Both the position numbers and the translations under genes were made by a program. From Asterella californica (Eukaryota; Streptophyta; Marchantiopsida; Marchantiales; Aytoniaceae): a stretch of DNA of 64,000 nucleotides. Shown piece after piece: positions 1-64,000 of this stretch. How positions within the stretch are numbered: position 1 is the first letter of the stretch; every line of letters begins with the position of its first letter. A model generated the notes under the pieces. It worked only from the letters and a program-made list of their open reading frames with translations, was not told the DNA's origin and did not search any database. Location: the NCBI GenBank assembly GCA_036924285.1, contig JAYKYS010000009.1, forward strand, positions 20,626,001 through 20,690,000. Direction: 5' to 3'.

Positions 1-1980
1 GTGAAACCTGGCAAAGAGAGAGGAATTTTGTGTCGTGTAATGTATACTGGAAATTATGAGACGGTTAAACCACTACTCACCCTATATAGACCTAAAAGGA
101 ATTTTATATGGAAGAATCATTTCCAGTCTCGGAGGTCTGGCAGCAGTCCAGCACTCTTGCCCTTCTTTCCATACGCTCGACATAGAGAGAGATGTTTGAA
201 AACATGAGAGCGGGAACAGAAAACTCAAGCGAAAACACTTTAGAAGATGGTTGTTTTCGAATCGATCTCATTAGATTCTTGATTTCGTTCTCGTGATCGT
301 TAGTAGCACAACATTTGTTAGAAGGAAAAGGTAAGTGTGCAGTGTCAGACTTTTGAGCATCAGTCTGAACTGAGACGGTGGATCAGGAAAAGGTCGGTAG
401 AAAATGTTAGATTTCCATACACACCAAATCAAACGATGTTCATTGCTACTGAGTCAATGTAGCAAATGTCAGAATGTTGTTTGCTGTTGTTCTTCTTTGT
501 TGACACTAACTACGTTTTCAACTATGTGTGATGTTCTGTAGCTTCTCGACTGAAATAATTTTCTTTTGCAAATCATCATGGCTCATCAAGAGCACGGTCG
601 GAAGGTTCAGTATGAGAAGGGAGGAGGTTGGAGAGGGTCGTTGGGTGGTGTCTGGTGGTATTCTTGGAAGGAAGAAAATTAGAGTCTCTTCCAACAACTT
701 CACGAACAGTTTCCGAAGTTCGTCGAGGCTTGTGCAGATGTTACAGCATGCAAGGCAAGGGGAAGAACCTGTTGGGTTGTATAGTTGTTTCATTCTCCGA
801 AAAAGTTGTCAAGAAAGCTAGATATCAATGAGAGATACAGAGAATTAGCAGCGGCTTTAAGGTATTGTGATCGAACCGAACTTCCATGTGCTTGGAAAAA
901 ACTCTGAAAGAAGGAGAAAAATCTACGAGCTTCTCGCCTTGATGCGGTTTCTAATACATATAAGAGACTTGGTGATATCGCAAAAATCAGATGTCTCAAG
1001 ACACAGATGTATTGAGTACTTGGATTGTAACTATTGTTGAGTTTATATAAAGACTACGAGAAAGTTAGTGAAGTTTGAATCTTGTTGATTTCTCTCTATT
1101 GGATTACAGTAGACAATGTTTGTTACTCAGATTTCCTCGCCTTCATCTCATGTCAACATGTAGTTGATGCAAAAACCTCCGTGTTGGAAAATGTAAGACA
1201 AAGAGACTATGAAGAAACAAAAACATAGTTCATGTTTTGACAACAAAAGCAGCACTTTTTAGGACATATTTTGTAATCCCTCTTGATAGAATGCATCATA
1301 CACAATCAAACTTGGTAACAAGAAATGAGCAGTTCAAAATAAATAATATTCGTTTTACAAGCAATTATCATTCTGAAAATCTCTGGTCAAATTTTCTCCA
1401 TCTACACTGAACATCAATAGCTAAAATTATACTCAGTATGGTACCCTCTCAAAGTTGATCATTTTGGATGATCTGCTTTGAGATGAAGAATGGATCATAT
1501 AAGGAGAGTACGTGGATAAGACCCGAATGCAACATAATATACCTGAAAGGGAGAACCGTGCTCATACAAGTGGAAAGGTAAGATCCTATGAAGGATGAGA
1601 GTGATTTAATAAGAGGGAGGGAGTCGCTATGAAGCTTGGAAGGAAAGAGGAAATACTTTATCATGTAGCGTATTTTGTCCTATTGGATGACGGTTCAAAG
1701 AGGGAAGGAGGAAAGACTTTAGATCCATATAAATCTCGGAGCGTCTTGTTATTGTTATATACCTCCTTGAAATGAACACTCGTACATATTTGTACTACTC
1801 TGCTTATTCAGCCTTCGCTTGCCGGAGTTGAGTCTGACTGATTTGTTCTTGTATTTTACCTCATGGCCTTGGTTTCGACCGTTCCAAGATTTTTATTTCT
1901 TTCTCGACTCGTTTTAGAGTATGTTAGTGTTCGAATTTTCGATTCAAACCTGCCTCTCCCGTAAATTACTGAACTCTTAC
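1..1980. other. AT-rich spacer, one weak degenerate coding trace
   Basis: No intact gene is visible. On the plus strand about 575-1010, translation in shifting frames gives a fairly charged, protein-like stretch (pieces such as INERYRELAAALRYCD and DAVSNTYKRLGDIAKIR) broken by stops. This may be an old pseudogene or transposon remnant; I do not recognise the family. At about 1715-1760 a TATATAA-type sequence followed by a pyrimidine-rich stretch could be the promoter part of an old LTR, but I found no partner repeat. Confidence 0.25.
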
Positions 1981-2004
1981 ACGCATGGTTTTTACGGTCC
2001 TCCA

Positions 2005-2078
2005 ACGTCGGGTGCTTGGGCTCGAACTCAAGACCTACGACCTGTTACTGAGTACATTTGTCACTGTGCTAACAGAAG
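2005..2078 (-). repeat. tRNA-derived SINE-like sequence (pol III A and B boxes)
   Basis: On the minus strand, TAGCACAGTGAC (about 2060-2071) fits the tRNA A-box and GAGTTCGAGCCC (about 2018-2030) fits the B-box (GGTTCGANNCC). They are about 40 nt apart, as in a tRNA gene. The acceptor and anticodon arms do not fold into a complete tRNA, so a tRNA-derived SINE head or decayed tRNA is more likely than a working tRNA. A similar tRNA-like block occurs at 23.85-23.96 kb. Confidence 0.4.
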
Positions 2079-2079
2079 C

Positions 2080-4900
2080 ATTTGTAAAAACAGTGTTTTC
2101 TCTCTCTGTAAAGCTACGCGCGAGTCTAAGTCTCCCTGGTCGTACAGCACCCGTGAAAAAAGGCATTCGAAACGTGCCCGTAATTTCGGCGTGAAAACAG
2201 CGTGTTAAAATTTCCAGTCTAAACCCGACCGTTAACCAACCGGCGTTCCGGATTTTTTCCCCAACCTCCCCGACGTGCCGTCTGCTGCCAAAAGCTCGAT
2301 GGGGATGCTTATTTGTCTCTTCCATTTGCATATTATTCATCCTCTTATTAAAGAATAATCTTTTGTTGCAAAGAGTTGGGTAATAAATTAATACCATCAT
2401 AAATTAATCTTTGTTTGAGAGCATAGTCCTTTTCTTATTTTTTCGGAAGTGCATGTTGTCACGCTATGCTTATGGATTCTATTCGGATCTAGAGGCAACT
2501 CGTGGTTTTTGTAATTAATGTTTATAAAATTATTAAAGATTGAATTTCAAGTTATTCTAAATTTATTAAAAATATATTATATACATATTTCTATAACCAA
2601 GATCTATGGATATCTCTAAAATGCTCCTTGAGTACATCTCACCCGAAATCCAATCCACTTTCTGTATGTTTCCTTATCCTTTTCCCGAACCACGTTCGAC
2701 TAGAAGTTTGGGATGCATACTTACCTCTTCCATCTGCATATTCTACAAGTAAGAGAGCTAATTTATTAATAATAGAAGGATTAAACCTTAATTAAAAAGA
2801 CTTTCTTCATCTCTCATATATTTTCTCATGCGTGTTTCAAGCATTTCACTTTTGGTTCTTTTCTAAACTCTCGCTAGGATGTAATATTTATTATTAAATT
2901 ATATCTTTACTTATTAACACAAGAAAGTTCTCTGGAAATGAACTAAGATATATATTTATATACCCATACAAGATTCTGGAAGCAAACATTGTATTTGAGG
3001 TACGATATTATCCCAATTTAGTCTTCAAATCGAGCATACATATTGAGATCCCTGCTAACCATTGACCCCGGTGACTTTACCTCCCAACACTGCCGGTTGT
3101 CGGTTTCCTTCCCTCCCTCCACTGAGAACTCCAGGTTTGCACGCGTATTTATTATCCGTTTCCTTGGACAAGTAACTTTTGGGACATCCTGTTTAGTCAG
3201 TCAAGTCAAATCATCAAATTTATTCCACCTACAAACTCACATTTCACCTTTCTTGGACAAAAGAGGTCGAGTGTGTTTTCTCCCCGATCGATAGCGACTG
3301 ACGCATAGCGAATCTTCTCGGCAGATTTTCTCTCTCAAAGTAGAGGGAGAGAAGCGGCGCGATTCACTAATAGATCTACCACTTCTGAATGAAGAGAGAC
3401 TGAATCTGGATTCTGGAAGGGATTTTCTAAGCATAGCCGACAGTTAGATTTGCGGCAAGATTCGTGAATCACCTACCCCTCTAGAAGCAGTAGTAGCTTA
3501 TAAGTTCACGGTGGTTCACGATAAATCTTCGACGGAACTCACTCGTTGTCTCGAAAAGGAGAAGATTTGACAACATCTAAAAGAGCTAGCGTACACGGTG
3601 ATCTGTCACGGCTTCAGTGGACCTTAACATCAGAGCTCATCCTCTCATGCATCACTCGGAATGAACGTACGATGGTCCACCGACAACGAACCGGAAGAGA
3701 TCCGATTGCATGCCCTAGCAGCAAAGGAAGAAAATGGCACAGCCTATTGGCAGCAGGCAGGGTTTACCCGAAAGCATTGATTCAGACTTGGGAGGTCGTT
3801 CCTTTGCTAGAAATCCCCTCCTTGCAGACGAGAGCAAGACAAAGCTAGAGCTGGAGAGATTCTGGAGATATGTCGAGAATGATGGATGTCGAGAGTGACG
3901 ATATGGAGTAAATTAGAGGATGCGATTCGTTCAGCATGCTTCCGCGAGGTGTTGGACTTCGAGGTATGAGATAAAGAGACAAGGCTATAGGATTTTGAAT
4001 CTGTCACATCATTCTGATCAGTTTGCTTCTTTAGCTCATCTTGTGCAATCGACCCAACCACTTGAAGTATTTAATTCGTGCATGTTTGTTGAGATAGTGC
4101 TTTCCACAAGAGTGGAGGAAAAGGAAAAGCGTATAGCGTGGGAGCTAATTCTTCATGCGGGATTGACGAGGATCAGTATTAGTATTTCTTAGAATTATTT
4201 ATTATTTTTAAATCATGAACTAGGTTTCTAGAGTCAAAATATAACACACCTTAGAGAAATTAATTTTATCATTCAGCCTTCGCAGGACGATTGTTGCTTG
4301 CTTCGATTTGCGAGTCTGATATATATATTTACCTTTAGAAGTTATCCATAATAATATATCTCAGCAGTCCTTCACATGGAAGTGAAGGCCCATGTTGAGA
4401 AAGTGAAAGCTAAAACTATTATCAAGTCGAAGGAAATGTTTCTGCTAATAGAACAGACTGCTGCGATGATAAGAAGCTACATCTGAAGACTCATCCATCT
4501 CATTTCGAATCTTGTACCCCAGAGACAAAAATACTTCTGGTTAGAGTTGACTAGATAATAACACTAGCTAAAAATCATTCAGGAGTTCCAAAAAAGTTAA
4601 ATGGACATCATTCTGATTTGTAAAGCGAATGAATTATTACAAAGGAGTTAGATAAGATAAGTTTGGTTATACTTTTATTGTAACTATACTCGACTATGAT
4701 AGTACATGATTTGTTTGGAAACAAAAATAATTAATACGACAAATACAATGTCACTCTAATACATAGAACGGACTAAGTTCAGGTGATAATGATACATGCA
4801 TTACGCTTTCTACTCGTTTGTGAGAATGCTTGCTTACACTATACTTGTCCATCATTCTTTCTAGACATAAGAATCAGACCCAAAGCTCCCTGTTTTAGCG
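2080..4900. other. Intergenic, no supported gene
   Basis: AT-rich DNA with a somewhat less AT-rich island at about 3040-4100. Short open frames exist in the island (for example 3546-3848 and 3920-4192 on the plus strand), but their translations show no domain, repeat or codon pattern I can defend. Confidence 0.3.
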
Positions 4901-5439
4901 GCATGGGGCCGTGAACACTAGAATACACTAATTAATACAAATAGTGTTTAGTCAAACTATTTAATCGAGCGTGGATTTTAAAGTATACATGCCAATTAGT
5001 GTTAGTAAGATAAATTTCACACTCATACGCTAATTAACAAGACGCTACGCATGCAATGGCATTGCAAGGGCTATTCATTCGAATGCTATTGCATCTGCAA
5101 GACTTCACAATCCTATTTGGTGAAATCTGTGAAAGAAAATCTTAATAGTGAAATTTATCTCACCTCATGAGTCTTAGAAGTGTTATATGTGAGGTGTAAT
5201 TCTAGAGATATGGATGCATGTTGAAGAAACAATGAAAATTAATAGTCTTTGAAAGCCATGATAAATGTATCTTCGGATACTAAAAGAAATAGTTTATAAT
5301 TTTATGTAAGTCATGTGGGCATCTTTAACATGTTTGCATATACTAGTAATAACATGTTTGCATCTTTTATGCAAATATATAGTTGTGAATCTTCGGATCA
5401 TTTTGAGGATAGGATCTTAAGATTATTTTTGGATGTATG

Positions 5440-6300
5440 ATAAAGTAGAAGTTTGTGAATCTTCAAACCGATTAGAGGGTAATGATCAGTTGCAACTGCA
5501 GAAAAGAAAATTTAGAATATTGTGGAGGTCAAGAAAGAGAATTTCGGACTGTGTTATTACATACATTTCAAAATTTATGAAAGTTAAGAAAAGATACATA
5601 AATGACATTGTGCTAATTTTCAGTTTGTGTATGATGCAGTTATTGTTAAAAATTATGAAGGAATATATGTGTCATAACTGAAAATAGCTTTAGTTCGATG
5701 CATATGAATTTCTATTGAATGGTTCGAATGATGAGCGTATGAAAAAAATAAGTAGACTAATCGTTTAGGTAGATGAGAATATATTAACATATGATGACTT
5801 TTATGAAATGAAAAATTATATAATGGAGAATGTGAGAGATGTTGTGAAGTTTGTACATTCAAGTATCGATAATATACAAGATATGCAAGAAATGTATAAA
5901 ATGATTTGAATCTTGAGGTCGTCTTGAGAGCAATGATGAATCGTAACTGCAAAGTAAAACATTTGGAATATTATGGATGTTAGTATGAGCATGTTTATAT
6001 TATATTGAGCAGTTATGGATGCATATATTTTGGAATTTTGTGAAGTCAATAGCTCATAACATGATGACAATTTCTAATTTATATAAGAAAAAATTATTTC
6101 AAAAAATATATAAAGAAGTACATTGTTTCGCAAGTGTTGAAATCTCTTGAGTCTGAAATATATGATCATGAACATCACTCGTATAGCTCGATTGATGAAT
6201 ACATGAAGAAAACAATATTAGATTTGTTTTTTCACGTAAATGAGAACATATTAACATGTGATGGTTTTTTATAGAGAATAAAAATAGGATCATGATTTGT
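5440..6300 (+). repeat. Diverged internal repeats
   Basis: Two or three imperfect copies of one sequence recur about 430-460 bp apart. The stretch near 5455-5530 (fourteen or so bases around CAACTGCAGAAAAG) resembles that near 5895-5970, and GATGAGAATATATTAACATA at about 5772 resembles the stretch at about 6240. They lie inside the TIR element. The copies are too diverged to set unit boundaries by eye. Confidence 0.35.
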
Positions 6301-6421
6301 TCAATAAGCATGTGATGATGAAAAGAGATTTTTGTACTGGAGAACGTTAGTCCATAGTGATCTAGATTTGATCCGTATTTTATGGTTGATTTTGTGAAAG
6401 TTGAGAAAAAGTTATATGAGT

Positions 6422-6631
6422 TCATGAAAGATCGAAGGATGCAGTTTGATGATCATCAATTTTGAGTAGATCGATATTGAAATCTCTTACGATTATCGTT
6501 GGATAATCCTTAGGCATGTCATGAATAATGATAGTAAAATTGATCAAAAACTCATCGAGATGCATACGAGGAGATTTGTATACAACTATGATGAGGACTT
6601 CGCAACTGCGAATATGCAGAACGGTCAACAA
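6422..6631 (-). pseudogene. Endonuclease/exonuclease/phosphatase-like fragment
   Basis: A 69-codon frame contains, at residues 14-53, a pattern typical of apurinic-type EEP nucleases of retroelements and helitron-like elements: a VVYKSP strand, then a short helix, then PTIIVRDFNIDLL. The last corresponds to the usual GDFN(I/D)xL motif, here with R for G. The remaining EEP motifs are absent, so this is at best a fragment. Its presence inside the TIR element suggests capture or nested insertion. Confidence 0.35.
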
Positions 6632-7779
6632 AAGCTAGCAGCTAGTTGGGAAACATCAACAATCTCTTCCATAACCGCTGATTAATATTCTTGTAAGAGA
6701 ATAAAAATCAAATTCCTCACTCCTTGCGATTACTAAGACTTCATAATCCAAGGTGATCGGAGGAGTTGACAGCCCACTCACCAGAAAAGACATGCACACA
6801 AACAAGTCACCAAACAAGCTACTCGATACATCTTCAACATCGTCTATTAGACTCTAAAACAAGAAAATGAATGACAACATAACAATTGCATCGTACAAAT
6901 GAAAGAGCAAGCTTACATTTTGTTCAAGTCGGCCATTACCCGTCTCGACATATTTCACTTGTAGATGCTCAAGCTAGCTGTTGATGTTGAACCTATCATT
7001 GATCCATTTCTCTCAATTATCTGGAGATTAGAATAGTAGTGCATGCGATAAGAGTCAATTTGTTCCGCTCCAAGTTTGATCTTTCGAAACCGGAATTTGC
7101 AAGAGAAACCAAATAATGCCAGCCGATGCTCGACTGTATAACAATAAGTTTCAATAGAACTCTCTGCCCTCGCTCATCCATGTTCCAACCTGATTCTTCC
7201 AATTCAAACTCCTCCGCAAATCCACTTCACTCATTCTCAAACCTAAAGCTTTCCCACTCATAACACAATAACACATTGGCTTCCTAGCCTGCTGCTCTGC
7301 ATGCACGCCTCCCCTGATCTGCATGAATCGACATTCTGGTTCTTTTTTCTAGGATAGAGAGAATTAGTCAAAAACACGACACGCTTTCTTTGCTAACCGA
7401 ATCGACATTCTACCAACACTAACCGTTCCTGAACTGAACAGACATCATATGTTTTATCACACGGTATTGTTAATCCGATGATGGAAAATTCTTTCTACTT
7501 TTTATGATTTTAAAAATCGAAAATCCTGTAGTAAACTATGTGCAAACGCATAGCAAAAAGTGGATTCGAATAGTGTTATCACCTTTTCTTTTAGCACATT
7601 CAAGAAAATTGAGAATGTAAAGCTATCCATTTTTTAGTGTTAATCCAACTGGGAATTAGTCTTGTTGTCTCAATTTTAAGACCCACCTGTAAATTAATGT
7701 TACCAACACTAATTCTCCAATCACACTATTCAGATCATAACACTATTTGTAATAATTAGTGTATTTGGAGTTCCGTATA

Positions 7780-8326
7780 AGTCATGAAGATAAGTATCTT
7801 CTTCTCATCGAATGAATGATCATGACAAGTAAATCAAGATGGCTTGAAAATTTGACTGTAGTCTGAGTTTCCTTAAGATACAGAAATGACTTCTAAGTAT
7901 TACTATCGTCGGACCACAATATAACGAATGTGAACCGAGATCTGAAGTAACTAGATACAGAAGGACAAATCCTCACCACAGTCAAATCGAGGAACGCAGT
8001 TTAGGAGGAGTACTGCTTTAGAGATCCCTACAGATTATATATCTGACTTTGTGACGGGAAAAGTGAAAGATGCCAAGGTCCCAAAACTCCTCGAATAATG
8101 TTAGGGAGGAAAGGACAGGCAGCATTTTAAAATTTTGGAGTAAAGTCTTGGGGGTCAATACTCAAAACCTCTTGCGTCATGTACGATTTTTAATTTTATC
8201 TAGTTTTTCTTTTTATTGAATATAAATTGTATTTTGTAGGAAACACTGAATATAATAAATATTACATGTTTCTAGTTTTGTCATGGTTTTCTTCATTTTA
8301 TTATCTAGTATATATACATGTACAAA

Positions 8327-8367
<41 letters not shown>

Positions 8368-8855
8368 GTATATAATTAAGTAGACACGGTATACATATTT
8401 CTATATCTTTTTGTGTTATTGGTTATTATACACAATTTTCTTATATATCTTTATTTGATCGTACATAGGTTTGGAATAGAGTGAGAGTGATCCATAGCGA
8501 AGTGTCCCTCATTCGGCCAGGATTGAGTTTAAAATAAAGAAATAAAAAATAATGTTGTTACATTGCAGCTATAGACTTTATCCTAAATAGATAATTATTT
8601 CTATTATATAACTGAATAATCTTTAGATTTATTTACGCATAAAAAACACTTGATTAGTTTCATATGTACACACATATATACCCCGAGGTACTCCAGATCT
8701 GATCCTTTACTCCACTCCCACTAATATACTATTTCTATTTACTCTACGTAAAAAATGTATAGAGTTTCATATAGATGCCAATGACTCAATATAATAGAGC
8801 CAGAAAGTACTACTCCTCAAGTTACTCAAAGAACTCCGTGTATTTGAAACTTACT
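7780..8855. other. AT-rich intergenic spacer
   Basis: No gene or repeat is supported apart from the AT microsatellite given separately. Confidence 0.4.
8329..8364. repeat. (AT)n microsatellite
   Basis: An uninterrupted AT dinucleotide run of about 36 bp in AT-rich spacer. Confidence 0.9.
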
Positions 8856-8866
8856 CTTTTCCGTTC

Positions 8867-9275
8867 AGAAATTTGCTTGATCACACCCCCAGTAGGTTAC
8901 TTGAGCTTGATCACACCCCTCTTAACGATGCATGGTTTGCTCACACCAATGACTGGTTATTGTCTGTAAAACCAATCACTTTGTGATATTATTCACATGT
9001 GGGACTGGACATATTAAATTTTCAAATTTATGCAGTCTCACATGTTTAATTTAATTTTTCAAATTTTCATGTATAGTCTAACATGTTTTTAATGTTAAAT
9101 ATTTTAAATTATAATGATATTTAGTCAAGGTTGAAAGTACTAAAATGATGAACCAAAAAATACAATTGGTTCTACTGTCAATAATCCGTCAGAGGTATGA
9201 TCAAGCGATACCTTGCTAAGAGGGGTATGATCAAGCTCAAAGAATCTACTGGGGGTGTGATCAAGCCAATTTCTG
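8867..9275. mobile_element. MITE, MULE-type, with 11-bp target-site duplication
   Basis: The element is about 409 bp. Its left end AGAAATTTGCTTGATCACAC is matched by the inverted right end (about 9251-9274), and inverted similarity extends inward for roughly 120 bp per arm, including the repeated phrase CTTGATCACACCCC. Both sides are flanked by the identical direct repeat CTTTTCCGTTC (8856-8866 and 9276-9286). Target duplications of 9-11 bp with long TIRs fit Mutator-like elements. It is too short to encode a transposase. The small open frame at 8775-8969 crosses the left boundary and is not a gene. Confidence 0.75.
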
Positions 9276-9289
9276 CTTTTCCGTTCGAC

Positions 9290-10651
9290 TAGTTTTGGTA
9301 TGGGGCATATCTCCGGACCTGATTGTTGCTAATACTGCAGTATTTAGGGCCACTTCCCTCTGTGGCGAATATTCTGTTTCGTGAACTAGTAAGGAACTTA
9401 CCGCTTCGGGATGAAAACTGGAGTTTTTACTTGAAAACCGTGCAAGAACTTTTGATCTTCCTATTCCTTATTTTCGAAGAAGGATATTATTCACCTCATG
9501 TACACTGGAACGGTTAGAATATAAATTAAATTTTTCATAAAATGGCACGGTTGAGAATTAAGGTCTCGTACTTATCTTCCCAACAACACATCAACCTAGA
9601 CTCTAATTATGGTTTATATCTGAATGAGTTGGCTATTTCGAGACTGGTTAATATATATCATTTATAAATTAATTTAAATTTTATAATAATATATAATAAA
9701 ATATTTACATAATATTTACATATATTCTGATAAAAACAAAATTCATTATACAAGGCAGTGGAGAAGGATATTGATATATCTTTTCACCTGTGTTTTTCGT
9801 GAAAGCTTGAGTTTAGTGGCTCTTCGGGGAATATTCGACTAAAATGCAAGAATCTATTTCTTCCGTGGTAGTGGGAAGCAGCTGCTTATTACCGATCCTC
9901 GTCTGACACGCACGCGGAGGACATCTAGTCGAAATAAGCTAAGAGTGGGAGAGACCTTAACTTGGACATTCGTCGCTAAATTTAGAATACATATTATTCT
10001 AAATTTAGCGGAATGGAAAGCATGCGTGTAGCATAAGATAATTTGTACTGACGGACGTCTTCATGCGCCTATCACTAACTCCTACTCACACTGTAGTAGA
10101 TCCAAACTTGGACCGAGGAACCCATACCTTGCACCTACTGTGGTTCATGCGTTCGTGCAACAGAAAGATCGACGTGGTTAGTTGAGAAAGTTGACATCCA
10201 ATAATATTTCTCCTTCCTTTGTAATATTCAATTTAATATATAATTAAGAGAAATATATACTGAAGGTCATTCATGTGATATATTGTAACCACATGTACGT
10301 TACTTAAGACATATTATAGTAAATTTTAATACTTACTTGATAACGAGGACTGTTTTTTGTCTTTTGATTTTTAAACTGGAAATATCATCATATATCACCT
10401 TTTCAAGTTTTTTCCGGGGGAAACCCCGCAGGACAAAATGATAACACATCGGGAAACCGTCATATATCACCTTTTGATCTTTAAAATTCAAAAGAAAATA
10501 ATAAGAAAATCCTTAAAAATAAGAGGCAAACTCCCACATGCTTTTGACAAATAAGTTAATTTAATGATCCGCTAGGAAAAAATACGAGGGTCTTGTATGT
10601 TTGTACTCTGTACAGATAGGAACTGATTCTTAACTTCACATTTCTTGGTGA
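9290..10651. other. AT-rich spacer with one perfect hairpin
   Basis: No gene is supported. At 9974-10010 a perfect 15-bp inverted repeat (CGCTAAATTTAGAAT, 7-nt spacer, then its complement) could form a hairpin. Its function is unknown; it may be the relic of a small palindromic element. Confidence 0.35.
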
Positions 10652-11052
10652 TGTCGTGCGCATACACATCGCTACACAACATACATCGCTGTCAGAAATA
10701 CACCACACATACACATAACACATGGACGATGTCATACACATACACAAGTGTACCACAATAATCTGAATACAGAGATTACCATCTCCAACACCACAACAAG
10801 GACTACTCACAAACGGTCAAGCCAAACCCACTCTAAACGCGAAGAGAATCCGGGTTACACTCAACTAGACTATCCACCATAGCCTGGAGCTTGAAGGCTC
10901 AACTCAAAGAACTAAGGCCTCCAAGCCCTACCTGTGAAGTTTACCCCTAGTGGGCTCTCTCTCCAACTCGCCTTAACGGCACTAACGGCCTTATCGGGAT
11001 GCGCCACTTCGCACTCGGTCAACCTAGCCGAGGTGCCCAAACTGACGTGACA
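10652..11052 (-). repeat. Element 1 3' LTR (401 bp)
   Basis: On the minus strand it starts TGTCACGTCAG and ends GCGCACGACA. Positions 10759-11052 match the 5' LTR at 20303-20596 with only a few differences. The terminal part of about 106 bp (10652-10757) is missing from the 5' copy but present again just upstream of this LTR (11055-11160). A copy of the same LTR, with both parts, is at 58080-58489. Confidence 0.8.
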
Positions 11053-11054
11053 GC

Positions 11055-11160
11055 TGTCGTGCGCATACACATCGCTACACAACATACATCGCTGTCAGAA
11101 ATACACCACACATACACATAACACATGGACGATGTCATACACATACACAAGTGTACCACA
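11055..11160 (-). repeat. 106-bp block duplicated on both sides of the 3' LTR core
   Basis: This stretch is identical or nearly so to 10652-10757. The same block also sits before the 3' LTR of Element 2 (about 43601-43704) and at the end of that LTR (about 58380-58489), so the arrangement block-core-block is shared by two copies. Either the real LTR begins with this block, since it directly follows the purine tract at 11161-11172, or the block was duplicated once in an ancestor. Confidence 0.7.
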
Positions 11161-11175
11161 ATCGCCCCCCTAACT
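11161..11175 (-). other. Candidate polypurine tract of Element 1
   Basis: On the element strand the sequence reads AGTTAGGGGGGCGAT immediately before the duplicated 106-bp block. Position and composition fit the plus-strand primer of an LTR retrotransposon. The matching place in Element 2 (about 43586-43600) is also purine-rich. Confidence 0.45.
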
Positions 11176-11334
11176 GGCGGTTAGGTCCCTCTAACTCCAG
11201 ATAGCTCCATATCCCAACTACGTGATACACACCTTCATGGGTGCAAGGATCAGGAGGCCGGGTGCTACATTGCCCCATCGTTAGTCGCCTGTCTGCAATC
11301 CATAACCACGCAAAGATCTAATCGACTATCTCCG

Positions 11335-11997
11335 CTATATACATCGAGGACAAACCCACCGTCCAGTAGGAACTACACTGAGAGGTGGAGTCAAACATGA
11401 CATGTGCCAACCTCTCGAACAACCATCACACACCAACATGCGGGCTGCTCCACCAGCAGACCCACACAACATACACCTCAAGCCCGCACGTACAACTGCT
11501 AAGCTTGGGTCAACGGTACCATCAATGTTGGGAAGATGACATGGCGCGCAATTACGCACATGGTCCTTCCACACAACACCATCACGGCCCTCTAACATGA
11601 GTACTCCAGAAGGTAACACCTCACGCACTCGTAAAATAGTGCGCCCTGCGGTCACGTCCAATGTCGTCGGTGCAGTCTGCTGTAGATAGATATAATCGCC
11701 AGGATGAAACCTGCGAATCGACGGCCGATAACCTCCTCCTCGGATAGTCGCATACTGCAACATGTCTCTATGCTGGGCAATCGCTAGGTTCTCAAAAGCC
11801 ATAGGCATAACTCTCCGAAATGTCTCTGCTCGTTGAGAACATGCTCTCACCCACATATCCGGGTCATCAAGGTCCAGCACCTCAGCAGAATCACGACGAA
11901 TGGCCGAAGGTAGATCTGGGTCTCGACCATACAATAAGAAATACGGTGAGAAGGAAGCCAAAGACGCTTGTCGGCTAAAACGGTAGCCCATAGCCAA
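11335..11997 (-). CDS. Element 1 integrase C-terminal part with PHD finger
   Basis: This 220-codon segment continues the integrase frame after a single TAG (12007-12009), a position that is CAG in Element 2. Residues 17-28 (SFSPYFLLYGRD) are the usual region after the integrase core, and 92-150 form the basic beta-rich C-terminal domain. Residues 175-219 are a complete C4-H-C3 PHD finger: C175, C178, C190, C193, H198, C201, C216, C219, with W214 before the last cysteine pair. PHD fingers read histone H3 tails. This one has the LVCDGC...GWH...CL.PPL..VP.G.W.CP.C layout seen in PHDs of the ATXR5/6 kind, so H3-tail binding is a reasonable inference. In many plant chromoviruses a chromodomain occupies this place and guides integration; here a PHD finger takes it. 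The frame ends at 11335, within the last PHD-adjacent residue, so the finger is the true C terminus. Confidence 0.85.
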   Translation of the reverse strand: MAMGYRFSRQASLASFSPYFLLYGRDPDLPSAIRRDSAEVLDLDDPDMWVRACSQRAETFRRVMPMAFENLAIAQHRDMLQYATIRGGGYRPSIRRFHPGDYIYLQQTAPTTLDVTAGRTILRVREVLPSGVLMLEGRDGVVWKDHVRNCAPCHLPNIDGTVDPSLAVVRAGLRCMLCGSAGGAARMLVCDGCSRGWHMSCLTPPLSVVPTGRWVCPRCI

Positions 11998-12006
11998 CCA
12001 TGGTAA

Positions 12007-12981
12007 CTACACATCCCAGTCTCCCAAGTGGCCCTTCTGCAAGCCATACTTGTGCAATCCTCTCTTCACCGTCTGAACTACCCTCTCCGCCAAACCATCC
12101 GCCTCAGGATGATCTCGAGATGTAGTCCGATGATCAATCAGCGCCTGATCACACAAGGCCTGAAACTCACCAAGGAACTCTGTACCTTGGTCTGTCAGCA
12201 CTTCAGCTGGTGCTCCGAAACGACTCAGCACTCGATCTAAGAACGCGTACGCCGTCCCTTCACTCGCCTTGTCTGGTAATGCCACCAACTCAATCCACTT
12301 GGAGAAGTGCTCCACCATCACCAACACATACCGGTGGTGACGTACGGTCAACGGTAAGGGTCCCGCAAAATCCAAACTCCAACGGTAACCCAACCCCATA
12401 ATCGGTAAGGGGTGTAACTGTGGAGTAGGAGCATTAAACGATGCTCGTACTCGATCACAAACCACACATCGTGCGACAAATTGTTGCACATCGATGTGCA
12501 TACCACGCCACCAATACTGTCCTTGGAGTAAGCTATGCGTACGCTTCACTCCAAAATGTCCCAACTCCTCATGGGCATGTCGTACTAACTGTTCCCTCTG
12601 GGATGGATGTGGCACTATCCGTACCCTTCCATCACCCCACACTCGAAGTACATGTCGTCTTTCTCGTCGAAATCTCTTCGCTCGTTGAAGGACACGATCT
12701 CGCTCCTTGGCACTTACTGTGCCTACTACCACACCAGTACGTAGATACTCCATCACGATCACATCATCATGGATATCTCGCTGGTCTGGAACACCATCTC
12801 CACCCTCAGGATCTGGAGACTCATCATCTACTCTCTGACCAGAGAAAGATACGACTTGGCCCTCCATACTAAAGTTCATGGCCAACACACAAAGAAAGGC
12901 AGATGCATGCCACCCTGACACTATCTCCTCATCAACCTCGTCATGCCAGCGAGCCCCAGTTGATCCTGCTGACTCGTGCAC
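12007..12981 (-). CDS. Element 1 integrase (zinc-binding and catalytic domains)
   Basis: This domain cuts and joins element DNA into the host genome. In this 324-codon frame an HHCC zinc-binding region covers about residues 137-175 (H137, H142, C172, C175). The catalytic triad is D204 (SLDF), D264 (LTDQGTEF) and E299 (GLAER), a normal D,D-35-E spacing. It belongs to the same polyprotein as the RT but is one frame off in this copy. Near 12954-12963 Element 1 is one base shorter than Element 2, where RNase H and integrase are in one frame, so this is an indel and not a designed frameshift. The apparent start Met lies inside the RNase H overlap and is not a real start. The frame stops at a TAG where Element 2 has CAG. 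Confidence 0.88.
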   Translation of the reverse strand: MHESAGSTGARWHDEVDEEIVSGWHASAFLCVLAMNFSMEGQVVSFSGQRVDDESPDPEGGDGVPDQRDIHDDVIVMEYLRTGVVVGTVSAKERDRVLQRAKRFRRERRHVLRVWGDGRVRIVPHPSQREQLVRHAHEELGHFGVKRTHSLLQGQYWWRGMHIDVQQFVARCVVCDRVRASFNAPTPQLHPLPIMGLGYRWSLDFAGPLPLTVRHHRYVLVMVEHFSKWIELVALPDKASEGTAYAFLDRVLSRFGAPAEVLTDQGTEFLGEFQALCDQALIDHRTTSRDHPEADGLAERVVQTVKRGLHKYGLQKGHLGDWDV

Positions 12982-14429
12982 GGGTTGCGACTCAACCCGT
13001 CGGCATCTAGGTTTGCAACTCCAGGTCTATGTACTACCTGGAAGTCATACTCCTGTAAGATCAGAGCCCATCGTGCAAGCTTCCCTGTAAGCTTGTCGGA
13101 CTCCATCAACCACTTGAGCGGCTGGTGATCCGTGATGAGAGTAAAGGGGTTCCCAAACAGATAACATCGAAAGTGTGCAACAGCCCACACTGCCGCCAAA
13201 CACTCTCCCTCATACGAACTATACCTCGCCTCCGCTGAATTATTGGAGCGACTGGCATACGCCACCACGAACTCCTTTTTCTCATCATCATGCTGAGTCA
13301 GCACTGCTCCAAGTCCCAACATACTCCAATCGGTGTGCAGTTGGAAAGGACGCCCCCTAACGGGTCTCCTCAAGATGGGAGCAGATGTCAACCTATCCTT
13401 GAGCTCTACAAAAGCTCGCTCCTGCTCATCTCCCCACTGCCACTCCTGGTCCACCTTCATCAGCTTGGTCAACGGCTTCGCAATTGCACTAAACCCTTTC
13501 ACGTATCGACGATAGAAGTTCGCCAAACCAACAAATGCTCGAACTCGACTCACATCTGTGGGGCGCGGAATACGTGCAATAGCCTCAACCTTCGTCTGTT
13601 GAACACCCAATCCACCTGGATAGATGGTGTGGTCCAGATACTCTACCAACTCCTGGAAGAACTTACACTTCCTAGGGTGTAACTTCAACCCATGAGCTCT
13701 CAACCGCTCAAACACATCCCGTAAGTGTCTCTCGTGCTCCTCCACTGTAGCACTATAGACTAAGATGTCGTCAATATAACATCTGACAAAATCCAATCCT
13801 GCTAAGATTCTGTCCATCACCCTTTGGAACTCAGCAGGGGCGTTCTTCAACCCAAATGGTAAGAACCGCCACTGATACAAACAATCCTTGCCGTGAGAGT
13901 CAATTCCCCAAAATGCTGTCTTGGACTTATCTTCTTCTCTCACTGGCAACTGATGATACCCTGCTCGAAGATCCAAAGTACTGAAGACCTTCACATGCCC
14001 CACTGCATCAAAGATCTCCTCAGGTGTCGGCATGGCATACTTATCGGACTTCATCTGCCGATTGATAGGACGGTAGTCTCCACACATCCGTCTATCCGTG
14101 TAGTTGCCATACATATCCTTCTTGGCTGGCATAACTGTGGCAGATGCATACTCTCCATGCGACATCTCCACCAACCCAGCCTCCAATAAGTCTTGAGTCC
14201 GACTCTGGATCAAGGCTCTCTCCATGTCACTGTATCTGTAAGGACATCGAAAGATTGGCTTGTCATTAGCCAAGTCGATCCGTATACCAGGTCCCTTCAA
14301 GGTACCCAAATCCTTCATACTGAAGGCAAAACAATTCCTATAGCTCTTCAGGAATCTTTGGACTCTTCGTCTCTCCTCTCTTATAAGCTTGGGTCCGATC
14401 TCCGGCTCCCAAGTATCCTCTGTCACCAT
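12921..14429 (-). CDS. Element 1 reverse transcriptase and RNase H
   Basis: This copies the element RNA into DNA. The frame has 502 codons. RT motifs are visible in order: a fingers motif near 99-122 (MPAKKD...RMCGDYRPIN), motif A at 149-160 (FSTLDLRAGYHQ), motif B near 189-204 (FLPFGLKNAPAEFQR), the catalytic YIDD at 218-221, then the palm-thumb and connection region. RNase H follows from about residue 345 (FQLHTDWSMLGLGAVL) through ITDHQPLKWLM to LDADGLSRN. The frame is the same as the methyltransferase upstream: only the TAG at 14460-14462 and ten codons separate this Met from it, so this Met is probably not the start and the domain is made by readthrough. The sequence is well preserved, with no stop inside. 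Confidence 0.9.
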   Translation of the reverse strand: MVTEDTWEPEIGPKLIREERRRVQRFLKSYRNCFAFSMKDLGTLKGPGIRIDLANDKPIFRCPYRYSDMERALIQSRTQDLLEAGLVEMSHGEYASATVMPAKKDMYGNYTDRRMCGDYRPINRQMKSDKYAMPTPEEIFDAVGHVKVFSTLDLRAGYHQLPVREEDKSKTAFWGIDSHGKDCLYQWRFLPFGLKNAPAEFQRVMDRILAGLDFVRCYIDDILVYSATVEEHERHLRDVFERLRAHGLKLHPRKCKFFQELVEYLDHTIYPGGLGVQQTKVEAIARIPRPTDVSRVRAFVGLANFYRRYVKGFSAIAKPLTKLMKVDQEWQWGDEQERAFVELKDRLTSAPILRRPVRGRPFQLHTDWSMLGLGAVLTQHDDEKKEFVVAYASRSNNSAEARYSSYEGECLAAVWAVAHFRCYLFGNPFTLITDHQPLKWLMESDKLTGKLARWALILQEYDFQVVHRPGVANLDADGLSRNPCTSQQDQLGLAGMTRLMRR

Positions 14430-14453
14430 GCTAGAGGTAGAAGACGAAGTCGT

Positions 14454-14462
14454 TGACTGCTA
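14454..14462 (-). promoter_or_regulatory. Probable stop-codon readthrough site, UAG CAG UCA
   Basis: On the element strand, TAG at 14462-14460 is followed by CAG TCA. This matches UAG-CAR-YYA, the experimentally defined readthrough context of tobacco mosaic virus. Methyltransferase upstream and reverse transcriptase downstream are in the same frame. Element 2 keeps the stop and the context with a different third base (TAG CAA TCA, 38762-38770), so the site stayed intact while the neighbouring sequence drifted. Readthrough would make the RT-integrase part a minor product, as gag-pol readthrough does in other retroelements. Confidence 0.65.
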
Positions 14463-15935
14463 TCTTGCAGCCTCTGGAGCAGTTTCCTTCTGCTCACCAC
14501 CAACAACCTCCACCGCTACTGTGTGTAAAACTTCTGCAGTTCTAGCTGCAAACTCCACACTCTCTCCTATGACATCCCATGATGTCCAAGGATGACGAAC
14601 TCCACGTGCCTCGCCCCCAACCTTTGCCTCCACCGACCCGGTAGGCAAAGAGCTCAAGAGTGCTCGAGCAGTAACACCCGTCGATCGCATCCGACGCTGC
14701 TCAGCCAATCCAAGGCTAACAATCCATGTCAAGCAATTCAAGTCCATTGCTTGACCCAATACTTGACGACGTGAAGCCTCCGACACCGAAGCTACTGCCG
14801 TCGTACCCGTAGTGAAACCCATCGCTCGCTCTCTCTCATCGGCATTGGGCTCCACCAACTGCCGTAATTGAGCATCCCACACAAGCCTAGGTCCTCCATC
14901 TCTGTAAGCATGTGACGCTGGAAAGCTTACCAATGTGGGTAACGCTACCATGGGCCGTCCCACTAGGTTCACCACTGCCATGGGTGACCTATCGACGACT
15001 CTCACTACTTGAGATCGTCGTCTTGCATCCAAGATGCTATCAACAGTGAGATGTGCTGGTCGTCTCACTCCATCGTGTGCTCGCTTAAGCACCTTTCTCG
15101 GTAACAAGTTCGTCCACCACAACCGTGGACGATGTGCACGAGATCCTACTCTCGCTGCATCCAACAACACTGCTGGTCCAATCCAAGACCGCACTTGGTG
15201 CACACTCGCCATCATCTGTGTACGAGCATCACCCAACAAAGAAACGTTCTCCAAGATGTACGCTGGAGAATCCATCTGATGCATCTGGAGATGTCGTAAG
15301 ATCCGTAACATCTCCCATAACATCCTAGATCGCGGGTCATGTAAACCCTGACCTCTCCCTGCACGCGTGTGACCTTGACATGGCCATCCGGCTATCACCA
15401 AGTGAATGGTGCCCACAAACGTAAGATCCTGCGCCCCCAGCAGCGAAATATCCGACGGTAATGCTTGCTGGTATCCTCTAACAGCTGATATGGGCAACAA
15501 CTCAAGATATCTCTGCACCAAACGTGCCACATGTCGCAATGAGATGCGTCTCGCAATCTCATCTCTCTCCACATACAAGTATCGCTGTACTTGTATACCT
15601 GCCTGCAATACCGCAGCCAAACCTATGCTGATCCCTCCAAACAGCTCCAGCACACATACACCTTCCTCTGGATACTGCCACACAATGGGAGTCGTATCCA
15701 ACGGTGATAAGGTCACAGGGTCAGTAGCAGGAACAACCCTTTGTTCCTCTACTGGTGGTACAAAAGCTTCACTCCAAGCCTGCTGCACCAACTGATTAGC
15801 ATACTGCTGCAACTCTCCACTCGAACTCCAGAGTGGCACATCCAAGGCAGATGGTATTAACGTAGACATGCTAGGCATGTCCTCCACCTCCTCATAGATC
15901 GGAGTATCCTCCGCATGGGCATTACCCTCCAACAA
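14460..15935 (-). CDS. Element 1 DNA (cytosine-5) methyltransferase, DNMT3-like
   Basis: This would transfer a methyl group from S-adenosylmethionine to cytosine in DNA. The 491-codon frame shows the conserved motifs in the standard order: motif I at 95-105 (LELFGGISIG, SAM binding), motif II at 121-126 (YVERDE), motif IV at 179-190 with the catalytic cysteine in GWPCQ (C186), motif VI ENV at 229-231, motif VIII near 259-276 (LDAARVGSRAHRPRLWWTN), and motif IX-X at about 366-406 (RERAMGF..., RRQVLGQAMDLN). The spacing, LFGGI...GI motif I, and RRQ.LG.....C motif X are closest to DNMT3/DRM. The unpermuted order is like animal and bryophyte DNMT3, not angiosperm DRM. About 90 residues precede the domain. 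The frame is the same as gag-protease upstream, from which it is parted by one TGA (15945-15947), and as RT downstream. The first codon is TTG, so it is best read as a polyprotein domain. All catalytic residues I can check are present. Confidence 0.85.
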   Translation of the reverse strand: MLEGNAHAEDTPIYEEVEDMPSMSTLIPSALDVPLWSSSGELQQYANQLVQQAWSEAFVPPVEEQRVVPATDPVTLSPLDTTPIVWQYPEEGVCVLELFGGISIGLAAVLQAGIQVQRYLYVERDEIARRISLRHVARLVQRYLELLPISAVRGYQQALPSDISLLGAQDLTFVGTIHLVIAGWPCQGHTRAGRGQGLHDPRSRMLWEMLRILRHLQMHQMDSPAYILENVSLLGDARTQMMASVHQVRSWIGPAVLLDAARVGSRAHRPRLWWTNLLPRKVLKRAHDGVRRPAHLTVDSILDARRRSQVVRVVDRSPMAVVNLVGRPMVALPTLVSFPASHAYRDGGPRLVWDAQLRQLVEPNADERERAMGFTTGTTAVASVSEASRRQVLGQAMDLNCLTWIVSLGLAEQRRMRSTGVTARALLSSLPTGSVEAKVGGEARGVRHPWTSWDVIGESVEFAARTAEVLHTVAVEVVGGEQKETAPEAAR

Positions 15936-15944
15936 CTCGTCCGG

Positions 15945-17780
15945 TCAAGTGATGATCGAACTGAACCCTGCAACGGATGCCATCGTTCCTGGTGTAGGCT
16001 CCGTCGTCCCAACTCTAGCACTGAACCGCACTGGTAAGCGGCTCACTCGTCCCTCACCGGACTGCCAACCTGGTCTGTAAGATGCTGTCTCTGCCCAATA
16101 GTCAATCACGAACCCCATAGGGTACAACACAGCACCTCCCACCAATACATCATAAGACTCTGCGGCTGTAACAATGGCCTTGGCCTTCACCATAGAGCCA
16201 TCCGTAGGGTGATCTGGCTGAACTCTCACCGTCAACATCTCCCGTGTCATGTGTAGAGCCGTACCTCCTGATCCCCCTAGAGATGTCTGCAATTGGAATG
16301 GACATCTCTCTATCTCGGACTTCTTCAGACCCAAACCAATACACGCCGCCTTTCCCAACATCAACGGTTGGGCTCCAGAGTCTAACAAGACCTTCTGGGG
16401 TCGATACACTTTCCCTGAAGGTGCCACCAAACAGAAGATACCACTTCTGTTGTCCAACAACACCAAACCTGGTGCCAAACTAGCACGGTCAATCGCCGGC
16501 CTAGCTGGTAACTCATCTAACCTAGCAGTCGCCGCTTGCCAAGTACCACTGGTAGCTGTCTTGATCCTCGACTCCATGGACACGTCTACCGTCTCTCGCT
16601 GAACTACTTCAGCACTAGAGGTAACTACATCCTCGCTCTCACTGAGCGTGGCCGCCAACTGGAACACTGGAGCCAAGTTGACTCCCAATGCCCTCATATC
16701 CGTGGCTGAGAATAGTGGGGCTCGCAAAACTGCTGTAGTCGCCCCCAACATCGGGTTCGACGTCGCATCCACAGACGTCCAAGGTGGACTCACATCACAC
16801 CCACTCCTGGATGTCGATGCCTCCAACTCTACTGCACCATCGGTAGGTCGTTTAGGAACCATAGATGTGGTCCTCAACACCTCCGATAACGTGAACGACT
16901 GGGGAAGCCTGGCTTGTCTACCAGCCTCCCCGCGTTGTGGATCCAACTCCACTGACGCACCTCGTGGCTCAGAGGCACGTACTGCACATCTAGTCACTGC
17001 TGCAGATGTCTCAATCTGCGCCACACCAGCCATGAAGTCGAAGTCACCTCCTTCTCCTCCATAAGACGTGAAAGCCTCTGTTCTACCTGATCTCCGCTGA
17101 GCCATAGCCATACTAGCTATCCTCTGCTCCAACTGCTCAATCCGAGCAGCCATACCTACCTCTGACGTCGTAGCAGACGATGGAGCGACCGGTCCTCTCC
17201 CAGGTGCTGGACCTCTACCTCCAGCTCGACCACCACGGCCTCCCTGAGCTCCTCCGCCTCGTCCACGATCAGCCTTCTCTTGCCGCAACTCGGGATGGAG
17301 ATCAAAACAACGGTCACTACTGTGACCAGGTCGTCCGCAATGCTCACATTGCCTAGGTACTGCTTGAGACGTCCCTGATGTCCCTGACGTCTCATAACCT
17401 CTCCTCTGTGGACAGTCCCTCTGCTGATGAGGACCATCACACATCCAGCAAGGACCCGCTTGCTGCTGACTAGAGAAGGACGGCATGGGCTTCTGCCCAC
17501 CAGATCCTCCTACACCTCCCTGCGATCGTGACTGCTCTGCACGATCCTTACCACCACCACCACCACGCTGTTGCGTAGCCTGTGATCCTCGAGAAGAGGT
17601 GGTCGCTCCATGTGGTGTCTCCTTGCTAAACCCAGCAACCACCACCCTCTCCTCCACCATGTTGAGCTCAATCCGCTCAGCCAGACTAAAGACAACCGCC
17701 AACGTCGGAGAGGTATCTCTAAGAAGAGTAGCATCTCTAACTCTCCTACGCAGCTCCCGGTCTAGTATTCCATACCAGAA
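15945..17780 (-). CDS. Element 1 gag C-terminal part (nucleocapsid) and aspartic protease
   Basis: The frame continues gag after a TAG at 17781-17783. An early segment (FWYGILDRELRRRVRDATLL) completes the capsid-type helical region. Two CCHC zinc knuckles that bind RNA follow: C-W-M-C-DGPH-QQRD-C and C-E-H-C-GRPG-H-SSDR-C. A Gly/Arg-rich stretch comes next, then a long low-conservation linker. Retropepsin is near the end, with active site LLDSGAQPLML, followed by a DVLVGGAVLYPMG flap-end motif, as in Ty3/gypsy proteases that process the polyprotein. The frame ends with TGA (15945-15947), directly before methyltransferase codons in the same frame. Element 2 is deleted here, so I cannot tell whether that TGA is a signal or decay. 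Confidence 0.8.
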   Translation of the reverse strand, partial: FWYGILDRELRRRVRDATLLRDTSPTLAVVFSLAERIELNMVEERVVVAGFSKETPHGATTSSRGSQATQQRGGGGGKDRAEQSRSQGGVGGSGGQKPMPSFSSQQQAGPCWMCDGPHQQRDCPQRRGYETSGTSGTSQAVPRQCEHCGRPGHSSDRCFDLHPELRQEKADRGRGGGAQGGRGGRAGGRGPAPGRGPVAPSSATTSEVGMAARIEQLEQRIASMAMAQRRSGRTEAFTSYGGEGGDFDFMAGVAQIETSAAVTRCAVRASEPRGASVELDPQRGEAGRQARLPQSFTLSEVLRTTSMVPKRPTDGAVELEASTSRSGCDVSPPWTSVDATSNPMLGATTAVLRAPLFSATDMRALGVNLAPVFQLAATLSESEDVVTSSAEVVQRETVDVSMESRIKTATSGTWQAATARLDELPARPAIDRASLAPGLVLLDNRSGIFCLVAPSGKVYRPQKVLLDSGAQPLMLGKAACIGLGLKKSEIERCPFQLQTSLGGSGGTALHMTREMLTVRVQPDHPTDGSMVKAKAIVTAAESYDVLVGGAVLYPMGFVIDYWAETASYRPGWQSGEGRVSRLPVRFSARVGTTEPTPGTMASVAGFSSIIT

Positions 17781-18599
17781 CTAGACTGCCTGTGCTTCCA
17801 TCACCCCTTGGGTAACGCTGATCAACCGCCTCATGCGAGTAAACGCCTCGCGTAGGCTCTCTCCAGTCTTCCGCTGGAACTCCTGCAGACTCCTCAACTT
17901 GTCGGTCCGCACACCCTGATAGTTCTTCCTCAAACATTGGAAGAACTGAACCACAGGGTTAAACCCTGGTGGTATCCCGCTCACACTACCACCTGCTCCA
18001 CTACTTGTGGATGCACCGATAGTAGGTACTCCACCACCTGTGGCTGCACCACTGCTACTGGCACCCGAACTCGCAGGTGCTACGCCTCCCGAAACTACGC
18101 CAGTAGTGATAGAAACGTAGTTGGGAGACCAATGTTGTCTCCACAACTCGATCTCAACACTGTAATCTCGCCTGAACTCATGATAATCGTCCATCGGCGG
18201 TCCCTCCAAGTGCTGGAACAAACCCTTCCACGCCATGAAGGGTGTAAACAGCTGTGGGTTCCGCATCTGCTGCAGATCGCACCAACTGTCGAACTCTTGG
18301 ATGAAGTCATCCAGCTCAATGGTACCAACTGTACCCGAGTAACGTCGAGACCCCTTCGTGGCCCCATAGATCTCGTCCATGTCCCACAACAACGGTGTGG
18401 CGACACTAGACTCACCATCAGAAAACGCGCTGTCTGCGTCTGACTCGTCCTCTGGAACAACCGACGGCAATGGTGTAGGTAGTCGGTACCTCACCCCACT
18501 CCGTGTATACCCACTGTCCGAGAAGTCCCCACCAGAACCTCCCGAGAACTCCGTGATGAGCGAATCCCGCCAACACACTCCCCAACTGGAATGTCGCAA
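17781..18599 (-). CDS. Element 1 gag, capsid-like N-terminal part
   Basis: This forms the particle shell. The 272-codon frame starts with an acidic and Ser-rich stretch. A retrotransposon gag fold follows at about residues 85-150 (ELDDFIQEFDSWCDLQQ, then a W..L..HLEG helix) and again near 215-268 (FFQCLRKNYQGVRTDKLRSLQEFQRK, RESL-type helices). The frame is closed by a TAG, but gag sequence continues in the same frame behind it. The next residues make CAG-to-TAG decay the simplest explanation. The first codon of the open frame lies about 1.7 kb from the 5' LTR; the real Met may be any of the early ones. Confidence 0.75.
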   Translation of the reverse strand: MRHSSWGVCWRDSLITEFSGGSGGDFSDSGYTRSGVRYRLPTPLPSVVPEDESDADSAFSDGESSVATPLLWDMDEIYGATKGSRRYSGTVGTIELDDFIQEFDSWCDLQQMRNPQLFTPFMAWKGLFQHLEGPPMDDYHEFRRDYSVEIELWRQHWSPNYVSITTGVVSGGVAPASSGASSSGAATGGGVPTIGASTSSGAGGSVSGIPPGFNPVVQFFQCLRKNYQGVRTDKLRSLQEFQRKTGESLREAFTRMRRLISVTQGVMEAQAV

Positions 18600-20302
18600 T
18601 CTCCGTCACCACCGTAACCACCACTTGCCTAACCCCGCTCCTACTGAGCTCACCTATCTCCTACTAGGACGGTCAAGGTAAGGGCAACCTGTACCTGCCA
18701 TCACCACAGGCAGCCTCTCACGGTCTGTTGGTCGTCACTCCAACCGCACCGTGAGAGAGACAAAGATAGTCTGACTGGTCCACAACTCCAGCCTCACTAT
18801 CGACAGCACACTGGAATGAACTCACTCCGGAAATCAAGCGCCAACACAAGCAAACGCGGCGCACAAACAGGAAGCAGAGTATGGAGGGGTTCCAACCACA
18901 AGAAGTCCAAACGATAACCCTCCACACTCAAACATTCACATAAAGAGAAACCCAGCCCCACCCGGACTGACAACTCCTTGTCGGTGACCACATGCACAAT
19001 ATATGGTCACCAACAGTCGTAACTGACACTGGAGGTCACTAACTAGATGTCCACACCTCTAGTAGCTCCAAAAACATCCACGTGGTAGCTCTACTAGCTC
19101 ACCCAAGACAACTGCCACCAATTGCCTCCATACGCGCCTCTACGGTGTAGGCAAACACTACCACAACTATAGCTTCCCCCTAATACTGTGGGGTCACCCT
19201 ACCACTCCTCTAGGGACGTGCGAGAAGGTCTCCTACTACCTTATACAAGTCCATAAGTACTTGCACGCATCCCTGTAGGACACCAAGAGCTATTGGTCTA
19301 GTGGTAAAGCCAAAGCTAAGACTACAGAGTCAAGAGTCCATGTCCAGGAATAGTGTTGGGATGGGTGACCAGCTGGTTTTACCCTTCCCACACACCTGAA
19401 GCTTGGATACCTCTCTCACGCACGCCAGCAAGCTGGCTTGCGGCGGGCGCGGGCTCGGGCTCAGGCTCAGGCTCAGCTCCGCTCCGCCTCCGCACTCTCG
19501 CACTCCGCTCTCACGCCTCCGCACTCACGCAACTCTGCTCTCTCCGCACTCCACACCTCGACACTCCTGCTCACTCTCCGCTCCGCTCCGCTTGAAGTAG
19601 AGTAGAACAGGTACACACACACCAGAAGAAGCTCGAATTGCAAAGGATTGCACCAAAACAGCCTCCAAAACAGCGAAAACAGCTTGCGGGTGCACACGGG
19701 TGACCAAAATCTGACGTAAAACAGCAAGAACCTCCAAATCCAACCCGAACACCACCAAAACAGATTCGCAAATGCACCACACACACTTCGCGGATGCACA
19801 CACACACACAAAAAAACTACTAAACTCGAGTTTTCTCACGAAATTGAGCCAAAATCTGACGTAACTAGCCTTTTAGTGCTTGCGGGTTTCACGGCAGCGA
19901 ACTTCGACATGCCATAACTTCTTCAATCCTTGGCCAAACTCCACGAAACTTAGTGCGCTAGAATCGTCTCTCCAATGCGCTTCCAAAGAGTCCACTCCGG
20001 CCCGACATTGACAAGTATTTCAGCTGCTACGCCCAAACGCGCAATCCGACTCCAACAACACACTTCAAGAACATTCTGCAAAATTTCTGCAGCGCTTCCG
20101 CATGACAGAAATCTCCACTCGATCCCAATCAACAGCAAATCGATCTGCGACAGCAATGTAGCACGGCGTCCACACACCTCGATCACAGCTCCAAACAATC
20201 AACCACGAACAACAACGCCCGAAGATACCAGCGGACGATTTCCGATTTCAGATCTGCGAGCTCTTACTGAACTCCGCCTCGACCTGCACTGAGTTCTTTG
20301 AG
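18600..20302 (-). other. Element 1 5' leader
   Basis: About 1.7 kb between 5' LTR and gag without a defensible gene. It includes a GC-rich low-complexity run (about 19440-19590, repeated CTCCGC and GGCTC words) and a CACA-rich stretch (about 19785-19812). No convincing primer-binding site lies next to 20303, possibly because the 5' LTR has lost its last 106 bp and its neighbourhood. Confidence 0.5.
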
Positions 20303-20596
20303 TAATCTGAATACAGAGATTACCATCTCCAACACCACAACAAGGACTACTCACAAACGGTCAAGCCAAACCCACTCTAAACGCGAAGAGAATCCGGGTT
20401 ACACTCAACTAGACTATCCACCATAGCCTGGAGCTTGAAGGCTCAACTCAAAGAACTAAGGCCTCCAAGCCCTACCTGCGAAGTTTACCCCTAGTGGACT
20501 CTCTCTCCAACTCGCCCTAACGGCACTAACGGCCTTACCGGGATGCGTCACTTCGCACTCGGTCAACCTAGCCGAGGTGCCCAAACTGACGTGACA
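20303..20596 (-). repeat. Element 1 5' LTR, lacking its last 106 bp
   Basis: It matches 10759-11052 of the 3' LTR closely over about 294 bp, then diverges exactly where the 106-bp terminal block should begin. Its outer end abuts GTGA, which also flanks the other side of the element. A deletion after insertion would remove the U5 end and the tRNA primer site, so this copy could not be mobilised in the normal way. Confidence 0.75.
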
Positions 20597-20600
20597 GTGA

Positions 20601-21759
20601 ACGTGGAGGATTGATTTCATCCGTTATGGCGTTTGGTCAGTGATATATAGTATTCAGTTGTGAACTCTCTTTTGCTCTCAAGGGTGGTATATTACCATCT
20701 TTCTAGTTGTAAAATTCCTAGATTTGAAGAGTATCAAGATACATTTATTATAATTAAATAAATAAGTTCCTTATCAGTAGCTTCAAGGAGTCACAATGGG
20801 AAAACACACTGAGCATAAACATAAACATAAGGGGAAAAAATTTCTTACGTGTAAACATAACCAAGAAACCACTAAAAGATTATTTAATATTTCCGTGGAA
20901 AGATTGCAATATCTTTTAGGTTTCACGTCTATGATTCAATTAACTTAGGTTATACTTTTGATCATTTTTTGTTTGGCATGTTATATGTGTGTGAGGTACC
21001 ACACACATATGGGATAGGCTATGTTATTAACCGTTTGGGATAAATTTATTCGGATGTATTGTATCCCTTCAATTAAATAAAAAATAACAATGGGTCTTTG
21101 CCAACTTCTAAGATAAACATGTTTCTTCTTAGAGAGAAATGAAGAAGGTCCAAACTGTGGTGTAAGAAAATATAGTTCTCTCGTAAGTGGAGATAGAAGA
21201 ATATTCTCTTGAAACGAACCTTAATAAATGAAATAAAATTGTGAACATTGCAAAGCAATGGGGATTTTTCAAAAATTTAGACAACTAGATTCACCTTGTC
21301 ATCACAAATGCTTGCCCATCAGATTATGTTACCGGTCGATAATGAAAAAAATCACAATCGTAAAACAATGAAAGTTATTTGATAGTTTTGTTTCAAGCTC
21401 ATTTCATATAGCTCAACTCCATGGAACACCTCAACTTCGAGTCAACTTGGTGTGAAACATATTTATCATCTTTGTGGTTTCAAATGATGATAATGATACA
21501 GTTGGTTTCAGCATAACATTTGCATGTAAGTCTCGAGAGATAACTCTTTGTATTTTGCTGATAATATGTGAAAAACTAATAAGTATTTTAATATTATTAA
21601 TTTTTTAAAATAATAATTGTCAATATTTTATTAAAAAAAAAATATTATAATTTTGACCGTCTAAGCTCTTGCCCCCACGTTCTTTGCTATCGCTTCAATC
21701 TTGATAATGATGACAATGAAGATGGATGAAAAAGAAAGCGTCACATAATTTTAATCGTC
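20601..21759. other. AT-rich spacer
   Basis: No gene supported. A short imperfect palindrome around the GGTACC at about 20995-21000, with flanking TATGTGTGTG-type arms, is the only structure I noted. Confidence 0.35.
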
Positions 21760-22136
21760 TGTAAGAGTGTCTTATGTCTTTTGTAATAGTGCGCATTTGC
21801 GTAAGTAGAAACTTTAGTGAAAGTTATTAAGTAGTTATAGTAGAAGTTCTCGTAAGTTAGAAGGATGTACTATCTAGGAGCTTCTTAAACAATATTCTAG
21901 TAATGACGTAGAAATCTTCTATCGTATTGAGTGAAAAATATACTTAGGAACTTTCGTAAGGACTGAGGTTGCTTCAAAAAAGAAATAGACGGTTAGCTTC
22001 AAGAGGAAGCCATGTATACTCCATATTATAAATACCAAGACTTATGACCATCTCTAGCATCCATAGTTTCTCTCTATTCTGAGTTGTCCTCTTGGCTCCA
22101 CTTTATATTCCGCTCTTTTGTTCTTGATCTTTTACA
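21760..22136 (+). repeat. LTR of a degraded gypsy element
   Basis: It starts TGTAAGAGTG and ends TTTTACA, followed after one base by a tRNA primer site, so it is a 5' LTR of about 377 bp. No second copy is seen in the window. Confidence 0.6.
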
Positions 22137-22137
22137 T

Positions 22138-22150
22138 TGGTATCAGAGCA
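22138..22150 (+). other. Primer-binding site, initiator-Met tRNA type
   Basis: TGGTATCAGAGCA is complementary to the 3' end of plant initiator methionine tRNA, the usual minus-strand primer of plant LTR retrotransposons, and lies one base after the LTR. Confidence 0.8.
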
Positions 22151-23770
22151 AGAATGAGATGAAAGGAGTCTATATACCACCAGATCAGTTTCCACCGCAT
22201 CATTGGGATTTTAGAATCCATGTACTAGAGAAGCACTATTTCTAACAATTCGTCATCTCTCGATTTGATCAAGTTTTTCTAAATGATTTCATGGAATCAG
22301 ATGAGCCGATGATTCTCCTAATTGTTACATATGAGAATAGATGGACTTGTTGTCTGTATGTTTTGACTTAACATCTGAATCACAGAGAGAGAGAGAAATA
22401 GATCGACAAACAAATAGAGATAGAGATAGATAGAGCAATGGTTAACGTTCCGACGACCCATGATATCATTCTTCTCATGCACTAACAGACTGAATCTCAC
22501 TAGGTGTTTAGAAGAGAGAGAGCATGTAAGAGAGCAATTGCTCATACACGAGAGAGTAGACTTTCATGAGGAGAACAATCAACTAAGATTCCTAAGACCT
22601 AGACTCTTCGAAGAAAAGAGTTTTCCTGGAGTAGTGAGAATTTCTTGCTCGATTGTGAATAATAATTAGAAGCAATAAGTCTACACGATGAGCGAGTCTG
22701 AGTCTCACTCACATCATATCAGTTGGAAGGATTGGTAAAATCATGGTGGCGGTTTTATTTGGAGCAAGTATGACGTTAATACACTACACCAATTTCTTCA
22801 TGGTAAGACTTTAAGGTTGCATTGGCTTCTCGGTCCCAAATAGTCAATGCAATCAAGGTTGTGAGAGATCCTCTTGCAAAGTTGAAGCAGTTTGGTTCCG
22901 CACAAAGCTCTATATCGTCCAATTCAAGAATATCATGATGTAGGTTTCATATATGCACGAGAGTGAAACTTTAGACCTTTTCACTCCAAGATTGAAACCA
23001 ATGACTAGAACGAAAGTCACCATTAGAGAACCTCAATATTTAGAGGATGCTGTGTTGATGGATGAACGAGTCGATGTTCTCATTTCTAGTACATTCACAC
23101 AGACACGACCTGCACAACTTGTACACATTCTTTATGTAAGATCAATCGAAGTAGTTTTAATGAAGATCGATGTTATTCAAAGGAGACTTCTCACTCTCGC
23201 AGATCGAGAACGACTCTGACAAAATGATGGTTGTTTCTGTTGTCAACGAACAAATTGAATGTCTAAATCATGGAGGGCGAGGCCGCCTAGTTGCACAAGC
23301 AAAGTTCACGAATGAAATTGATTTGGAAAACGAAGAATCTTAATAAATGATGTCGAGTCATTTATTTGAAGACTAATAATTCTAATCGAACTGAAGGCTC
23401 GACATGTACAAACTTAATCAATCTTCAAGGTATGATCCAAGGTCATCCTTGTAAGATCTTACTAGATTGTGGAAGCTCAAAAAATTACATGTTCATGCAG
23501 TTCGTAAAATAATTAAAGATTTCACTGGAGCGAGTGGTTGGTAGCACGTTGATGATGAATGATGGAAGAAAAGACTCTGTATTTCATACTCTAAGTTTAA
23601 TAAAATTAGCTATTGGTAAGGAGTATTCTGAATCCTTATGATTTGTAGTAGCACCATTGCACTATGATGTCATTCTTAGACTTCTTTGGCTTGAACGTCA
23701 TAAAGCTCAAGTTGATTGGGCACAAAGACAAGTTCAAGTGCAACACCAAGGTCAGAGTTATTCTACTCTC
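22151..23770 (+). pseudogene. Degraded gypsy gag-protease remnant
   Basis: Translation in changing frames shows a gag C-terminal remnant and a zinc-knuckle trace (DGCFCCQ, about 23228). A clear retropepsin lies around 23440-23770: HPCKILLDCGSSKNYM with the DCGS active site at about 23464, and later the strand VAPLHYDVILRLLWLERHKA, the end-of-protease motif of Ty3/gypsy elements. Many stops and frame changes show it is dead. No RT follows; a tRNA-like/SINE piece interrupts it. Confidence 0.65.
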
Positions 23771-23777
23771 GTAGTCT

Positions 23778-23962
23778 TTGTGATGTAGCTCTAAAGTCTC
23801 TGGAAATCCCAACATAATTCCTCAAAGAGGTCAACCTATTATGATAACTTTTGTGATGCACCTCTAAAGTCTCTGCTTAGAGAGATGTCAACAAAGAGAT
23901 TTGAACTCTAGACCTTTGGCTTCATAAGGGATGCCTTAGCCATTGAGCTAGAATCACATCAC
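23778..23962 (-). repeat. tRNA-derived SINE-like sequence
   Basis: On the minus strand near 23957, TAGCTCAATGG matches a tRNA A-box and GAGTTCAAATCTC (about 23900-23912) a B-box, at tRNA-like spacing. The D-arm and T-arm are recognisable but the whole does not fold as a standard tRNA. The tail phrase CTCTAAAGTCTCTG occurs at both about 23790 and 23861, as an internal or nested repeat. A SINE in the remains of the gypsy element is the simplest reading. Confidence 0.4.
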
Positions 23963-24082
23963 ATCAAAATTTGTGTTTCAATAGTTGTTATGATTTTCTC
24001 TCTTACTTATTCTTCGCTTTAGTCCTTTTATATTTCATGAGTTTTATTCATTGAAAGAATATTTGACTAATATGATAAATTA

Positions 24083-25421
24083 TTTGTATATTCTATAATT
24101 TGATTTGATTTTATAAATTATTTTTATATTTCTCAACCATGACACCATATCTATCATGTATATCAGAATTTGTTGTGTACCAAATCACTTGATTGTGTCA
24201 TCATGGAAATATGTTGTATGGTGTAACTTGACTTTGTTTGTGGATGGTGAGATTTTCTTCCTGTTCATCTTGAACATGTTTTGATTATGTTAAGAATATA
24301 TGGTTATACATGTAGTTACATTATTAGTTTAATCTCAACTAGGCTTATAGAAAAGAGATGGAAAAGAATATTTATTCAGATTTTTTATTTTAGAATAGTA
24401 TTATATTTATATCATAGTATCTCTAGCAAAGTCAAAAAATTTAATGCTCATTTGTCATTTTTAGTTAATCCGTTTGAATCTTGACACCAATGGTGTCAAA
24501 AAGTTATGGTTGTTCAAAATATGATTAACTCGTACTTTCGAGAGGGACGGAAACCTCCAATTGTGAATTCAATCTATGAGATAGATTGCACCAGCGAAAC
24601 AATTGACTGATTCTACTAGAACTCAAAAGAAGTTGAACATGGATTGCAAATCAAAAGAAATGAAACTTCCATACATGAAACTGAAATACATCCACAAACA
24701 TTCAATCACAAAAGTCCCAGGAGAACCACACTTCAGATGTGAAACCCATAATATCTTTCATTTGTATATTCTATAATTTGATTTGATTTTATAAATTATT
24801 TTTATATTTCTCAACCATGACACCATATCTATCATGTATATCAGAATTTGTTGTGTACCAAATCACTTGATTGTGTCATCATGGAAATATGTTGTATGGT
24901 GTAACTTGACTTTGTTTGTGGATGGTGAGATTTTCTTCCTGTTCATCTTGAACATGTTTTGATTATGTTAAGAATATATGGTTATACATGTAGTTACATT
25001 ATTAGTTTAATCTCAACTAGGCTTATAGAAAAGAGATGGAAAAGAATATTTATTCAGATTTTTTATTTTAGAATAGTATTATATTTATATCATAGTATCT
25101 CTCACAAAGTCAAAAATTTTAGTTAATCCGTTTGAATCTTGACACCAATGGTGTCAAAAAGTTATGGTTGTTCAAAATATGATTAACTCGGACTTTCGAG
25201 AGGGACGGAAACCTCCAATTGTGAATTCAATCTATGAGATAGATTGCACCAGCGAAACAATTGACTAATGCTACTAGAACTCAAAAGACGTTGAACATGG
25301 ATTGCAAATCAAAAGAAATGAAACTTCCATACATGAAACTGAAATACATCCACAAACATTCATTCACAAAAGTCCCAGGAGAACCGCACTTCAGATGTGA
25401 AACCCATAATATATTTCATTG
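24083..25421. repeat. Tandem duplication, two units of about 0.67 kb
   Basis: Unit 1 is 24083-24760 and unit 2 is 24761-25421. They start TTTGTATATTCTATAATTTG and end with ACCCATAATAT(C/A)TTTCAT. They differ by only a handful of bases plus a deletion of about 20 bp in unit 2 near 25110. The unit is AT-rich and has no gene. High identity implies a recent local duplication. Confidence 0.85.
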
Positions 25422-27580
25422 CAGTATCTGAACACGTCAATCACACCATTTCAGCTTTTACACTTCATTCTCTCTTCTCACTATTCTCCTCTTTCCAGAG
25501 TCTCTTAAGTGTCGATATCGAGAATGAGCTCCCAGAACTTTGATTACTCTCTTCCGATTACATCAGAGTTTTTGGGGCTATATCCATTACAAACAAAACA
25601 AATGGTAAACATAAGTCTAGCTAATCTTCTATATATGGATCTTGGACTTCTGTTTTTAGAGGTCCACTCCTTTACGAGTTCTTTCTTACCAACATCCTGT
25701 CACATGTTATTTGTAATACGAAATTAAGGTATATAATGGAAATATATACTTTAATATTTTTTCTCTTCCAATATATTAAATTTTGCTCTTCACTGCTTCC
25801 AACTTGCATATCTTTTCCATCGTAGATCTATTCACGTTGATTTGAGTTTGTAAACTGTACTTTCTTCTATAAACTATATATCAGAACTATAATATCTGCA
25901 TTTTAACTTCTCTCTCCTTTATTTGCACATTTCCTCATTACGTTTTCTGTTGGATAACAATTTATATTGTTTCTCATCATAAATTAGCGTCATATCATTG
26001 CACCATCACGTTTTTCAGGTCTGAATTTTTTCTCTTTTAAGCTGCAGCTCAGCTCAAGGTCCAGCTCAATTTAGGGTGCTGCTATCCAAACGCTTAGCTT
26101 AACATATGGAACAACTATCTACGGACCCTGATTACATCTCCACAGCAGACAGCATGTATATTCAATGTACAAACTAGCTTGCAGCATGGCACCGCTTTTT
26201 CTAAACGTTGTAACCCAGACCTTATGTACGATTAGTGGAGATTAAAACATGATTTGTGATATATGTCTTTCTAAAATTCTACTGAAGTCAGAGATGTTTT
26301 TCTAAGCGTGGATAACTGGGAATCAAAAGCTAATCTTTTTTGAAGTAAATTTGAAAATATGGAATTAAACAGTTTACAAATATTAAAATGAGAAACTGGA
26401 TCGTTATGAGATTAGACTGGTATAATTACATAACCGTTTCGAGGCCAAGCCACTTATGAAAACTGTGAACCAGAGTTTTGGAACAGACCAAACCGAACTG
26501 GGGCAGGCTCTAGTAAACGGTATATATCTTTGTTGAAAGAGCTCTCTTTAAATGAAGATAAACTGCACACCCAATTGCCACGAGGAAAAGAAAGAGAACA
26601 TATAACTCTTCAAGGAAACTCACTCAACCTCAAAGGTATATGTGATTGTTGAACTCTTTTATGCACAACTTTCCCTTTTCGATGGAAGAGGTCGAGGCCA
26701 CGAAATGAGTTGAAAAGAAATTTATGTTAACTGACTAAGTTAGATGGTTCCAACTCTCTGTAACCCGCTAACTCTGGTTGGTTGGTTGGCAAGAAAGAAT
26801 AAACCGAGTGCTCCCGAGTTCTACAGTATGTGATACGTCACCTACTAGGTACTGCATTTCACAGAATAAATGAACTTGCACTTGGCCCCCATAGTCGAGT
26901 GTATTCACTTGCATATTATTCATTTCCTCCATTAAGAGGAAAATATTCCAGGGATTAATTTATTATCCTTTTTTTTCTTCAGAAAAGATTATGTAATAAA
27001 TTAATCTACTGATTAAATATATATATTTTCTGATAACAGCAGGCGAGCAAAAGTTCCAGAAGTTCATGTTGTATGCATATTATTCGATTACAAGTAGTAT
27101 AAGATAACGGTTAACATCGGTAATAACATACACGAGAAGAACTATTGTACCAGTGGTGAAAATAATAAAGCACCTATATTCTAGTGAATAGAAAAAGCTT
27201 CTTTTGCAAATGAGATTCCTACACCTGCATCTTTACTTCTTTACAAGTCACAATAATGCTCGTTGGAGTGAACTTGCATTTGACTCAGTCTTCCCTTCCA
27301 GCCATTAGTGACAATAAAAAGTGCTGCATAACGTACATCATTTTTCTCAACGAGCTCGTCTCGACACATCTAACCAAAAAGAGAGATCAAAAGAGATTTC
27401 TTTCTACAGCATGCAGATAAGATTTTCGGAATCTGATTTCCGTTTATTTCATCTCATATTTGCCCTAAACACTGTTCTTAACCGCGCAGTCATTTCCCAC
27501 ATTACCACATCCGATATCACTCTACAGTATAATAGCAGACGAAGTAAGTAAGAGGGGAATGTCTAGAGATTTACTTCACT
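25422..27580. other. Intergenic spacer
   Basis: AT-rich DNA without a supported gene. The longest open frame (25509-25727) has no recognisable feature. Confidence 0.35.
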
Positions 27581-27589
27581 GCACCGGTA

Positions 27590-27985
27590 ACCTTAATACG
27601 TTTTCGAACTTGACCCCACCCCTCTTAACTTTGCATTACTTGATAGCGTTCTCGACTTTACCACATCTTTAATATGTTTTGTGGATTTGACTCTACCCTT
27701 CTTAACTTGACATGACTTGATCGCATCTCTGATAGCAATAACTGATCATTAGGTTTATCGTTATGGAAAAACACTGCACTAAGATAAATAAAAGATATTA
27801 TTGGCTGATAATATATTGTTAAAGATATTTTAAATTCAACTTTCTGTATAAGGATATGGTTGACTTACCAACAAACTGTAATACGTTTGTTGGTAAATCC
27901 AACAAACGTATTACAGTTGCGATCCAGTAAATTTATGGGGGAACGTCGCTTACCACATCCATACTTTACGTGGTCAGATGAACGG
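27590..27985. repeat. Degenerate relative of the 8.87-kb MITE, with perfect hairpin
   Basis: The phrases TTGACCCCACCCCTCTTAAC (27613) and TTGACTCTACCCTTCTTAAC (27688) resemble the TIR phrase of the MITE at 8867-9275. An opposite-strand echo follows at about 27920-27960. In the same region 27874-27893 and 27899-27918 form a perfect 20-bp inverted repeat with a 5-nt loop. No target duplication was found. Confidence 0.35.
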
Positions 27986-27989
27986 TCGG

Positions 27990-29555
27990 TCTTGTAGATA
28001 GAAATCATCATCAGGCCTAGTCCAAGCTCATGATGCTTTGAGTCACAAATTTGAGGCTTCCTAATGATCCATTAGATCTGGATCATGCAGTGCTCCGTCT
28101 CCCCCGGTATTGATTTGCAACTGCTCCATAACGGAACATACAACTGTATAACCTATGAGAAATTACGGCCAGTCCGAGTCAGCAGGAATCCAAGCCCAAG
28201 TTTGTAAGTTGGTTAGATCGGTGACATAATCTGGCCTGCATTTGCGTGATATTCCACATGTCAAAGGCGAAAACTACAGTACCTTTCCGGAACTACGTCA
28301 AGCGGCACTGATTTCAACAAGGTGTGTGCTGGAAGTGGACGTGGACCCGGTCAAGCAGCCCAGCCCAGCCCAATCCACCAGGCCGTCCCGTCCCGTCCCG
28401 TCCATTCTCTTTTCCTTTGGAGTTACGGAATGATGCGTGTGTAATTTATGAGTCTTTGCCGCAGCAAACCAACTGACTGCCTGTCTTTCTGGAGTCGTTC
28501 GGCACGGAGGACTTTTAGTTCCGTATCTCGGCGTTGGCGTTGTGATGGTTGTACTGTACTGAGCTCTTGTACAGTCACTGCGGACGAGTGCCGGCGTCTA
28601 CTACTGTACTACGGCCCAGTCTGTTACTCTTTCCATGTACGGGCGCGGAAGCCCCGAGCCAAACACACCACCGAACCGTAAGATCCCTCCCGGTCACGGC
28701 TGGGAAGGGATGGGCGTCGTGTAATGCACTTTTCGTCTCAGGCCTCGGCTAACCGTATTTACGTGGAACAAAACGGTCGGTTGGGGAAGGCCGAGACACG
28801 TGCATCGGGGCTTTCCTGGCGCGATGAGATCGACGGGAGGATGGCAGTTGGATTTGACATCTGCGGTTGAGGATATTATCGGTAAACTGTAGGGTGGAGT
28901 GACGTCGGTAAACGGGTGAGTGGGGTTAAAATTTCGTTCATCCCTTCTGTCCATATCCCGTCACAGCGGCATGAAATGAAACGAAATGAAGGACGACGAC
29001 GACGGATGGCACGGGCATTGACGGTCTTGCTCTCCTTCACCCTTTCATTTCGGAAACTCGGCTCTGGGACCTCTCCTCTCTACGCTCCTCTGTTCGTCCC
29101 GAGCCCCAGCCTCCCTTCCCCGGCCCGGCCCGGCCCGGCCCGGCCCGCTCCTCTCCTCTCCTCTCCTCTGTTTCTCTCTTCTTCGGTGTGTCAGCAGCAG
29201 TAGGAGGAGGCAGTAGCAGCTTCTCGACCAGAGAAGCGAAGGCAAGAGAGAGGCAAGGGGCAGTATGGCTGTCTGTCTCAGCTCTGAGCCTGTGGAAGAG
29301 AAGACTGAATTGGATTTGTGTGTGAGTGTGTTTTTGATTTGCTTGTCGGAATTGTCGTGTGAGTTTCTTCTAGGGGAATTAGAAGGCGTGAGGTTGTTTT
29401 GCTAGGCAGATTTCGCTTTTTAGTGAGCTGTTTTGTGTGGTTTGTTTTGGATTTGTGGAGCAGGGAGTGAGTGAGTGAGGTAGGGAGGGTAGATAGATTA
29501 GAGCTTGAGTGATCGGAGAAGGAGAAGGGAAGGAAGAAGAAGAGAAGAAGGAGAG
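27990..29555 (+). promoter_or_regulatory. Probable promoter and 5' UTR region of the MYB gene
   Basis: GC content rises clearly from about 28.2 kb towards the MYB start. Low-complexity tracts include repeated CCCGT (about 28387-28400), a GGCCC-repeat (about 29119-29145) followed by CTCTC repeats (to about 29168), and a GA-rich leader (29515-29555). CT/GA-rich leaders are common at plant transcription starts. I could not place a TATA box or exact start site. Short frames here (28242-29203) are not supported as genes. Confidence 0.45.
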
Positions 29556-32500
29556 ATGAGGGGAGGAAGTGCTGCTGCCGCTTGTGGAGGGAACGGAGCG
29601 GGCGGTGCTTCGGAGGATCGTATCAAGGGCCCGTGGTCACCGGAGGAAGATGTGGTTCTTAGCAAGCTGGTGGACAAATTTGGTGCACGGAACTGGAGCT
29701 TGATTGCCAGGGGAATTCCAGGCCGCTCCGGGAAATCCTGTCGGCTTCGCTGGTGTAATCAGCTGAATCCCATTGTGAAGAGGAAACCTTTTTCTGGTAA
29801 TTCGCACTCACCGTCCGTATGCTGCACATCCCTCCCCTCCGTCGTTGGTCTGTGGTACTGTCAGGAGGCGACACAAAGGTGGAGAGATCTTCCACGTTGT
29901 AAGCTCGTTCTGCTACCCAGCGGAGTCAAGTTCTTGTTCAATTCGCACAGCAGAAATTGAATTCCAACAGTGAATACATCCACATTGTGTTTCGAAGCAG
30001 CTTTGTACCTGGTTCATTGTTGGTGGTTGTTGGAAGGTTATATACTCCATATGGTCCAAGAGCGAATCTGCAGCTTATCCCGGTGGTTAACCCTGCGATC
30101 CACAGCGAAAGCTAAATGCCACTCCTTTCCTTTTTCATAGTAGTAGTTTTGATCAGCTTGTTAAGGACTTCCGACAAGGTCAGAAGGCACGTCCAAAGCT
30201 GTTTCCGTCTAATTGCCTTGTGTGCAAGCTGTCAAACGCTGATGCTCTGGGAGCATAGCACAGGGGCACGTCTTCTTTTCTAAGTGTGCGGTAAGTTAAA
30301 GCGAGTCTACTCCTTAAGCAAGAAATGGTGGAGACTCGTTTGTCTTTCATCTGGACTCCGTGACGACTCGGATGTTCTTGGGCCGACTGTCTATCCCTTG
30401 GATTCATGCGTGGACTCCTCTTAAGCAGGGCAATGCATGAGATGAAATTGTAGGTTCCCGGACATGCTGCTGTGCTGGTGTTAAGAGGTGGACGGGAACA
30501 AAGATTAAATTCTTGTTGAGTAAGGTCTGATCAGCCATTGCTGTGCCATACTCTTGTCATTGGTGGTTTATGGCCCTTCGTTAGTCTGTCGGTGCAGACC
30601 GAAATTGCGATAGGGCGGCAAAATTGGCACGACCACGAGAAGTCAAGTTCAAGCTCTGCCCTCAAGAACATCGCGGGATCAGTCCGGAGCTTTCGGTTAT
30701 ACAGCTGCTTCTTGCTGCCTAGGGAAGGGAAGTGTTTGGACTAGTCCTAGACGTTAGCGACCTTTCCTATCATGCTTCTTGGTGTGAAACGGTCTTATAG
30801 TTCCGAGCCCGAACACGAAGTGATTTTCCACTCCCCTTTTGTCCTTTTGCTTGATGTAGTTCGCTCGTAATTTACCCGTGGATATTCAGTTGGTATTGCA
30901 CTGCCAGCCGCCATTGTTGTTGCGGACCCGTGAGGCACGTCTACGAGCTTCACCCGATTTCGAAGTCCTGTTTAGGAGTCTTGGTGCAGTGAGGCTGCGT
31001 TAGAGGGAGGTTTGCTACTTGGAGCCGTATGGGTGCGTTGACTGTTTTCCTGTCGTCAGCCCTCGCTCTCTCTATGCGATTAGTTAGCTATCGGGGACCC
31101 TTTCGCTCCCGAGGTGCAAAGATGTCGACAATCTGAGCCTTTGCGAATTCGAAGGGGTGGGAAATGCTTGGCAACTTGGGGTCTGGATTTGAGAGTCCAA
31201 GGCGGTTGAAGTAGTTGTCATTGAATCGTACACATTGAATCAAGGAAAATTCCTGTCGTGTGAGCGTAGTCGTGGTCCGCTGTTCACTGTGAAGTGTCGC
31301 AGCATGCCAAACTGTTCAGATGAGGAGGATTTGCGTTTCCACGGTGAACCTAACTTTCTAGGAGGAGGACTACCGTTCTTAGGAATTTACGCTGGACCTT
31401 TACCAGTCCTCAGCGATAAGCCTCCTCTTTCTTCAGTAGCTAAACAGTAGCGGAAGTGCTTGTGCAGAGCGTGCGAAGGTACAACCTTCGAGTCAGGCGG
31501 TGCCGAACGACGTGAAATACATTAATTGTGTGCGGAATGGGAGGAGTACCTGTTAACTGAAGTCCTTGTCACCTCGATGACGAACATTCAGTTATCTATT
31601 CTGAGATTTTGATTTTGGGTTCACATCTAACAAAGAGCTTTCAGAGTATTTGCTATCAGGTTCCTAACCGCGCCGTCTTTCCTCATTGCTGCAGAGGAGG
31701 AAGACCTCGCAATTGTGTCTGCTCACGCTATTCACGGGAACAAATGGGCATCGATTGCTCGAATGCTTCCTGGGCGTACGGACAACGCCATCAAGAACCA
31801 CTGGAACTCGACTTTGCGTCGGAAGTATCTGGGCGACGATAGAGGCCGGAAGGGTGAAGGTTCATCCGGCGACGACCGAGCCGGGAAGGACGAGGGTTCT
31901 ACAGACGGGTCCTCAGAAAAGATGAAAGGAGAAGTGAGTGATACTGATCGGAGCAAAGCAGGACGAGAGGATGATACTGAAATGGAAGCTGCGGACAACG
32001 ACTCCGTTAAGGATGGCGATGATCGGGATGTTTCTTCTGAGCAGTCATGGCCCTCGTATGAAGAAGGCGCTGCTCAAAGGAAGGTAAGGAAGGTAGAGAC
32101 GTTCGAGGCCAGAGTAAGTTCCGGTGAATCCTCGAAAGGGGATTCAGTTCACGTCCAGAATCAGTCGGATGGTGGGGTGGAAGATGTACAACCGACTGTG
32201 AGCCTCTTCCCTCCAGCAGGACCCAAGGGTGTTGTCAGGCCAACACCTCGAAGCGCCTTCAGAAACTACGATCCGAATAACGTTAGACCGCCCCCGAGAA
32301 AGGAAGAAAATTCCAGTGCTGGAGTTTTCACAAACCCATACTTGAATCGTCCTGTTCAGCTGTCACTCTCTCTGCCTTCCACTGCAAACTTTGACGATGA
32401 TTGTAATCCTTACGGGGCGAGCAATCCAACTCAGACCTTGGCTAGTCCTTCTTTCTGGACAGCGAGGTGGAATGGTACTCCAGATGTACCGAGCTATTGT

Positions 32501-32968
32501 GGAAGGGGTTGTTGTCCTCCTCAAGGTTATGGCGTATCAAACGGCAACAGTATCTCCCCTAAAGGTCCTCTTATGGGACCTGAATATTACGAATTCGATG
32601 AATTTAGCCCGAAGAAAGCAGGCACACCACTCTATGCAGGCTTCCAGTTCCAGGGGAGCAGCGCTTCTGTACAGAATGGTGTAGGAGCTGGAGGAGTTCC
32701 TGTGGCTTCAGTGGGGTATGGACAATCGCCTGAAGCGTTTACAGCAGCCATGAACATGGCATTAGCACGAGTGATGACGCCAATACTCCAGGGTCAGGTT
32801 CCACGGCCAGAAAGTTGGCCCAGCAGCGACGGGTCCTTGGTAGCTGGGAGCAACCCACTGGTGGAGGTTCTGCGTGGTATCGTAGCTCGAGAAATTTCGC
32901 AGTATACTGCTGCTATCGTTCATGCGCAGCAACAGAATCTGGATGCTCTCAAACAACAGAATCCCTAA
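29556..32968 (+). CDS. R2R3-MYB transcription factor, MYB44/MYB25/109-like
   Basis: This is a nuclear DNA-binding regulator. The coding sequence joins 29556-29796 and 31695-32968, giving 504 residues. R2 spans about 24-75 with W27, W47, W66; R3 spans about 76-127 with F79, W98, W117. The phrases [15 protein letters not shown] and [12 protein letters not shown] are diagnostic. The intron splits the codon after KPFS in the first helix of R3, with GT donor at 29797 and AG acceptor at 31693-31694; the splice restores the conserved EEED that follows KPF(S/T). R3 starting KPFxEEED and HAIHGNKWA places it in the MYB44/70/73/77 and MYB1/25/109 group (subgroup 22 and relatives). The rest has an acidic Ser-rich region (130-190), a short LFPPAG motif and a C-terminal helix (about 470-504: [19 protein letters not shown], then Gln-rich). 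I chose the ATG at 29556 because it is the first in frame; a TTG at 29505 is unlikely. Confidence 0.92.
29797..31694 (+). other. MYB intron (1,898 bp)
   Basis: It begins GTAATT and ends TTGCTGCAG, phase 1. Frames within it (for example 30180-30407 minus, 31235-31450 plus) have no recognisable product. GC content is close to the exons, unlike the AT-rich spacer. Confidence 0.85.
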
Positions 32969-34700
32969 TTTATGGTGTACATGGTGACTTCTTCAACTTT
33001 TCCGAAGGAGAACCACAGAGGTTCATCACACCTGCACTGTGGAGTGTCTTGAAATTATGCTGTACACCTACCTGGCAATGTCTTGACTGCTTCACTTGAA
33101 GTGGTGAAGGTATTACTAAGGCGAGGCAGTTGGACAAGTATGCAGTACTTCCGAGCCATCAGGCGTGTAAATACCAGCACATCCCCAGTCGACGTTCAAA
33201 GCAGCTCATCTGCTGGTGGTACATCAAACGGCGTGGTCAGTCGGTATGTTCTCATTGACCTGAAGTCGAGCGGAAGTTTCTTCAGTTGTTTCTGGAGCCT
33301 GTACATATGTATCACGACTATGTCAACAGTCTTGTCAACGTTCCGGAGTTATTCGACTGGACTTGTAAGCTCGAACAGGACGGTATATCTGCGGCTAGTG
33401 GTTTTCCTTGACGTTTTGTATCATCCTGCATCAAGAAGCATATCAGCTTCTTGGTCAAAATTTGTTGTTCGCATCAGAAGAGATAGCGAGATGCTCGTCA
33501 GTCAGTGAAGGTTTCTGAATGTCAAGATAACTTTAAAGTAGCCTGTTGTAGTTTTATCTTGACAGATCATGTTATCGGTCACGGGTGATCATCTCCTGTC
33601 TGTACTCTGAGATCTTAGCACAGTGTAGAATAGCGTGGACACTTCAGAATTGTAGTTTTGAATGTAGGTGGTTTGCAGAATCAGATGATATTTCTTCCCA
33701 AAAGGTCTTCCCGTTTCGCCGCAGGGCAAGGCAGAGCTAGCTAGCTAGCAAGCATGGCTTTCTTCTACCTGCCGGTTCGTTTGTATATTTCTCAAACACG
33801 GGGTACCTCTCGTATTGTACATGTAGAACACGTTGACTTCTTTATACAGTGGGGCAAATAGGCTTTTCACTCACCTCGCTCGTAACTCGTTCAATCTGCT
33901 TCTGCATTGTTGCGTTATTTTTACCAGTCGGGGGGTTGTTCGCTTCCTTACATCACGGCTGAAAGTCCTATACGGAAAGGTAGTTTACGTTACCGACCAT
34001 CGAACACACACAAGGGAACTGTGAAGCACCAACCGTTTTACAACAACTTCCGGATGACGAGCTTCAACGTAAACACTTACAACCCCACTGCCAGGCACCA
34101 GCTCTTGGATAGCTACTGTAGTTCCGAACCGGAATTCCCAGTATCTGGCGTCATGCAAGACAGGCCGGCATCATGAGCTGTGGACCGAGTGCGACGGGAC
34201 GGATCCGCCGCGGTCATGGGTTTTTGCCCGCAGACGTCTGACATCCGACCGAACCGACGGGTCACTTGGCAGTTAGTTCGAACTCCGTAGAACCTGTCGC
34301 TGTTCGGATTAGGACTGGGGAGATGGGAGCGGTGTAGATAGAAAACACGTTCGGCGTTCGGCCTTGGGCCTGATCAACAGGCAAGCGTGGGTTCGTTTGT
34401 TGGAGCACGTGGCATGCAGGCAGGCAGCATGAAGTAACAAACAGACAGTTTTTGAGTTCGTGGGAAGGGAAGTTCTTTGTCGAATGCTCGTGAGGCCGAA
34501 CGTCCGAAGGTTTCATATACCCGTCAGTGTTCTATTATGGGTGTCAAAATTAAGCAGACGGATATGTTCTTTCCGGCCGTCTAGGTTCGTACGGCGACTG
34601 GAAGACTCTTGAAGAGAACCACCGTGAGATTCCCGTGAGTACCGTCGCGGTAGAAAATGTTTTCGCCGTAAAGATTTGATCTCTAACTATGTTGTGTGTA
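32969..34700 (+). other. MYB 3' UTR and downstream flank
   Basis: Base composition stays gene-like until about 34.7 kb, then falls to AT-rich spacer. No canonical AATAAA was found close to the stop, so the transcript end is not placed. Small frames (33083-33508, 33833-34176 plus; 34262-34516 minus) show no domain. Confidence 0.4.
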
Positions 34701-36150
34701 CTTTTGTGATATAATTTATACCTTCATCAACAAAACGAAATTAAACTTTGATGCTTTCCACACATCGAATTTTCCGAAATTACATCACGGTCTCATCTGC
34801 TGCGGCATAAACTGAGTAGTGGGTGGCGGTGGCCGTTGGTGCGCAAATCGTTCATCAATACGTCCAAACCCTACCCGAGGCTACTTGAGGCTATTCCTCA
34901 TGATTTTGCTCCCTATCTATGACTACTTCCTTTTAGTCCCTTTCTAATGCGAATGCGATATGCGAGTCTTATTTTTATTCCATCTTTGCGTTGTCGCTAT
35001 GCGTTAGCATAACTATACTTACGATTCTGAAAAACGGCAAAGAAGAGGGGCGGCTTTTGTCTTGTAGCATATTCGTCATATTAGAATGCGGTTAAGACGA
35101 GAGAAGGACGAAAGGATTTCAGTGAATTTTAGAAAAAATAAAAAGAAAATTCAAATTCAAATAAATCGTTAACGTATAGCAACACAATTCCGTTGCAAGC
35201 ATATTTATTGTTTGGACTTTGGAATAATTCTCACTTCTTTCTGAAAACCTCTTGACCAACTGAATAATAGAGATATCTTTCTTACTCTTCCTAGGAGTAA
35301 TTAGTTCTTTTTATTCATCTGAACGTTTTTGGATAATTAATTGATTAATATTATTATTTTGTTAAATGTATAACACACTGTATATGATATCTTTTCATCC
35401 TTTTACTCGATCACAACTCTTGACTCCATATTCCGAGCTTGGTGCTCAAATCCTGACCTAAATCCTAGAAAGAAAGAGGATCCAGGTACCATATTACCAA
35501 AGGGTCGTAAGGTAATTGAATATATACTATGGCTTAACGTTGCCTCATACAGGGAAATTAACATTCTAAAGTACAGAGATTAAAGAAGAGATTTATCTAG
35601 CTTGAACAATCACAACCCACTGATTTCACTATTCCAATCATTTATACATTATATCCAGTCATCGTTGTTACCAAGTCTTTACTTTTATATTTTAACTTTA
35701 AACACTATTTACCTTTCTCAGATTTAATCAAAACTTTTTATCTGGTATAATCTTGGTATTCTATTTTCTAGTTATTTTAGTAGTTTCTACTCATCCCGCT
35801 AGAGTTGGAGATTAGTAGACTGAAACCAGTTATGGTCTTATCATACCTAGAATTGAAGTAAAAAGCACTTAGCACTATTAGTTGTTGAGATAACATGATT
35901 ACTTCAACTTGTACTATACATTGTAAGAATTATACATTTTTTCTTATCACCGCATCTTATTGGTGATATCAAACACAATAAAGCTTGAAATTAACTCTAC
36001 ATCTCTTGCCAAGATTAACCATGTAGCGTTTATATCCATAACATACAATATATATTGTGATGATGAATTGTATAGGGTGACTTGATTGGTATATCATCAG
36101 GTTTTTTCTAAGTAGAACCTAACAATCCTTAAAAATATTTGTTGAGGATT
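34701..36150. other. AT-rich spacer
   Basis: No gene or clear repeat supported. Confidence 0.4.
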
Positions 36151-36359
36151 ATTTCCACAACTTGACAAGTGGTAAGATTTAGCTCCTAGCTCAAGAGAAC
36201 AGTCTCCTTGAGATAGAGCAGCTACGCATGGAGGAGAGTGCTTGATCATATGAGCATATCAGAGATAAAGACGCAAGAGGAGCATGTGCAGTGTTAGGTC
36301 TTTCATCATTCGGTAGGTCACCAGAGTAGCTTATGCCAAGAGGGTGAAGTGCTTTGATA

Positions 36360-36739
36360 CAGAGGTGAGCACTTTGGAGGAGCTTACTCCTTGATCCAAG
36401 ACGCCTTGCAGCGAAGGATTGACTATGTAGATGTCATGTTAGAAGACATTATCACGATGTTCAGACTTGGAGATGAGGTTTGAGAGAGAGCCCGTCAGGG
36501 TTTATATGCTCCCTTGGAAATCCTCATGGAGGAGTGGACCTAGAATGTCCTTATGGTGGACTTGACACCACCACAGATACAAAATGAGGATATGAACATT
36601 GATCCATCTGCCGTGCCATCTACAGCTCCTTCAGAGGTAGAGTCACGGAGTCAGTTGACAATAGAGCATACTACCTCCACTGCGACAATAGGAATAGTTC
36701 GGAGAAGTGATGAGCCCACTACAAAGATAATAAGTTAGA
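36360..36739 (+). pseudogene. Degenerate coding remnant, unknown
   Basis: One frame reads, with a few stops, a coiled-coil-like stretch (DYVDVMLEDIITMFRLGDEV) followed by a Thr/Ser-rich tail (36553-36738). It looks like the end of a retroelement or repeat-encoded protein. I do not recognise the family. Confidence 0.25.
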
Positions 36740-36897
36740 TAGTTAGTCTTTATTTTCAAGTTCTCAAGTGAAGGACCACACGTTGTATATAATATATTTA
36801 CAACTTAGTAGTTAGTGAGGGGTTAAAAATCAATTAGTGGCTTTGGCACCTTGCTAGTTTTTGGTAGTACGTTGGCTCGCTAGTTATGTCTGCTTGG

Positions 36898-37874
36898 CAG
36901 TCTCGGCCCGGCATCCCAAACAACTTCAACACACACACATCCTCCTCTGGATATTATCATACAACGAGAGTCGTATCCAACGGTGATAAAGTCACAGGAC
37001 CAGTAGTAGGAACAACCCTTTGTTCCTCTACAGGTGGTACAAAGGTTTCACTCCAAGCTTGCTGCATCAACCGATCAGCATACTGCTGCAACTCTCCATT
37101 CGAACTCCAGAGTGGAACATCCAAGGCAGATGGTACTACCGTAGTCATACTAGGCATGTCCTCTATCTCCTCAAAGACCGGAGTATCCTCCGCATGACCA
37201 TTCCTCTCTAACAACTCCCACAACCAAGCTGACTCTCAATGCCTTCATATTCGTGGCTGAGAATATTGAGGCTCGGAAAACTGCTGTAGCCGCCCCCAAC
37301 ATCAGATTCGACGTCGCATCCACAGACACCGAGGATTGTCTCGCATCATCCCACTTTTGGATGTCACGTCTCTAATTCCACTGCACCATCGGTAGGCCGT
37401 TTAAGAATAATAGACGTGGTCCTCAACGCCTTCGATAACGTGAATGACTGAGGAAGCTTGACCTGTCTACCAGCCTTCCCGCGTTGTGGATCCAACTCTA
37501 CCGACGCACCTCGTGGCTCAAAGGCACGTATTGCACCTCTAGTCACTGCCACAGATATCTCAGTTTGCACCACATCAGTCATGAAGTCGAAGTCAACTCC
37601 TTCTCCTCCATAAGACGTGGAAGCCTCTGTTCCATCAGATCTCCACTGAGCCATAGTTATACTAGTTATCCTCTGCTCCAACTGCTCAATCCGAGCAGCC
37701 ATATCTACTTCTAATGTCGTAGCAGGCGATGGATCAACTGATCTTCTCTCGGGTGTTGGACCTCTACCTCTAGCTCGACCACCACGGTCTCTTTGAGCTC
37801 CTCCGTCTAGTCCACGATCAGCCTTCTCTCGCCGTAGCTCGGGATGGAGATCAAAACAACGGTCACTACATGCG
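36898..37874 (-). pseudogene. Element 2 inverted gag and methyltransferase 5' fragments
   Basis: This block is in the same orientation as Element 1 and therefore opposite to the rest of Element 2. 36920-37218 matches the N-terminal extension of the Element 1 methyltransferase (about 15651-15925). 37219-37870 matches gag (about 16672-17325), with the 0.75 kb between deleted. At about 37875 the sequence flips to the plus strand in the middle of methyltransferase motif IV, so an inversion breakpoint cuts the catalytic PCQ region. Confidence 0.75.
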
Positions 37875-38764
37875 TGCTGGGAGAGGTCAAGGTTTATATG
37901 ATCCGTGATCTAAGATGTTTTGAGAGATGTTACGAATCTTACGACATCTTCAGATGCATCAGGTGGATTCTCCAACGTCCATCTTGGAGAACGTTCCTTT
38001 GTTGAGTGATGCTCGTACACATATGATTACGAGTGTGCACTAGGTGCAGTCTTGGGTTGGACCGATAGTGCTGTTGGATGCAAAGAGAGTGGGATCTCGT
38101 GCACATCGTCCACGGTTATGATGGACAAACTTGTTACCAAGGGAGGTGCTCAAGCGCGCACACGATGCAGTGAGACGATCATCATGCACGGTTGATGACA
38201 TCTTGGATGCAAGATGACGATCTCAAGTAGTGTAAGTCGTCAATATGTCACTCATGGTAGTGATGAACCTAGTGAGACGATCCACGACAGCATTGCCACT
38301 TTAGTGAGCTTTTCACCGTCAAATGCTTACAGAGATGGAGGACCTAGGCTTGTGTGGGATTAAAACAGTTGGTGGAGTCCAATACTGATGAGAGAGAGCG
38401 GACGATAGGTTTCTCCGGGTACGACGGTAGTAGCTTCGGTGTCGAAGGCTTCACGTCGTCAAGTACTGGATCAAACAATGGACTTGAATTGCTTGACATG
38501 GATTGTTAGCCTTGGATTGACTGAGCAGCGTCAGATGCGATAGACATGTGTTACTGCTCGGACACTTTTGAACTCTTTGTCTATCGAGTCGGTGGAGGCA
38601 AAGGCTGGGGGCGAGGTGTATGAAGTTTGTCATCCTTGGACATCATGAGATGTCATAGGAGAGAGTGTGCAGCTTGCAGCTAGGACTACAAGAGTTTTTT
38701 GCACAATGACGTGGAGGTTGTTGGTGGTGAGCAGAAGGAAACTGCTCCAGAGGCTATAAAATAG
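37875..38764 (+). pseudogene. Element 2 methyltransferase remnant
   Basis: It corresponds to Element 1 from just after motif IV to the end of the methyltransferase frame. Traces of ENV, motif VIII and motif X can be aligned, with multiple stops and shifts. The frame returns to order near the end and stops at TAG 38762-38764 in the readthrough context. Confidence 0.7.
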
Positions 38765-38770
38765 CAATCA
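38762..38770 (+). promoter_or_regulatory. Element 2 copy of the readthrough context, UAG CAA UCA
   Basis: TAG CAA TCA sits at the position equivalent to the Element 1 methyltransferase/RT junction. The next codons continue into RT in the same frame. It differs from Element 1 only at the wobble base of CAR. Confidence 0.6.
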
Positions 38771-40267
38771 ATGACTTCGTCTTTTATCTCTAGCATGATG
38801 AAAGAGGATACTTGAGAGCTAGAGATTGGACCCAAGTTTATAAGAGAGAAGAGACGAAGAGTTCAGAGATTCCTGAAGAGTTACAGGAATTGTTTTACCT
38901 TCAGTATGAAAGATTTGGGTACCTTGAAGGGACCTGGTATACGGATCGACTTGACTAATGACACGTCAATCTTTCAACGTCCTTACAGATACAGTGACAT
39001 GGAGAGAGCCTTGATCTAGAGTAAGACTCTTGGAGGTTGGGTTGGTGAAGATGTCGCATGGAGAGTATGCATCTGCTACATTTATGCTAGCAAAGAAAGA
39101 TATGTATGACAACTACACGAATAGACAAATGTGTGGAGGCTACCGTCATATCAATCGGCAGACGAAGTCCAATAAGTATACTATGCCGACACCTGAGGAG
39201 ATCTTTGATGTAGTGAGGCATGTGAAAGTCTTTGGTACTTTGGATCTTCGAGCAGGATATCATCAGTTGCCAGAGAGAAGAAGATAAGTCCAAGACAACA
39301 TTTCTGAGGAATTGACTCTCACAATAAGGATTGTTTGTATCAGTGACGGTTCTTATCATTTGGGTTGAAGAACGCCCCTGTTGAGTTCCGAAAGATGATG
39401 ATCAATCCTAGCAGGATTGGATTCTGTCAGATGTTATATTGATGACATCTTAGTCTATAGTGCTACAGTGGAGGAGCACGAGAGACACTTACAGAATGTG
39501 TTCGAGCGGTTGAGAGCTCCTAGGTTGAAGTTACACCTTGGGTAGTGTAAGTTCTTCTAGAAGTTGGTAGTGTATCTGGACCACACCATCTACCCAGGTG
39601 GGCTGGGTGTTTAACAAATTAAGATTAAGACTATTGCACGTATCTCATGTCTCACATATGTGAGTCGAGTTTGAGCATTTGCTGGTTTGGTAAACTTTTA
39701 TCATTGATACGTGAAAGAGTTTAGTGTAATTGCGAAACCATTGATCAAGCTGATGAAGGTAGACCAAGAGTGCCAGTGGAGAGATGAGCAAGAGCGAGCT
39801 TTTGTATAGCTCAAGGATAGGTTGACATCTGCTCTCATCTTGAGGAGACCCGTTAGGGGGCGTCCTTTCCAACTACACACTGATTGGAGTATGTTGGGAC
39901 TTGGAGCAGTGCTGACTCAGTATGATGATGAGAAAAAGGAGTTCGTGATGACGTATATCAGTCGCTCCAACAATTCAGTGAGGTGAAGTATAGTTCGTAT
40001 GAGAGAGAGTGTTTGACGGCAGTGTGGACTGTTGCACACTTTCGATGTTATCTGTTTGACGACTCCTTTACTCTCATCACTGATCACCAGCCGCTCAAGT
40101 GGTTGATGAAATCCGACAAGCTTACAAGGAAGCTTGCACGATGGGCTCTTATCTTACAAGAGTATGACTTCCAGGTAATGCATAGACTTGGAGTTGCAAA
40201 CCTAGATGTCGATGGGTTGAGTCGTAACTCATGCACGAGTCAGCAGGATCAAACTGGGGCTCGATGA
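38771..40267 (+). pseudogene. Element 2 reverse transcriptase and RNase H, decayed
   Basis: The sequence is homologous to 14429-12921 of Element 1. Intact pieces are 39030-39287 (fingers and motif A, FGTLDLRAGYHQ) and 39983-40267 (RNase H end, DHQPLKWLMKSD). The YIDD-equivalent region (about 39430-39450) is present but frame-shifted. At the RNase H/integrase join the reading frame is continuous here, unlike in Element 1. Confidence 0.75.
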
Positions 40268-41757
40268 CATGACGAAGTTGATGAGGAGATAGTGCCAAGG
40301 TGACATGCATCTACCTTTCTTTGTCAACTCTAGTATGGAGGATCAAGTCGTATCTTTCTCTTGTCAGAGAGTAGATGATGAGTCTTCAGATCTTGAGGAT
40401 GGAGATGGTGTTCTGGACCAACGAGATATCCATGACGATGTAACCGTAATGAAATATCTATGTATTGGCGTGGTGGTAGGCACAGTAAGTGCCAAGAGCG
40501 AGATCGTGTCCTTCAAGGGAGCGAAGAGATTTCGACGAGAAAGACGACATATACTTCGAGTGTGAGATGATGAGAGAGTACGAATAGTGTCACATCTATC
40601 TCAGAGGGCACAGTTAGTATGACATGCCCATGAGGAGTTGGATCATTTTGGAGTGAAGCGTACGCATAGCTTACTCCAAAGACAATACTGGTCAAGTGAT
40701 ATGCACGTCGATGTGCAGCTGTTTGTCGCACGATGTGTGATTTGTGATCGAGTACGAGCATCGTTTAATGCTCCTACTCCACAGTTACACCAATTACCGA
40801 TTATGGTGTTGGGTTACCGTTGGAGTTTGGATTTTATGGGATCTTTATCGTTGACTGTACGTCATCACCCGTATGTGTTGGTGATGATGGAGCACTTCTC
40901 CAAGTGGATTGAGTTGATGACATTATCGGACAAAACGAGTGAAGGGACGGCCTATGCGTTCTTAGATCGAGTGTTGAGTCGTTTTGGAGCACCAGCTAAA
41001 GTGTTGACAGACCAAGGTACATAGTTTCTTGGTGAGTTTCAAGCCTTGTGTGATCAGGTGTTGATTGATCATCGGACTACATCTCGAGATCATTTTGAGA
41101 CGGATGGTTCGACGGAGAGGTTAGTTCAGACGGTGAAGAGAGGATTGCGCAAGTATGGCTTGCAGAAGGGTCACTTGGGAGACTGGGATGTGCAGTTATC
41201 ATGGTTGGCTATGGGCTATCGTTTTAGCCGACAAGCGTCTTTGACTTCCTTCTCACCGTATTTTCTATTGTATGGCCGAGATCCAGATCTATCTTCAGTC
41301 ATTCGTCGTGATTCTGCTGAGGTGCTAAACCTTGATGATCCGAATATGTGGGTGAGAGCATGTTCTCAACGAGCAGAGATATTTCTGAGAGTTATACCTA
41401 TGGCTTTTGAGAACCTAGTAATTTCTCAGCGTAGAGACACGTTATGATATGCGACTATTCAGGAGAAGGTTATCGATCATCGATTCGTAGGTTTCATCCT
41501 GACGATTATATCTATCTACAGCAGACTGCACCGACGACGTTGGATGTGATCACATGGTGCACTATTTTACGAGTGCATGAGGTGTTACCTTCAAGAGTTC
41601 TCATGTTAGAGGATCGTGATGGTGTTGTTTGAAAGGACCATGTGCGTAATTGCGTGTCATGTCATCTTCCCAACGTCGATGGTATCGTTGATCCAAGTTC
41701 AGCAATTGTACGTGCGGGCTTGAGGTGTATGTTGTGTGGGTCTGCTGGTTGAGCAGC
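40268..41757 (+). pseudogene. Element 2 integrase, decayed
   Basis: Open pieces are 40305-40565, 40638-41024, 41046-41447 and 41444-41632. The HHCC region (HEELDHFGVKRTH...CVICD), SLDF, LTDQGT and a TERLVQ triad region are all recognisable, with a stop at TDQGT. The codon equal to the Element 1 stop at 12007 is CAG here. The PHD finger begins (CMLCGSAG) and is cut by the LTR insertion at 41761. Confidence 0.8.
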
Positions 41758-43332
41758 CCGTTGTCGCGCTACTTGGCGGCTACATGCTTGACTTCTACTC
41801 CGACGCTTAGGTTTAGTAGTTCTAGAAGTTAGCTCATACTACTTCTAGTCCTTTATGTATATGTTTGACACCTTTGCATACGGTGTTAACACTATTTTGA
41901 GTCCTAGTAGGCTGATAGTATGTTAGTTATCTTGTTCAAGCATTTGTGCGCTTGTGCAAGTGACTTCTTACTTGTCTATGACGTTCAATGTACATAACTT
42001 AGGGTTTCCATGCTGATAGGGGTTTGAGCTCATGGGCTGTACTTACTTGTCGCCCATGCACGCTTTCTAGCTGATTTAAGTTGATTTTCGGGGCTACGTG
42101 TCGTTTTAGGTAGTTTAAGTTTTACGTTGGCACTCTAGGGGGCTTGACGTGGTAGCCTATGAGTGTAGATAAGTTACCAGGTAGTTTAAGGCACAAAAGG
42201 ACAGTCAAGTGGAGCTATGAACTCCCATTGGTCCATTTTTGTCTTTTGTAAAACTCTAAGTTTAGAAACAGAGCTCTAGAGTGGAGTTCGAGCATTTGGT
42301 GAGGTATCTTCGAAACCTGAGAACAAAAGAAGAGAGAGCTTGTCGTGCCAAGCACTGTCAGTGAAATTTTTGCTCGATTTGGATCAATAAACAAGGAGTT
42401 ATGCCCAATTGAAGTTCGGATTGTGCCAAAACTGCATCACTTTTGTTGATTTTGGGGTTTTCGGTGCCAATTGCAGCAGAATTGAGGAAATCACTTCAAA
42501 ACTTCGTGGTTGTGTTCACTGTCAGGAGGGCTACGACTGTCCAAAAAGTTTCGAATCATTTGAGTGATTGAGTAATTCAGGGCGGCCGCTGAAGCAGAGG
42601 GGGTCTGAAAAGCTCTTAATCTAGAGCAGCGACTTTAGAGAAGGAGATCTGGAGTTCTACAAACAATCAGGAGTCCCAATTTCACAGGAGTGTTCAGCAA
42701 GCTGTGAACTGCAAATCCTGAGGGCTACGACTGTCCAAAAAGTTTCTAATCATTTGAGTGATTGAGTAATTCAGGGCGGCCGCTGAAGCAGAGAGGGTCT
42801 GAAAAGCTCTTAATCTAGAGCAGCGACTTTAGAGAAGGAGATCTGGAGTTCTACATACAATCAGGAGTCCCAATTTCACAGGAGTGTTCAGCAAGCTGTG
42901 AACTGCAAATCCTGTAAGAAACTTTGAAGTTGATCGAGCCAATTTTCTGTTATAGGTCAAAATAGCTATCTGGGTACCAGAAATTGCCATAATTTCTCTG
43001 TTCAGAAAGTTTCTACCCATATCTCGGTGCTCTGAACTGATCTCAAACTGAAACTTCATATGTGTATCCAGTAGGACCTCATTTACATGTAGGAGAAGTT
43101 CTGAAGTCTACACCTTCATAGTTTTCCTCTCTTTGTGTGTCAAAGTTCACCGCTTAAACCTATTACTACTAGTTAGACCTAAATTTCGCTTTTTGAGCAT
43201 ATTAGAGGATCCTACACAACTGTGTGAGTGTTTATGGCCCCTGTTGTGACCTGAAAGTCAACCTCTTGAGTAAACAACCACAGCCAGAAGCCCGGCACTT
43301 TCCTAGGTAGACGGATCACACTCCGACACCGT
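41758..43332 (+). mobile_element. Solo LTR of the Element 3 family, inside the PHD finger of Element 2
   Basis: LTR 41762-43328 (1,567 bp) starts TGTCGCGCTAC and ends CTCCGACA, flanked by CCGT on both sides (41758-41761, 43329-43332). It matches the 1,282-bp LTRs of Element 3 throughout but is clearly more diverged. It is longer because of a 194-bp tandem duplication (42527-42720 and 42721-42914) and an extra segment near 41925-42010. No internal domain is present, so it is the product of LTR-LTR recombination. Confidence 0.88.
42527..42914 (+). repeat. 194-bp tandem duplication inside the solo LTR
   Basis: Two nearly identical units starting AGGGCTACGACTG. Only one is present in the Element 3 LTRs, so the duplication arose in this copy or its source. 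Confidence 0.85.
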
Positions 43333-43709
43333 ATGTTGGTGTGTGATGGTTGTTCAAGAGGTTGACACATGTCATGTTTGACTCTATCTTTCAGTGTCGT
43401 TCGTATTGGACGGTGGGTTTGTCCTCGATGTATATAGCAGGGATAGCCGATTAGATCTTTGCGTGGTATGGACTGCAGACAGACGACTAATGATGGGGTG
43501 ATGTAGCACCCGGTCTCCTGATCCTTGCACCCATGAAGGCATAGTTGGGATATGGGGCTATCTGGAGTTAGAGGGACCTAACCGTCAGTCAGAGAGACGA
43601 TTGTGATACACTTGTGTATGTGTATGAGATCGTCCATGTGTTATGTGTATGTGTGGTGTATCTCTGATAGCGATGTATGTTGTGTAGCAATGTGCATGCA
43701 CACGACAGC
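43333..43709 (+). pseudogene. Element 2 PHD remainder, 3' end and 106-bp block
   Basis: It resumes at the exact base after the solo LTR with the second half of the PHD finger (DGCSR..H.SCL region at about 43340-43440). The 3' non-coding end follows, then a purine-rich tract and the 106-bp block (about 43601-43704), up to ACAGC, where Element 4 is inserted. Confidence 0.75.
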
Positions 43710-43710
43710 T

Positions 43711-45933
43711 GTAGTGTCCACAATTTACAGGATTCACGAATTTTGAAATTTTTAAGAATAATAACTTGTTTGTATAACTGAAGAAGCTTTGTTACTTAAG
43801 ATTACGGCTTCCTTAGAAGGAAGATGATCTTATGATCTTTTGTTGCAATAAGAAGTTGACTTCTTCGGAAGACGATTGTCTTCCGAGAAGCGTCCTCTCA
43901 GTTGTGTCTTCGGAAGACAGCGGAAGACAGCGGACGGTGGAAGACGGAAGACACGTGTCTTCCGGAAGACAGCGACCGCGGAGACCTAACCACGGATTTT
44001 CAAGTAAAGGAGTAGGTGTACCTACTAGGTAACACCAAGATGGTGGGTAGGTCGGGTAAGTCATCTAGGTTGAGAACCCTTAAACTGCGTGAGAAGATGC
44101 GCAGGAAGCGCATTAGCACAAGAACCCTTACCTGCTTCCCGCATCGAGAGGTTTTGGACCTAGAAGATCGAATTGAAAGGGATCGAGTTGAGTGAAGGTT
44201 AGTAGAGTGGAATTGAGCAAAACCAGGATCAATTCGTAGCTAGAGTTAAGGCGAAGGAGAGTCGCTGAGGGTAGGAAGTACATCGAGCTGGAGGAATCTC
44301 CTGAAGGCACCCGGAAGTAGACATCGAAAGACAGCTGAGAAGAATCGAAGAAGGAGTCTTGTTCGATTAAGGAGTAGCACGGCATTGACAAGCAGCAGTA
44401 GCTTAGTGGGGTCGCATTCAAGCTGGGGTCGGGTCGGAAGGGCGCAGCAGACTGAAGGAAGAAGACAAAAGATTGTTCTTGAGGTTCTTCCCAGTTCTCT
44501 TGCCTTCCCACTGCTTCTCGCCTCTTGCTTGGTATCCCCCGCGCTTCCCTGGTTGTTTGCAAGCAAACCGATCGATCAATCCCCCACTCCATGTTTTCCT
44601 TCTGTGAAATTGGGCGCGGAAGCGCTGCCCAATTTCTGACAGCCATCTTTTAGCTTCTTCCCGAGCTGCAACCAAGCTTCCATGTCCACCATTCTCCAAT
44701 TCGATATCACAACTATCAATTCTCTACCCTACCGCCTCTCTACTCCCGAACCCTTGAACAGAAGCCGCTTCTGAAACCCGACACATCTTCACAAGACACT
44801 CTGAAACCTGAACATCTTCAGAAGACACTTCTGAAACCTGAACATCTTCGGAAGACGCTTCGGAAGCCTGACTGTCTTCGGAAGATGACTGTGTGTAGTT
44901 CGTATCAAGAGTGGACTTGGATTTGCTTTTGTGTTGAGAGGAGCTTGGTACGAATCCTGAGTGACTTGGTGAGTTGATTATTGTTTCGAGAAGCTGAAAG
45001 TTGGGAACCATGCCTGTGCCTCCTAATCTTCCAAGCTTCTCAAATCCACATCTTCCTGGAGAGACTAAAAGACTGGAAAGGCTGGCAAAATGCGCGAGAA
45101 GACGTGAGGGTCCGTTACGAGTCTCTTCTGTCCGACCCATAGCAGCCTATTCTTTCTTCTTCCCGAACTTAGAAGAGAGTTGTGAGAAGTCTTGCTGGCA
45201 GAATCTGGAGAGAATGGTCGAGGGTCATGTCTCCCCATCATGCAGCAAGCTTCTTCTGAGTGTGTACGAGAGGTGAGAAGTCAGAAGAACATAGTGCGAA
45301 TGTCTTGTGTCTGTTGTGAGGTTAGATTGCGTGTAGGAAGCAAAAGACAGGTGAGACCAGTGAAGAGAAGCCTGGCTTCGGGAAATCTTCCGAGAACGTT
45401 ATTGAATCGGAAGCTGTCCCGGGAGTCTTCCCAGAGGCCACTGCCACCGCAGGAGCCTGCAACCATCTTCTGAACCTTTCATATACTCTACTTCTCGCAT
45501 ATCTTGATCTTTTGATAGGAAGTAGGATGTAATGCAAGGTGGGTTGTCTTCTTAGTAATCCATGCGAGGCCTTGCTTAGTTAGGATTGATTAGATACAGC
45601 TCGAAAGACGAGCGCTACTTAGGAAGCACTGTTAGAATCCTGGAAGACGGAGTAGCTGTCTTCTGGAAGACTAGATTCGTCTTATGAGAGTAGAAGCTAG
45701 ACTGTGAGAACTTGGGAAGGACTGAGCCCTCGGCTCACAACACGTGTGGCTTAGTGCAACAGAGTTTCGAGTTGTCGATGCATCCGCGAGGATTGGTGTT
45801 ACCGACAGCAGAATTGGCCGAGGCCTCACCCTTCGTCAAGGAGTTGGGTCTCGACTTCTTCCTATGGGATTAGAATCTTGCCGACCAAGGTCTTCTGAAG
45901 GAAGTCTGGGCAGCGTTACCTCCCCGCAACCGT
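43711..45933 (+). other. Element 4, 5' part without a recognised gene
   Basis: Several short frames on both strands exist (for example 44128-44646 minus, 45001-45276 plus), but no domain is recognisable. The peptide repeats seen on the minus strand come from the DNA repeat at 44771-44889. GAAGAC/GTCTTC words are frequent. Confidence 0.35.
44771..44889. repeat. Minisatellite, about four 30-bp units
   Basis: Imperfect tandem units of the form CTGAAACCTGAACATCTTC plus GGAAGACACTT. Unit junctions create the palindromic CTTCNGAAG core that recurs throughout Element 4. Confidence 0.7.
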
Positions 45934-47215
45934 TGTCGTGCTACTTGGCGGCTACATGTTATATTTCTACTCCGACGCTTGAGTTTAGTAGTTCTAGAAG
46001 TTAGCTTATATTACTTCTAGTCGTTTATGTATATGTTTGACACCTTTGCATACGGTGTTAACACTATTTTGAGTCTTAGTAGGTTGATTACCATGTTGTT
46101 AGGGCTTAAGCTCATGGGTTGTATTTGCGTGTCGCCCATGCACGCTTTCTAGCTGATTTAAGTTATTTTTCGGGGCTGCGTGTCATTTTAGGTAGTTTAA
46201 GTTTTACGTTGGCACTCTAGGGGGCTTGACGTGGTAGCCTATGAGTAAAACTAAGTTGCCACGTGGTTTAGGGTACTAAAGGACAACCAAGTGGAGCTAT
46301 GAACTCCCATTGGTCTGTTTTTATCTTTAGTTTAACTCTAAATTTAGAAAGAGAGCTCTAAAGGAGAGTTCGAGCATTTTGTGAGGGATCTTCGAAATCT
46401 GAGAGCACAGGGAGAGAGGTCTCGTCATGCCAAGCACTTCCAGTGAAAATTTCGATCGATTTGAGTCAATAAAGACGGAGTTATGAGCAATTGAAGTTCG
46501 GATTGTGCTAGAATTGAATCATTTTGGTTGGATTTAGGGTTTTCAGTGTCACTCGCAGCAGATTTGAGGAAATTGCTTCAAAACTTCGAGGTTGTGTTCT
46601 CCGCCAGCAGGGCTACGATTTCACAAAAAGTTTCATATCGATTGAGCAACTGAGTAATTCAGGGCGGCCGCTGAAGCTGAGGGGGTCTGAAAAGCTCTTA
46701 ATCTAGAGCAGCGACTTCAGAGGAGGAGATCTACAGTTCTGTGTACATTCAGGAGTCCCAACTTCACAGGGATGTTCAGCACCCTGTAGACTGCAAATCC
46801 TGTAAGAAACTTTGAAATTGATCGAGCCAAACTCCTGTTATAGGTTGAAATAGCCAGCTAGGTACCAGAAATTGCCGTAGTTTTCTTGCTCAAAACTTTT
46901 CTGTTCATATCTCCGTGTCAGAATTTGATCTCAGGCTGAAATTTCGTCTGTGAGTTCAGTAGTACCTCATTTGCATGTAGGGGAAGTTTAGAGGTCTAAA
47001 CCTTCATAGTTTTCCTCTCCGTGAGTGTCAAAGTTCACCGCCGAATCTTATTACTGCCAGCTAGACCTGAATTTCGCCTTTTGGGTATATTACTAGATCT
47101 TACACATCTGTGTGAGTGTTTATAGCCCTATTGTGACCTGAAAGCCAACCTCTTGAGTGAACAACCACAGCCAGAAGCCCGGTGCTTTCCTAGGTAGACG
47201 GATTACACTCCGACA
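45934..47215 (+). repeat. Element 3 5' LTR
   Basis: It begins TGTCGTGCTACTTGG and ends CACTCCGACA. Same length as the 3' LTR and about 99.6 percent identical by eye. It is followed by a TGGTGAACTCG sequence (about 47227) that could be the tRNA primer site; I cannot assign the tRNA. Confidence 0.9.
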
Positions 47216-47291
47216 TACTCTCTTTTTGGTGAACTCGACGTGAAACACCTAGGGTGGGAGTTTTCTTGAGAGTGTTACAGGATCAGTTATC

Positions 47292-49664
47292 ATGGCCAAC
47301 CAAGGATCATCAAGTGGAGGTGTTGCTGCTGCTCAGCAACCTATTCAGTTTGATGCTGCTACGATGAAGATGTTCCAGGCTTTTTCCATGTTCATGCAGC
47401 AGCAACAGAGCACAGAGAGGAAGGAGGTGTTAGCAACCAAGGCATTGCAATCTGTGGTGCACAAGATGGACCAGTTCAAGGGTACAGATATTTCCAAGTA
47501 TGTGCGATACTATGCTAGGGAGATGGAGGTGAACAAGGTGCGTGAGAAGGAGATGGTGGAGAACTTTGAGCTTGCTGTTGTCCCTGAGATTCGTGGGCGT
47601 GTGAAGGAGCTCAAGCAGCAGCAAGGACAGAGTTGGGAGAGCTTTATGCGAGCTTTGAAGGAGGAGTACTACACCGAAGACTCAGAGAGGGTGATCAAGA
47701 GAACATTCTTGGAGTGGGTGGTGAAGCCTAACAAAGGTTTGTCTGTAAATGAGTTGTTAAGGGAATTTGATCGTCAGTATGCTCAGCTTTCTAGGACAGA
47801 AAAGCTTACATTAGAGGTGGAGAAGACCGAGCTTTTCCTACAAGCAGCAGACGTGACTATTCAGGAGAAGCTTGAGCTGTTGCTGGAAGACAAGAGTGAG
47901 GAGAGAGGATTGAAGACTGACTGGAAGGAGGTTGAAGAGGCTGTTTCTTTGCTGACCAAGAGACAGAGAAGAAGGGACAAGGTGGTGGTAAGTGAAGCAG
48001 CACCTCTCATAGTTCCTGTCAAGCAGTTGCCTACTAAGCCCGCTTTGGTAATTGCTAGAGAGGAAGACTCACCGCTTGATGAGTTGATTAAGGGTATGAA
48101 GGAGCTTAAGCTTAAGCTCACTAGGTTAGAAGAGAAGGAGCAGAATGTACAGCCTGCTATGCAGAGGCCTCAGATGAGAGAAGGCTTTGTTCATCGTTGT
48201 ATATGGTGCGATAGCCTAGATCATGTAAGAAGAGATTGTGGAGAGTTTTCAGATGCATTGAGGAAGGATCTTATCTTCTTCAAAGATGGTAAGATCCATT
48301 TGAGAGAGACTGGGATGATGTTGGGAACCAACTTTGGCAAGGGTGGTATGAAGAGACTTGTGAATGAGATATCAGCATCACATGCTGTTTCTCTTGTGAA
48401 TGCTGCTACTTGTGGAGTGAAAGTGGAGATGGAGAGAGAGAAAGGGACTACTGGGTTGTGGTCAGATGTAGTGCGGTCCGTAGCTAGAACAGAGCTAGAC
48501 AAGGATGTGCTACGAAGGGTTGGCAACTCAATTAGAGAAACTACAGGATGGAATGACCCTGTAGATACTATGTCAGTGCATGCTTATGTTGCAAGAAGTC
48601 AGCATGAAGCTGTACTAGAAGAAAAACGCAGAAGGGAGGATGCAGGTGAGGCTTCTACAGCCAAACGACCTGCTACAAGGAGTGAAAGGGCTAGACCAGA
48701 TGCAAGGCAAGAGACAACACCTACTCGGGAGGAGACTATGGAGGATCTACCATCTACAACACCAAAGGAGAAGGAGAGAAGCAAGGAGAAGGGTAAGATG
48801 CCTGCATACAAACTTCAGTCTGACATTGAGATTGCTACAGACTTGAAGCAGGTGTTAGAGAATCGTATCTTGAATGGGAAGGTTGAGTTTACTTTGGGTG
48901 AGATTCTTGGGATTGCAAAGCGTGAGTTCCATGAGGTTATCATAGATATCATCAAGAGGAAACGTCAGATTTTGGGTGAAGCAGCTACGCTTAACGCTCT
49001 AGGGACCAAACTGTCGGAGGATGAGGAAGATGAGATTGCTGGTTACTGCTCTCAAGTATCAGAGGGAAGATCAGATCAGCACGTGAGGTTTGAAGATGAG
49101 GTGGAAGCATCGCAGAAGAGCCATTATTCTCACAACCATTGGGCGAGAGCAACCACAGAGACCTTAGTGAAGCTGGGAGATCTAGAGGAACCTGTGGTAG
49201 CATTGATTGATCACGGCTCAGAGATTAATCTGATGTCTAAGGAGCTGTACAAGCGTGGGAGGTGGCCCATAGACACCGACCATGGATGGCTTATCCGCAC
49301 TGCCAATAACCAGAGAGGAGAACTCTATGGTGCTTGCCCCAACATCAAGGTAACTGTGGGTGACATCAGTGATGTTCAGAATTTCTTTGTACAAGATATG
49401 TCAATCTATCCTATCATTCTAGGACAGCCTTACATTACTGCTGTTAGAATGGAGACACGAGTTATGGATGATGGTTCAGCCTATGCTAGGATACGTAGTA
49501 GAGACGGCAAAAGAGCTGTTCAGTTTTTGACTGTTGCTGCAGAACATGAGAGGAATCGTGATAGCTTGAGAGACCGTCCACTGCCTAAGATTACTCAAGA
49601 GTTTAGAGAGTCTAGGGGTTTTGGCAGAGTACCATTGAAGAGCGAGACTTCAACGGTACAGTAG
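47292..49664 (+). CDS. Element 3 gag-protease
   Basis: This is particle protein plus processing enzyme, 790 codons, starting at an ATG 77 bp after the LTR. The N-terminal third is a helical capsid-like region (RYYAREMEVNKVREKEMVEN and following). One zinc knuckle lies at residues 303-316 (C303, C306, H311, C316). A Lys/Glu-rich linker (about 435-500) precedes the protease, with active site ALIDHGSEINLM (D640 to S643); DHGS replaces the usual DTG/DSG. The domain ends at IYPIILGQPYITAVRME. The frame ends with TAG; pol continues in another frame from about 49673, so either a frameshift or decay separates them. Confidence 0.85.
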   Translation: MANQGSSSGGVAAAQQPIQFDAATMKMFQAFSMFMQQQQSTERKEVLATKALQSVVHKMDQFKGTDISKYVRYYAREMEVNKVREKEMVENFELAVVPEIRGRVKELKQQQGQSWESFMRALKEEYYTEDSERVIKRTFLEWVVKPNKGLSVNELLREFDRQYAQLSRTEKLTLEVEKTELFLQAADVTIQEKLELLLEDKSEERGLKTDWKEVEEAVSLLTKRQRRRDKVVVSEAAPLIVPVKQLPTKPALVIAREEDSPLDELIKGMKELKLKLTRLEEKEQNVQPAMQRPQMREGFVHRCIWCDSLDHVRRDCGEFSDALRKDLIFFKDGKIHLRETGMMLGTNFGKGGMKRLVNEISASHAVSLVNAATCGVKVEMEREKGTTGLWSDVVRSVARTELDKDVLRRVGNSIRETTGWNDPVDTMSVHAYVARSQHEAVLEEKRRREDAGEASTAKRPATRSERARPDARQETTPTREETMEDLPSTTPKEKERSKEKGKMPAYKLQSDIEIATDLKQVLENRILNGKVEFTLGEILGIAKREFHEVIIDIIKRKRQILGEAATLNALGTKLSEDEEDEIAGYCSQVSEGRSDQHVRFEDEVEASQKSHYSHNHWARATTETLVKLGDLEEPVVALIDHGSEINLMSKELYKRGRWPIDTDHGWLIRTANNQRGELYGACPNIKVTVGDISDVQNFFVQDMSIYPIILGQPYITAVRMETRVMDDGSAYARIRSRDGKRAVQFLTVAAEHERNRDSLRDRPLPKITQEFRESRGFGRVPLKSETSTVQ

Positions 49665-49672
49665 AGATATGA

Positions 49673-50374
49673 TTCTCGCCTGATCCAGTAAAGCAGGAAG
49701 CTTTATCCACTAGCTTCTTGGGATTGACGTCATGTGGATCAGTATGTTATAGGAAGGTTGAGAATCTGAAGAGGTTTGAGAGGCAACATGTGAAGTATGT
49801 ACAGCAGTCTTTGTGGGATAATGGAGAGTTAGCAAGAGATGAATACGTATCTGGAGTGTTTGAAGAGCAGTATTTGGTAGATACTATAGGGGAGTTGAAA
49901 TCGATAGTAGAAAGTTCTATAGATGATGTAGATAGAGTGGTGAGAGTGAGCTCCAAGGAGCTTTATGATGTAATTGATAAGTTTATAGACCGGCAAGAGG
50001 TGTATGTGGAGACCAAGTACAAGTCAGTAGCAAAGAAAGTCAAACCAGTGGCTTTGCCTTTACCACTCGATTACAATCAAAAGATGGAGCAAGCTGCATG
50101 AGAACCGACGCTTAGAGGACCGAGAAGAATTGGGCACCAGTTTACAGAAACAACACTGAAGGACCTGAGGATTGGAGGTGATGGATTTCTTACTGAGCAA
50201 GAGAAGAAGAGCTTCAGGGAGATGCTATCTAGGCATGGTAAGGCGTTTGCGTTTGAGTCACATGAAGTAGGATGTGTAGATCCAAGTGTAGTTGCACCTA
50301 TGGTAATCTTTACTATACCGCATGTGCCTTAGAATCTACGTCCTATCCCTGTACCTAGAGCTCATCTACCAAAG
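49673..50374 (+). pseudogene. Element 3 protease-RT connecting region, with two stops
   Basis: It is in the same frame as the RT frame at 50375. It holds an open stretch of 127 codons (49718-50101) ended by TGA, then a further stretch that reads HEVGCVDPSVVAPMVIF and ends with a TAG at 50330-50332, just before the conserved NLRPIPVPRAH of RT. Both stops can come from one C-to-T or G-to-A change. In an active copy this would be the N-terminal part of pol. Confidence 0.65.
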
Positions 50375-53128
50375 TTGATAGACTTGCTCAATGAGAGGAT
50401 TAGAATGGGTATCTTGGAACCATCTATAGCTCCCTACTCTAGCAGATGGTTTACTGTTCCGAAGAAGAGTGGAGCTTTGAGATTCATTCAAGATATGCAG
50501 CCAGTTAACAAGGTGACTATCAGGAATATGGGTATAGGACCTATTGTAGACGAGTTTGCAGAGGCTTTTGCTGGTCGTGCTATCTATTCAATGGGAGACT
50601 TATATTCAGGTTACGATCAGTTTCAGTTATCCTCTGAGAGTAGAGACTTGACTACAATGAGGACACCTTTGGGGTTACTAAGGATGTGCACCTTGCCACA
50701 AGGTGCTACCAATTCTGTAGCACATATGATGAATGGCATGAATAAAGTTTTGAGGGATTTCATTCCTGAAAAAACTATGCCATTCCTTGATGATGTGCCG
50801 ATCAAAGGGTGTGCTGAGGAGGAGAAAAATGAGGTAATGGATCAGAGGGGGTGCCGTAAGTTTGTTGCAGATCACATAGCCGACTGTGATAAGATATTGA
50901 GTCGACTGGAGGAGGTTCATTTGACTTTATCAGGAGCAAAGTCTGTATTTGGAGAACAGGATGTGTTAATAGTGGGACATCTGTGTGGATCTTATGGTCG
51001 GAAACCTTGTCCAAACAAGGTTGATGCCATCCGAAGGATGAAGGAGACATGTGGATCGGTTACTGAGGTGAGAAGGTTTCTAGGTGCATGTGTGTTTTAT
51101 CATATATGGATTCCACACTTTGCACATGTAGCAGATCCGTTGTACAAGTTGCTGAGGAAGGGGCAGAGATTTCAGTGGCAAGAGGAGCAAAGCGAGTCTA
51201 TGAAGAAGTTGAAGGATCTGTTGTCTTCACCACCAACTCTACGGAAGGTAACATATGAGTTGGGCAGATCTGTTATCCTTACTGTTGATACTAGTCCTAT
51301 TGGCATTGGATGGGCTATAGGACAAGATGATAAAGATGGAAATAGATATGTGGTGCGTTTTGGTGCTAAAGTCTTAAGTTCACGGCAGAGAGACTACCCT
51401 CAGATCAAGAGAGAGCTATGGGGAGTAGTTACTGCGATGAAGAGTGATAAGGAATACTTGATAGGAGCACCTGTGGTTGTGGAGACAAATTGTTTACCTC
51501 TCTTGGGAATGATCACTAGCTGTACAACTCCAGATATTGCTATGTTGAGGTGGATAGCATATATCAAGTCCTTGAACCCAGAATTTAGACATATTGCAGG
51601 GAAGGACAATCCTGTGGCAGATATGTTATCAAGGGTTAGGTATTACGATGAGAAAGAAATGATAGATGATCAGGAGGATGTGGGAACAGAGTTCTATTCT
51701 AGTGCTCTTGCTAGAAGAGATAGAAGCTGTTTTGCAGCCTTGTTGGAGTTTTTTGAGGAAACTATGTATGATGGCGAATGGTTGGATCTTGGGCGCTATT
51801 TGAGTTCATTGGAAAGGCAAGAAGGCTGGTCTGATGCAGATTTCAAGAGGATCCGTAGAACAGCTTATGGGTACTTTTTATATGGAGGACATCTATGGAA
51901 GCGCCCTAAGCTACAAGGAGGTGTACCACAGCGGGTGGTATGTGACCTAGAATTGCAGCAGAAGCTGATCAAGGAGTTCCATGAGAGTCTATGGGCCGGT
52001 CATAGAGGAGTTTGGGCTACGTTTGCCAAGATAAAGGAGAAGTATTGGTGGAAGGGTATGTATAAGGATGTAGTACAGTTTGTTTCATCCTGTATACCTT
52101 GCCAGATGTATTCCAACGTACGTCATCGTGATGGATTGCATCCTACTTATCCTTTAGCCATTCATTACAAATGGGTAGTTGATCTGGTAACTATGCCATT
52201 TGGACTTGGACAAATGAGGTATCTAGTCTTGGCTAGAGAAGATCTATCTAACCAAGTTGAAGGTCGTGCCCTGAGGACGAAGACCACTGCTAGTGTCTGC
52301 CGCTTTCTACTTGAAGATGTTATTTGTAGGTATGGGTGTGTGGGAAAGATCACTGCAGATAGGGGCGAGCTGGATTCACAAGAAGCAGTTGAGTTCTTCA
52401 AGCGACTGGGAATCAAGTTGGCGTTAACCACTGCTTACAATCCTGAAGGGAATGGCAAGAGCGAAAGAGGTCATCCGCCAATCATCAAAGCTTTGGTAAA
52501 AGCTTGCAAGGGTAAGATCCGTGAATGGCCTAGACTGCTACCATTTGCTTTGTGGGCGGATCGTACAACTCATAGTACCGTTACAGGTTACATGCCAGCA
52601 GAGTTGATACTAGGGCAAAAACCTGTGATGCCGATTGAGGAGGTTGTGCCTACTTGGAATGTTTTGCCATGGGAAGATGGTAGGAGTACGAAGGATCTTC
52701 TTGCATTAAGGATCCAACAGTTAGAACGGAGACCTGAGGATGTTGCCAAAGCTGTGGAAAGGTTGAAGACTGCTAGAGAGAGAAACAAAGGCAGATTTGA
52801 TAGAACACATAGATTACGACCCAAACCAGTTAAAGAAGGTGATTGGGTGTTAGTCTATGATAGTAGTCTTGATAATCAGCATAGCACTATCAGGAAGTTC
52901 TCCAAGAGATGGTTTGGACCTTATGTGGTGTTAGAAGTTTATGATAATGCCACATACTCCTTGAGAGAGTTAGATGGTGCAGTGCTCAAGATACCAGTCG
53001 CAGAAAAGAGAATCAAGCTCTTTAGGAGGAGAGGGGAGGACCAGAACGTTGCAGAGTTTACGGAGGATGAAGTTGAAGACCCAATGCAGGTTGAAGATGA
53101 GTTTGAAGCCGAAGCTGAAGAGTCTTGA
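50375..53128 (+). CDS. Element 3 reverse transcriptase, RNase H and integrase
   Basis: 917 codons. RT: WFTVPKKSGALRFIQDMQPVN (about 25-45), motif A YSMGDLYSGYDQF (71-83), LPQGATNSVAHM (107-118), catalytic FLDD (137-140) in place of YxDD. RNase H: VILTVDTSPIGIGWAI through AGKDNPVADMLSR. Integrase: HHCC region ending SSCIPCQ, then VVDLVTMP (D), ITADRGELDS (D) and NPEGNGKSERGH (E). A C-terminal FGPYVV...LRELDGAVLK region follows and an acidic tail ends the protein. No chromodomain. The first Met is not the likely start because conserved RT sequence lies upstream in the same frame. Confidence 0.9.
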   Translation: MIDLLNERIRMGILEPSIAPYSSRWFTVPKKSGALRFIQDMQPVNKVTIRNMGIGPIVDEFAEAFAGRAIYSMGDLYSGYDQFQLSSESRDLTTMRTPLGLLRMCTLPQGATNSVAHMMNGMNKVLRDFIPEKTMPFLDDVPIKGCAEEEKNEVMDQRGCRKFVADHIADCDKILSRLEEVHLTLSGAKSVFGEQDVLIVGHLCGSYGRKPCPNKVDAIRRMKETCGSVTEVRRFLGACVFYHIWIPHFAHVADPLYKLLRKGQRFQWQEEQSESMKKLKDLLSSPPTLRKVTYELGRSVILTVDTSPIGIGWAIGQDDKDGNRYVVRFGAKVLSSRQRDYPQIKRELWGVVTAMKSDKEYLIGAPVVVETNCLPLLGMITSCTTPDIAMLRWIAYIKSLNPEFRHIAGKDNPVADMLSRVRYYDEKEMIDDQEDVGTEFYSSALARRDRSCFAALLEFFEETMYDGEWLDLGRYLSSLERQEGWSDADFKRIRRTAYGYFLYGGHLWKRPKLQGGVPQRVVCDLELQQKLIKEFHESLWAGHRGVWATFAKIKEKYWWKGMYKDVVQFVSSCIPCQMYSNVRHRDGLHPTYPLAIHYKWVVDLVTMPFGLGQMRYLVLAREDLSNQVEGRALRTKTTASVCRFLLEDVICRYGCVGKITADRGELDSQEAVEFFKRLGIKLALTTAYNPEGNGKSERGHPPIIKALVKACKGKIREWPRLLPFALWADRTTHSTVTGYMPAELILGQKPVMPIEEVVPTWNVLPWEDGRSTKDLLALRIQQLERRPEDVAKAVERLKTARERNKGRFDRTHRLRPKPVKEGDWVLVYDSSLDNQHSTIRKFSKRWFGPYVVLEVYDNATYSLRELDGAVLKIPVAEKRIKLFRRRGEDQNVAEFTEDEVEDPMQVEDEFEAEAEES

Positions 53129-53173
53129 TCTGGATGGCACATACCGGAGGATGTGTAGGTTCAGAGGGGTGGA

Positions 53174-54455
53174 TGTCGTGCTACTTGGCGGCTACATGTT
53201 ATATTTCTACTCCGACGCTTGAGTTTAGTAGTTCTAGAAGTTAGCTTATATTACTTCTAGTCGTTTATGTATATGTTTGACACCTTTGCATACGGTGTTA
53301 ACACTATTTTGAGTCTTAGTAGGTTGATTACCATGTTGTTAGGGCTTAAGCTCATGGGTTGTATTTGCGTGTCGCCCATGCACGCTTTCTAGCTGATTTA
53401 AGTTATTTTTCGGGGCTGCGTGTCATTTTAGATAGTTTAAGTTTTACGTTGGCACTCTAGGGGGCTTGACGTGGTAGCCTATGAGTAAAACTAAGTTGCC
53501 ACGTGGTTTAGGGTACTAAAGGACAACCAAGTGGAGCTATGAACTCCCATTGGTCTGTTTTTGTCTTTAGTTTAACTCTAAATTTAGAAAGAGAGCTCTA
53601 AAGGAGAGTTCGAGCATTTTGTGAGGGATCTTCGAAATCTGAGAGCACAGGGAGAGAGGTCTCGTCATGCCAAGCACTTCCAGTGAAAATTTCGATCGAT
53701 TTGAGTCAATAAAGACGGAGTTATGAGCAATTGAAGTTCGGATTGTGCTAGAATTGAATCATTTTGGTTGGATTTAGGGTTTTCAGTGTCACTCGCAGCA
53801 GATTTGAGGAAATTGCTTCAAAACTTCGAGGTTGTGTTCTCCGCCAGCAGGGCTACGATTTCACAAAAAGTTTCATATCGATTGAGCAACTGAGTAATTC
53901 AGGGCGGCCGCTGAAGCTGAGGGGGTCTGAAAAGCTCTTAATCTAGAGCAGCGACTTCAGAGGAGGAGATCTACAGTTCTGTGTACATTCAGGAGTCCCA
54001 ACTTCACAGGGATGTTCAGCACCCTGTAGAATGCAAATCCTGTAAGAAACTTTGAAATTGATCGAGCCAAACTCCTGTTATAGGTTGAAATAGCCAGCTA
54101 GGTATCAGAAATTGCCGTAGTTTTCTTGCTCAAAACTTTTCTGTTCATATCTCCGTGTCAGAATTTGATCTCAGGCTGAAATTTCGTCTGTGAGTTCAGT
54201 AGTACCTCATTTGCATGTAGGGGAAGTTTAGAGGTCTAAACCTTCATAGTTTTCCTCTCCGTGAGTGTCAAAGTTCACCGCCGAATCTTATTACTGCCAG
54301 CTAGACCTGAATTTCGCCTTTTGGGTATATTACTAGATCTTACACATCTGTGTGAGTGTTTATAGCCCTATTGTGACCTGAAAGCCAACCTCTTGAGTGA
54401 ACAACCACAGCCAGAAGCCCGGCGCTTTCCTAGGTAGACGGATTACACTCCGACA
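53174..54455 (+). repeat. Element 3 3' LTR
   Basis: Second LTR copy, 1,282 bp. It differs from the 5' copy at about five places (for example a G/A near 53432 and C/T near 54105). Confidence 0.9.
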
Positions 54456-54770
54456 CCGTGTACCTGCGAAGGCAGGAGTAGCTCATGGAAGACCATCTTC
54501 CTGGACCGAGGATTGGTGACGCATGGCCTTTCACAGGTCAGAAGCTGAGAACCGAGGTTATTGGCACGAGAAGAAGATCTCATCCATAATCTCAGGGTAG
54601 TGGCACGTGCTTGGGAGCACAACTTGTCTCTTCCTGGAAGAAAGGCAGGGAAGAAACAGATGGAAGGTTGAATCTTACCGGGAGTCGCAGAAGCGCCTTC
54701 TGACGAAGCTGTTCCTTCACCTCTTTCCCAAGGGAAGACACAGAAGACAAGGTATCTTGGAGATCAAGAC

Positions 54771-54920
54771 GTGGAGTTCCTGGAAGTAGTGTGCGTCAAG
54801 GAGAGTGTCAACTGGGGTGCATACATCCACGCCTACGTGCAGACAGAGCTGGCGTACTTAGGTACTCCGGTAGGAGGACATCTTACTCCATTCTTCTGTT
54901 ACATGTACGTAGCCAAGAGG
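54771..54920 (+). pseudogene. Element 4 coding, N-terminal conserved block
   Basis: This frame reads EFLEVVCVKESVNWGAYIHA, then YVQTELAYLG and HLTPFFCYMY, with the look of a conserved globular segment. It then shifts by frame into the following block near 54910. I do not recognise the family; it could be a gag-like or plant repeat-encoded protein. Confidence 0.35.
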
Positions 54921-56338
54921 ATCTCACGGAAGATCAGTTGGCGAGATATAAGCCAACAAGGCAGCACGAGGAGAAGGAGGAGACCTCGGGAGAAGACGAC
55001 CGAGCAGCAGCAATGATTCTCCTTCCCACTCTGATGCCACGGACGAGACCCGGTGCTCATCAGAAGACGCTTCTGATGAGAGAAGACGACTCCAATGGGT
55101 CGGAAGACGCGACACCGCCAAGGAAGATGGGTCCTAGGAGTGTACTTAGGAAGACCGCCTCCTTTCCGATCATCCACTCTGGATCGGAGTCCGATTCTCA
55201 GGAGGAGCCGCCGAGTACCAGAACTAAGCAGAAGATCACTTCTGCAACACCAAGGAGTCTTCCGAAGATTCCAAAAGACGAAGATTGGATGGGTACTCCT
55301 ACTGCGAAGCGAGGAAGCGCAGTAAAGAGGACCGCTTCTACCATAGAGAGGGATCTTCCACCTCGGAAGACGAGAAGAGTAGCTTTTTCCCATGTGCAGA
55401 AGCAGAAGACGACAACAACAGACGAGGCATCCTTGCCTCTAGGAAAGAAGGAAGGCACCTCCGATCGAATCGTGGAGATAAACCTGTCTTCCGCATGAAG
55501 AAGACTGGAGGAGTTTAGTGCCTTCTTCTACGCAGAGATCCAGCCAGCTATGGAGTTGGTGGAGAAGAGAGCGATGACCCAAGAGAAGTCACTACAGCCT
55601 GGATTCGGTCTGCGCATCTTGACGCAGCAGAGCGAATGCCAGAAGAAGGCAGAAGCGCTGGAAGCCAACCTCCGCATCACGGAGAAGCTCGCAGCGAAGT
55701 TCAAGGAGGAAGCAGCCGCTTCTGCCAAGGAGTTAGCGCAGCTGAAGAAGAGCAACCAGGAGTTGCATGTGCGTTTACAGCAGCATGACCAGGAGGTTCT
55801 GCGAGTACGGGATAAGATCACCGTCCTTGCAGAGGAGAAGACGACTTGGAAGACACTGCGGGAAGTCGCAGAAGCGCAGATTGCAGCGGAGAAGACACAG
55901 CGAGAAGCAGCAGAAGCTCGTGCGCATGGGATGTTAGCTCAGTCGATGGAAGCGCTTCGGAAGAAGTTCAACTTCACCGCGGGTAGGAAGCTTCTTACCT
56001 TAGCTAGAGAGTGGGATGAGGAGTCCAAAGCGATGTTGGTGGAGTGCAAGGAGAGTACGTTCCGATATTTGGATCGACAGGTAGAGAGAGTGAAGACACT
56101 CTATTGTCTTTCCTTGATCCCGCCACCAGTAAACGTATCTTCCCACGCACCAGCATCATCGACAGGACCAGACTTGGAGAAGGAGGAGTTTGACCTCACT
56201 GTTCACTTGGTAGTGACAATGTTGGAAGTCGAGAAGACCCCGAAAGAAGCCCCGGAAGACAAGATGTCTTCTGGAAGACAGGAAGAAGTATTCTCAAGTA
56301 TTCCGTGTGGAGGAAGCGACTTCCCTGGACCCCTATGA
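54791..56338 (+). CDS. Element 4 coiled-coil protein, one internal stop
   Basis: Two frames (54791-55498 and 55550-56338) are in the same phase, parted only by a TGA at 55496-55498 and 17 codons. The first part is rich in Ser, Thr, Lys and Arg (phrases PPRKMGPRSVLRKTAS, LPPRKTRRVAF), like a disordered basic region. The second holds a heptad-rich helix of about 130 residues (ECQKKAEALEANLRITEKLA through EKTQREAAEARAH), a following KFNFTAGRKLL segment and an acidic tail. No enzyme motif is seen. Whether it acts in particle assembly, like gag, is a guess. The GAAGAC word density is high because it encodes Glu-Asp and Lys-Thr pairs. Confidence 0.5.
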
Positions 56339-58074
56339 GGTCACCATGGCTCCCTGTGTCGAACTAGTGCCTCAGAAGAGCGAGGAAGCACAAGTCTACC
56401 CAGCTTCTCAGAAGACGCTTCTGTCTTTCGAAGTAGCAGCAGCAGAGCCAGCGACAAACGTGGAGGAGGAGGCCACCTCAGCGACACCTGAGGTAATTTC
56501 AGGGCTTCCCAGCTTATCAGAAGCCGATTTAGTAGTTCAGGTAGGAGTAGATCAGGTGGAAATGGCATCCGAGCCATTAGAGTAGATAGCAAAGTGAAGA
56601 AGACCAGAGACTTGTCCAAACTTAGTAAAGTACTAAACATACTATATTAGGAGGTGGCAGGACCAGTTTAAATTTAGCTAGTTGACCATGCGGCAGAGTA
56701 GGCAGTGCACGAGTAGAACCAAACAGATGACTAATTAGGAAAGGGAACCGTTTTTGCATGTGGAGTGACAGCCTTCTGACGGTGTCCATCCCTCCTTGAT
56801 TGCGGTCGAAGGTTGGAGGGGAACTCTCTCTTGCACATCGAGGCGACTACATAAGTAGGATTACAGTGCAGAACACACACACACATACAAGAGCGCACAG
56901 AGTGGATTAAGATGTAAGTGCAAACAGTAGACAGTTTAGGAGCAGGGAACGACATCCTCGTGTAGGCCTGCTGGTTAGATTGGTGTGTCGAGGAGTAGGA
57001 GCAGACAGTAGAGAGAGTGAGCTTCCCAACACCTATGTATCTTCTTCTCAAGGAATAGATTGCTGATTTGAGTGCAGAAGCTTTGTTCGTGGCTACTGGG
57101 TGGTGGGTTCCTTGAATTTACTCCCAATTGTGCATGGGAAGCATTCTTCTTGGATGGCGGTGACTGTCAGGAGTTGTGGGGTTTGCAGCTTGGCTCATCC
57201 AGTGGAGCACTTAGGATCCACGCACGGACGGTCTTATGGATAAGAGATCCCAGATGACAGAGTAGTCGGAGCAGCGAGAGAAGAAGAAAGAAGCCTTCTT
57301 CCCACCACAGAAGACGACATCCTCAAGTAGAAGACTATGTGACTGTACGTACGTTTGTTGTCTTCCTCCTCAAACTATTACAAGCAAGGATGGCTTGTTA
57401 GTCAGGATCCGGACTAGAAGCCTGTCGGAGTCTTAATTTCTTATTCTTATCTTGTTTTGATCTCGTTTGGATTTTCTCTTCTTCCCCATCTTCCCTCATC
57501 TTCCCCATCTTCTTATCTTCTTCCAGTGAACTTCCGAGACTTCTATTGAGCTTCCGTGAAGGTGAATGTCATTGTAGTGTTGCAAGAAGATCGTTTCCGT
57601 AGGCAGAAGCATGGGAAGGCTATAGAGGGCATACACCCTGTGATTAATCTAACCCGTTGGAATGTGGGAGAGTAAGGTGTGACAGCCATTGCTAGTCGAC
57701 TTCTACGAAGTGAGAGTAGTCTTCTGGAGGTGTGAGAAGCCGAGTTGAACCCCCAGAAGCCGAGAATTGCTTCGGGAAGACGGTACAAGAAGATTGGAAG
57801 AAGTAACCTGGAAGCAGGAAGCGTCTTCCCAAGCTTCTTTGTAGATAATTGTGTGATATTTTAGTTAGTTATTGTTTGTCTAGGTCCAGAGCGCCTTCGG
57901 AAGGGTCTGGAAGTCGTGTGGTTTTATGAGAAGACGGGATTTCTAGACAAAACCCGTGTGTTTGTGTATTTGAACAGATCTTAGAACTTAGAGCAGCGTT
58001 ACTTGTGCAAATCTTCTGTGGGAACGATATCTTGTATACTAAATGGACAAAAGGAGTAATCCTGCAACACTACA
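56339..58074 (+). other. Element 4, 3' part
   Basis: A short acidic frame (56307-56585, SEEAQVYPAS, EVISGLPSLSEADLVVQV) may be the shifted end of the coiled-coil protein. The remainder has no recognised gene. The terminal CAACACTACA is the inverted counterpart of the left end. Confidence 0.4.
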
Positions 58075-58079
58075 ACAGC

Positions 58080-58489
58080 TGTCATGTCAGTTTGGCACCT
58101 TGCTACGAGTGTCGAGTGCGGAGTGGTGAATCCCGATATGGTCCTTAGTGTCGTTAGGACGAGTTGGTGGGATAGTTCATTAGGGGCGCATGTAGGGCTT
58201 GGAGACCTTAGTTCTTCGAGTTGAGCCTTCAAGCTCCTAGCTATGGTGGATATTCTTGATGAGTGCAATCTGGATTCTCTGCGAGCATAGAGTGGATTTG
58301 GCTCGAGTGAGTGTAAAACACTCACTCACTAAAATCCACTCTATGCTCGTGCCCATTGGCATGCTGGAGTGAGTACACATCATGGTATACTTGTGTATGT
58401 GTATGAGATCGTCCATGTGTTATGTGTATATGTGGTGTATCTTTGACAGCGATGTATGTTGTGTAGCGATGTTGTGTATGTGTACGACA
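58080..58489 (+). repeat. Element 2 3' LTR
   Basis: It starts TGTCATGTCAG and ends GTACGACA, matching the Element 1 LTR including the terminal 106-bp block. An inverted repeat (about 58282-58315 against 58318-58350, arms such as GAGCATAGAGTGGATTT) sits in its middle and is absent from Element 1. Because Element 4 lies between it and the rest of Element 2, it looks like a solo LTR at first sight. Confidence 0.8.
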
Positions 58490-58567
58490 ACGGACTAGAC
58501 TAGAAAAGACGCTCAAGTAAGTTGGACCAAACAGATAGATGATGCGTTCTGAACGATCAAATTTATT

Positions 58568-60063
58568 TTGTCAAATACATCATTTTTGAAGTCGCCAAAG
58601 TTTGACAAACCATTCGAGGTGCACACGAACACGAGCGACTATGCGATTGACATAATGTTGGTGCAAGATAGAAAACCAATAGCATACAAAAGCAAGAAGT
58701 TATTTGAGACGGAGAGTCGATGGTCGACTCACAAGGAGAAACTGTTTGAAGTGGTTCATTGCTTGAGGAAATTGTGACATTACTTGGGATCTCACAAAAT
58801 CCAAATATATACCGATAATATTTCACAAGTACTTTGAAATACAAGATCAGATGACGTCAAAGCAACTACGGTGGCATGATATCTTGGCGCTCATGAATCT
58901 GGAATTAATCCACAAAGCGAGAAAAGACAATGTGATTCTGGACGTCTTGAGTCGCAAAGAGGAATACTTTCATCGTCCACATAGATTTTGCGACCCATGT
59001 ATCCTAAGGAGTCAGACTCGGAGTGACGAATACATGAAGGTTACATGGATGATGACCAAGTGAAGGAGTACCTGGAACAACTCAAGCGAGGAGTGAAGTT
59101 GTAGAACATGCAGTTGAGACATGGATTACTCATGTTCAAACAAAGTCATATGTGGGACAAGAAAAACATAGGACTAAGTTGCATAAAGAGTGTCACGATG
59201 CACACTTATCAAGCCATAAAGGAGAAAAGTCCACTTTATAGTGATAGCTAAAAAGTTTTATTGGCCTCACATGAAAGATGACGTTGCCCACTTTGTGAAA
59301 ATATGCGTAATCTGTCAAATAAACCGAGGTTCTTATGCGAAAAAACAAGGGTTGCTTCATCTTTTGCCGATTCGAACTAAACCTTGGAAAGCATCAGCAT
59401 GGACTTCATAATGTCTCTATATGACTCAAACAGAAACAATACGATATTTGTGATAGTTGACCAGTTTAGCAAACTAGCAAAGTTTATCCCGACTTTGGAT
59501 ACTGCAACAACATTCATGACTTCTTGATTGTTCTTAGATACTTGGTGGCATTTATATGGATTACCTCAGAGTATTATTTCAGACAGAGACTCCAAGTTCA
59601 CAAGTACCATTTGGAAACACTTGTTCCAAAAGTGAGGACTAAATTAAAATTTAGTACCATTTTTCATCCCAAAATAGATGGACAAATTAAACGAGTTAAC
59701 TCAATTCTAAATCTTGAGGAATTATGTGAGCGTGGACCAACGTGATTGGATGGAGTGATTCACTCTTGTACACTATTGCTATAACTCCATGAATCATTCA
59801 GTGACCGGTGAATCGTCTTTCTTGTTGACTTACAAACGTGAGCCAGAAGGACCTCTTAACTTGACTGTTGCAAGGAGCTCTACATCGACATGACCAAGAA
59901 CACAGCAAACATCAGTTGAAGAGATGGTGGCAGAAATGCAGCGACGCGAATAACAAGTGAAGAAGAACCTCGACAAAGCATAGCAGCGCTACATGAAGCA
60001 GGTAAACAAGCATCGACGGCAAGTGAAGTTTCAAGTGGGCGAAGAAATATGGTTGAGTATGAA
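58568..60063 (+). pseudogene. Degraded gypsy RNase H and integrase remnant
   Basis: It starts inside RNase H (FLKSPKFDKPFEVHTNTSDY at 58581) and continues KQLRWHDILALMNLELIHKA. It then gives integrase in shifting frames: FYWPHMKDDVAHFVKICVIC (about 59255), IRTKPW, then the region for FVIVDRFSKLAKF and FHPxxDGQ (59660-59700, FHPKIDGQIKRVN). This is a typical plant Ty3/gypsy integrase, unrelated to Elements 1 and 3. Stops are frequent. Confidence 0.75.
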
Positions 60064-61098
60064 TGTCGCGACACTCAATCTCAAGATTAGATGTAGAAGC
60101 GAACAATAGAACTCTAGTGGACTTGTGCTAGGTTGTGAACGTTGCGAGTAAGACTCAACGGCTTGACCAGGAAGTCGAGAACAAAAGAATCCTAAGTGAT
60201 TCTCTAAATCAAGGTTGAACATTGAGTTAGGACGTATGGGCATATCTCAAGAGGACCCTAGACGAATGCTGATCTAAGAGTGCAAGTCCGAAAATAGATC
60301 AAAACATAAGTCTGAGACGTAGAATCAAGGTGTGGGTGTGGACGCTGATCCGAACCACAGAGTCTCAATCTGTGTTGGACCACAGTTTCTTGAAAAACTG
60401 CTAAGTACTGGAGTTCCAACGACATTTTGGATTGTGGACAGAGCTTCACGTAAGATCTCAAGGCGAGTAAGTTATCAATGAAAATGTCTTGGCGAGTGCT
60501 TTCTAGTGATATGTAAAAATTCTAGAACTGACCTTGAAGTTGAGAATTATAGTCCATCTCGTGATCACATTGTGGTATAATTTTCAGGTACCAAAGAGCA
60601 GGATGGAGCCGCCAATCTCAGACATATATATGAGGGGGGATCAATGCCTGGGTGGGCCTGGACGAATCATCGATCTCATAGTTCGACGGACGGGCTCTAA
60701 GGACATCAGTGATGACTGGATCAATACCAAGGCACGTTCCAGTCCAAACTTGGACGTTTGGACTTAACAATGACCCAAGGATTGGAGCAAGACTAAGGAA
60801 TGAGACTACGGGTTAGACCGCCGTTCGGGAGCCAGGAACTAGACGGACATCACGGGTGGTTGGACCGCTAGGTATGTTGGAGGTACTAGATTTTATGAGA
60901 AGTCTACCCAAAGTTATGTTGTGACTTGCTCATGTTTTGAGACCGACCTAGCCGAGTTTAGGTCGAGACTTAAGGAATGTTGAGCTTGTGAGGCTGGGAG
61001 ATGGTCCGGATCAAATGAGATAAAGATAAGTGGTGCATGAATGCTAACATGTGGTTGTGATTTGCAGGTTAGCGTTACGAGTTTCATGATCTATTGAG
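60064..61098 (+). repeat. LTR copy 1 of a third gypsy family
   Basis: It starts TGTCGCGACACTCAATC directly after the integrase remnant, so it is that element's 3' LTR. It is similar over about 1 kb to 62528-63600; shared landmarks include CTCAAGAT(T/C)(A/G)GATGTA near the start and GTTTCATGATCTATTGA near the end. Its right end is eroded. Confidence 0.7.
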
Positions 61099-61640
61099 AA
61101 TTTTATATAGTTTGTCGTGGAAAGATAGTGAAGAAAGTATTGCTAGTCCACAAGCCGGTCTAAGGGATTCTTTGAAAGTGCTTCTGTGATCTAAAGCATA
61201 AGTCTATCATGTATGAATCCTTCTTGTACTTAGAATAATATTCACAGAACGAAAGCAAAAATTTTTAGAAAATTAAAAAAAATTCCAATAAATAATAGTG
61301 TATAATCACACAGATAAGCTCACGCTAACCCGTCAAATTTTATGTTAAAAAAACATAGACAGAAGACTCGCTGTTCGCTTAGCAAACAGTTGAGAAAAAT
61401 CCCAAATGACTTACTACAGTGCTCTCCGAACCGTACTAGATAGTGACCCATCATACGGCTCTCTAACTCTACTTAACTGAATGCCCATTTGTGTTGTGTG
61501 GTGTAGTGTGCTACACTTAAGATCAAGTTAGGTCAACAGAAACTGAAATAATACTTGATAGATTGGGTAGTGAGGACATTAGTATTTCATCGAGTTGGTC
61601 CAAGGTCTTGTCGTATCTCTCTATAGCTAGATACCCCATG
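61099..61640. other. AT-rich spacer
   Basis: No feature supported. Confidence 0.3.
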
Positions 61641-62150
61641 TATTCCTAGACCAAACTTCATGCTCTTCGATAACATCCATCAAACTTGTTCTTATTCTTC
61701 AACCGTGTCTTCCTCAACCTGTGAATTGCAATCTCTATGACGTTCTTTCCAATTGACGAATCCGAAGTGCAAAGAAAATCTTTCGTAGACATATTAACCT
61801 CCAAGGTAGAATGCTCCAAGTAGGTATTTATTCTTTGACGGTCATGATGGATTTTTACTCCTACATTAGCTCCACTGTCATGTACCTGATCACCGAACTA
61901 TGTGTGCAGCAATCAGTTCATAGAGCAAACGATAAGAGCTTCGGCCACCCCTTCGTCTTTCTTCTACAAGCTTTCACAATTGCTTTCAGATTTTGCTCAC
62001 TCTTAGCATTCCCTTATGGATTGTAAGCTATAGTGAGAGCTAGTTTGATCACATAGAACTGCTTAGCTTCAAGAGCATTCAACTCTCCATGATCCGTTGT
62101 AAATCTTCCCAACACACCCATACTTGTAATATGAACTTCGGCAATCTATT
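61640..62150 (-). pseudogene. Integrase fragment related to Element 3, decayed
   Basis: Minus-strand translation gives GRFTTDHGELNALEAKQFY, then KLALTIAYNP, a stop, GNAKSEQNLKAIVKACRRKT and LLSFAL. This aligns collinearly with Element 3 integrase (ITADRGELDSQEAVEFF, KLALTTAYNPEGNGKSERGH, IIKALVKACKG). Further on, MSTKDFL and KNKNKFD match STKDLL and RNKGRFD. It is an old, separate copy of that lineage in opposite orientation. Confidence 0.65.
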
Positions 62151-62527
62151 GTCTCTCAACTCGAACTTCCAATTGAGCTCAAACTTCACAAGAAATTCCC
62201 TCTAACCCTTCACTACTACCCTATGAAATTTCAGTTTTAAATCCCAAACCAATTGCTCGAAATAGATCAACAAGAACATCAAGAAACATTCGTGAAACAC
62301 CAAACAAGGAAGAATGTCCTCACAAACCCTTGACCCTCTATCTTATATCCAAATTCGAATACAAGAGCTACTCATACGAATGTCCACGGATCATTGAGCT
62401 GACACGTCTCATTATGTGCGATCTCACATCTCAGATAATTGTGAATGTGGCACCTAATACATCGTTGGACAAGCTACACGAAAAGATTCACAAAACACAA
62501 AAAATTCAACGTTAAATTCAAATGTGA

Positions 62528-63661
62528 TGTCATGACCCTCGATCTCAAGATCGGATGTAATTACGAACAACAGAACCTTAAGAACTTCCGTTAGATTGTG
62601 AATGCTATGAGTAGGATTTAACGGCTTGACCAAGAAGTCAAGAACAGATGAATCTTAAGTGATTCTTTGAACCAAAGTTGAAACATTGGATTAGGACATA
62701 TGGATCTATCCCAAGAGGATCCCAAACAAACGCTGATCTAAGAAGACTCGTCTAATAACAGATCGAAATGCAAGTCTGAGACATGGATATGAACATGAGT
62801 CTGAGCGGACCGAGATATTGTCTGGTGCAGATGGATGTTGGTCAGACGTTGGTCCGAATCACAAGATCATAGTATGACGCTAGACCACATTTCCTTAGAA
62901 ATGTGGTCTAGTGTGCTAAGTGTTGGAGCTCGAAGGATGTTTTGGATCATGGACGGAGCTCTAGGTAAGATCTCGAGGCAGTAAGATATCATTGGAAATG
63001 TCTCGGAGAAGGCTTTCTATGATATCATTCACATTAGAGTTGAGAATTATAAAAAATTCCCATGATCAGATTGTGATATAAATTTTATAGACGAAAGAGG
63101 AGGGTGAGGTCACTGATCTCCAGAAGTATATATAAGGAGGACTCGATGCTTGGATGGATCAAGTCGAGTCGTCCGATCCCAGAGTTTGACAAGTAGCTCT
63201 AGAGGCATGAGATGATGATAGGACCAGTACCAAGGAACATTTCGATCAAAACTTGGACATCTGGACTTGAGAATAACCCAAAGGTTGAGGCAAGACCAGA
63301 AAACGAGACGGCGAGTTCGATCATTGTTCATGAGCTTAGACCCAGACAAATATCATGGACGGTTGGACCGCTATGTGTGTTTAGGACCTTAGACTTTATG
63401 GGAAGTCCATCCCAAGTCATGTTATGACTTGCTCATGTTTTGGGATCGACCTAGCCGGATCTAGGTCGAGACTCCAAGAAATGTTGAGCTTGAGAGCTGG
63501 TGAGACGATACGGCTCCGATCTGGACCAAATGGGATAAAAATAAGTGATGCATGGACGCTAACATGTGACTGTGGTTTGCATGTTAGCGTAATGAGTTTC
63601 ATGATCTATTGACTCTTATTTGTAAGAGCTTCTATTGACGCAACAAGACGGTAGGTGCACA
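62528..63661 (+). repeat. LTR copy 2 of the third gypsy family (5' LTR)
   Basis: It starts TGTCATGACCCTCGATC and ends near GGTGCACA, followed five bases later by a primer-binding site. A 14-bp hairpin (about 62881-62911, TAGACCACATTTC and its complement) is present here but not in copy 1. Confidence 0.7.
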
Positions 63662-63666
63662 AAAAG

Positions 63667-63684
63667 TGGTATTAGAACTCAAAG
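63667..63684 (+). other. Primer-binding site, decayed initiator-Met type
   Basis: TGGTATTAGAACTCAAAG differs from the usual TGGTATCAGAGC at two positions, both C-to-T or G-to-A changes. Confidence 0.6.
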
Positions 63685-63699
63685 TCCAACAACAGAAAC

Positions 63700-64000
63700 T
63701 CTTTGTACCATGCAATATGGACAAGGTTCATAAGAAGAACAGGAGCTTCAAGCGACAATGGAATGGATGTGAGAAGGATAGGAAGGACTCTTCTGTCTGA
63801 CAGCAAAGCGGCAACAAATAAGGTTGAAGCCAAATATGCAAACACCTATGAAGGACAATGATTCTAAGTTTACTTGCTACAATTATGACAAAGAGGACCA
63901 TATTGCTAAGGGGTGTATGAAGCCCACGGTTAGTAATTGTAGCGTGAATGCGTTTGTTGCAAAGGACTTGTTGGAGGGCCATATGATTGCCATCTTAAGA
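63700..64000 (+). pseudogene. Gypsy gag fragment with zinc knuckle, runs off the edge
   Basis: Near the end the frame reads KFTCYNYDKEDHIAKGC, a CCHC knuckle in which the second cysteine is tyrosine. It continues MKPTVSNCSVNAFVAKDLLE to the window edge. The element continues beyond 64000. Confidence 0.6.

What the first reader, a model, noticed from the sequence alone, without database searches (positions are those of the whole stretch)
14460..15935. A DNMT3-like DNA methyltransferase is built into a Ty3/gypsy polyprotein
The methyltransferase has the SAM-binding motif, catalytic PCQ, ENV, motif VIII and motif X in standard order. It lies in the same frame between protease and reverse transcriptase, and its remains are found at the same place in Element 2, so it belongs to the family and is not a chance insertion. 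From memory, cytosine methyltransferases inside LTR retrotransposons were reported in dinoflagellates and a streptophyte alga; a land-plant case with DNMT3-type order would extend this. The element might methylate its own DNA, or host DNA, to control its copy number or to survive in heterochromatin.
Basis: partly seen in the sequence, partly recalled or inferred. Interest (0 to 1): 0.92.

Follow-up and report, generated by a model that had tools for sequence, protein, structure and literature searches.

The report
Liverwort retrotransposon carrying a DNA methyltransferase
A family of recently active jumping genes in a liverwort carries its own DNMT3-type DNA methyltransferase next to its protease; similar elements are known from algae, and this one shows the design in land plants, with several unexpected working parts.

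Summary
Confirmed. Window 14460-15935 (-) encodes a DNMT3-type cytosine-5 methyltransferase (MTase), motifs I-X in standard order, between protease and reverse transcriptase of a Ty3/gypsy element. It is no chance insertion: 87 copies (96-100% identical) were scored genome-wide, 43 in an open frame of at least 1368 codons. Relatives occur in Marchantia, Calypogeia, Sphagnum, Closterium, green algae and metagenomes. Corrections: the MTase ends the Gag-protease frame and is separated from RT by a conserved UAG-CAR-YYA stop, so it is probably made in Gag-like amounts. A PHD finger follows the integrase. Repeats are split (A1-coding-B1-A2-B2) as in DIRS elements, yet a DDE integrase leaves 4-bp target duplications (15 of 15 readable copies). 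Purine tract, self-primer site and a variable A2|B2 joint fit a circular DNA intermediate. Copies are young; inherited variants show purifying selection on the MTase domain. This copy is broken. The closest known system is KnitGypsy-Dnmt3 of the alga Klebsormidium (2018), with the same repeat plan. New here: land-plant hosts, the place before a readthrough-type stop, the PHD finger, the circle evidence. Most likely role, untested: methylating the element's own new DNA. Activity, target context and effect on the host are unknown.

The parts
20597..20600 (-). target-site duplication TCAC upstream of A1
20303..20596 (-). repeat A1, 5' end TGTCACG
   Evidence: 98% to A2
20292..20302 (-). primer-binding site CTCAAAGAACT directly after A1, complementary to A positions 142-152 (self-primer)
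17784..18605 (-). gag frame, first part (upstream limit = stop codon; start codon not determined)
   Evidence: part of one long open frame in other copies
17781..17783 (-). in-frame stop, a lesion (many other copies are open through gag-protease-MTase)
17412..17450 (-). zinc-knuckle-like CX2CX3HX4C
   Evidence: read from the translation
17307..17348 (-). zinc knuckle CX2CX4HX4C (nucleocapsid)
   Evidence: read from the translation
16365..16388 (-). LLDSGAQP, aspartic protease motif (name from recall; no Pfam hit in this frame); relatives P0038 and P0133 carry Asp_protease_2 before the MTase
15945..15947 (-). in-frame stop, a lesion: 16 of 20 copies have no stop in the 303 codons before the MTase; L020 has a TGA at the same distance
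14463..15935 (-). MTase part of the Gag-protease-MTase frame (491 residues)
14706..15659 (-). DNMT3-type C5-MTase domain, residues 93-410
14460..14462 (-). conserved TAG followed by CAG TCA (UAG-CAR-YYA readthrough motif)
   Evidence: 28 of 28 locus reads (20 distinct copies); TAG CAA TCA in Element 2; motif in PMC3542737
12921..14459 (-). reverse transcriptase and RNase H, same frame as the MTase
   Evidence: RVT_1 1.9e-31, RT_RNaseH 1.2e-36
12007..13026 (-). DDE integrase (H2C2 + rve); out of frame with RT and followed by a stop (12007-12009) in this copy; in others it lies in a 1041-codon open frame
11341..11475 (-). PHD finger at the C terminus of Pol
   Evidence: PF00628 1.1e-11
11162..11175 (-). 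polypurine tract AGTTAGGGGGGCGA directly before B1
11055..11161 (-). repeat B1, 3' end CACGACA
11053..11054 (-). GC dinucleotide at the B1|A2 palindromic joint CACGACA-GC-TGTCACG
10759..11052 (-). repeat A2
10652..10758 (-). repeat B2, 3' end CACGACA
10648..10651 (-). target-site duplication TCAC downstream of B2
37846..38761 (+). MTase remains in Element 2
36915..37867 (-). inverted piece of Element 2 (gag/protease and N-terminal MTase part)
38762..38764 (+). TAG (followed by CAA TCA) between MTase and RT of Element 2
38765..41761 (+). RT, RNase H and integrase remains of Element 2 (PHD end at 43330-43434)
43600..43708 (+). B1 of Element 2
58078..58489 (+). A2 (58078-58303) and B2 (58383-58489), taken as the far end of Element 2, cut off from B1 by an unrelated Ty3 insertion; its A1 was not found

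Best explanation
A recently active Ty3/gypsy family of a liverwort encodes, in one frame, Gag-protease-MTase, then a UAG-CAG-UCA stop that is probably read through to give RT-RNase H-integrase-PHD. Shown by sequence: domain order, conserved stop, split repeats A1-coding-B1-A2-B2, 4-bp target duplications, purine tract before B1, self-primer site after A1, intact MTase motifs, purifying selection on inherited variants of the domain. Inferred life cycle: A-derived RNA primes reverse transcription; by the standard rules the cDNA would be BA-coding-BA; its ends are joined into a circle (the A2|B2 joint); the integrase opens the circle at the palindromic B|A joint and inserts it. Inferred role of the MTase: being on the Gag side of the stop it is made in excess over RT and packaged, and it methylates cytosines of the element's own new, probably circular, DNA before or at integration, which protects it or marks it for chromatin; the PHD finger probably guides integration to a histone state. 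Rough likelihoods: anatomy and DNMT3-type MTase 0.95; readthrough 0.8; circle intermediate 0.75; methylation of own cDNA 0.5.
For: MTase class: (the 50 Foldseek rows listed, of 1125 matches at E<=10, are all DNMT3-containing entries; 173 of 491 model residues have pLDDT 90 or more). Family: 87 scored copies, 43 in an open frame of >=1368 codons without stops (my count); 40 of 119 integrase hits in a 1041-codon frame without stops, the length from the UAG to the last stop (my count). UAG. Selection: variants shared by two or more copies pN/pS 0.17 in the MTase domain (20 copies) and 0.04 in RT (8 copies), singletons 0.49 and 0.43. Youth: A1/A2 differ at 0-9 of 290-295 sites, median 2, in 15 copies. 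Repeats: 15 of 17 copies complete, one A-A...B, one 3' end not found; 4-bp duplications in 15 of the 15 copies with both ends readable, 2 of 17 not readable. Circle: A2|B2 joint 345 exact-pattern sites, 13 of the 100 listed carry 1-4 extra bases; A1|primer site 0 of 100 listed of 203; B1|A2 0 of 100 listed of 332; Fisher p 3.6e-7. Self-primer: 11 nt in 20 of 20 copies, extended to 28 nt in one of them.
Against: No MTase activity is shown; in the precedent the KnitGypsy-Dnmt3 MTase gave no methylation in yeast, called inconclusive by the authors (PMC5890265). CpG depletion is slight (0.75 against 0.83-0.84 outside; an unrelated, perhaps older, Ty3 nearby 0.37), and singleton C-to-T changes are commonest at CHG in the MTase and protease pieces, at CG only in RT: no clear trace of CpG self-methylation. 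The MTase domain is less constrained than RT, and the stretches beside it show no constraint (linker pN/pS 0.48 shared, 0.11 singletons; C-terminal tail 0 synonymous and 2 nonsynonymous shared). An ATG 11 codons after the UAG would also allow re-initiation in place of readthrough (sequence). The copies read were the best MTase matches, so selection and stop conservation are measured on a biased sample. The A2|B2 count may include solo remnants, which could be older; by eye 5 of the 13 variants have a listed B1|A2 joint about 300 bp away. The A-A...B copy (L017/L036) is not explained.
Confidence: 0.6

Rival explanations
1. The MTase acts on host chromatin: released from the polyprotein it methylates host DNA or lowers the family's own expression, a copy-number brake.
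For: DNMT3-type fold and a PHD finger in the same element, which together recall the MTase plus histone-reading ADD module of host DNMT3 (recall).
Against: No nuclear targeting or expression data. A brake is hard to square with some hundreds of copies (203 exact A1|primer-site joints; 345 A2|B2 joints) and their youth (median 2 differences between A repeats in 15 copies).
Confidence: 0.2
2. The domain has lost or changed catalysis and serves as a DNA- or RNA-binding, or RNA-methylating, part of the particle.
For: The region between motifs VIII and IX did not align with DNMT3A in the PDB matches shown; KnitGypsy MTase was inactive in yeast (PMC5890265). Shared-variant pN/pS is higher in the MTase than in RT (0.17 against 0.04).
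Against: Catalytic and SAM motifs are conserved in most relatives with letters there, from liverworts, Sphagnum and metagenomes.
Confidence: 0.2
3. Passenger: a chance capture without function, kept only by youth.
For: Copies are young; the stretches beside the domain show no constraint.
Against: The MTase sits in the same place in the older Element 2 and occurs in Calypogeia, Marchantia and Sphagnum proteins; purifying selection on shared variants of the domain.
Confidence: 0.04
4. Split repeats arise by another route, for example template switching during plus-strand synthesis, with no circle.
For: Extra bases at the A2|B2 joint could also come from an imprecise jump.
Against: A2|B2 is just the joint expected from joining the two cDNA ends fixed by the purine tract and the primer site; some inserts look like the end of the purine tract.
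Confidence: 0.25
5. The liverwort family captured its MTase from a land-plant DNMT3 independently of the algal elements.
For: A tree that groups the liverwort/Sphagnum clade with the host DNMT3 is not rejected (AU p 0.315). The MTase sits elsewhere in the algal-type elements (after RNase H).
Against: The best tree has all 72 retro-MTases on one branch (SH-aLRT 99), though the tool warned that long branches meet there; RT (39-43% over long stretches) and IN-PHD (34-47%) are more like those of the algal-type MTase-bearing elements than like the one unrelated Ty3 compared (26-27%) (no wider RT search was made).
Confidence: 0.25

Closest known systems
KnitGypsy-Dnmt3 of Klebsormidium nitens (PMC5890265; parts 1-3 of 7 and passages read)
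   Same: DNMT3-type MTase in a polyprotein with Gypsy domains, repeats arranged as in DIRS, purifying selection on the MTase
   Different: Described there as inside the Pol ORF; here the MTase is upstream of a conserved UAG, on the Gag-protease side. PHD, UAG, self-primer, target duplications and circle joints do not appear for it in the parts that I read (the word PHD occurs 0 times in the main text); figures and supplements were not seen.
MTase-bearing gypsy-type elements of green algae and metagenomes found here (such as P0106, P0114, P0123, P0125, P0138)
   Same: Related MTase, RT, integrase and (in several) PHD finger
   Different: Order RT-RNase H-MTase and MTase-integrase-PHD in single predicted proteins, that is, MTase after RNase H
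SymbioDIRS-Dnmt3 of Symbiodinium (PMC5890265)
   Same: DNMT3-type MTase in a retroelement with A-coding-B-A-B repeats
   Different: Tyrosine recombinase, not a DDE integrase
DIRS elements with Dam-type adenine MTase (PMC5890265, PMC6338049, passages)
   Same: Split or DIRS-type repeats together with a DNA methyltransferase
   Different: Unrelated MTase class and a tyrosine recombinase
Tf1 of fission yeast (recall)
   Same: Self-primed reverse transcription with an 11-nt match
   Different: Conventional LTRs, no MTase
Chromoviruses (recall)
   Same: Histone-reader domain at the integrase C terminus
   Different: Chromodomain there, PHD finger here
Host DNMT3 and DRM of the same genome (L048/L049; L045-L047)
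   Same: MTase fold; DNMT3 has the same motif order
   Different: Host DNMT3 matches lie in three separate pieces, as exons would; DRM is rearranged; the DNMT3 and two DRM rows used lie outside the retro-MTase branch in the best tree

Membership tests
DNMT3-type cytosine-5 methyltransferase | C5-MTase fold with SAM motif, PCQ, ENV and motifs VIII-X | tested here: met
DNMT3-type cytosine-5 methyltransferase | standard motif order, not DRM-rearranged, and DNMT3 as best profile match | tested here: met
   (DNMT3A 1.4e-23, DRM 1.7e-10); host DRM rearranged
DNMT3-type cytosine-5 methyltransferase | groups with DNMT3 in a tree | tested here: inconclusive
   retro-MTases form their own long branch beside host DNMT3 and DNMT3A, rooted on host DRM only; no MET1 or CMT row; long-branch warning
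DNMT3-type cytosine-5 methyltransferase | de novo DNA methylation activity | not testable with these tools
   needs an assay
Ty3/gypsy retroelement | order protease, RT, RNase H, DDE integrase | tested here: met
   for RT, RNase H, integrase; protease by motif and by relatives only
Ty3/gypsy retroelement | plain LTR at both ends | tested here: not met
   A1-coding-B1-A2-B2
Ty3/gypsy retroelement | tRNA primer site beginning TGG (recall; self-priming exceptions such as Tf1 are known, recall) | tested here: not met
   CTCAAAGAACT, complementary to A 142-152; no direct comparison with tRNAs was run
Ty3/gypsy retroelement | short target-site duplication | tested here: met
   4 bp, 15 of 15 readable
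DIRS order | split direct repeats | tested here: met
DIRS order | tyrosine recombinase and no target duplication (the latter from recall) | tested here: not met
   rve integrase and 4-bp duplications
KnitGypsy-Dnmt3 | Gypsy domains + DNMT3-type MTase + DIRS-like repeats | tested here: met
   against PMC5890265
KnitGypsy-Dnmt3 | common descent with the Klebsormidium elements | not tested
   no hit bears the name Klebsormidium; most hits are unnamed, and longer polyproteins fall outside the length limits of that search
UAG readthrough element | UAG-CAR-YYA with an open frame downstream | tested here: met
   (28 of 28 reads; RT frame open to the locus edge, 499 codons, in 8 of 8)
UAG readthrough element | a readthrough product | not testable with these tools
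   needs a translation assay

The most novel reading that the evidence does not exclude
DNA methyltransferases recur in retroelements that integrate a circular cDNA (DIRS with Dam, SymbioDIRS, KnitGypsy and this family) because methylation acts on that circle: here a Gag-side, particle-packaged DNMT3-type enzyme methylates the double-stranded circle, and the CpGs inside the terminal TGTCACG and CACGACA boxes let the integrase tell finished circles from half-made or host DNA. This would be an ancient green-lineage replication system, still active in liverworts, in which a DDE integrase opens a circle at a palindromic joint much as some bacterial insertion sequences do (recall).
Probability: 0.15. 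Interest if true: 0.92.

Novelty: new variant of a known kind. Interest (0 to 1): 0.72.

Why it matters
[quoted passage not shown] This family is young and high-copy in a liverwort and has relatives in Marchantia and Sphagnum, so the function of a transposon's own methyltransferase can be asked in genetically tractable plants. It also gives a concrete, testable reason why gypsy elements can carry DIRS-like split repeats (a circular intermediate opened by a DDE integrase) and why methyltransferases and split repeats may go together.

Tried and rejected
Conventional LTRs: rejected. The TAG after the MTase as decay: rejected by its conservation. The stops at 15945, 17781 and 12007 as signals: rejected, because many other copies have one long open frame there. 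The frame change between RT and IN as programmed: rejected, since 40 of 119 integrase hits lie in a 1041-codon frame without stops. A viral source: one viral-contig scan found no relative. Heavy CpG depletion: not found. Rejecting an independent land-plant capture by AU test: failed (p 0.315). Counting the codon at the UAG genome-wide: not completed. Papers: on DNMT-bearing retrotransposons list one primary report (PMC5890265) and papers that cite it; one search was too broad (60,387 papers) to help; (PHD finger with gypsy integrase) gave two papers, seen in the listing only and on other subjects by title. No listed title or passage read reports a land-plant case, but only open-licence PMC papers are held, listings were capped at 20-25 rows, and a 2025 survey of DNMT origins (PMC12344493, passages) mentions DNMT3 members inside retrotransposons without naming all its species; its supplement was not seen. 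Bryophyte proteins of the family are already in public databases, some under the name DNA (cytosine-5-)-methyltransferase.
Full report
WHAT IS THERE. The minus strand of 10648-20600 is one retroelement copy. The finding's frame, 15935-14460, is a complete 491-residue stretch with a C5-MTase domain (residues 93-410). Pfam gives DNA_methylase at 2.7e-8; the nearest solved structures by sequence are DNMT3A/B/C (all 27 hits). A profile of 29 relatives finds DNMT3A at 1.4e-23, DNMT3B at 2.5e-21, plant DRM chains at 1e-10 to 1e-8, bacterial HaeIII and HhaI at about 1e-6 and DNMT2 at 2e-4; no chain named DNMT1 or CMT is among the 56 at E<=1. An AlphaFold2 model (mean pLDDT 73; 173 of 491 residues at 90 or more) matches DNMT3-containing entries in all 50 rows listed by Foldseek, of 1125 matches at E<=10. 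Motif X follows motif VIII, so the order is that of DNMT3 and not of DRM.

POLYPROTEIN. Upstream, in the same frame, lie a Gag with zinc knuckles and a DSG aspartic-protease motif; Pfam finds no family in these two ORFs, but two relatives (P0038, P0133) carry a Pfam protease before the MTase. Downstream come RT and RNase H, integrase and, at the C terminus, a PHD finger (1.1e-11). The copy in the window is damaged: stops at 17781, 15945 and 12007 and a frame change between RT and IN. Elsewhere in the genome the family is intact in many copies: 43 of 87 scored MTase hits lie in an open frame of at least 1368 codons with no stop, and 40 of 119 scored integrase hits in a 1041-codon frame with no stop; both counts are mine from the listings, and the tool calls its totals lower bounds.

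A CONSERVED STOP. Between MTase and RT stands TAG CAG TCA in all 28 locus reads examined (20 distinct copies, the best MTase matches), and RT is open in the same frame to the locus edge, 499 codons, in all 8 copies where that part was held. The older Element 2 has TAG CAA TCA. Both fit UAG-CAR-YYA, the tobamovirus readthrough motif described in PMC3542737 (passages). The MTase is thus the C-terminal part of the Gag-protease product and, if readthrough is the usual few per cent (recall), is made in large excess over RT. Re-initiation at an ATG 11 codons later is not excluded. A genome-wide count at this codon was asked for twelve times and never answered.

REPEATS AND ENDS. The copy has A1-coding-B1-A2-B2. 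Of 17 copies with both ends sought (the window and 16 others), 15 show the full pattern, one has A-A at one end and a single B at the other, and one 3' end was not found. The outer ends are TGTCACG and CACGACA, flanked by an exact 4-bp duplication in 15 of the 15 copies where both ends could be read; in two of the 17 they could not. This is integration by a DDE integrase, not a tyrosine recombinase.

PRIMING. The 11 nt directly after A1 (CTCAAAGAACT) are the complement of A positions 142-152 in 20 of 20 copies; in one of them the complement runs on for 28 nt, as if more of an A-derived RNA primer had been copied. A purine tract AGGGGGGCGA stands directly before B1. By the usual rules of reverse transcription (established knowledge) these two sites make the LTR equal to B+A and the cDNA BA-coding-BA.

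CIRCLE. The integrated form A-coding-BA-B is what results if the two cDNA ends are joined (A|B) and the ring is opened at a B|A joint. The test is the A2|B2 joint, which would be made anew each time. Genome-wide, 345 sites match an exact pattern with a free gap; among the 100 listed, 13 carry 1 to 4 extra bases and one a substitution. The two copied joints are constant in length: A1|primer site 0 of 100 listed (203 sites), B1|A2 0 of 100 listed, with three substitutions (332 sites). Fisher p 3.6e-7 against the pooled controls. Some inserts look like the last bases of the purine tract. A caveat: A2|B2 sites may include solo remnants that are older; by eye, 5 of the 13 variants have a listed B1|A2 joint about 300 bp away. 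The circle remains an inference; that the A2|B2 joint is made anew is well supported.

AGE AND SELECTION. A1 and A2 differ at 0-9 of 290-295 sites (median 2) in 15 copies. Variants shared by two or more copies have pN/pS 0.17 in the MTase domain (20 copies) and 0.04 in RT (8 copies), against 0.49 and 0.43 for singletons; over all 491 codons 0.26 against 0.51; the linker before the domain (0.48 shared, 0.11 singletons) and the C-terminal tail (0 synonymous, 2 nonsynonymous shared) show no constraint. So the domain is kept, less strictly than RT; counts are small (26 shared variants in the domain, 25 in RT) and the copies were the best MTase matches.

METHYLATION TRACES. CpG observed/expected is 0.75 in the element, 0.71 in Element 2, 0.83-0.84 in two stretches outside and 0.37 in an unrelated Ty3 of the window; C-to-T singletons per site are commonest at CHG in the MTase and protease pieces and at CG in RT. 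There is no clear sign of heavy CpG self-methylation.

KINSHIP AND SPREAD. The protein search listed 100 relatives (7998 candidates scored), among them named Calypogeia fissa, Marchantia polymorpha, Riccia sorocarpa, Sphagnum and Closterium, and many unnamed metagenome proteins; a second search from a distant hit (42 proteins) reached Cymbomonas and Monoraphidium. In a quick tree of 72 retro-MTases with host DNMT3, DNMT3A and two host DRM rows, all retro-MTases lie on one side of a branch (SH-aLRT 99), and the window, Calypogeia, Marchantia and Sphagnum proteins form a clade with unnamed ones (100) (72 of the 142 proteins then held passed the coverage filter). The tool warned that long branches meet at the first of these joins, so it may be false; MET1 and CMT were not in the tree. 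Holding the liverwort/Sphagnum clade together with the host DNMT3 is not rejected (AU p 0.315), so a separate land-plant capture cannot be excluded. RT and IN-PHD are more like those of MTase-bearing algal-type elements (RT 39-43% over long stretches, IN-PHD 34-47%) than like an unrelated Ty3 of the window (26-27%), which favours common descent of the whole element; no wider search of RT or integrase relatives was made. In the algal-type elements the MTase sits between RNase H and integrase: it has changed place, or was taken up more than once.

HOST. A MYB protein of the window (31631-32968) is 71% identical to a Marchantia paleacea protein and 48% to one of Calypogeia fissa, the two best named hits, so the host is a liverwort, probably a complex thalloid one; the held genome has 516.7 Mb. 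Size and a Ty3/gypsy burst would fit Lunularia cruciata (PMC9985172, passages), which is not shown. The genome holds DNMT3 and DRM genes of its own.

COMPARISON AND VERDICT. KnitGypsy-Dnmt3 (PMC5890265) is the same kind of element: Gypsy domains, DNMT3-type MTase, DIRS-like repeats. New here, as far as the parts read and the searches run show, are land-plant hosts, the Gag-side place before a readthrough-type stop, the PHD finger, self-priming, target duplications and the joint statistics.

Noticed in passing
window 47253-53128 (+): An unrelated Ty3 element (RT about 26% identical) lying between B1 and A2 of Element 2; CpG observed/expected 0.37. Its upstream ORF matches DUF4100.
   Followed up: partly
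window 29502-29960 and 31631-32968 (+): MYB-domain ORFs; the second is 71% identical to a Marchantia paleacea protein and points to a liverwort host.
   Followed up: yes
L015 3246-3274: One copy has a 28-nt instead of 11-nt complement to repeat A after A1, a possible fossil of the priming RNA.
   Followed up: partly
L017 and L036: A copy with two A repeats at the 5' end and a single B at the 3' end, still with a 4-bp duplication: perhaps the product of another ring form.
   Followed up: no
L046 and L047 (G000 C526 about 5.10 and 5.13 Mb): Two nearly identical host DRM gene pieces about 31 kb apart in opposite orientation.
   Followed up: no
P0104: An algal-type element protein with a G-patch domain after the MTase.
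   Followed up: no
MTase and protease pieces of 20 copies: Singleton C-to-T changes are commonest at CHG sites, which may reflect host CHG methylation of the copies.
   Followed up: partly
G000 genome-wide: A number of A|B joints have no B1|A2 joint 300 bp away in the listed part, as expected of solo A-B remnants from recombination between A1 and A2; seen by eye in the capped listings only.
   Followed up: no
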